DNA from: Kosmotogaceae bacterium
GTDB taxonomy: Bacteria; Thermotogota; Thermotogae; Petrotogales; Kosmotogaceae
Length of the DNA stretch: 32,538 bases
Direction: 5' to 3'
Assembly: GCA_016933635.1 (NCBI GenBank)
Contig: JAFGAP010000169.1
Location: forward strand, 1 to 32,538
The notes below the pieces were generated by a model, which searched no databases, was not told where the DNA came from, and saw nothing but the letters and a program-made list of their open reading frames with translations. The position numbers and the translations under genes were made by a program. Shown piece after piece: positions 1 through 32,538 of this stretch. Position 1 is the first letter of the stretch. Each line of letters begins with the position of its first letter.

Positions 1-338
1 AGGTTTTCCTCGAGAAGCCATTCGGAGAAATTCTCTCTTATTTTAAACTTCCATTGCATATTTTGGAAAAGTTCGTTTATCATAGCATCCGCTGATATAA
101 TGAAGTCGGGTGATTTCTTCAGGCAAGAGGTTGTGGTACTTCTAGAGTTTGGGTATGTGGTTCATCGCGGGGATGTGACCGCTTCCAGATCTTACTTCTA
201 GTGGCTTGTCTTGCTTGTGAAATTCAGAACGATTTGCCTGGTGTCTTTTGAGAATTTAATAAGCGTTTCTGTGAGCTAAGCTCCTAGTCTGTTCCAATGT
301 ATTGAGATTGTTTGGATCTATTGGACAGGCAATGAACT
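1..338. other. Upstream region without a supported gene
   Basis: No coding sequence can be supported here. The longest ATG reading frame (100-201, 33 codons) has no ribosome binding site, and its start lies on a TATAAT-like hexamer (96-101) preceded by TG at 93-94, which looks more like an extended -10 element. If this is a promoter, its transcript would run toward the dipeptidase gene with a long leader. Confidence 0.4.
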
Positions 339-368
339 TTGTTTACTGGCTCATAGTTCGCGTAATTT
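339..368 (+). promoter_or_regulatory. Candidate promoter for the dipeptidase gene
   Basis: A -35-like TTGTTT (339-344) and a -10-like TAATTT (363-368) are 18 bases apart, placing the predicted start near 375. The match is moderate, and an alternative -10 lies a few bases downstream. The inferred leader would carry the inverted repeat at 383-398. Confidence 0.3.
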
Positions 369-382
369 ATTACCTTTTTTAT

Positions 383-398
383 GAGGTCTGTAGACCTC
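383..398. repeat. Inverted repeat in the dipeptidase leader
   Basis: Perfect 7-bp arms GAGGTCT and AGACCTC are separated by GT. A second imperfect repeat (ACGGG 402-406, CCCGT 413-417) follows, and both lie between the candidate promoter and the ribosome binding site at 432-439. The two-base spacer is too small for an RNA loop, so a dimeric-repressor operator is more likely than a hairpin. No regulator is identified. Confidence 0.4.
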
Positions 399-445
399 AG
401 AACGGGGTTATACCCGTAAATTCTTTTTGTTGGGAGGGGTTTCAT

Positions 446-2110
446 TTGCGCAAGACGTTGCTAGTCCTGATTGTGGTTGCCGCAATCGCAAGCCTTGGTT
501 GGGCATGTGCTACTGTAATCGTAACGAAGGGTGCGTCCGTTGACGGGTCGGTCATGACCAGTCATTCATGCGACTGTGGTGCGTGTGATTTCAGATATGT
601 GTACGTACCTGCAGCAGACTACGAACCGGGTACCATGAGACCGGTATATCCATTCCTGGAAGGTTACCCACGCTACTCCGGGACCTCTATGGGTCCGACT
701 TACGATGATCCCAATTATCCGCCGACAGAACCACTGGGATTCATAGAACAGGTGGAGCACACCTACGCTTACTTCGATGGAGCGTACGGGATTATCAATG
801 AGCATCAGCTGGCAATAGGCGAGTGTACATGTTCGGCGAAGATTTATGCTCAGCCAGTAAAGGATGAATGCATATTCGATGTCTCTGCTCTCTCGAAAGT
901 TGCTCTGGAAAGATGCATCACTGCCCGCGAAGCTGTAGAGCTCATGGGGGCTCTTGCCGTTGAGTACGGCTATTACGGTTGGGGAGAAACATTGACAGTT
1001 GCCGATACCGAAGAAGCCTGGGTCTTCGAAATCTGTGCAACGCCTGACAAGAAGAGCGCTCTCTGGGCAGCAAAGAAGGTTCCGGATGGAGAAATTTTCG
1101 TCGAGGCCAACATCTTCAGAATAAGAGAACTCGATCCCGAAGATCCAGACACAATGTTCTCGCCTAATCTGATCGATGTTGCAACCGAAGCCGGATGGTA
1201 CGATCCCAGCACCGGTCCTATCGACTGGATGGCAACGGTCAGCACGGGAGAATACTCGAAGCCTTACTACAGTCTACGCAGAATATGGCGAATTCTTGAT
1301 AGAGCGGCTCCTTCAAAGGAATTCTCACCATGGGTCGAAGACGGGTTTACAAATGACTACCCATTCTCAGTCGTCCCCGATGATAAGCTCTCTGTCGCCG
1401 ACGTAATATCGCTTTTCAGAGATTTCTATGAGGGTACGGAATTCGATCTGACTGCTGGACTTGCGGCCGGACCTTTCGGTAACCCCAATCGCTATGCAGG
1501 TTCCAGTAAGCTGATAAAGGGAAGCTGGGAAAGAGCAATCTCGATATTCAGATGTGACTATGTTTTCGTTACTCAGTCCAGAGGTTGGTTGCCGGACCCA
1601 GTCGGTGGAGTTGTCTGGTTTGGGGCAGCAGCACCTCATGAATCTATTCTGATTCCGATGTTCTGTGGTATCACAGATGTACCGGATGCCCTAGATACTG
1701 GAAGTCTAGAAGAGTTCGATCGAGACATCGCAGCATGGGCAATGAACTTCATGGGCAACTGGGCAGAATTGAAATTCAGCTACATGTACCCAGAGATACA
1801 GGCTCTGCAGAAAGAAATTGAAGGCAAACTGTTCGCAGTACAGCCTGCCATTGACTTTGCCGCAGCTCAGCTGTTCGAGAGTGATCCCGAGCTATGTAAA
1901 GAGTTCCTCACAGATTACGTTGTCAACGTGACCGACGATGTGATGGAGCAGCTTTGGGATTTCAACGAATACCTTATAACAAAATACAGAGATGGATATG
2001 TAAACATTCCGAATGTTGGTTCTTCAGTGGGCTATCCAGACTGGTGGCTCGATGCAGTTGGATATGATGAAGGCCACATATTTGGAGACGATGGTTACAA
2101 GGCTAAGTGA
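446..2110 (+). CDS. Secreted C69-family dipeptidase
   Basis: Peptidase family C69 (PepD-type dipeptidase, Ntn-hydrolase fold), which hydrolyses dipeptides and probably acts outside the membrane. I chose the TTG at 446: it follows GGGAGGGG (432-439) at 6 bases, whereas the reading frame extending back to 302 has no ribosome binding site. The 554-residue protein starts with a basic residue pair and a hydrophobic signal segment (residues 5-19) ending just before Cys21. The block CATVIVTKGASVDGS carries the family's catalytic N-terminal Cys, and it is followed by a Cys-rich SHSC...CDFR stretch and the conserved VPAAD motif. Gly18 and Ala20 satisfy the -3/-1 rule, so signal cleavage would itself expose Cys21 as the nucleophile. 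The gene is monocistronic and ends at a strong terminator. The substrate is not determined. Confidence 0.9.
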   Translation: MRKTLLVLIVVAAIASLGWACATVIVTKGASVDGSVMTSHSCDCGACDFRYVYVPAADYEPGTMRPVYPFLEGYPRYSGTSMGPTYDDPNYPPTEPLGFIEQVEHTYAYFDGAYGIINEHQLAIGECTCSAKIYAQPVKDECIFDVSALSKVALERCITAREAVELMGALAVEYGYYGWGETLTVADTEEAWVFEICATPDKKSALWAAKKVPDGEIFVEANIFRIRELDPEDPDTMFSPNLIDVATEAGWYDPSTGPIDWMATVSTGEYSKPYYSLRRIWRILDRAAPSKEFSPWVEDGFTNDYPFSVVPDDKLSVADVISLFRDFYEGTEFDLTAGLAAGPFGNPNRYAGSSKLIKGSWERAISIFRCDYVFVTQSRGWLPDPVGGVVWFGAAAPHESILIPMFCGITDVPDALDTGSLEEFDRDIAAWAMNFMGNWAELKFSYMYPEIQALQKEIEGKLFAVQPAIDFAAAQLFESDPELCKEFLTDYVVNVTDDVMEQLWDFNEYLITKYRDGYVNIPNVGSSVGYPDWWLDAVGYDEGHIFGDDGYKAK

Positions 2111-2151
2111 TCGCCTAATGTAACACCTCCTTTTGTAAGGTTGTTCTAGAG

Positions 2152-2181
2152 GGCCGCCCAAAGAGGGCGGCCTTTGCTTTT
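2152..2181 (+). terminator. Rho-independent terminator of the dipeptidase gene
   Basis: A perfect 8-bp GC stem (GGCCGCCC 2152-2159, GGGCGGCC 2165-2172) with loop AAAGA is followed by TTTGCTTTTC. It lies 41 bases after the stop codon. Confidence 0.9.
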
Positions 2182-2422
2182 CAGCAGAATGGCTGATAGG
2201 ATCACCTCTTTTTTGTCAGAGAATCGAGAGAACAATAATTGTCCTGATTCACGACTTTTCGAGAATCAAGAAGATTGGTTATGTGTGAGTTGAGTTTTGA
2301 CGGGTACTTTTGCCCCTAGATAAGTAAACACAGTATCTTTTCACGTTTCCTTTTTGGCAACCAGAAGATGGCACAGGATTGCAAGTACAAATTCTTGACA
2401 TCGAAAGAAGGAGTGAATCAAT

Positions 2423-3298
2423 GTGATTGATGAGTCTTTTTTATCTAATACTAGAAGAGGATTTTCACTCGTCGAGTTGTTGATTGTTCTGTTCATTACT
2501 GTGGCACTCATAGCAATTATTACTCCCTTTGGAGTAAATGCTTCACGTAAGTCTTTGGCAATTTCCCTTTCAGCTGATCTCAAGAGCATTTCTAGAGCTT
2601 TTATTAACAAGATGTGTCTAGATGGAGAAGTACCGCAAGCGATGGTAGAACTCGGTAGGAATGTTGACACAACTTCTTTCGGGGCAGCATGGAAGGAGAA
2701 CCAATTTGGTGAATTAGATTGTTTTGTGTTCACTAATCGTGAGGCGAATTTTCAGTTGGTGTCAGAGATCCTGATTTCCTCAAGACAGGGAATCCCTTCA
2801 GGAATTGATGAATACGTATTTCTAGATGGTGGTCTTCAAGAGGAATCGATCAATTCACAGACTGTCTATTATGGCCTTCAAGGAGAAAAGACCGCAGATC
2901 ACCTTACTGAATTAGGTTCTACATTTGATGAGATAACCGAAGGGATCACAAATCTGATTCGAGAGTTCTTTTCAGTTCGCGGAAGCTACCCCAGAGATTG
3001 GGGAGAGTACAGATATGAGGACCTCTCTCTTGACTCTTCTTTCTGGGGAAGCGGTCCTATAGAAGGAGTAGTGTACAAGCCTGCAGGAAGACTCTTAAGA
3101 GTTAGTCCTGGCAAAGGTTACAAATTCGTATTCAGTTTTCTCGATTCGACGGAAAAGGGAGAATTGACTGAAGACTTTAATTGGGACCTAATCTACAATA
3201 TTGGGGATGCTACTGCTGATACCGATTCCTGGTTTTTTCACAGTCTGGATGGAAGGAAGATCGATGTCTCTACAATAGAAATATTAAAGATGTTGTAG
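2423..3298 (+). CDS. Type IV pilin-like (pseudopilin) protein
   Basis: A 291-residue protein with a class III signal: a short polar leader ending RRG (residues 11-13), then FSLVELLIVLF, with Glu5 of the mature form (E18) and a hydrophobic helix to about residue 35. Prepilin peptidase would cut after Gly13 and methylate the new N-terminal Phe. The globular part is not recognisable and is longer than in most major pilins, so a minor pilin or a type II-secretion or competence pseudopilin is likely. The GTG start follows AAGGAG (2408-2413) at 9 bases, and the overlapping ATG at 2421 runs directly into TGA. It has no pilus-assembly neighbours, so its machinery must be elsewhere. AT-richness and weaker codon bias than its neighbours suggest acquisition or low expression. 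Confidence 0.8.
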   Translation: MIDESFLSNTRRGFSLVELLIVLFITVALIAIITPFGVNASRKSLAISLSADLKSISRAFINKMCLDGEVPQAMVELGRNVDTTSFGAAWKENQFGELDCFVFTNREANFQLVSEILISSRQGIPSGIDEYVFLDGGLQEESINSQTVYYGLQGEKTADHLTELGSTFDEITEGITNLIREFFSVRGSYPRDWGEYRYEDLSLDSSFWGSGPIEGVVYKPAGRLLRVSPGKGYKFVFSFLDSTEKGELTEDFNWDLIYNIGDATADTDSWFFHSLDGRKIDVSTIEILKML

Positions 3299-3357
3299 CA
3301 AGCCTAGGTGAGTACTTTTGTTAGGGCTAAACAAGTTCACTTGCAGATGATGCTTAA

Positions 3358-3880
3358 ACCATGCTAATATCTTTTTTTGTTGGGTATGTGCTTTCAAGAA
3401 TTCAAGAGAAGGGATTCATGTTGCTTCTTTTCATTGAAGTTATTCTTGATATTTCGCTGTTCATTTTGACTAGCACCGTTAATAATACTTTCTGACAGTG
3501 GAAACCTAAGATCTTTCTACATTGTGCATCGAAAATGCTGCTGTCGCAAATGCCTCATCTTAACGCGTAAAGGAGCTTCTTTGTCAGAAATTAGCTTTCC
3601 TTCAGGGAAGAGACCGACATGAAAGAGGCATTGATAGAAAGTATATTTCGGTTTGGCCTCAGTGAACATCCAGAATGATCAACTGGTTGAAGTGATATCG
3701 ATTTTTCTCATCAAGAGATAGTTGCACATGTCGGGCAAGTTCGTTCATTTCGAAGGCCGGGATAAGCTGGGACGTTTTGAGCGCGGGACTTGTCGTTTCT
3801 CTCTTACCCACTATGATAGTTTTCGCCTTTGCGCAGAGATATATTATAGCCGGACTTACCAAAGGCGAGTCAAAGGATAA
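3358..3880 (+). pseudogene. Decayed MalG/UgpE-type sugar ABC permease
   Basis: A relic of the C-terminal two thirds of a carbohydrate ABC-transporter inner-membrane permease, recognised by eye. One frame (codons at 3358, 3361...) gives FFVGYVLSRI (3373-3402), a hydrophobic stretch ending ILTSTVNNTF, RSFFVRN (3571-3591) and FREETDMKEALIE (3601-3639), the last matching the EAA loop that contacts the ATPase. It is broken by TGA 3493, TAA 3568 and TAG 3592. A frame change then leads to MINW (3675), TGA 3693, SSFISKAGISWDVLSAG and FAQRYIIAGLTKG, the family's C-terminal helix and tail. Inserting one base near 3867 would restore the usual tail ending VKG and the TAA at 3878-3880. Without it the relic reads straight into the next gene. 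Family assignment is firm for the C-terminus and EAA region, weaker before 3480. Confidence 0.75.
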
Positions 3881-3899
3881 TGATTGGAGGATTTTGAGG

Positions 3900-5054
3900 A
3901 TGGAGAAAAAGCATATAACTGAGATTTTGCATCACCTTGGTGAAGAAGATCTACCTTGCGGAGCGGTAAATCCTCCCATATTTCAAACCTCTATCTTCTC
4001 TTTCAAAGGCTTCGACGAGTTCTCAACGGCCCTTTCAGATGAGACTAACCACTTTCTGTACACCAGAGGAAACAACCCTACAGTAAATATTCTCGAGGAG
4101 AAACTGGCTGCGTTAGAGCACGCGGAGAGGGCAAAGCTTTTCGGATCTGGAGTTGCGGCAATCGTGTCGAGCATTTCCGCTTTCTTGAAGAGCGGTGATC
4201 ACATTATAACTGTCAAGGACTGCTACAGCTGGACATCCACCTATGTAACCCAGTATCTGGGCAGATTTGGAGTGGAACATACTTTCGTGGAAGGAAACGA
4301 CGTGAATGAGCTTGAGGCCGCTCTTAAACCCAACACAAAGATCATTTACCTCGAAAGTCCTACTACTTTCACTTTCAAGCTGCAAAACCTGACCGAAGTA
4401 TCTTCACTGGCTAGAATAAGGGGTGTGAAGACGATAATAGACAACACCTGGGCGACTCCCATCTACCAGAATCCGATCGATTTCGGAATAGATATGGTAG
4501 TCCATTCCGCATCAAAGTATCTGGGTGGAAACAGCGATGTCGTAGGAGGAGTTGTAGCGGGATCCGATGAGGATGTCAGAAGAGTATTCGAAAAGGAGTT
4601 TCTCAACACAGGAGCCGTTCCCGATCCCTTTGCTGCCTGGCTTATTCTGAGGGGGATCAGAACTCTGCATATCCGGATGCCAGTGCATTTCCATAACGCT
4701 ATGGAGCTCAGCAAAAGGCTACAGAAGAGTGAAGCGGTCGAATCGGTTTTGTATCCGATGCTGGAAAGCTCGGAACAATATACACTTGCCAAGAAGCAGA
4801 TGAGGGGAGGATCGGGTCTCTTCTCGTTCAAATTGAAGACCAGGGATATCAACAGAATAAAGAAATTCGTGAACTCCCTAAGATTTTTCAGGAGGGCCGT
4901 CAGTTGGGGCGGATACGAAAGCCTGATCTCTCCGTACGCCGTTTCTCACAGGGATCCCGGTGACAATGTATCTCTCATAAGGATTCATGCCGGTCTGGAA
5001 GAGATTGAAGTCCTTTCGGAGGATCTCCATAAAGCAATGAAAGCGCTCATCTGA
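3900..5054 (+). CDS. PLP-dependent Cys/Met metabolism (trans-sulfuration family) enzyme
   Basis: A fold-type I aminotransferase-like enzyme of the cystathionine gamma-synthase / gamma-lyase / O-acetylhomoserine sulfhydrylase family, 384 residues, the usual length. Seen: YTRGNNPT (Tyr54, Arg56, phosphate contacts from the partner subunit), Tyr109 stacking on the cofactor, IIDNTWATP with Asp181 for the pyridine nitrogen, SASKYLGG with Schiff-base Lys206, and a C-terminal AVSWGGYESLI block. The exact reaction cannot be read from the motifs. The start is ATG 3900, with GGAGG at 3886-3890. The frame is open upstream only because the permease relic lost its stop, so a start at 3777 (TTG, no ribosome binding site) would wrongly add 41 permease residues. 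The alpha-mannosidase follows 61 bases downstream, probably in the same transcript. Confidence 0.9.
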   Translation: MEKKHITEILHHLGEEDLPCGAVNPPIFQTSIFSFKGFDEFSTALSDETNHFLYTRGNNPTVNILEEKLAALEHAERAKLFGSGVAAIVSSISAFLKSGDHIITVKDCYSWTSTYVTQYLGRFGVEHTFVEGNDVNELEAALKPNTKIIYLESPTTFTFKLQNLTEVSSLARIRGVKTIIDNTWATPIYQNPIDFGIDMVVHSASKYLGGNSDVVGGVVAGSDEDVRRVFEKEFLNTGAVPDPFAAWLILRGIRTLHIRMPVHFHNAMELSKRLQKSEAVESVLYPMLESSEQYTLAKKQMRGGSGLFSFKLKTRDINRIKKFVNSLRFFRRAVSWGGYESLISPYAVSHRDPGDNVSLIRIHAGLEEIEVLSEDLHKAMKALI

Positions 5055-5115
5055 TCTGGAAACTCGCTGATCGAATACGTATAAAGTGAATTGTGAAAAG
5101 ATTGGAGGGGGCACC

Positions 5116-8100
5116 GTGTATCATTCTATACATGAGTACTGTACCAGGCTTAGAAAGGAATTATCGGAGCTTTTTCCCTACATTGTGATTCAGAGAAGAA
5201 TGATTGGCGGATGGAGATTCAGTGATTCCGGCTCTGAAAGACCGCCCGAGAATAGCTGGAAGGAGATCTCCGCGAGCTACCAGTGGGATGAAACGAAATT
5301 CCCGGTTTGGTTAAGAACCTCCATAAAGTCTGAGGAGCCTAGCAGCGGAGAAAGACTCTACCTCAAAGCAGTTCCCGGAGGAGAAAGCCTCGTCATGATT
5401 GACGGCCGATCCTTTGGCGAGATAAATGTCTATCATCAGTTGCTGGATATAACGGAGTTTGCTGATGGGAGAAGTCACGTAATTGATATACAGACAGTCC
5501 CAAAGGGACTGTTCGGTACACACTTGCCCCATACAGTATTTGAAGGCGGCGAGCTACTCCTTCAAGATGAATCCGTATCAAGCACATATCTTGATTTTGC
5601 GGTAGCGATCGATGTTCTTGAAACGACCAGGGATGAATTCCTCTCAGAGAAGCTACTGAAAATCATCAGCGACTGCCTCTCTGAGATCGAGCTTCCAAGA
5701 TCTACTGATAAGTACTTCAAGAGCGCCCCTGACAATCCGACGCTTTTCGGGCACCATACTTATGGAAGCGTAAATAAGATCTGGCAATCCCCGAGGTTTG
5801 AGAAGTCTGAAGGGAACAGACTCACAGACAATTATCGCTGTACGGTCATGAAGGCCCGCGAGAAACTTGGGAGCAATATTGCCAGCTTAAGAAACGAGCA
5901 CAGTACGGTTGGCGCCGTGCATATTACCGGTCAGGCACACATAGACTACGCCTGGCTTTGGCCGATAGACGAGACCAAGAGGAAGATCAGAAGAACCTTT
6001 GCCAATGCAGTCAGAATGATGGAAAAGTTTCCGGGATTTGTTTATCTTCAGTCTTCGGCTCAGATGTATATGGATCTTAAGGAGAATGATTGCGATCTCT
6101 TCGAGAGGGTAAAGGAGAAGATTATACAGGGCAAATGGGAAGCGATCGGCGGAATGTGGGTTGAGAGCGACTGCAATGTCTCCAGCGCCGAATCACTTGC
6201 CAGACAGTTTCTATACGGACAAATGTTCTTCGAAGAGGAGTTCGGTATGAGATCTCCTGTGGCTTGGCTTCCAGATGTCTTTGGCTTTTCCTGGATCCTC
6301 CCCCAGATTATGAAAGAAGCGGGAATAGAATACTTTTCAACGACCAAGCTGAAATGGAATGAGAAAAATCGTTTCCCTATGGACCTTTTCTTGTGGAGGG
6401 GGCTGGACGGCAGTGAGGTAGTCTGTCACTTCTTTGCTAACCCCCTCGGGGGTTACAACGGAATGCTTAATCCAGAAGCGATTCTTGGGACATGGGAGAA
6501 CTTCCAGGATAAAAGCGTTTACGGTAAGACGATAACTACCTTTGGCTACGGTGACGGCGGCGGCGGTCCGACAGACGAGATGATTGAGTACTATGAAAGG
6601 CTCAAAGAGTATCCTGGCATGCCGAAACTGGAAATGGCCCCAATAACGGAGTATTTCAGAGAGTTGCCCCCTACTCTGGAACTACCCGTTTGGGACGACG
6701 AGCTGTACTTCGAGCTCCACAGGGGAACATATACGACCCAGGCAAGAACGAAGAAGTTGCATAAGGATGCGGAAGACGCTCTATACAGATTGGAAGTCGT
6801 AGGTGCAATGGTTTGCAGTAGAAAAAAGTATCCACTCGAAAGAGCCAGAAAACTTTGGGCGACACTTCTTCACAACGAGTTTCACGATATTCTTCCCGGT
6901 TCATCAATAAATGAAGCTCATATCCAGGCAGAAAATGAACTTAGCCAGCTAATCAGAGAAGCAAATGAAATAACCGGGACTCTACTAGACTCTGTCGGCG
7001 ATGGAAACCCTTCATTCAAGACCGTAATCAATGTTGGGTCATATCCTCAAAAAGCAATCTTGATTGACGATAGTGAAATGAATCTCTATGACGGGACAGG
7101 AAGGCTTCTGACAAGCCAGAGAACCTATGACGGAAGATTCATTTACAGCTATGATCAGGATATTCGTGGCTTTTCGAGCGAGGTTTTCGAGTGTATGGAC
7201 GGAGAGGTCGAGGAACAAGCTCTGGAAAGGGATACCGTCCTCGAAAACGACTTTTTGCGTGTTGAAGTTAACTTCGATGGAAGCATCTCCGTTTTCGATA
7301 AGCATCTTCAGAGAGAAATAACGTCAGGCCCAGGGAACTATCTCCGTGTATACAAGGACATTCCAGTTGCCTGGGATGCGTGGGATATCGACCACGACTA
7401 CAAGGTATCGGGCAAGAGACTTACGGCCCTCGAAGTGAAGACGATTGAGAGCGGTCTAGTGAGAAAGGTCGTTCAGGCAAGATATGATTATGAAGGAAGC
7501 TCTATAGTGCAGAGATACATATTGAACGCCTCTTCAAGGAGACTGGACATTGAGAACGATATTGACTGGCACACTAGAAGAACTCTTCTCAAGGCTCACT
7601 TTCCCGTAAGCATTCTTTCAAGAGAAGTCAGATGTGATCTCTCTGCGGGATACTCAAGGAGAAGCACAAGGGTTCGAAACTCCTTTGAAGATACCCGATT
7701 CGAATTTCCGGCCCATCGGTGGGTCGAATTGGAAGAGCCGGGTCTTGCAATAGCTATTCTCAACAACGGAAAGTACGGTCATTCCTGCAACGGTTCAGAT
7801 ATATCTCTTACACTTCTTAGATCGCCCATTTATCCCGATTTCTTTGCAGACGAGGGCAGGCATCGTTTCACTTACTCGTTGTTCTCTCATGATGGAGAGG
7901 ATGCTGTCAGGGTTGTCGAGGAAGCAGAGGGCCTTAACAAGGAATTGGTCAAGATCAAGGGAAGAATAGATCTTGAAGCGGGCGGGCTGCAGATCTCAAC
8001 AAGAAACCTAAAGGTGCTTGCTTTGAAGCATTCCGAGAAGAGCGGTAACATACTCCGGCTCGCTGAAGTCGAAGGAAGGCGGGGAGTAGCGAAGATCCAT

Positions 8101-8256
8101 ACTGAACTGCCCGTTGAACGATGCTGGATTTCGAGCATTCTCGAGGACAAAGTGTGCGAGCTCCCGTTAGTTGAGGGTAATGTTGAGTTCCCTTTCAGGC
8201 AGTTCGGTCTCCACACACTCAGGTTTGAGCAGAAGACAATTGAGGTGGATGAGTAA
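5116..8256 (+). CDS. GH38 alpha-mannosidase
   Basis: A glycoside hydrolase family 38 enzyme that removes alpha-linked mannose by a retaining, metal-dependent mechanism. The metal and catalytic residues are all present: HID (His275, Asp277) in the GQAHIDYAWLWP block, nucleophile Asp387 in LPDVFGF, and His590 in HNEFHDILPG. At 1046 residues it matches the long cytosolic Ams1-like type, with an N-terminal beta domain before the catalytic barrel and a beta-rich C-terminal half. There is no signal peptide, so it acts in the cytoplasm on imported oligosaccharides. GTG 5116 is preferred (GGAGGGGG 5104-5111) over the GTG at 5086, which lacks a ribosome binding site. It follows the PLP enzyme. The transporter that should feed it is represented locally only by the permease relic. 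Confidence 0.95.
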   Translation: MYHSIHEYCTRLRKELSELFPYIVIQRRMIGGWRFSDSGSERPPENSWKEISASYQWDETKFPVWLRTSIKSEEPSSGERLYLKAVPGGESLVMIDGRSFGEINVYHQLLDITEFADGRSHVIDIQTVPKGLFGTHLPHTVFEGGELLLQDESVSSTYLDFAVAIDVLETTRDEFLSEKLLKIISDCLSEIELPRSTDKYFKSAPDNPTLFGHHTYGSVNKIWQSPRFEKSEGNRLTDNYRCTVMKAREKLGSNIASLRNEHSTVGAVHITGQAHIDYAWLWPIDETKRKIRRTFANAVRMMEKFPGFVYLQSSAQMYMDLKENDCDLFERVKEKIIQGKWEAIGGMWVESDCNVSSAESLARQFLYGQMFFEEEFGMRSPVAWLPDVFGFSWILPQIMKEAGIEYFSTTKLKWNEKNRFPMDLFLWRGLDGSEVVCHFFANPLGGYNGMLNPEAILGTWENFQDKSVYGKTITTFGYGDGGGGPTDEMIEYYERLKEYPGMPKLEMAPITEYFRELPPTLELPVWDDELYFELHRGTYTTQARTKKLHKDAEDALYRLEVVGAMVCSRKKYPLERARKLWATLLHNEFHDILPGSSINEAHIQAENELSQLIREANEITGTLLDSVGDGNPSFKTVINVGSYPQKAILIDDSEMNLYDGTGRLLTSQRTYDGRFIYSYDQDIRGFSSEVFECMDGEVEEQALERDTVLENDFLRVEVNFDGSISVFDKHLQREITSGPGNYLRVYKDIPVAWDAWDIDHDYKVSGKRLTALEVKTIESGLVRKVVQARYDYEGSSIVQRYILNASSRRLDIENDIDWHTRRTLLKAHFPVSILSREVRCDLSAGYSRRSTRVRNSFEDTRFEFPAHRWVELEEPGLAIAILNNGKYGHSCNGSDISLTLLRSPIYPDFFADEGRHRFTYSLFSHDGEDAVRVVEEAEGLNKELVKIKGRIDLEAGGLQISTRNLKVLALKHSEKSGNILRLAEVEGRRGVAKIHTELPVERCWISSILEDKVCELPLVEGNVEFPFRQFGLHTLRFEQKTIEVDE

Positions 8257-8439
8257 ATGACTAGATTTTCAGTGCGAAGAACAATGTCGTAAACCCCATT
8301 TCGTGAGATGATTAGTGAAGTGAATAGCCCCATTTCTGATAGAGTAACTCAGTTTAGCTAGCCAGAGAGGACTTCTTCTGATCTCTTTAAGATGTATCGG
8401 GGTAAACATATTTAGCATCTTGATTGTAGTTCATTACAG
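8257..8439. other. Intergenic region, nothing recognised
   Basis: This stretch follows the mannosidase stop and has stops in all frames. No convincing terminator, promoter or RNA structure was seen. It may be the far end of the eroded minus-strand gene next to it. Confidence 0.4.
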
Positions 8440-8881
8440 TTAACCAGAAAGAGTGAGCAGAGACTTGAGATCTGCAGGGCCAAATCCATTATCGATGGGG
8501 CGGCTTCTTACTCTACAAACAGCCGCTGCATTTCAGAACTAACTGGCAATTTGATCTCGTATTGACCTGCTGCAAAATCCTCCTTTTCGACATTTCCATG
8601 AATGATTTTGTTTCAATATGCTTCCAATTTATGTTCTCGGGAAAGGCATAGCGATTTAGAGACAACAAGTACAATTTATGTTGGCGATCTATAAGAATGG
8701 GGTATTAGCTCGCGAGACTGAACCGGTCTTCGAAAAGAAATGTTAGGTCCTACTCAGTAAGCCTTGCATACGTTGGCAGATAGCGGTACTCTAATGGATC
8801 TTTCTTAGAGGTAAGCATCCTTCTGTTCTCGGCAAGAGAGCTGATATAATCCAGAAGAGAGGGAATTAGTCGGAAGCGCAC
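8440..8881 (-). pseudogene. Decayed coding sequence, possibly GH31-like
   Basis: The minus strand carries a long protein-like reading with scattered defects. From 8881 downward one frame reads VRFRLIPSLLDYISSLAENR, then EYRYLPTYARLTE, a TAG, DLTFLFEDRFSLAS, a TAA, and YPILIDRQHKLYL to NINWKHIETKSFMEM. A one-base shift leads to KEDFAAGQYEIKLPV and a TAA at 8508-8510. In the third frame IDNGFGPADLKSLLTLSG ends at TAA 8440-8442. The order RxRLIP...FLFxD...A...LYL...W...LPV resembles the end of the GH31 barrel and its following beta domain, but this is weak. The 5' end abuts or runs under the hydrolase start, so the N-terminal part is gone. The coding relic is likely; the family is uncertain. Confidence 0.5.
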
Positions 8882-8901
8882 AGCTTCGAGGAGGTCCCGA
8901 G

Positions 8902-10071
8902 ATGAAGATGAGGGCCGGCTATTCAACTATTATTGCGATCTTTGGTATTCTTATGGGAGTGATCGCGATTCTGAACTACTTGTTTCCGCTGAATCACATG
9001 CCTTTACCCGAAGGCCCTCATGAAGTTGGATTTCGTTCCTATGAAGTGTCTAATCCTCAACCGACGAGTGTTGCCGAAATCAATTTCTCCGATCCTGGTA
9101 AGATCCGTCTTGACATCTGGTACCCCGCAGGAGATGTTTCCGAAGCACTAAGAAAGGGATGGATAGACAACGATCCTCTCGTTTTTCAGGGCTTCGAAAT
9201 AATGACCGGGTATCCCAGGGAACTTTTCGAACATATCTATCGGGTGAAAACGAATTCATTTGTCGAAGCGCCTCCCGTGGAAGACTCGTCGATCTGGCCA
9301 ATAATGATCCTGCTTCTCGGATGGTCTTCAATAAGTGAATTACATACTTCTCTTGCAGAATCACTGGCGAGTGCGGGCTATTTTGTGGTAAGTATAGAAC
9401 ACCCGGGAGCCTGCGCGGTGGTTTCATTTTCGAACGGGGATGTACACTACTTCCTTGGTAATGATCTTCTTGAGAAATTGCCTGAAGGCACGAGAGAGTC
9501 AAAAGTTGGAATGCTTTCTAAATACCTTGCCCGCGATATAGATTATGCTATCGAATACCTTCAAAGAATGAACTGCGATCCATCTTCGGATTTCTTCGAA
9601 AGGATTAATATGAATAATATCGGACTGTATGGACACTCAGGAGGAGGCGCGGTAGCCATTCAGTATGCGTTAGTTAACAGCGATGTTCCCATGGTTCTGG
9701 CCGATCCGACTCTCGAGGGTTTTTCAACACGAGAACTCGACACTGCGTTTTCAAATGAGATCCTGCTAATGACTACTGAAGAATGGGAGTCCGGAATAAA
9801 CGGGGATTACTCTTCATCAATTGCGAAAGAGAGAAACGAGCACTTCTACAACCTTCGCATCAGCGATATGAGACATGTGGATTTCGCGATGGTAAGAAAT
9901 CTTTCGCCGCTTACGTTCTTCTTCGGCGAGACTGGAAGGTTCATGAACGATGAAGATGCAATTAGAAATCTTGACAGTGCGGTGAAGCTCTTCTTTGACA
10001 GTGTTTTCTTTGGCGGAGAAATCGAAGAGTTATTTGCTCTTTCTGAGTCCGTTCCGGAATTCTCTATGTGA
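8902..10071 (+). CDS. Membrane-anchored alpha/beta hydrolase (PAF-acetylhydrolase-like)
   Basis: A 389-residue serine hydrolase of the platelet-activating-factor acetylhydrolase / dienelactone hydrolase type. An N-terminal hydrophobic helix (residues 8-28, uncleaved-looking) should tether it with the catalytic domain outside. The nucleophile elbow GHSGGG gives Ser246, LADP gives candidate acid Asp268, and RHVDF gives candidate base His325, in the expected order. The LDIWYPAG stretch near residue 70 is the usual first strand of this family. The ATG start has GAGGAGG (8888-8894) at 7 bases. It is a single gene converging on ispD with 22 bases between them, and no clear terminator was seen. Its natural ester or lipid substrate cannot be read from the sequence. 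Confidence 0.85.
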   Translation: MKMRAGYSTIIAIFGILMGVIAILNYLFPLNHMPLPEGPHEVGFRSYEVSNPQPTSVAEINFSDPGKIRLDIWYPAGDVSEALRKGWIDNDPLVFQGFEIMTGYPRELFEHIYRVKTNSFVEAPPVEDSSIWPIMILLLGWSSISELHTSLAESLASAGYFVVSIEHPGACAVVSFSNGDVHYFLGNDLLEKLPEGTRESKVGMLSKYLARDIDYAIEYLQRMNCDPSSDFFERINMNNIGLYGHSGGGAVAIQYALVNSDVPMVLADPTLEGFSTRELDTAFSNEILLMTTEEWESGINGDYSSSIAKERNEHFYNLRISDMRHVDFAMVRNLSPLTFFFGETGRFMNDEDAIRNLDSAVKLFFDSVFFGGEIEELFALSESVPEFSM

Positions 10072-10093
10072 GAAGATCGGTCTTTTCTTCGCT

Positions 10094-10780
10094 TCATAAA
10101 CCCTTGTTGATCAGCAGTTCTGCCATATCGAAGTCGAAAGGGGTCGTGATCTTCGGATTTGGAGCGATCGAGTTTACAGTGATCACCTTTCCACCAGATC
10201 TGACGAAAAGCTGTACGTCATCCGTAGACGAGAGTATGCTTTCTTCAGCCGCCTTTATGTGAGCCTCAAGTATTTCATCATATGGAAAAGTTTGTGGAGT
10301 CTCTGCCAGCCTTAAATGGTTCCTTTCCGGCACATCCAAAACATCGCTATTCTCGACCAGATAGACTGTATCGTTTACTCTCTCCGTTACTGCTACCCCA
10401 TTTCCTGGAGCAACAAGCCGAAGGAGTTCTGGAATCTGGTTTCGTGAAAAGAAGGGTCTGGCAGCGTCGTGAATCATTATTGTTTCTGGACTGATTCTCC
10501 TGCAGAAGAGCAACCCATTATATACTGACTCCTGCCGGCTCTCTCCGCCGGGGACAACCATGACCGAGTTCATCCCCCTCTTTTGAAGTATTTCCTTTGC
10601 TTTGTCAATCCAATCTTTGTGAACAACCAATACCGTGAAGTAAATAAAGTCAGATCCGTGGAATATCTCCACGGATCTGACAAACATCTCTTTTCCACCG
10701 AGAGTCATGAACTGCTTTGGAAGGGACGACTTCATTCTGCGTCCGGTTCCGCCTGCAACTATGATTGCTCCGGTCTTCAT
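10094..10780 (-). CDS. ispD: 2-C-methyl-D-erythritol 4-phosphate cytidylyltransferase
   Basis: The third step of the MEP isoprenoid pathway: it transfers CMP from CTP to methylerythritol phosphate. The 228-residue cytosolic protein opens with the nucleotide-binding loop AGGTGRRMKSSLPKQF, in which Arg15 and Lys22 have the spacing of the E. coli catalytic pair Arg20/Lys27. IMIHDAARPF and a later AETPQTF block are also typical. The ATG overlaps the stop of the upstream DUF1015 gene as ATGA, so translation is coupled. It is the last gene of the minus-strand operon. No ispF is seen nearby, and the protein is too short for an IspDF fusion. Confidence 0.95.
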   Translation of the reverse strand: MKTGAIIVAGGTGRRMKSSLPKQFMTLGGKEMFVRSVEIFHGSDFIYFTVLVVHKDWIDKAKEILQKRGMNSVMVVPGGESRQESVYNGLLFCRRISPETIMIHDAARPFFSRNQIPELLRLVAPGNGVAVTERVNDTVYLVENSDVLDVPERNHLRLAETPQTFPYDEILEAHIKAAEESILSSTDDVQLFVRSGGKVITVNSIAPNPKITTPFDFDMAELLINKGL

Positions 10781-12018
10781 TTCAGTAAATGAACGACCAG
10801 CCCACTTCGCAGTTTTGGCTCGAACCAGGTTGATTTTGGCGGCATGATTTTTCCCTCATCGGCGACGGCAAGAAGCTCTTCCATCGAGGTGGGAAACATT
10901 GAAAATGCAACTGCCCAGCCATTGGTTATTCTGTTTTCGAGAGCCTTTAGACCCCGAATGCCTCCAACGAAATCAATCCTCGAGTCCTTTCTCGGATTAT
11001 CGATTCCGAGAATAGGACTCAGAAGGTTCTTCTGAAGTATATCAACGTCTAGACTCGAGACCGGATCATTCTCGTCAAATGTACCCTTTCCAGCGGTGAG
11101 TCTGTACCACCTACCCATAAGACACATGCCGAACTCATGCCTCTTAGCCGGTTCATACGGACTTTCAGGAGCTTCCGCGACTTCAAAGACCTGCCCAACC
11201 TTCTCAAGGAACTCGTTTTCGCTCATACCGTTCAGATCCTGAACCACCCTGTTGTAGCCCATAATCTTCAGATGGGTATGTGGAAAGGCAACTGCCATGA
11301 AGAAGTTGTATTCTTCATTACCAGTATGTCCTGGATTGCTTTCCTTCAGGAGTTCTCTGACTCTCGAGGAAGAGGCCGCCCGGTGATGACCGTCGGCGAT
11401 GTACATGCAGTTGATCTTCTTAAATGCTTCTCGCAGCTCTTCAATTCTATCTTGTTCTTTCACCGCATAGAGCCTGTGTTCGACGTCGTTTTCATCGATT
11501 ACTCGCATAGAAAGGGGTAGTTCCTTGCAAAAGCTCTGTAGGAGGGTTTCGAGCTCCTCGTTTGATCTGAATGTCAGGAAAACCATTCCGGTATTCGCGT
11601 TTACCGTTCTTATATGTTTTATCCTATCTTCTTCCTTATCCTGTCTTGTGAGCTCATGTTTCTTGATCAAGTCTTTCTGATACTCATCAACACTTGCTCC
11701 GCCGACTACTCCGATCTGGATGTGGTCCTTCATCTTTTGCCAATATATGTAATACAGTGGCTCTTCTTCCTGCACCAGGACTCCAATTTGAAGCATCGTT
11801 TCAAAATTCTCTCTTGCCTTCTCGTACACTAGATTGCTGTAATGGTCTGACTCATTTGGCAGATCGATCTCAGCCCTGATAACATGCATGAAGCTCTCGG
11901 GACTTCTCCCGATCTCTCTGGCCTCTTCAAATGAGACAACATCATAAGGGGGGCAATTGACCTTCTGCTCGATTCCTTCGGCAGGTCTCACCGCCCTAAA
12001 TGGTCTAAAATCAGACAA
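10777..12018 (-). CDS. DUF1015 family protein
   Basis: A 413-residue soluble protein of the widely conserved DUF1015 family. Its opening FRPFRAVRP...NCPPYDVV and its central YIADGHHRAAS (DGHHR at 209-213) are family hallmarks, as is the conserved KKHELT...DRIKHIRT block (119-138). The DGHHR motif recalls ParB-like nucleotide-handling folds, so an enzymatic role, perhaps a small-molecule kinase, is conceivable, but the function is not established here. It begins 3 bases after ybeY ends and overlaps ispD by 4 bases. The context (RNA maturation, then isoprenoids) does not itself reveal a role. Confidence 0.85.
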   Translation of the reverse strand: MSDFRPFRAVRPAEGIEQKVNCPPYDVVSFEEAREIGRSPESFMHVIRAEIDLPNESDHYSNLVYEKARENFETMLQIGVLVQEEEPLYYIYWQKMKDHIQIGVVGGASVDEYQKDLIKKHELTRQDKEEDRIKHIRTVNANTGMVFLTFRSNEELETLLQSFCKELPLSMRVIDENDVEHRLYAVKEQDRIEELREAFKKINCMYIADGHHRAASSSRVRELLKESNPGHTGNEEYNFFMAVAFPHTHLKIMGYNRVVQDLNGMSENEFLEKVGQVFEVAEAPESPYEPAKRHEFGMCLMGRWYRLTAGKGTFDENDPVSSLDVDILQKNLLSPILGIDNPRKDSRIDFVGGIRGLKALENRITNGWAVAFSMFPTSMEELLAVADEGKIMPPKSTWFEPKLRSGLVVHLLK

Positions 12019-12021
12019 CTT

Positions 12022-12450
12022 CTATCCCTCCTCAACAAAACGTTTATAATAATCTCTTTGGAGACTGAATATCTCTTCTCCTTCATCGTCGTATCCCTCG
12101 TGCGTATGGCCGAGGATGTGGAGAACACCGTGTATCAATATGTAGTAGAGCTCTTCTTCAAAGGAGTTGCTAAACTCACCGGCCTGTTCTGAGATTCTCT
12201 CAAGCGAGATTACTATATCACCTATTATCTCCTCTTCCAACCCATACTGGAAAGAGAGGACGTCCGTTGGTTCATCTCTGTGTCTGAATTCCTTGTTTAT
12301 GCTTCGAATTTCAGAGTCATCTGTGAAAAGGAAATTCAATATTCCTATCTCTCTTTCTCCGAGCTCTGCCTTGATTACCTTTTCTACAATACTAGATATT
12401 CTACTCTCTTCTATCTTCTTCGATGTCTTGTTTTGAATTTGAATCTCCAC
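12022..12450 (-). CDS. ybeY: Endoribonuclease YbeY / rRNA maturation factor
   Basis: A zinc-dependent single-strand RNase needed for 16S rRNA 3'-end maturation and ribosome quality control. At 142 residues it is family-length. The metal site is HGVLHILGHTH, with His107, His111 and His117 at the same spacing as E. coli His114/118/124. The usual GYDH ending is GHTH here, but the third ligand is kept. The upstream DEPTDVLSF motif is typical. The start is GTG, with AAGGTGG about 9 bases before it, lying inside the 3' end of the HD gene (50-base overlap). Following PhoH and the HD phosphodiesterase is the classic bacterial arrangement. Confidence 0.93.
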   Translation of the reverse strand: MEIQIQNKTSKKIEESRISSIVEKVIKAELGEREIGILNFLFTDDSEIRSINKEFRHRDEPTDVLSFQYGLEEEIIGDIVISLERISEQAGEFSNSFEEELYYILIHGVLHILGHTHEGYDDEGEEIFSLQRDYYKRFVEEG

Positions 12451-13885
12451 TAATGGATACCACCTTTTCAGTAGCTTCTTTTGGATACTCGATTCTGGGC
12501 TGGTTCATATTCATGAGGACCCGAGTAAACGCTTCAATGATCTTCTCGAGATCGTCAAGATCGAGGCCGCTCTGGTCAAGCTGCCTCTCGTTATAGATTC
12601 CACTGACGATTTCTTCTACGAGTTCTTGGGTCTTTGCAGGTGTAGGTTTTTTGATGCTCTTGAATGCAGCCTCCACCGAATCGGCCAGCATAATTATCCC
12701 AGACTCTTTGAATTGCGGTTTGGGCCCCGGATATCTGAAATCGTCGCTTCTCTCTTCCTGCCCAATATTCTTAGCTTTGTGAAAGAAGAACTTCTTGACT
12801 CTCGTTCCATGGTGTTCTTTAATAACGTCTTCAACGAGAAGCGGAAGTCTGTATTTTCTCGCCTGCTCAACTCCCTGTTTCACATGTTCATTTATCACAA
12901 GGTTTGACATCGAGGGAGTGAGGTTGTCGTGAGGATTCGTTCCCTCCTGCTGATTCTCGGTGAAGTACTGGGGCCGTTTGGACTTCCCGATGTCATGAAA
13001 ATACGATGCGACCCTTGCCAGTATTGAATTGGCTCCGATTCTCTCGGCCGCTGCTTCTGAAAGATTTGCAAGAGAGATGCTGTGGTAGTACGTTCCCGGC
13101 GCATAAATCGACAGGTTTTTCAGAAGTGGGTGAGAGAGATTGCCCAGTTCAAGTAGGCCGGTGTTGGAGTATATTCTGCTTGCATATTCGAGATAGGGCA
13201 TGATTCCTATAACAATTACTGACGATAAGATCGGGTTAGCAAAAGCAATCAGAAGATCCACTGCGTCTATGGCCTCACCCTGAAGAGACATCCTAATCGC
13301 GTTAATCGCCACGAAAATCAAACTGACTTCGAATCCCGCTCTTGCTATTTTAATCCTTCTCTCTATAGCTCTTGTCGTGAGGGCAGTTGCCAATACGACT
13401 ACCGACAACAATATGAAGGTTTCCAAAGAGTTGTCAAGATTTGCAGATGCGAGAAAGGACATGAACAGACCGCTGCCGATGCCTTCCTGATAGCCAATCA
13501 ACACGGTAACCATCGAGACACTTAAGAAGATGGGTGTCATTTCCGGCAGAAGCGCCTCATCTCCCAGAGATGGGACGAAGGAGTTCACGAAAACACCGAA
13601 GGACACTACGGAAAAGAAGGTTATTCTATATGCGCTATGAAGATTGAAGTATCTGTTGCTTCTTACGGATCTCTCAGCAAAGATGTACCATAGAATCGCC
13701 GATCCAACGAAATACAGAAAAGGCTTTGAGGGAAGCGAAAGGAACGGCAGTCTGTTTAGCAACGCAAGGAACACAGGGAAGACTATGAAATTAGTGAGAT
13801 CCTTTATGTTCAGAAGTCTCTCGAGGGGGAACTGGACCTTTGAGAGATCACTATTTTTCAGTTTTTTCTTCTCTCTCATATTCAT
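12401..13885 (-). CDS. Multi-TM HD-domain phosphodiesterase (PgpH-like)
   Basis: A probable cyclic-di-AMP phosphodiesterase of the PgpH group. The N-terminal half (about 30-230) is a hydrophobic bundle of roughly six or seven helices, followed by a cytoplasmic HD domain (about 250-450). That domain contains YYHSISLANLSE (His268), FHDIGK (His297/Asp298), NPHDNLTPSMS (His319) and KEHHGT (His358/His359), the metal-site pattern of the family. At 494 residues it lacks the long extracytoplasmic 7TMR-HDED sensor of Listeria PgpH, so any external sensing must differ. Its start lies 35 bases inside phoH, and ybeY starts inside its end. The c-di-AMP assignment follows family knowledge and was not demonstrated. 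A second ATG at 13879 is possible. Confidence 0.85.
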   Translation of the reverse strand: MNMREKKKLKNSDLSKVQFPLERLLNIKDLTNFIVFPVFLALLNRLPFLSLPSKPFLYFVGSAILWYIFAERSVRSNRYFNLHSAYRITFFSVVSFGVFVNSFVPSLGDEALLPEMTPIFLSVSMVTVLIGYQEGIGSGLFMSFLASANLDNSLETFILLSVVVLATALTTRAIERRIKIARAGFEVSLIFVAINAIRMSLQGEAIDAVDLLIAFANPILSSVIVIGIMPYLEYASRIYSNTGLLELGNLSHPLLKNLSIYAPGTYYHSISLANLSEAAAERIGANSILARVASYFHDIGKSKRPQYFTENQQEGTNPHDNLTPSMSNLVINEHVKQGVEQARKYRLPLLVEDVIKEHHGTRVKKFFFHKAKNIGQEERSDDFRYPGPKPQFKESGIIMLADSVEAAFKSIKKPTPAKTQELVEEIVSGIYNERQLDQSGLDLDDLEKIIEAFTRVLMNMNQPRIEYPKEATEKVVSISGDSNSKQDIEEDRRE

Positions 13886-14828
13886 CGTAGGCCTTTATAA
13901 TGTCTTTCACCAGAGGATTTCTTACAACATCCTGGTCTGTTAGATAGGAGAAGCCGATTGTGGGGACCGATCTCAAGACTCGCTGCACAACGACAAGTCC
14001 AGATCCGGAATCCCTTGGAAGATCAATCTGAGTAATGTCTCCGGTGACAACTACCCTCGATCCAAAACCAATTCTTGTCAGGAACATCTTCATCTGTTGA
14101 TAGGTCGTATTCTGAGCCTCATCCAGAATTATGAACGAGTTGTTCAGAGTCCTTCCCCTCATATATGCAAGTGGAACGACCTCAATTATCGAGCTCTCCC
14201 TATAATAGGTAAGCTTCTCGGCCGGTATCATCTCCATTAGCGCATCGTAAAGAGGTCTCAAATAGGGATCTACTTTGTCTAGAAGTGTGCCCGGAAGATA
14301 TCCCAGTTTCTCTCCGGCTTCGACTGCGGGCCGAGTGAGGATTATTCTCTGGACTTTGCCGGATTTCAGGAAGTCAACGGCCATGGCAACTGCAAGATAC
14401 GTCTTTCCCGTCCCCGCCGGGCCGATGGAAAAGACTAGCTCTCTCTCTTTCATTGTTTCCATGTAGTTCTTTTGCCCGATCGTCTTGGGTCTTATTCTAT
14501 TGGAAAGTAATGTCGTTTCCTTTACTTCGTTGTAGACTCCCTTGAAACTATCTCCATCCTCATCGTGCTGCAGGTGTTGATCTACAATATACTCGAATTC
14601 TCTCCACTCGACTAGATGGCCGTCTCTGCTCATTTGGACCAGTTCATCAACAATCTTTCCAGCTATGTCAATCCCATTACCGTCTTCGCCCTTTATCCAG
14701 ATTTCATCTCCGATTATAGAGATCCTTACTTCGAGTTTCTTCTGAATATACTTCGCTTTTCGATCGTACTCTCCGAAAAGCTCGGCTACTTCAACCCCCG
14801 TGGGAAGACTGAGCTTTCTTACCGCCAA
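13851..14828 (-). CDS. PhoH-like ATPase
   Basis: A cytosolic P-loop NTPase of the PhoH family, associated with YbeY and RNA metabolism in many bacteria. The N-terminal 65 residues resemble a KH-like RNA-binding fold. Walker A is GPAGTGKT (136-143) and Walker B is IILDEAQNTT, followed by the sensor VVTGDITQIDLP. At 325 residues it is family-length. I take the TTG at 14828 as the start because GGAGGTG (14834-14840) precedes it, and MAVRKLSLP fits the family N-terminus. A TATAAT at 14851-14856 suggests its own promoter besides read-through from the upstream regulator gene. Confidence 0.93.
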   Translation of the reverse strand: MAVRKLSLPTGVEVAELFGEYDRKAKYIQKKLEVRISIIGDEIWIKGEDGNGIDIAGKIVDELVQMSRDGHLVEWREFEYIVDQHLQHDEDGDSFKGVYNEVKETTLLSNRIRPKTIGQKNYMETMKERELVFSIGPAGTGKTYLAVAMAVDFLKSGKVQRIILTRPAVEAGEKLGYLPGTLLDKVDPYLRPLYDALMEMIPAEKLTYYRESSIIEVVPLAYMRGRTLNNSFIILDEAQNTTYQQMKMFLTRIGFGSRVVVTGDITQIDLPRDSGSGLVVVQRVLRSVPTIGFSYLTDQDVVRNPLVKDIIKAYDEYEREEKTEK

Positions 14829-14850
14829 AAGAACACCTCCTACTCCAGAG

Positions 14851-14879
14851 ATTATACATTAATATTCTTGGATAAGGAG
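14851..14879 (-). promoter_or_regulatory. Candidate internal promoter before phoH
   Basis: On the minus strand a perfect TATAAT (14851-14856) lies 22 bases upstream of the TTG start, with CTCCTT as a poor -35 at 17 bases (14874-14879). The string TGTATAATCTC is shared with the promoter of the upstream regulator gene, which supports both. Confidence 0.5.
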
Positions 14880-14898
14880 GTTTTGAAGGATCGCTATT

Positions 14899-16215
14899 TC
14901 ACTCGCCGTCGACTTCAGCAGATTGTCCTTTTATGTAGCTGTTGGCCTCTGCAAGAAGATCTCGTATCCTTCTAGTTGTCAGTCCGAATTCTTTTGAAAG
15001 CTCGTTCATATCGTTTCCAAGGACCTCTGAACGCTGCACCAAAAGTTCCTGCGAAACACTTTTGTACACCTCTTGAAGGAAGTCTTTATATGTTGTACCA
15101 TTCACCATTCTTGCCACCATTGCTTCTTCGGCAAGAAGCTTGACGTTTTTCGACATCGAGGAGTTTACAGAAGCTTGAACAACATCGTTCACAGCCAGGT
15201 ATTCTTCGATCATGTTGATCAGTTCTCTCACATTCCCCGGATAGCTGTAGGAAAGAAATCGTTCCTTAAGATCTTGAGGAATGTTCTCAAACTTCACGAG
15301 ATATCCCTTTTTCTCAAGAATCTCATCAAAGATCTGGGGGATATCGGTCTTCCTCTCCCTCAGAGGCGGTAAGTCGACCTTTACGGCCGATAGTCTGTAT
15401 CTAAGATCATTTCTTATAGCAGCGTCGTCATATCTGTTGGTCGCGGTGATGAAGCGGACGTCGACTTTTATGGGCTTGGTGGCGCCAATCTTGAAGAATT
15501 CTCGGTTCTCGGTTATCGCTAGAATCTTCGCCTGGAGATTTAGAGGCATATCTCCGATCTCGTCGAGAAATAGCGTTCCGTTATTGGCCTGCTCTATAAG
15601 CCCTACCTTCTCGGCAGCCGCGCCTGTGAAAGCTCCTTTTTTGTAACCGAACAGCTCACTCTCGAGTAGGTTCTCCGGGATAGCCGCGCAGTTTATTGAA
15701 TAGAAGGGTCTAGAGCCCCTGGGGGAGAGTTTTGCAATAATCTCGGCAAGAAGATTCTTACCAGATCCGGTCTCTCCAAGAATCATTATTGAACCATCGT
15801 AGAACATCGAAAGAACGATCATTTTCTTCATCTGCAGTACCCTGTTGCTGTTTCCAATGATCTTATCTAGATTCTCGTCGATACTAGTCGTGATTTCCTG
15901 CACTATTTGTCTCGGGCTCTTGTAACTGCTCAAAACACGATAATAACCCTTGAATTCCTGACGCTCTTCCGAATAACCTCTAATAATGAAAGCTCTAATT
16001 GGATTGTTATTGATGAGAATAATATTGGTAAATGCAAAAATCCAGTCATCAAGGACATCTTCGCTATACTTGCTCGCATCTATGAAAAGTATCGTCGGCA
16101 TCTCCTTCCCCAGGCCGACAAGGTAGTCAAAATCAACGTCAAAAAGGCTTTCAAAATACATTTCGCATTGCATGGATTCAAGGTTTTCACCAACCATGAT
16201 TTTTCTGTAGAGCAA
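14899..16215 (-). CDS. Sigma-54-interacting AAA+ transcriptional regulator
   Basis: A bacterial enhancer-binding protein of 438 residues. The N-terminal 115 residues look like a degenerate receiver-type sensor (ILFIDASKY but no normal acidic pocket). The AAA+ domain has Walker A GETGSGKN (147-154, Asn replacing the usual Glu), the sigma-54-contacting GAFTGA loop (194-199) intact, Walker B FLDEIGD and TATNRY. The Fis-like C-terminus has a helix-turn-helix (SKEFGLTTRRIRDLL). The start is a TTG at 16215 preceded by GGGGGTG. It is the first gene of the operon running to ispD, 70 bases before phoH. No well-spaced -24/-12 promoter was found in the window, so its target genes are probably elsewhere. 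The signal it senses is unknown. Confidence 0.9.
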   Translation of the reverse strand: MLYRKIMVGENLESMQCEMYFESLFDVDFDYLVGLGKEMPTILFIDASKYSEDVLDDWIFAFTNIILINNNPIRAFIIRGYSEERQEFKGYYRVLSSYKSPRQIVQEITTSIDENLDKIIGNSNRVLQMKKMIVLSMFYDGSIMILGETGSGKNLLAEIIAKLSPRGSRPFYSINCAAIPENLLESELFGYKKGAFTGAAAEKVGLIEQANNGTLFLDEIGDMPLNLQAKILAITENREFFKIGATKPIKVDVRFITATNRYDDAAIRNDLRYRLSAVKVDLPPLRERKTDIPQIFDEILEKKGYLVKFENIPQDLKERFLSYSYPGNVRELINMIEEYLAVNDVVQASVNSSMSKNVKLLAEEAMVARMVNGTTYKDFLQEVYKSVSQELLVQRSEVLGNDMNELSKEFGLTTRRIRDLLAEANSYIKGQSAEVDGE

Positions 16216-16250
16216 AATTACACCCCCAAATGTGAAGAGTAGTCTTTGAG

Positions 16251-16279
16251 ATTATACAATGCTATTCAGCACGAACAGT
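16251..16279 (-). promoter_or_regulatory. Candidate promoter of the regulator-to-ispD operon
   Basis: The minus strand has a perfect TATAAT (16251-16256) 35 bases before the TTG start, with a weak -35 (ACTGTT, 17-base spacing). The form is sigma-70-like rather than sigma-54, so the activator gene does not appear to depend on its own sigma factor. Confidence 0.5.
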
Positions 16280-16352
16280 AAAAGCCGACTACTGTGAAAA
16301 ATGCGAGGGCGAAGAGGATCTTACAATATGATGTCCGCGTTTCAGCCTTCTT

Positions 16353-16382
16353 TTGTAATAAATTTAGTTGATACTATATAAT
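16353..16382 (+). promoter_or_regulatory. Promoter of the phosphosugar mutase gene
   Basis: TTGTAA (16353-16358) and a perfect TATAAT (16377-16382) are 18 bases apart, putting the predicted start near 16389, just before the GAGGAGG ribosome binding site at 16395. The leader is therefore very short. It is divergent from the regulator promoter. Confidence 0.7.
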
Positions 16383-16406
16383 TAGAGCATAGAAGAGGAG
16401 GTTAAG

Positions 16407-18137
16407 ATGGACTATAGAAACCGTTACAGAAAGTGGCTCGAGAGCCCGACTATCGATGAGAATACTCGCGGCGAATTGATATCGATTAAAGACGATGAAA
16501 CGGAGATAAAGGATCGATTCTACAAGGAGCTCGAGTTTGGAACCGCTGGCTTGAGAGGCAAGTTGGGCGCTGGTGACAACCGGATGAACAAATACACTGT
16601 TGCGAGGGCGACACAGGGTCTGGCGAATTTCATTCTTTCAGGAGACCCCTCTCACAGAGAAAAGGGTGTGGTTATTGCCCACGACTCGAGGCATATGTCG
16701 AAAGAGTTTGCAGTGATCTCGGCAGCCGTTCTTGCGGGAAATGGAATAAGAGTCTATCTCTTTGATGACATTAGGCCTACTCCGCTCCTCTCTTTTTCTG
16801 TACTCCAGCTTTCCACTGTGGCGGGGATAATGATTACCGCAAGCCACAACCCCAAGGAATACAATGGTTACAAGCTCTACTGGGATGACGGCGCTCAGGT
16901 CCTTCCCGAGATTGCTGATGAAGTCTATACTCAAATGCGTAAAACAGAGTTATTCGTGGGGTCAAAGACGATTCCGCTTGAAATGGCGAGAAAGAAGGGT
17001 TTGATTGTAGAAGTGGGCAAGGAGCTCGATGATCGATACATTTCAAAAGTCCTGTCCCTAACTTTGAGAGATTCAGAAGACGAGCTGGACAAGTCAATGA
17101 GGATAGTTTACACGCCCTTGAACGGTACTGGAAACATTCCTGTGCGTCGTGTACTGGGTGAGAGAGGATTCAAGAACGTTTTTGTAGTTCGTGAACAGGA
17201 ATGGCCCGATCCCGATTTTACGACGGTAGGGTATCCAAACCCTGAAGACACGAAGGCCTTCGCTCTTGCCAAAGAACTCGGTTTTGAAAAAGACGCTCAT
17301 ATCCTGTTTGCAACAGATCCCGATGCAGATAGACTGGCAGTAATGGTCAGAGATGGCGATGATTACGTCGCTTTGAATGGCAATCAAACCGGAGCGCTCC
17401 TTGTCAACTACCTTCTTCTTTCGATGAGAGAGAAGGGCTTGCTTCCGAACAACGGATTCATTGTGAAATCAATTGTAACGGGAGACATGGCGAAGGTAAT
17501 CGCCGAAGGATTTGGTGTCAGGACCTACGAGGCGCTCACCGGCTTCAAGAACATCTGCGGTAAGGCGCTCGATATTGAAGAACGAGGAGAGGGGAGATTC
17601 ATTTTCGGTTATGAAGAGAGTATCGGATACGTAGCCGGGAATTTCGTAAGAGACAAGGATGCCGTATCTTCCTCAATGCTTTTATGTGAAATGGCGGCCT
17701 ATTACCTTAAGACAGGAAAGTCCCTTCTGGATGTCCTGGAGGAACTCTTTGCAAAATATGGAGCCTTCTCCGAAAAACAGATTTCGATTGCTCTTGAAGG
17801 AGTTTCGGGTCAGAAAAGAGTCGAAAGAATAATGAAGGAGTACCGGAAGAGCTACCCTTCCGAAATCGATAGTTCGAAACTTACTCATTATCTCGACTTT
17901 TTAAGCGGTGTTGATACTGACATTATTAGCGGGAATAAATCAGAGACTGGAATCCCCGTTTCAAACGTGATCAAGTTCTTTTTCGACGACGGTTCCTGGT
18001 ATGCCGTTAGACCTTCCGGAACTGAGCCGAAGCTCAAAATATATATCTACTCAAGATCGAAAAATAAAGAGGAAGCTTTGTCAAAGGTAGACAGTATAGA
18101 AAAAATTGTTCTAGGGAGAATTGAGTCAGTACAGTAG
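16407..18137 (+). CDS. Phosphoglucomutase / phosphomannomutase family protein
   Basis: An alpha-D-phosphohexomutase interconverting sugar 1- and 6-phosphates through a phosphoserine enzyme. The phosphoserine is Ser146 in TASHNPKEYNGYK, the Mg site is DPDADR (Asp304, Asp306, Asp308), the sugar-specificity loop is GYEESIGY, and the C-terminal phosphate-binding loop is RPSGTEPKLKIY. At 576 residues it belongs to the long PgcA/PGM2-like group, and glucose 1-phosphate/6-phosphate is the most likely pair. That would supply glucose 1-phosphate for polymer synthesis such as the GH57 branching pathway in this window. The ATG has GAGGAGG (16395-16401) and a good promoter. The membrane-protein gene follows after an intercistronic hairpin. 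Confidence 0.94.
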   Translation: MDYRNRYRKWLESPTIDENTRGELISIKDDETEIKDRFYKELEFGTAGLRGKLGAGDNRMNKYTVARATQGLANFILSGDPSHREKGVVIAHDSRHMSKEFAVISAAVLAGNGIRVYLFDDIRPTPLLSFSVLQLSTVAGIMITASHNPKEYNGYKLYWDDGAQVLPEIADEVYTQMRKTELFVGSKTIPLEMARKKGLIVEVGKELDDRYISKVLSLTLRDSEDELDKSMRIVYTPLNGTGNIPVRRVLGERGFKNVFVVREQEWPDPDFTTVGYPNPEDTKAFALAKELGFEKDAHILFATDPDADRLAVMVRDGDDYVALNGNQTGALLVNYLLLSMREKGLLPNNGFIVKSIVTGDMAKVIAEGFGVRTYEALTGFKNICGKALDIEERGEGRFIFGYEESIGYVAGNFVRDKDAVSSSMLLCEMAAYYLKTGKSLLDVLEELFAKYGAFSEKQISIALEGVSGQKRVERIMKEYRKSYPSEIDSSKLTHYLDFLSGVDTDIISGNKSETGIPVSNVIKFFFDDGSWYAVRPSGTEPKLKIYIYSRSKNKEEALSKVDSIEKIVLGRIESVQ

Positions 18138-18138
18138 A

Positions 18139-18160
18139 CCGGCCTGTTTAGAAACGCCGG
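18139..18160 (+). other. Intercistronic hairpin
   Basis: CCGGC (18139-18143) pairs with GCCGG (18156-18160), and GTT pairs with AAC inside, giving an 8-bp stem with a CT bulge and TAGA loop. It starts right after the mutase stop and ends 3 bases before the next gene's GGAGG. With no T tract it is more likely an mRNA-processing or translation-tuning element than a terminator. Confidence 0.4.
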
Positions 18161-18175
18161 ACTGGAGGCAGCAAA

Positions 18176-18952
18176 CTGAAAATCTCTAAAACCCTTATTA
18201 TGACTTTCATTGCCCTGTGGGCTCTTTCTTACATACTAGGTGTTATTTTAACCGAAAGCTTTGTGGCAGATCACGGTGGATATCTCTATCGTGCAGTTTC
18301 TCGAAGTCTTCTTTGGCTTATCATAATCGTAATCCATTTTCAATTTGTTAGAGAGCATGAGAAGGAAGATTTCGACAGCGTTTGGCTCTTTTCGCTCTAC
18401 GTTTCGTTCACTTTCTGGATCGTCTTTTCGGCAGCAGGAATTAGGAGTATTGCCTTGATCCTGTCGATTCCGATCTTGTTTCTTTCGGCCCAGTTTTTAA
18501 GGCTAGGTAGAGCCAGTTATGGCGAAATACTGAAGCACATCAAATCGAGCTATCTTGGAAGCCTTTCCATTTCCTTCAGTCTCGTTATTCTGGTTTGTAG
18601 CCTCTCTTTATTCTTTTCCTCCGAAGCCGCTTCGGTGCTGCTTCTCTTTTTGCTTCTAATTCCGGCAATTATGCTTACCCATTTCAAGGCAGACCTTCTT
18701 TCGGGAGGTGTTTTCGCCTGGTTCTCATTTGCTGTGGGATTCGTAAATCTCGAACTCTCAAGTTACATAACGGTCGCCGGTTTCTCCCTGGGAGCGATCT
18801 TCCTCCTCCTTGTGGGTTTTTCGATCATTATTGTTAAGGAGGACCCATCTAGAAAGGTCTTCGCGACCGTTAATCCCGGGGAACCGATAGATGAGGCCGA
18901 ACTCAGGATAGAATTAGATCAAGAAGAGACTAGATCGAAATCTCGCCCCTGA
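18176..18952 (+). CDS. Hypothetical 8-TM membrane protein, probable CTG start
   Basis: Not recognised. A predicted 8-helix inner-membrane protein of about 258 residues: helices begin near the N-terminus (TLIMTFIALW), then at SLLWLIIIV, the VWLFSLYV stretch, ALILSIPILFL, SLSISFSLV, LLLFLLLIPAIM, FAWFSFAVGF and GAIFLLLVGF. It ends in an acidic, Glu-rich cytoplasmic tail. The first ATG (18200) has no ribosome binding site. In frame upstream, CTG at 18176 sits exactly 7 bases after GGAGG (18164-18168) and adds the basic N-terminus KISK, so I start there. It follows the sugar mutase and its last 23 bases overlap the convergent PhzF-like gene. No transport or enzyme motif is visible. Confidence 0.7.
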   Translation: MKISKTLIMTFIALWALSYILGVILTESFVADHGGYLYRAVSRSLLWLIIIVIHFQFVREHEKEDFDSVWLFSLYVSFTFWIVFSAAGIRSIALILSIPILFLSAQFLRLGRASYGEILKHIKSSYLGSLSISFSLVILVCSLSLFFSSEAASVLLLFLLLIPAIMLTHFKADLLSGGVFAWFSFAVGFVNLELSSYITVAGFSLGAIFLLLVGFSIIIVKEDPSRKVFATVNPGEPIDEAELRIELDQEETRSKSRP

Positions 18953-19733
18953 TTACAGTGACTGCCTTTCCGCGAATCAGAATTCTTTTGTCATCTAGCA
19001 ACTCAATCTCGAGTTCTCCCTTTCTAGCCGAAAGCTGGCAGGCCTTCAGATTCTTCTTGTTTAACTTTCTAGACCAGAAGGGGCCGAGAACTGTGTGTGC
19101 CGATCCAGTAACTGGATCTTCATCTATGCCAACCCACGGAGCATAGTATCTGGAGTAAAAATCATATCTCTCGTCACCCGGGCATGTAACGATGAGACCT
19201 TTTGCTTTTATACCGAAATCTGTTTTCAGAAGTTTTTTGATGTCGAACGAAAGTGTCTCAAGCTTCTCTCTAGCCGGGATTTCGTAGAGCAGCTTTTCCG
19301 TACGGGGGGAAAAGTAGGCATCGCCTTCAACCCCGATTATTTCCCCGATCCCTCCTTCTAGATCCATTCTTAAGGGATCCTCGGAAGGGAAATTCATCTC
19401 GATCATTTCGTCGACTAGCCTCGCTTTCAATCTCCCGCTGAGTGTTTCATAGAAGATCTCGCCTCTGATACCCAGCTCTGTAAACTGAATCCACGCAGTT
19501 GCAAGAGTTGCGTGACCGCACATCCTGACTTCCGTCTTTGGCGTAAACCATTTCAAACTGAAAGTATTACTCTTTCCTTCCGGCCAAACAAATGCAGTCT
19601 CTGACAGATTCATCTCCGATGAGATTTTCAGGCAGAGTTTTTCATCTATTTGCCCTTCTAAAAGGCATACTCCGGCGGGATTGCCGGAAAAAGGGACGGC
19701 AGTAAATGAATCAACCTGATAGATCCTATGCAT
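18930..19733 (-). CDS. PhzF-family isomerase/epimerase-like protein
   Basis: A 267-residue member of the PhzF (diaminopimelate-epimerase fold) family. It has the conserved opening VDSFTAVPFSGNPAGV, the general acid/base Glu45 in NLSETAFV (same position as PhzF Glu45), TEVRMCGHATLA, and the C-terminal EDPVTGSAHT phosphate-type loop. Phenazine synthesis is not implied, since no phz genes accompany it, and family members act on varied small molecules. The ATG has AAGGAGGAG (19741-19749) at 7 bases. It is transcribed alone, converging on the membrane-protein gene with a 23-base overlap. Confidence 0.9.
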   Translation of the reverse strand: MHRIYQVDSFTAVPFSGNPAGVCLLEGQIDEKLCLKISSEMNLSETAFVWPEGKSNTFSLKWFTPKTEVRMCGHATLATAWIQFTELGIRGEIFYETLSGRLKARLVDEMIEMNFPSEDPLRMDLEGGIGEIIGVEGDAYFSPRTEKLLYEIPAREKLETLSFDIKKLLKTDFGIKAKGLIVTCPGDERYDFYSRYYAPWVGIDEDPVTGSAHTVLGPFWSRKLNKKNLKACQLSARKGELEIELLDDKRILIRGKAVTVIRGEISI

Positions 19734-19749
19734 TGGACCACTCCTCCTT

Positions 19750-20189
19750 GCTCTTATCGAAAACAGAATGTTCTTCAGAGCAAATTCTACACTTTTCTCT
19801 TTCAGTCCTCAAATGCGTCCATCTTCAGGAGTAAGTAGGAGCTAATGAAGCTGATAATTAAGTGTTCTGTGTTTTCCAGTTTGCGTCTCGAAACTCTCAA
19901 CTGCTCTCTTCGAACAGTTATGAATAGATAACATACCTTCTTTCAATTCTTCGCTTGTAGGCGAAGCAGACGTTTCTACACCGCTCTTCACAGACTAATC
20001 TCAAAGGATAACGAATTGATAACCTTGGAAAGGGACAAGGGAAAAACTTTCGCTCTTAAAGCGTGACTACCGAGTTCGGTTAAGTTTTGCGCTTAAAGTG
20101 CTTCCCAAAAGCTAATAACTCAACTGAATGACAGGCGGTAACCAAGTAGAGCCTTGAAAGGCGATCTTCAGGAATTTTTCATAATCGGA
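19750..20189. other. Long intergenic region before the iron operon
   Basis: No gene is supported in roughly 440 bases, as stops occur in all frames. Two possible structures were seen: CTTCGC/GCGAAG arms around TTGTAG (about 19949-19966), and an AAAACTT/AAGTTTT closing stem (20043-20049 and 20082-20088) that encloses two 4-bp hairpins. The PhzF-like gene's promoter should lie near its left end, but no good one was found. Confidence 0.4.
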
Positions 20190-20220
20190 ACGTGCACGTG
20201 GCAATGTTTGATGATACAAT
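20190..20220 (+). promoter_or_regulatory. Extended -10 promoter of the feo operon
   Basis: TG at 20212-20213 precedes TACAAT (20215-20220), an extended -10. No good -35 is present, and that position is occupied by a 10-bp palindrome, ACGTGCACGT (20190-20199). The predicted start lies just inside the 23-bp operator. Confidence 0.55.
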
Positions 20221-20221
20221 C

Positions 20222-20244
20222 TTATTGAGACAAATTCTCAATAA
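20222..20244. promoter_or_regulatory. Palindromic operator (Fur-like) before feoA
   Basis: A perfect inverted repeat with 9-bp arms TTATTGAGA and TCTCAATAA around CAAAT. It overlaps the predicted transcription start and ends 11 bases before the feoA ATG. The core TGAGA...TCTCA approximates a Fur-type 7-1-7 box, and the gene context (ferrous iron uptake) fits repression by an iron-sensing Fur or DtxR-type protein. The regulator itself is not in the window. Confidence 0.7.
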
Positions 20245-20255
20245 GGGTGATGTAG

Positions 20256-20702
20256 ATGGTCGTTCCTCTGTCAAGCATGTGCGAAGGAGAAAAGGGAAAG
20301 ATAAGGAAACTGGAGCTGCCGCCTCTTACAAGAGAGAGGTTGTGCGGTCTGGGTTTCGTTAGTGGAGAAGAGATCCAGCTGGTGAAGGTAGCACCTTTTG
20401 GAGACCCGAAGGTTTTTAGAATCAAAGGAACGGATATTACCCTTAGAGACGATATTTCTATGTGGATTCTTGTCGAAACCTCTTCTGTCCCTCTTTCGTA
20501 CGTTTCAGAGGGCGATTATTGGGTCAGCCTTATTAACGGAGGCATGGGATTCAGGCAAAGGCTAAGGGTTATCGGTATAGAAGAAGGTATAAAGATTTCT
20601 GTGATAGGTAATCTGGGAAAGAGGATTGAAGTTAGCGCAAAGGGCATTCGTTCAACTCTTTCCCGTGGACAGGCAATGAGAATAATTGTTAGGGAGAGAT
20701 AG
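20256..20702 (+). CDS. feoA: Tandem-domain FeoA protein
   Basis: A small cytosolic SH3-like partner of FeoB in ferrous iron uptake. The 148 residues contain two FeoA domains in tandem: residues 1-75 (PLSSMCEGEKGKI, LCGLGFVSGEEI, VAPFGDP) and about 77-148 (PLSYVSEGDYWV, RQRLRVIGIEEG). Single-domain FeoA proteins are about 75 residues, so this is a duplication or fusion. The ATG follows AGGGTGA. It is the first gene of the iron operon, 8 bases before feoB and directly behind the palindromic operator. Confidence 0.9.
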   Translation: MVVPLSSMCEGEKGKIRKLELPPLTRERLCGLGFVSGEEIQLVKVAPFGDPKVFRIKGTDITLRDDISMWILVETSSVPLSYVSEGDYWVSLINGGMGFRQRLRVIGIEEGIKISVIGNLGKRIEVSAKGIRSTLSRGQAMRIIVRER

Positions 20703-20710
20703 GCTTAGTC

Positions 20711-22660
20711 GTGGAAAACCAGACCGATGCAATTGAGTCAAAGAAAATTAAAATAGCGCTTCTTGGAAATCCAAACGTAGGGAAAACAAGTATATTCAAT
20801 GTGTTGACCGGCTCAAGGCAGATAGTTGCAAACTGGCCGGGTGTTACCGTTGAAAAGAGGACAGGAGTGATGAAGCATGCCAACCATACGGTTGACGTGG
20901 TCGATCTGCCGGGAACTTATACTCTTGGGGCTACCAGCCTCGATGAAAGAATAGCGAGAGATTTCCTGATAGACGAAAGGCCTGATGTTGCCCTTGTAAT
21001 TGGAGATGCCGTTAACCTTGAGAGAAGTCTGTATCTCCTTCTTCAGGTGCTCGAACTCCGCGGAGATGTCGTATTAGCTGTCAACGCGGTGGACGAAGCG
21101 AGAAAAGCGGGATTCGATATAGATAAGCATGAGCTTTCGAAGCAACTTGGGATACCTGTTGTCTTAACTTCTGCCGTTACAGGTGAAGGTATCGAGGAAC
21201 TGAAGAATACTCTGATCAAGAGTGCAAAGAGTAGCAGCCATGTCCATTATCTCTTCACAGACGAAATAGAGGCCAGCCTGAGAAACCTGTCCGATAGAAT
21301 AAGGGGAAATACCTCTCTTTCAGCTTTTGACAAGCGATGGCTTTCCATAAAGCTTTTGGAGAGAGATAAGGAAGCAGAGAAATTGACAGGCATGAGCCTG
21401 GACTATGATTATTCGATAGAGATCGCTGAAACGCGCTACAAATATATCAAGAGAATTCTCTCTACTTCCGTCAAGGGAAAGGAGAAGATTGGCTGGAACC
21501 TTTCGGAAGCAATTGATCACGTCATGACCCATAGGTTTCTGGGTATTCTGATCTTTCTTGCAATCATGTATATTGTTTTCCAGTTGACCTTCACTATTTC
21601 AGGCCCTCTTTCTACGATGATTGAAGATCTGCTTAGCGGTCTTGGAAGTGTTGTGGGCAGCTGGATTGGCATAGACTGGCTCAGATCACTTGTCGTCGAC
21701 GGCGTAATTGGAGGAGTAGGGGCAATCTTGGTGTTCGTGCCAAACATATTCATATTGTTTCTTGCGCTGGGAGTGCTCGAAGAGACAGGTTATCTACCTA
21801 GAGCTGCGTTCGTAATAGATAAGCTTATGTACGCGATGAAACTCAGCGGCCGCTCTTTTATATCGCTCCTGCTTGGTTTCGGTTGTAATGTTTCATCGAT
21901 TATGTCGACAAGGTCTATTTCAGAACCTAAAGAACGTCTCGTAACTATTCTGGTCTCTCCATTTATATCTTGTAGCGCAAGGCTGCCTGTGTACGTACTG
22001 ATTGCAGGCACGTTCTTCGGGGTTAACGCAGGCATCGTGGTCTTCTTCCTTTATCTGTTAAGCATAGTAGTAACAGTTCTCTCGGCCCTTCTAATCAATA
22101 AGCTCTTTTTCAAGGGCGAACCATCCACGCTGATTATGGAACTTCCAAGATATAGAAAGCCCAGGTTGACCTCAATAGTGCTTTACACATGGAACAAAGG
22201 ACGTCACTTTCTCGAGAAGGCAGGTACGATAATACTGGCTGCCTCAGTAGTGATCTGGCTTCTGACATACTTTCCAACGGAAGGAACGGGAAGTTTTGCC
22301 GCTACAATAGGAAAGGCTCTTGGACCTCTCTTTGTGCCGCTGGGATACACTTGGGAGATGATAACCAGTCTTGTCTTCGGAATAGCCGCAAAGGAAGTAA
22401 TAGTCTCTTCTCTCACCACTTTTTTTGGCAATCTCAGTATGAGCGGGACTTCTTTAGATATAATGAGAACCATCATCAGTCCGGAGATTGCCCTGAGTTT
22501 CTTGGTATTCGTTCTTCTTTATGTGCCATGTATGCCGACACTCGCAGTGATTAAGAATGAAACAGGGAGTTACAGGTTTGTCTTCTTTTCAGCCTTTTAC
22601 AGTCTTGCGGTAGCCTATGCAGTTGCATTGATCGTAAGAGTTGTGGGAGGGTTGTTATGA
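20711..22660 (+). CDS. feoB: Ferrous iron transport protein B
   Basis: A G-protein-coupled Fe(II) permease of the inner membrane. The N-terminal GTPase domain has G1 GNPNVGKT (19-26), Thr46 of the switch, G3 DLPG (65-68), G4 NAVD (125-128, usually NMxD) and G5 SAVTGEG. It is followed by the helical insert and a membrane domain with the two Gate motifs, including LLLGFGCNVSSIMSTR and SPFISCSARLPVY with their conserved cysteines. At 649 residues it is typical for compact FeoB. The start is GTG 20711, and the last codons overlap the next gene as ATGA. Confidence 0.97.
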   Translation: MENQTDAIESKKIKIALLGNPNVGKTSIFNVLTGSRQIVANWPGVTVEKRTGVMKHANHTVDVVDLPGTYTLGATSLDERIARDFLIDERPDVALVIGDAVNLERSLYLLLQVLELRGDVVLAVNAVDEARKAGFDIDKHELSKQLGIPVVLTSAVTGEGIEELKNTLIKSAKSSSHVHYLFTDEIEASLRNLSDRIRGNTSLSAFDKRWLSIKLLERDKEAEKLTGMSLDYDYSIEIAETRYKYIKRILSTSVKGKEKIGWNLSEAIDHVMTHRFLGILIFLAIMYIVFQLTFTISGPLSTMIEDLLSGLGSVVGSWIGIDWLRSLVVDGVIGGVGAILVFVPNIFILFLALGVLEETGYLPRAAFVIDKLMYAMKLSGRSFISLLLGFGCNVSSIMSTRSISEPKERLVTILVSPFISCSARLPVYVLIAGTFFGVNAGIVVFFLYLLSIVVTVLSALLINKLFFKGEPSTLIMELPRYRKPRLTSIVLYTWNKGRHFLEKAGTIILAASVVIWLLTYFPTEGTGSFAATIGKALGPLFVPLGYTWEMITSLVFGIAAKEVIVSSLTTFFGNLSMSGTSLDIMRTIISPEIALSFLVFVLLYVPCMPTLAVIKNETGSYRFVFFSAFYSLAVAYAVALIVRVVGGLL

Positions 22661-23052
22661 AGGGGAGAGTGATAACTTTCTGGCTATTATTCGGAGGAGC
22701 TCTTTTGGCTTTTCTTTCAATAAACTCCTTTTACGGTCTTCTTTTGACCAAACGTGAGCCTTTCCTAGCAATAATTGCTGGAATTAACTCAGCGATCTAC
22801 TTCTTGGGACTGTCAGAGAAAAGGAGCGACCTCAGAAAGAGGTATTCGCATCTTCTCGTTGGTAGCTTCTTCTCATATATACTCTCTATCTACCAGGTCC
22901 TTGTTTTGTTAAGCATTTGGCTCGAAGGACTACTCTCTTCAACCTGCCTTTTGGTATTCGATGAGTTGAATCTTCCTTTAATCATTTCCGGGTTTGCATT
23001 ATCCTTTCTTTTTGACTTCGCGAAGAAACAGTTTGAGACGAATAATCTCTAG
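22657..23052 (+). CDS. Small membrane protein coupled to feoB
   Basis: Not recognised. A 131-residue, Leu/Ser-rich protein with about four predicted membrane helices (starting near residues 5, 30, 63 and 108) and a basic loop after the second (SEKRSDLRKRY). It has no cysteines of an Fe-S FeoC type and no winged-helix pattern, so it is not a FeoC. The ATG overlaps the feoB stop as ATGA, implying coupled translation and a role with FeoB, for example stabilising the complex. A weak hairpin follows (23052-23075). Confidence 0.75.
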   Translation: MKGRVITFWLLFGGALLAFLSINSFYGLLLTKREPFLAIIAGINSAIYFLGLSEKRSDLRKRYSHLLVGSFFSYILSIYQVLVLLSIWLEGLLSSTCLLVFDELNLPLIISGFALSFLFDFAKKQFETNNL

Positions 23053-23096
23053 AGAATTTTGGCTGTGAAAACTCTCAAACACTATTCATCTTAATA

Positions 23097-23105
23097 TGGT
23101 AATAT
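23097..23105 (+). promoter_or_regulatory. Extended -10 promoter of the response regulator/Trk operon
   Basis: TGG precedes TAATAT (23100-23105), an extended -10 with no clear -35. It would start transcription near 23112, giving a very short leader with GGAGGTG at 23118-23124. Confidence 0.45.
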
Positions 23106-23129
23106 GATTTGTGTTGTGGAGGTGATTAC

Positions 23130-23735
23130 ATGGCACTCGTTTACGTGGTCGATGACGAGCTAAATGTAAGGCGAATCGTCAAGAAGACCATGGAGAACGA
23201 AAACAACGAAGTCCATACTTTCGTGACAGCAGAGGAAGCCCTGGAAGAGATTGAGAAACGTAAGCCAGACCTCCTATTTACTGATCTTGGTTTGCCATCG
23301 ATGAATGGAATTCAGTTTCTGAAAGAACTTAAGAATAGAGGTTACTCAATACCTGTGATAGTGATATCTTCGGACACATCCCCGGAATCGATTAGGAGCG
23401 CTTTCAAAGCGGGAATTGTTGATTTCCTGACTAAACCGTTTACGCCACAGGAGATCAGAGATGCAACGGAACTTGCGCTGAGAGAAGAAGACAGCATCTA
23501 CAAACGAGCAAGGGAGATTAAGAGGCTGATTGAGGAAGGGAAGACGGCGAAGGCGGAGTCTCTTATGGGAAACCTCTTCTCCGATTTTCCGGGTTCACCC
23601 TTTCCGCATTTTCTTTACGCACTTCTTGTGGCCAAAGACAATCCCAGAATAGCCATAAAACATCTCAAGGCCTCGCTCTCACTTGATGAGGACTTTAAGG
23701 ACGCTTCCACTGAGCTTAAGAAGCTAGAGGAGTAG
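23130..23735 (+). CDS. Response regulator with TPR-like C-terminus
   Basis: A 201-residue protein. The receiver domain (1-120) has the acidic pair VVDDE (Asp8/Asp9), phospho-acceptor Asp52 in FTDLGLPSMNG, Ser80/Ser81 and Lys102 in LTKPF, all needed for phosphotransfer. Instead of a DNA-binding domain, the C-terminal 80 residues are helical and TPR-like (EGKTAKAESLMGNLF, then FLYALLVAKDNPRIA, IKHLKASLSL), suggesting protein-protein output. The start is ATG 23130 with GGAGGTG at 5 bases; the TTG at 23109 has none. No histidine kinase is nearby, and it heads a run of K+-uptake genes with 3 bases to the next. Partner and signal are unknown. Confidence 0.88.
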   Translation: MALVYVVDDELNVRRIVKKTMENENNEVHTFVTAEEALEEIEKRKPDLLFTDLGLPSMNGIQFLKELKNRGYSIPVIVISSDTSPESIRSAFKAGIVDFLTKPFTPQEIRDATELALREEDSIYKRAREIKRLIEEGKTAKAESLMGNLFSDFPGSPFPHFLYALLVAKDNPRIAIKHLKASLSLDEDFKDASTELKKLEE

Positions 23736-23738
23736 AAA

Positions 23739-24191
23739 ATGCCTTTCATGAAAGGTGCTATAAAAAAAGATGAGTACTATGTGGTGATATTCGGTTGCGG
23801 ACGGCTTGGTTCAAGAATGGCAAACTGGCTCTCTTCTATGGGGTGCAGCGTCGTCATTGTCGACAGAAATGACTCTTCTTTCGATGCACTGTCGAACGAA
23901 TTCACGGGTTTCAATATTCTAGGCGATGCAACGGAGCTCGATGTGCTTAAGGAAGCCAAGCTTGACAAGGCAGATGTTGCCCTTGTTCTTACTACCGATG
24001 ACAACACGAATCTTATGATCTCGATGTCGGCAAGAGAGTATTTCGAGGTACCACGAGTTGTTGCCAGAGCCTACGATCCAAACAACATCCGAATGTTTTC
24101 GGATTTCGGAATAGAAGTGATCTGCCCAACTCTCCTTGCAGTCGAGAGTATTAAGAACGCCCTGCATTTTATCGGCGGTGACGACAAATGA
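23739..24191 (+). CDS. TrkA-type NAD-binding protein (RCK-N only)
   Basis: A 150-residue Rossmann-fold regulatory subunit of a Trk/Ktr potassium uptake system. The dinucleotide loop is GCGRLG (19-24) with the acidic end of strand 2 at Asp41 (VIVDRND). The later GDAT and LTTDDNTN segments are typical of TrkA-N, which binds NAD(H) or adenine nucleotides to gate TrkH. It stops after one RCK-N domain, and the RCK-C half is missing. The ATG is 3 bases after the response regulator, and its end overlaps the second trkA-like gene as ATGA. The two products probably co-assemble. Confidence 0.88.
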   Translation: MPFMKGAIKKDEYYVVIFGCGRLGSRMANWLSSMGCSVVIVDRNDSSFDALSNEFTGFNILGDATELDVLKEAKLDKADVALVLTTDDNTNLMISMSAREYFEVPRVVARAYDPNNIRMFSDFGIEVICPTLLAVESIKNALHFIGGDDK

Positions 24192-24847
24192 AGATCGTTT
24201 TGATCGGTGGCGAAAAGATTGCTTACCATCTCGCAAGAAGATTCCTGACCAAAGGCCATAACGTTATGCTTGTCAACAAGAACGAGAGGTTCTGTGACGA
24301 AATGGCCAAGAAGCTCCGCGCCATCATCGTAAGGGGTGACGGAAGCAAACGGTACGTTCTCGAGCAGCTCGAGCTGGATCGTACCGACCTTTTTGTTGCT
24401 CTGACTCCTTACGATCAGGATAATCTCGTTGCCTGCTTAACTGCTTCGCGCGTCTATGGAATCGAGAGACCGGTTGCGATGGTAAATGATCCTGACAACA
24501 AGGCGGTTTTCGAAAAGATGGGGATAAAGAGCGTAGTCAGTCCGACTGAGATCCTTGGTGTCGCGCTTGAAGACAGCCTCTTCAGAGAGCACATTACGAA
24601 TCTCCTTCCGTCTTCAGAGAAGGTTTCGATTCTGAGAATAGAGATGACAGACAAATCGCCTATCCTTGGAGAGGCGATAAAGGACATCCCTCTCCCTGAT
24701 GAAAGCGTTATTGGTGCTATTGTCAGAGAGGATGAGGTTGTTATCCCAAGAGGAAACACCGTGATTGAAATGGGAGATGTTCTTCTTGTACTTAGCAGTC
24801 CAACGGTACAGTCTTCCGTCTTCGAAACTCTCCTGGGAGAGGTGTGA
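24188..24847 (+). CDS. TrkA-type protein with RCK-N and RCK-C domains
   Basis: A 219-residue second potassium-gating subunit. The RCK-N domain (1-130) has a degenerate loop GGEKIA (7-12) in place of GxGxxG, and Asn30 at the end of strand 2, so its nucleotide binding may be weak or altered. The RCK-C domain follows (about 140-219: LRIEMTDKSPILGEAIKDI ... GAIVREDEVVIPRG ... GDVLLVL), a known site for ligands such as c-di-AMP in some relatives. It overlaps the previous gene by ATGA and directly abuts trkH. Together with the first subunit it would supply a complete RCK set. Confidence 0.88.
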   Translation: MKIVLIGGEKIAYHLARRFLTKGHNVMLVNKNERFCDEMAKKLRAIIVRGDGSKRYVLEQLELDRTDLFVALTPYDQDNLVACLTASRVYGIERPVAMVNDPDNKAVFEKMGIKSVVSPTEILGVALEDSLFREHITNLLPSSEKVSILRIEMTDKSPILGEAIKDIPLPDESVIGAIVREDEVVIPRGNTVIEMGDVLLVLSSPTVQSSVFETLLGEV

Positions 24848-26332
24848 ATGTTTCTCAATCTTTTGAGACAGAGATACAGACTGGTTTTTGGATATCTGGG
24901 GAATCTGTTTGTCTTCTTTCCGATTGTCCTGCTAATTCCAATACTGTATTGCATATGGAATCCCGATGTCTTCCTCCAGAGTCTTGCTTTTGTAGAGGCC
25001 GCTTTGATCAGTTTTGTAATGGGGCTGGTGTTGAAGTTGACTATGAAGGTCCGCCCGGGATCACCGATAAGTGTTCAGGAAGGGGCCATAGTGGTCTTGT
25101 TTTCGTGGGTGATAGCAATTATCCTTTCGGCGCTCCCGTTTATTTTTGCCGGCTATCTGAACTTCACACAGGCCGTTTTCGAATCCACAAGCGGCTGGAC
25201 TACTACGGGTCTGACTCTCGTAAATGTTGAAACGATTCCTGGTAGCTTTCTTCTCTGGAGAAGTATTATGCAGTATCTTGGAGGAGCCGGCATCGCAATA
25301 ATCATGATGTCAGCGATCCTAGGACCGGCGGGACTTGGCCTTTATAAAGCCGAGGGTCGCATGGACAATCTTGTGCCTAATATCAGAAGTTCGACGCGTA
25401 CAATAGCGGTAATATACGGTTCATACGGCGTGGCAGGCATAATAATGTACAGAATCGCTGGAATGAATCTCTTCGATGCTATAAATCATTCACTCACTGC
25501 TCTGGCAACAGGTGGGTTTTCTACAAAGACTGGATCGATCGCTGAGTTCAACAGTGTTTCGGTTGAGATTGTAACCATAGCGCTGATGTTGCTTGGAACT
25601 ACGGGATTCGGGATTCACTATACTATCTGGAAGAGGAACTTCAGAGCATTTTGGAAGAACGGAGAGCCAAAGCTGATGTTCGTCATACTGGCGATCTTCA
25701 CGCCGTTATTGATGACAGGCACTCTGTCCATTTTCTACTCTTCGAGCACTGAGCAATTTCGCCACAGTGTTTTTCAAGCCGTGTCGGCATTGACGGGAAC
25801 CGGTTTTTCGACAGTGAATTTCGTCCCATGGAATCATTTTGGGATCTATTTGATTGTTTTGCTCATGATATTCGGGGGAGACCTCGATTCAACATCTGGA
25901 GGACTAAAGCAGTACAGGTTGTTTGCTCTCATAAAGCTTCTATGGTTGGAAATCAGAAAGTACTTCCTTCCTAAAGACGCAATCCTTAAGGAGGAAATCT
26001 GGAAAGGTGAAACGAAGAGGTATATAGACAACTCTCTTGTCAAAGAGATTCTGCTTGTCTTTTCCCTATACTTCCTTACGTATGCCATTGGAACTGGCGT
26101 GCTGATGGCCTACGGTCACTCGATGGCCTTTTCGGCATTTGAATATGCATCTGCCCTAAGCACAGTCGGTCTCTCGGTTGGAATAACAGTTCCTAGCGCA
26201 CCTTCTGGGCTGATCTGGACTGAAACAATCGGCATGTTCCTGGGAAGGCTCGAATTTCTGGTCGTAATATATGCTATAACTAAACTATTGAGAGACGGGA
26301 AAATCCTATTAAGAAGACGGAGGAATGCATAA
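24848..26332 (+). CDS. TrkH-family potassium uptake channel
   Basis: The K+-translocating inner-membrane subunit, 494 residues, with about ten to twelve helices arranged as four membrane-pore-membrane repeats. The four filter segments are visible, each with its Gly: STSGWTTTG, LATGGFST, ALTGTGFST and ALSTVGLSVG. The start ATG immediately follows the trkA stop (TGA then ATG). Gating would come from the two TrkA-like subunits encoded just upstream. The last bases overlap the region upstream of hisS. Confidence 0.95.
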   Translation: MFLNLLRQRYRLVFGYLGNLFVFFPIVLLIPILYCIWNPDVFLQSLAFVEAALISFVMGLVLKLTMKVRPGSPISVQEGAIVVLFSWVIAIILSALPFIFAGYLNFTQAVFESTSGWTTTGLTLVNVETIPGSFLLWRSIMQYLGGAGIAIIMMSAILGPAGLGLYKAEGRMDNLVPNIRSSTRTIAVIYGSYGVAGIIMYRIAGMNLFDAINHSLTALATGGFSTKTGSIAEFNSVSVEIVTIALMLLGTTGFGIHYTIWKRNFRAFWKNGEPKLMFVILAIFTPLLMTGTLSIFYSSSTEQFRHSVFQAVSALTGTGFSTVNFVPWNHFGIYLIVLLMIFGGDLDSTSGGLKQYRLFALIKLLWLEIRKYFLPKDAILKEEIWKGETKRYIDNSLVKEILLVFSLYFLTYAIGTGVLMAYGHSMAFSAFEYASALSTVGLSVGITVPSAPSGLIWTETIGMFLGRLEFLVVIYAITKLLRDGKILLRRRRNA

Positions 26333-26336
26333 TACC

Positions 26337-27599
26337 ATGATTACCAGAATTAAGGGGACCCAGGATATAACCTTTGACGATATTGGATACTGGCAATACG
26401 TGGAGGAGGCAATTAGAAGTATCTCGCATAGATACGCCTTCACTGAAATAAGGACTCCAATCTTTGAAGCTACCGAACTTTTCAAGAGAAGCGTTGGTGA
26501 GTCAACAGACGTTGTTCAGAAGGAAATGTATACATTTGAAGACAAGGGCGGCAGATCGATAACCTTGAGGCCGGAAGGTACCGCGAGTGTCGCTAGGGCT
26601 TTTATCGAGAATTCCTTCGTGAATCTTGGTTCTCCAATCAAACTTTTTTACAACGGTCCCATGTTCCGTTATGAAAAGCCTCAGGCCGGTAGATTGCGCC
26701 AGTTCCATCAGTTCGGTGCAGAAATACTGGGATCCGAGAGTTCGTTGGCCGACTTCGAAATAATCGAGATGGCCTACAGTTTTCTAAAGGAGCTGAAGAT
26801 AAACAAAGCGAAGCTTTTCATTAATTCGATCGGTTGCCCCAGATGCAGGGAAAATTACAAAACTGCGCTCAGAGATTATTACCGGGATAAACTTCCGGGA
26901 ATGTGCAACGATTGTCAGCGAAGATTTGATACAAACGTATTGAGACTACTCGATTGTAAGATAGATAAAGAGTACGCCAAAGGAGCTCCCAGTATTCTTG
27001 ATTATCTTGATGAAGACTGCAGGAATCATTTTGAGGAACTCCAGTGGTATCTCGAGAAGGCCGGAATTGAATATGAAGTCGACCCATCCCTTGTCCGAGG
27101 ACTTGATTATTACGGCAGAACGGCCTTCGAAATTCGCTCTTCATCTCTAGGAAGTCAGGACCAACTTGTGGGTGGAGGTCGATACGACGGTCTGGTCGAA
27201 TACATTGGTGGGAATAGCTGCCCGGCAGTTGGATTTGCGATCGGGTTAGAGAGAATAGTAATGCTTCTTAAGTCAGAAAAGGTAAATGTGAACGTCCCCG
27301 AAATTCCCCAAGTTGCAATACTTACACTTGGCAGAGAGGAAAGCATCCGGGGGTTCGACTATTCCAGAAGACTTCGTAAGATGGGTGTCTCAACTTACGT
27401 TGATGTTATGGAGAGAAATATGCGCAACAAAATGAAGCACGCGGCAAGAATAGGCGCAAAGATTTCTTTGATAGTTGGAAAAGAAGAGATTGAAAGAGAC
27501 ATTGTGACTGTCAAGGTTATGAGCGACGGTTCGCAGTTTCAGGTAGACAGTGACTATATGTCTGATTATGTGGTTGATAAGTTAAGAGATATTTCGTAA
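26337..27599 (+). CDS. hisS: Histidyl-tRNA synthetase
   Basis: A class II aminoacyl-tRNA synthetase charging tRNA-His. It opens with MITRIKGTQDI, the family start. Motif 2 (MFRYEKPQAGRLRQFHQFGAE), the histidine-specific VRGLDYYGRTAFE and motif 3 (GFAIGLERIVML) are all present, and the mid-protein CPRC...CNDC four-Cys set is common in bacterial HisRS. The HisRS-specific C-terminal anticodon-binding domain follows. ATG 26337 gives 420 residues with GGAGG at 13 bases. The earlier in-frame ATG (26325) lies only one base after that GGAGG and overlaps trkH by 8 bases. It is the last gene of the tight trk run, so it is probably co-transcribed with it. Confidence 0.96.
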   Translation: MITRIKGTQDITFDDIGYWQYVEEAIRSISHRYAFTEIRTPIFEATELFKRSVGESTDVVQKEMYTFEDKGGRSITLRPEGTASVARAFIENSFVNLGSPIKLFYNGPMFRYEKPQAGRLRQFHQFGAEILGSESSLADFEIIEMAYSFLKELKINKAKLFINSIGCPRCRENYKTALRDYYRDKLPGMCNDCQRRFDTNVLRLLDCKIDKEYAKGAPSILDYLDEDCRNHFEELQWYLEKAGIEYEVDPSLVRGLDYYGRTAFEIRSSSLGSQDQLVGGGRYDGLVEYIGGNSCPAVGFAIGLERIVMLLKSEKVNVNVPEIPQVAILTLGREESIRGFDYSRRLRKMGVSTYVDVMERNMRNKMKHAARIGAKISLIVGKEEIERDIVTVKVMSDGSQFQVDSDYMSDYVVDKLRDIS

Positions 27600-27665
27600 A
27601 CCGGCCATGTTTTGTTGTCTAAGAAAGAAAAATGATAATAATCGCCGCTATTCACCTGTAATACC

Positions 27666-27695
27666 TTGAATTTTCGTCCTGGAGTGTGCTATCAT
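27666..27695 (+). promoter_or_regulatory. Promoter of the DUF4912/GH57 pair
   Basis: TTGAAT (27666-27671) and TATCAT (27690-27695) are 18 bases apart, with TGC giving an extended -10. The predicted start is near 27702. Confidence 0.65.
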
Positions 27696-27733
27696 CTATC
27701 TGAGTAGGAAATCATGCCCAGGAGGTTTTTTAT

Positions 27734-28471
27734 ATGAGCAACGAAGAGATTCTAACTTTCCTTAGTAAAGATCCAACGATTCAGGACCTTCGTCGTTATG
27801 CCAAGATGATGGGAATCAACTTGAAAAGAACGATGAGAAAGAAGGATATCACTCGTATCCTGAAGAAACTTGCTCAAAAGAGTAGACAAACATCGAGCAG
27901 TGCTGCTGCAAAGAGCAGTCCCTCAGAAATACTTCGTCCATCTAAACCAGTAGATGCCGAAATTCCTTCATCATATTCGCGTGACTTTGTAGTTATTCAC
28001 CCGATCAATCCCTACTGGGTTTACGTGATGTGGGATCTATCTGACGATACTGCAGGAAGAGTTTCAGATCATTCTTCAAAGCTTCTGGTGAGAGTCAGTG
28101 ATATCACAAACATTATCTACGATGGAAAGAACGCTCACAGATTCAAGGAGGCCGACATTTCCGCCGATGCCGGAAACTGGTACTTCCAGGTAGATTTCCC
28201 CGATGCAGATTACATTGCAGAGATTGGGTACTACAGCAAGGGAGACTTCAGAAGTGTTTTGAAATCTAGGATTACAAGGACACCTAGAAATTCGCCGAAA
28301 TTTTCCGATCACGAAATCTGGGTAGACCTCAAGAAGGGATCGAGGAAGGAGTACAAAGCATCTCATGAGGAATTCGTCTTCGAACGGGCAGCTAAGTCTT
28401 CGGGGCCGACGGACAATCCGTCTTCTGAGGAGTTCATCAAAACTATCTCGAAGAGCAAGAGCGGGAGATGA
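27734..28471 (+). CDS. DUF4912 domain protein
   Basis: A 245-residue soluble protein. The N-terminal 50 residues are a small basic helical module resembling a Rho-N/SAP-like fold (QDLRRYAKMMGINLKRTMRK). A Ser/Ala linker leads to the DUF4912 beta-sandwich (about 80-205), marked by VVIHPINPYWVYVMWDL and the later YIAEIGYYSKGDF. Charged low-complexity sequence ends it. The function is unknown; members commonly lie next to GH57 glucan branching genes, as here, 4 bases before the next gene, suggesting a polysaccharide-related role. AGGAGG precedes the ATG. Confidence 0.88.
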   Translation: MSNEEILTFLSKDPTIQDLRRYAKMMGINLKRTMRKKDITRILKKLAQKSRQTSSSAAAKSSPSEILRPSKPVDAEIPSSYSRDFVVIHPINPYWVYVMWDLSDDTAGRVSDHSSKLLVRVSDITNIIYDGKNAHRFKEADISADAGNWYFQVDFPDADYIAEIGYYSKGDFRSVLKSRITRTPRNSPKFSDHEIWVDLKKGSRKEYKASHEEFVFERAAKSSGPTDNPSSEEFIKTISKSKSGR

Positions 28472-28475
28472 TTGA

Positions 28476-30080
28476 ATGGAAAGAGGAAGACTAATTCTAA
28501 TGCTCCACGCACACCTGCCCTTCATAAACCATCCTGACTTTCCAAGCTTCATGGAGGAAAGGTGGCTTTTTGAAGCAATTACGGAAACTTACATTCCTTT
28601 GCTTCAAGTTTTCAGAAGACTGAAAAATGACAATGTGAACTTCAGGGTTACAATGAGTATAACTCCACCTCTGATGGAGATGCTTGCCAATAGAGATCTG
28701 CAAAAGAAGTATGTCAATTATCTGGGTTCTTCCATTGAATTGGCCGGGAGCGAGATTTCGAGAACGGTCTCGGAACATCCCGCTGCGAATAGACTAGCTA
28801 TGCACTATTTAAAAGAGCTTCAGGAAATAAAAAGAGTTTATGAAGAGTGCGGCGGAGATCTTGTTGGAGAGTTTGCCCAACTCCAGGAAAGCGGAGACTT
28901 GGAAATCGTAACGTGTAACGCTACTCATGGTTTTCTACCCCTTATGACAGGTTTCCCGGAGACTATCAATGCGCAAGTTGAGATCGGAGTGCAGTCTTAC
29001 AAGAGACATGTAGGAAAGGATCCGAGAGGAATCTGGTTGGCGGAGTGTGGTTACGTTCCTGGCTTCGATTCCTACCTGCGCGAACATGGTCTCTCGTTCT
29101 TCTTCGTCGATTCGCACAGTCTCTGGTACGGGGATCCCGCTCCAAGATACGGGGTATACAGACCAGTGGTTACACCGGAGAATGTCTTTGTATTTGCAAG
29201 AGACCCCGAATCTAGCCAGCAAGTTTGGAGCGCTGAGGTAGGTTATCCCGGAGATGCCAGATACAGAGAATTCTACAGGGATGTTGGGTTCGATCGTGAA
29301 GAGGACTATATAAGACCCTACATAGATCCAAGTGGGGAACGGTGCAATACTGGCATAAAGTATTACAAGATAACGGGAAAGGATGTAGCTCTGAATAAGA
29401 AGAGTTACTACGATGTCGATGATGCAAGAAAGGCAACGATCGAGCATGCAAGAGATTTTGCAAATAGAAAGAGAGAACAGGTGAGAAGGCTTTCAAGGCA
29501 GTTCGATGGAGAGGAACCTGTAGTAGTTGCGCCTTTTGATGCCGAGCTTTTCGGACATTGGTGGTACGAAGGGCCTCTCTTTATTGAAGAGCTATTCAGA
29601 GAACTAAATGGGGACGAAACCGTTGTTCCTTCAACGCCGCCTGAAGTGATGGGATCCATGGAACAGGCGCAGGTTGTAACCCCAAATACATCAACATGGG
29701 GAGCAAACGGGTACAATGAGGTTTGGCTGAACGGTAGAAATGACTGGATATACAGGCATCTGGACGAAGGTTCTAGGAGAATGATAGAGCTTGCAAGGAA
29801 GTATGAGAGAACCGAAGACGCTCTCAAAATTAGGGCACTCAATCAGATGGCGAGAGAGCTTCTCCTTGCTCAGTCAAGCGATTGGGCTTTCATAATAACT
29901 ACCAACACCACCGTAGAATATGCGGTCTACAGAACAAAGACTCACATTGACAGGCTGCTTACGCTTTACAGAGAGATCGAGAGTGACTCGATTGACGATG
30001 ACCGGTTAAAGACCCTTGAATGGATTGACTCGATATTTCCTCACCTGGATTTCAAGGTTTACGCAAAGCAAGTTGGTTAG
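28476..30080 (+). CDS. GH57 1,4-alpha-glucan branching enzyme
   Basis: Cuts alpha-1,4-glucan chains and rejoins them as alpha-1,6 branches in glycogen-like storage polymer. Family blocks: HAHLPF (11-16), GIWLAECGY with nucleophile Glu190, VGYPGDARYREFYRDVG forming the catalytic-loop signature of true branching enzymes, and PFDAELFGHWW with acid/base Asp355. These match the published Thermus/Thermococcus enzymes (Glu183-184, Asp353-354). The 534 residues include the C-terminal DUF1957-type helical domain. It is cytosolic and lies 4 bases after the DUF4912 gene in the same operon. The phosphosugar mutase earlier in the window would supply glucose 1-phosphate upstream of polymer synthesis. Confidence 0.95.
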   Translation: MERGRLILMLHAHLPFINHPDFPSFMEERWLFEAITETYIPLLQVFRRLKNDNVNFRVTMSITPPLMEMLANRDLQKKYVNYLGSSIELAGSEISRTVSEHPAANRLAMHYLKELQEIKRVYEECGGDLVGEFAQLQESGDLEIVTCNATHGFLPLMTGFPETINAQVEIGVQSYKRHVGKDPRGIWLAECGYVPGFDSYLREHGLSFFFVDSHSLWYGDPAPRYGVYRPVVTPENVFVFARDPESSQQVWSAEVGYPGDARYREFYRDVGFDREEDYIRPYIDPSGERCNTGIKYYKITGKDVALNKKSYYDVDDARKATIEHARDFANRKREQVRRLSRQFDGEEPVVVAPFDAELFGHWWYEGPLFIEELFRELNGDETVVPSTPPEVMGSMEQAQVVTPNTSTWGANGYNEVWLNGRNDWIYRHLDEGSRRMIELARKYERTEDALKIRALNQMARELLLAQSSDWAFIITTNTTVEYAVYRTKTHIDRLLTLYREIESDSIDDDRLKTLEWIDSIFPHLDFKVYAKQVG

Positions 30081-30113
30081 TTACATCGGTCATCTTTCTT
30101 GATATTGCGCCGA

Positions 30114-30142
30114 TTACAAGAGCATACTTACTATGGTATAAT
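30114..30142 (+). promoter_or_regulatory. Promoter of the parvulin gene
   Basis: TTACAA (30114-30119) and a perfect TATAAT (30137-30142) are 17 bases apart, with TGG giving an extended -10. The predicted start near 30149 places the hairpin at the very 5' end of the mRNA. Confidence 0.75.
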
Positions 30143-30152
30143 TCGTGAAGCC

Positions 30153-30174
30153 GGGGGAGGCATAAACCTCCCCC
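30153..30174 (+). promoter_or_regulatory. 5'-terminal mRNA hairpin before the parvulin gene
   Basis: A perfect 8-bp GC-rich stem, GGGGGAGG (30153-30160) with CCTCCCCC (30167-30174), has loop CATAAA. No T run follows, so it is not a terminator. Its 3' arm contains CCTCC, which could alternatively pair with the ribosome binding site GGAGGG (about 30200-30205), so it may protect the transcript's 5' end or tune translation. Confidence 0.6.
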
Positions 30175-30219
30175 TATTGGTTGTAGAGTATTAGGTGCTT
30201 GGAGGGAGTTGAAAACTAA

Positions 30220-32421
30220 ATGCCAAACAGGAAATCGAGAGGAAATTCTAATTTCATGAAATCCATTCAACGGCCGGTTGTGTGGGCTGTTGCCATACTC
30301 TTTGGAGTTGGAATAATCTGGTGGTCGGTTGCCCAGTATCTAGGAGGGAACTCCCAGGGCAATCAGAATGACACGGGTACGGAAATCAGTTTCAGCGAAA
30401 CTGTCGGAGGGCTTACAAAAGACGGTACCCCTCTCTCAAATTCAGATTACTGGATCACTTATTCAGAATACGAGACATCGGTGCGCGACACACTTACGAA
30501 CCTTCGAAGTCAGGGTTACAACCTCGATCCATACTTTGAAACGGAAAACTATCCCAGTGAAATGGGAATCAGATATGATTTGTTCAAGTCACTGATAGAT
30601 CAGAAGACACTTCTTCTTTACGCAACGGAGAACGGTGTCCTTCCCACTGCGGAACAGGTGGATGCGGAAACGAAGAGAATCGTCGATGAATATGTGGCTG
30701 ACGAGGAAACGAAATCCGCAATTGTTTATCAGTATGGTTCGGTAGACGCCTTCTCTGAGTTGATAAGAGACTACGTGGCAACCCAGCTGCTTACAACTAA
30801 TGTAACACAGAAAGCGATTCCAGACATGGAGGAGAGATTTGAGAGCTACGTCAACGAAAACATGGAAGATCTGAAGATAAATTATGAGAAAGTCGACGCA
30901 AATCACATCCTAGTATCGGATGAAGCGAGCGCGGTTGAGATTAAGTCGATGATAGACAGCGGTGAGATCTCGTTTACCGACGCCGCGACTCAGTTTTCTA
31001 TCGATACTGGCACTGCGATAAACGGTGGGGCCCTTGGTGAATTCGGAAGGGGTCAGATGGTGCAGGAGTTTGAAGATGCCTCGTTTGATGCTACACCGGG
31101 TATCTTAGTTGGCCCTATAGAATCACAGTTCGGCTACCATTTGATTCAGGTGAACAGCAAGACGACTTTCAACACTTTCGAGGAGTTCGTCAACACTTCG
31201 GCTTATAAGACTGAGCTCGGTCAGTTTGAAAATGAGGAGTTCAATACCTGGCTAGCCGACTACCGCGAAGAGAACAATCTTTCGCATTCAGTCAACGATC
31301 CCGATTTGCAGATGTACGCCAGATATGATGATGCAGTTTCCAACCCCGAAAAGTCAAGTGCGCTTCTTGAGGAGCTTGAGAAAGACCACTTCGACGAATC
31401 CGGCAATCTCCTGATTGGAGACTCGTATCTTCCCGTTGTTTTCTACACTGAGCTTGCCGAAAACGAGATAACGAAGCTTAGAAACCAGATATTTGATCTT
31501 GAAGATCTTCAGGATTTGCTGTTGACTTTACCGTCTACAGCCACATCGCTGACGATCGACGAAATTGACAGCAAGCTCGAGACGATCCCATCGACAGATA
31601 CTGAGGCCAGGAGCGTATTTACGGAAGCGAAAAGGGCCAAAGAGTATATGAGTGAATTCAACGTGGAGACTTCTGAAGAAATCGAAGAGGCTCTCACGGA
31701 GAAACGTAACTTGCTTGATAACAAGAACTTGCGCTTCGAGAATTCGGTGCGATACCTTTATTCTGTGATGCCAAATTCAACGAAAGTGATAGACTACATG
31801 TACCAGATAGACGGTGATAATCCCGAAGTTGTATACATGTACAATGAGACTTCTTATAACACAAACATAAGGCCTCTTCTGGAAAGCCCCGAGCTACTCG
31901 ACAGCTATCTCGAATATTATGGACAGTACTTCGGTGCTCAGGCAAGATCGCTTCTCCTGGATTCTCCAATTCAGGGAATTGAAAGCGATCTCAATCAGAA
32001 GGTTATCAACTCCACCGAAGCAGCAACGGAACTCAAGATGAGCGCTCTATATCTTCTTGTGGATATATATGAAAAGATGGCTAACATGGAGCAGAACGAA
32101 CAGATGACCCAGATATACCTTCTCAGTGAAAAGCACTATCTCGAGAAACTTGCCGAGCTCTATCCCGAGGACGAGACTATCGGATCTCTCATCGAAACAA
32201 TAGAATTCCAGATTTCCGAACTCAATGCTCAGAATACCATCGATTCAACACCAACGACCGACGCGACTTCTACTGAAGCCTCGACTGAAACGGTTAGCGA
32301 CACTGAGATTGGTACAGGTGAACTGGAAGTTCCTTTTGGCAATGATGAGCCTTCTTCTATTGGAGATGTTGATTTAGACGTGAATTTCGATAGCGAGGGT
32401 GCTACTGAGACTGTTAACTAG
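30220..32421 (+). CDS. Membrane-anchored PpiC/SurA-type peptidyl-prolyl isomerase
   Basis: An extracytoplasmic folding chaperone. The 733-residue protein has a basic start and one membrane anchor (18-38), a helical SurA_N-like region (about 70-220), and a parvulin domain (about 228-312: ANHILVSDEA, FTDAATQFSIDTGTA, GGALGEFGRGQMVQEFEDA, GYHLIQV). A long helical region and a Ser/Thr/Asp/Glu-rich tail follow. The parvulin core is complete. The long C-terminal part (about 400 residues) has no recognised domain, though its helix-rich repeats could be TPR-like and bind clients. GGAGGG precedes the ATG. It is transcribed alone behind a strong promoter and hairpin. Its periplasmic clients are unknown. 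Confidence 0.9.
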   Translation: MPNRKSRGNSNFMKSIQRPVVWAVAILFGVGIIWWSVAQYLGGNSQGNQNDTGTEISFSETVGGLTKDGTPLSNSDYWITYSEYETSVRDTLTNLRSQGYNLDPYFETENYPSEMGIRYDLFKSLIDQKTLLLYATENGVLPTAEQVDAETKRIVDEYVADEETKSAIVYQYGSVDAFSELIRDYVATQLLTTNVTQKAIPDMEERFESYVNENMEDLKINYEKVDANHILVSDEASAVEIKSMIDSGEISFTDAATQFSIDTGTAINGGALGEFGRGQMVQEFEDASFDATPGILVGPIESQFGYHLIQVNSKTTFNTFEEFVNTSAYKTELGQFENEEFNTWLADYREENNLSHSVNDPDLQMYARYDDAVSNPEKSSALLEELEKDHFDESGNLLIGDSYLPVVFYTELAENEITKLRNQIFDLEDLQDLLLTLPSTATSLTIDEIDSKLETIPSTDTEARSVFTEAKRAKEYMSEFNVETSEEIEEALTEKRNLLDNKNLRFENSVRYLYSVMPNSTKVIDYMYQIDGDNPEVVYMYNETSYNTNIRPLLESPELLDSYLEYYGQYFGAQARSLLLDSPIQGIESDLNQKVINSTEAATELKMSALYLLVDIYEKMANMEQNEQMTQIYLLSEKHYLEKLAELYPEDETIGSLIETIEFQISELNAQNTIDSTPTTDATSTEASTETVSDTEIGTGELEVPFGNDEPSSIGDVDLDVNFDSEGATETVN

Positions 32422-32430
32422 TAGAATGAA

Positions 32431-32453
32431 GGGTGGCGTAAGCCACCCTCTTC
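32431..32453. terminator. Bidirectional-looking terminator hairpin
   Basis: A perfect 7-bp stem (GGGTGGC 32431-32437, GCCACCC 32442-32448) with loop GTAA lies just after the parvulin stop and just past the 3' end of the opposing tRNA gene. The T-tracts are short on both strands (TCTTCT one way, TTCATTCT the other). Confidence 0.75.
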
Positions 32454-32529
32454 TGGCTGGGGCGGCAGGATTCGAACCTACGGATGTCAGAGCCAAAATC
32501 TGATGCCTTACCAACTTGGCTACGCCCCA
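32454..32529 (-). tRNA. tRNA-Gln(UUG)
   Basis: A full cloverleaf on the minus strand. The acceptor arm is TGGGGCG/CGCCCCA, followed by discriminator G73 and an encoded CCA. The D-stem is GCC/GGC, the anticodon stem TCAGA/TCTGA with loop TTTTGGC (anticodon TTG), and the T-arm GTAGG-TTCGAAT-CCTGC. The 76 bases include CCA. U33 precedes the anticodon, which reads CAA and CAG. Confidence 0.97.
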
Positions 32530-32538
32530 CAGCAAATA

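Follow-up and report, generated by a model that had tools for sequence, protein, structure and literature searches.

Several known kinds of feature are relevant to the locus described here. MalG-type carbohydrate ABC permeases (PF00528, BPD_transp_1) can be taken as functional when they have an intact frame with an EAA loop and when MalF and a binding protein are encoded alongside. Pseudogenes and gene remnants in bacterial operons that are being lost carry stops, frameshifts and AT drift, and their partner genes are missing. When repeats or paralogous sequences recombine and cause a deletion, whatever lay between the two homologous copies is lost and one hybrid is left. Our locus resembles all of these: it holds a relic that is colinear with amino acids 67-279 of a syntenic MalG and nearly identical to it in the tail, it has stops, frameshifts, AT drift and missing partner genes, and it may likewise be a hybrid left after the DNA between two homologous copies was lost. 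Our literature search found nothing specific to this locus.

The window, meaning the whole stretch of DNA analysed, comprises 32,538 nucleotides from a Kosmotogaceae bacterium (GCA_016933635.1, contig JAFGAP010000169.1, positions 1-32,538, forward strand). The draft genome consists of 260 contigs and is about 80% complete; genes missing from it may be unassembled, so that a failure to find them there counts as weak evidence of loss. The locus is made up of the following features.

2423-3298, + strand: type IV pseudopilin-like gene (Pfam N_methyl), left neighbour of the relic
3299-3356, + strand: possible start of the relic (malG nt ~196-256), which aligns solely as an extension of the stronger part
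3357-3740, + strand: old malG relic, colinear with malG nt ~256-699 (sub-block alignment scores against shuffles)
3741-3880, + strand: young malG tail, the last ~47 codons of MalG (change point at 3741)
3886-3890, + strand: GGAGG, likely ribosome-binding site of the PLP gene, kept (direct reading; identical bases in the nearest relative, G001)
3900-5054, + strand: intact PLP enzyme gene (Cys_Met_Meta_PP), next in the ancestral operon (95% amino acid identity to G001)
5086-8256, + strand: intact GH38 alpha-mannosidase-type gene, next in the ancestral operon, with an altered 3' end
8229-8505, no strand assigned: scar of a second deletion, where four genes of the relatives are absent

A first-pass annotation of this DNA had proposed a decayed MalG-type permease between the pseudopilin and PLP genes, and alignment confirms that such a relic is real. 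Positions 3357-3880 align in order to the malG of an intact operon found at the same place in close relatives. At the DNA level, the 442 bases of 3299-3740 score 428 against malG, compared with 158 ± 19 (maximum 222) for dinucleotide shuffles, and a frameshift-aware protein alignment of this upstream part scores 77 (shuffles 31 ± 4, maximum 48). Because both scores exceed the shuffle maxima, a chance match is excluded. The sub-blocks 3357-3418, 3419-3594 and 3595-3740 are each significant alone (scores of 174, 171 and 143, where the highest shuffles reach 89, 151 and 123), and 3299-3356 alone is not (69 against 61 ± 8.5). The frameshift-aware alignment to the syntenic MalG of G001 is colinear, its path crosses 2 stops and about 8 frameshifts, and the 3357-3740 part has suffered a net loss of about 60 bases relative to malG. 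The permease pieces picked out in the first-pass annotation are indeed present in MalG order with matching spacing, and the malG stop at 3878-3880, the right end of the relic, agrees with the end given there. It counted four stops and at least one frame change; the best path does not require four stops, and the frameshifts are many rather than one. The piece TDMKEALIE, called EAA-loop-like, is merely loosely so, because about 47 bases of the EAA-loop region have been deleted.

A Pfam search of the separate relic pieces gave no permease match in any of them, the pieces being too short. Descent from another permease of the draft genome was considered and rejected, as the best other PF00528 match scores 230 compared with 428 for the operon malG. 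We also looked for the two outcomes that would contradict a relic, namely no permease match at all or an unrelated intact gene at this position in close relatives; neither was found, and the relatives carry an intact malG. The frame is interrupted by stops and frameshifts and the EAA region is deleted, and neither MalF nor a binding protein, whose local absence had been remarked on before, is present in the window or in the draft genome. In the relic stretch there is no RNA element, and promoters and terminators are no more than expected by chance. For annotation purposes, 3357-3880 is better labelled a pseudogene than intergenic sequence.

At the syntenic place in G001, a member of the same genus with about 90% DNA identity over window positions 8506-20000, the genes for a ROK repressor, a binding protein, MalF, MalG, the PLP enzyme and a GH38 mannosidase stand in a row. 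The same ROK-SBP-MalF-MalG-PLP-GH38 order is found in G002, G005, G007 and G009, and G015, from another genus, has ROK-SBP-MalF-MalG-PLP; an intact syntenic malG is thus present in six genomes of the family. In G009, a recent copy of ~175 bp of malG (nt ~620-795) lies between the pseudopilin gene and the ROK gene of the intact operon (L087:7345-7519) and is about 98% identical to the malG of that genome. This fragment is a precedent which shows that a second malG copy can land in cis at this place. As an ortholog or ancestor of the window relic it was rejected, being recent, independent and from a different malG segment.

The relic is composed of two parts of clearly different age. Identity to the G001 malG is 63% over 438 aligned bases of 3299-3740 and then 95.4% over 152 bases from 3741, with a GC content of 0.387 in 3299-3740 and 0.464 in the tail. 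The best change point falls exactly at 3741 (log-likelihood ratio 36.4, compared with a maximum of 8.2 in 500 permutations), and the uniform divergence expected of a single gene decaying in place is therefore not seen. Within the tail, the first five differences from G001 are all silent third codon positions, and the last ~20 bases contain one replacement and a one-base deletion that shifts the frame near the end. In the neighbouring PLP and GH38 genes, 16% and 26% of the fourfold sites are different from G001, so neutral decay since the split from G001 should leave about 74% identity or more; the 63% of the upstream part is well under this expectation (p ~1e-7) and the tail is well above it. 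At sites diagnostic for G001 against the G009 group, the upstream part is about evenly divided (14:13) while the tail sides with G001 (10:1), which gives a one-sided Fisher p of about 0.025 when calculated by hand from these counts. Taken as a whole, the substitution patterns show that the malG to which the tail belonged was still working until recently and that the upstream part had been dead far longer. The two cannot have stayed one gene in the meantime, and with a backbone 90% identical to G001 the tail is a case of ordinary vertical inheritance. The earlier description of the stretch as the decay of a real gene consequently holds for its MalG type, but not for a single gene: old, AT-drifted sequence makes up the first ~440 bases and a recently functional end follows from 3741.

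The junction between the two parts is in register, with the alignment continuing at malG nt ~677-700 and a shift of no more than 1-2 bases, and the match at the junction begins with just 11 identical bases. A random deletion would seldom give such a junction, which favours recombination between two malG copies. The remainder of the sugar-uptake operon was probably excised at this join. By a somewhat better than even chance, in our judgement, an old dead malG copy recombined homologously with the live malG and deleted the DNA between them, leaving a chimera before PLP-GH38. The ancestor would have carried an already dead malG copy downstream of the pseudopilin gene, followed by an intact ROK-SBP-MalF-MalG-PLP-GH38 operon. 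A crossover between the dead copy and the live gene near malG nt 680-700 would then have looped out ROK, SBP, MalF and the 5' five-sixths of MalG, and its product would be the old relic fused in register to the young tail in front of PLP-GH38. That the old copy lay in cis and that one single deletion took place are both steps that we infer. ROK, SBP, MalF and the 5' part of MalG were not found elsewhere in the 80%-complete draft genome. None of the relatives seen still holds the old relic together with an intact operon, and the corresponding flank, by the pseudopilin or the repressor gene, has no malG trace above shuffles in G001, G002, G004, G005, G006 or G007.

The pseudopilin gene to the left (2423-3298) has about 64-65% nucleotide identity to the G001 and G009 pseudopilins, compared with 90% for the backbone; its synonymous sites are saturated against G001, where its orientation is flipped. 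At the far left of the window, a ~214-bp element (15-228) lies upstream of a C69 peptidase gene. On the contig that carries the operon in G009, both C69 genes have this element upstream of them, and it is present on the operon-bearing contigs of G005 and G002 as well. The interval from the NHL gene to the pseudopilin gene in G001 (L085:6258-6507) contains short stretches with matches at 77-89% on several contigs of the genome analysed here, a pattern suggestive of a dispersed repeat.

The pseudopilin gene is as divergent as the relic beside it, and this would also fit an import of the whole left flank, in which DNA of a divergent lineage, bearing the pseudopilin gene and a malG in decay, crossed over with the native gene at malG nt ~700 and replaced the left flank and the front of the operon. 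Identity to the relatives is about 63-65% for both pseudopilin and relic but about 90-95% throughout the sequence right of 3741, and the C69 type to the left occurs near the operon in G009 and not at this place in G001. Such a replacement would, however, require a second crossover and a donor in which the same dead malG occupied this position, and no such donor turned up among the relatives searched; moreover, the pseudopilin is saturated between most members of the genus, so its divergence is not specific to import. We regard this reading as possible but distinctly less probable than a deletion between two malG copies. A misjoin at 3741, in which a contig ending in a malG relic was joined to one with the real malG at shared sequence, has to be considered for a draft of this fragmentation and completeness, and a longer repeat could have collapsed even though the match at the junction starts with so few identical bases. 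Yet the missing middle genes are in no other contig, and a separate, repeat-less deletion right of GH38 indicates that the operon is eroding anyway, which makes an assembly artefact improbable.

Two further readings invoke selection on the tail. The 1-base deletion places the MalG tail and PLP in one open frame (3696-5054, with a possible TTG start at 3777), so that the last transmembrane helix would precede the enzyme. One malG might then have died long ago and decayed in place, with its 3' end selected as a leader of PLP or as an in-frame N-terminal membrane extension of it. Up to the final few, however, the tail's ~40 residues are all identical to those of functional MalG, which suggests constraint as MalG; PLP has kept its own ribosome-binding site and start; an in-frame status has a one-in-three chance of arising after any frameshift; and the reading leaves unexplained why the upstream part is equally distant from the G001 and G009 lineages. 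We consider this improbable, slightly more so than a misjoin. A related reading, in which the tail was co-opted so that the frameshift fused its helix to the racemase-like PLP enzyme, giving a membrane-anchored protein kept by selection, appears very unlikely indeed. Gene callers may nevertheless include the MalG tail in the PLP gene and report a fused protein.

On the right side of the relic, the PLP enzyme scores above the NCBIfam cut-off for bifunctional alanine/glutamate (L-alanine/L-glutamate) racemase, and going by this assignment its gene may be kept for cell-wall amino acids rather than for sugar use. An import of the PLP-GH38 flank was considered and is unnecessary, as its 90% identity to G001 equals that of the backbone. 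Similarity to the relatives ends at 8228-8229, right of GH38, and resumes with G001 at 8506. In G001 and G009, GH38 is followed by ROK kinase, GmhA-like, GSU2086-type and HldE-like genes; these are absent from the window at 8229-8505, and no other part of the draft genome was found to carry them. The operon is being eroded from left and right, with just PLP and GH38 remaining, both of them open.

A sugar-uptake operon has here been caught during its loss, and sister genomes offer intact versions with which to compare it. If the deletion between two malG copies is the true reading, a dead gene copy acted as a recombination partner and decided what was deleted. In comparison with a MalG-type permease (PF00528), the relic is 5'-truncated, carries stops and frameshifts, has lost the EAA core and cannot encode a permease. 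It differs from usual bacterial pseudogenes in having two clearly different ages within one remnant and an in-register junction between them. In contrast to known deletions by recombination, one partner would have been a copy that had decayed beforehand, and the event is one that we infer rather than observe. The pseudogene with its deletion scar is nevertheless a feature of a known kind, a product of ordinary genome decay with an unusually readable scar.
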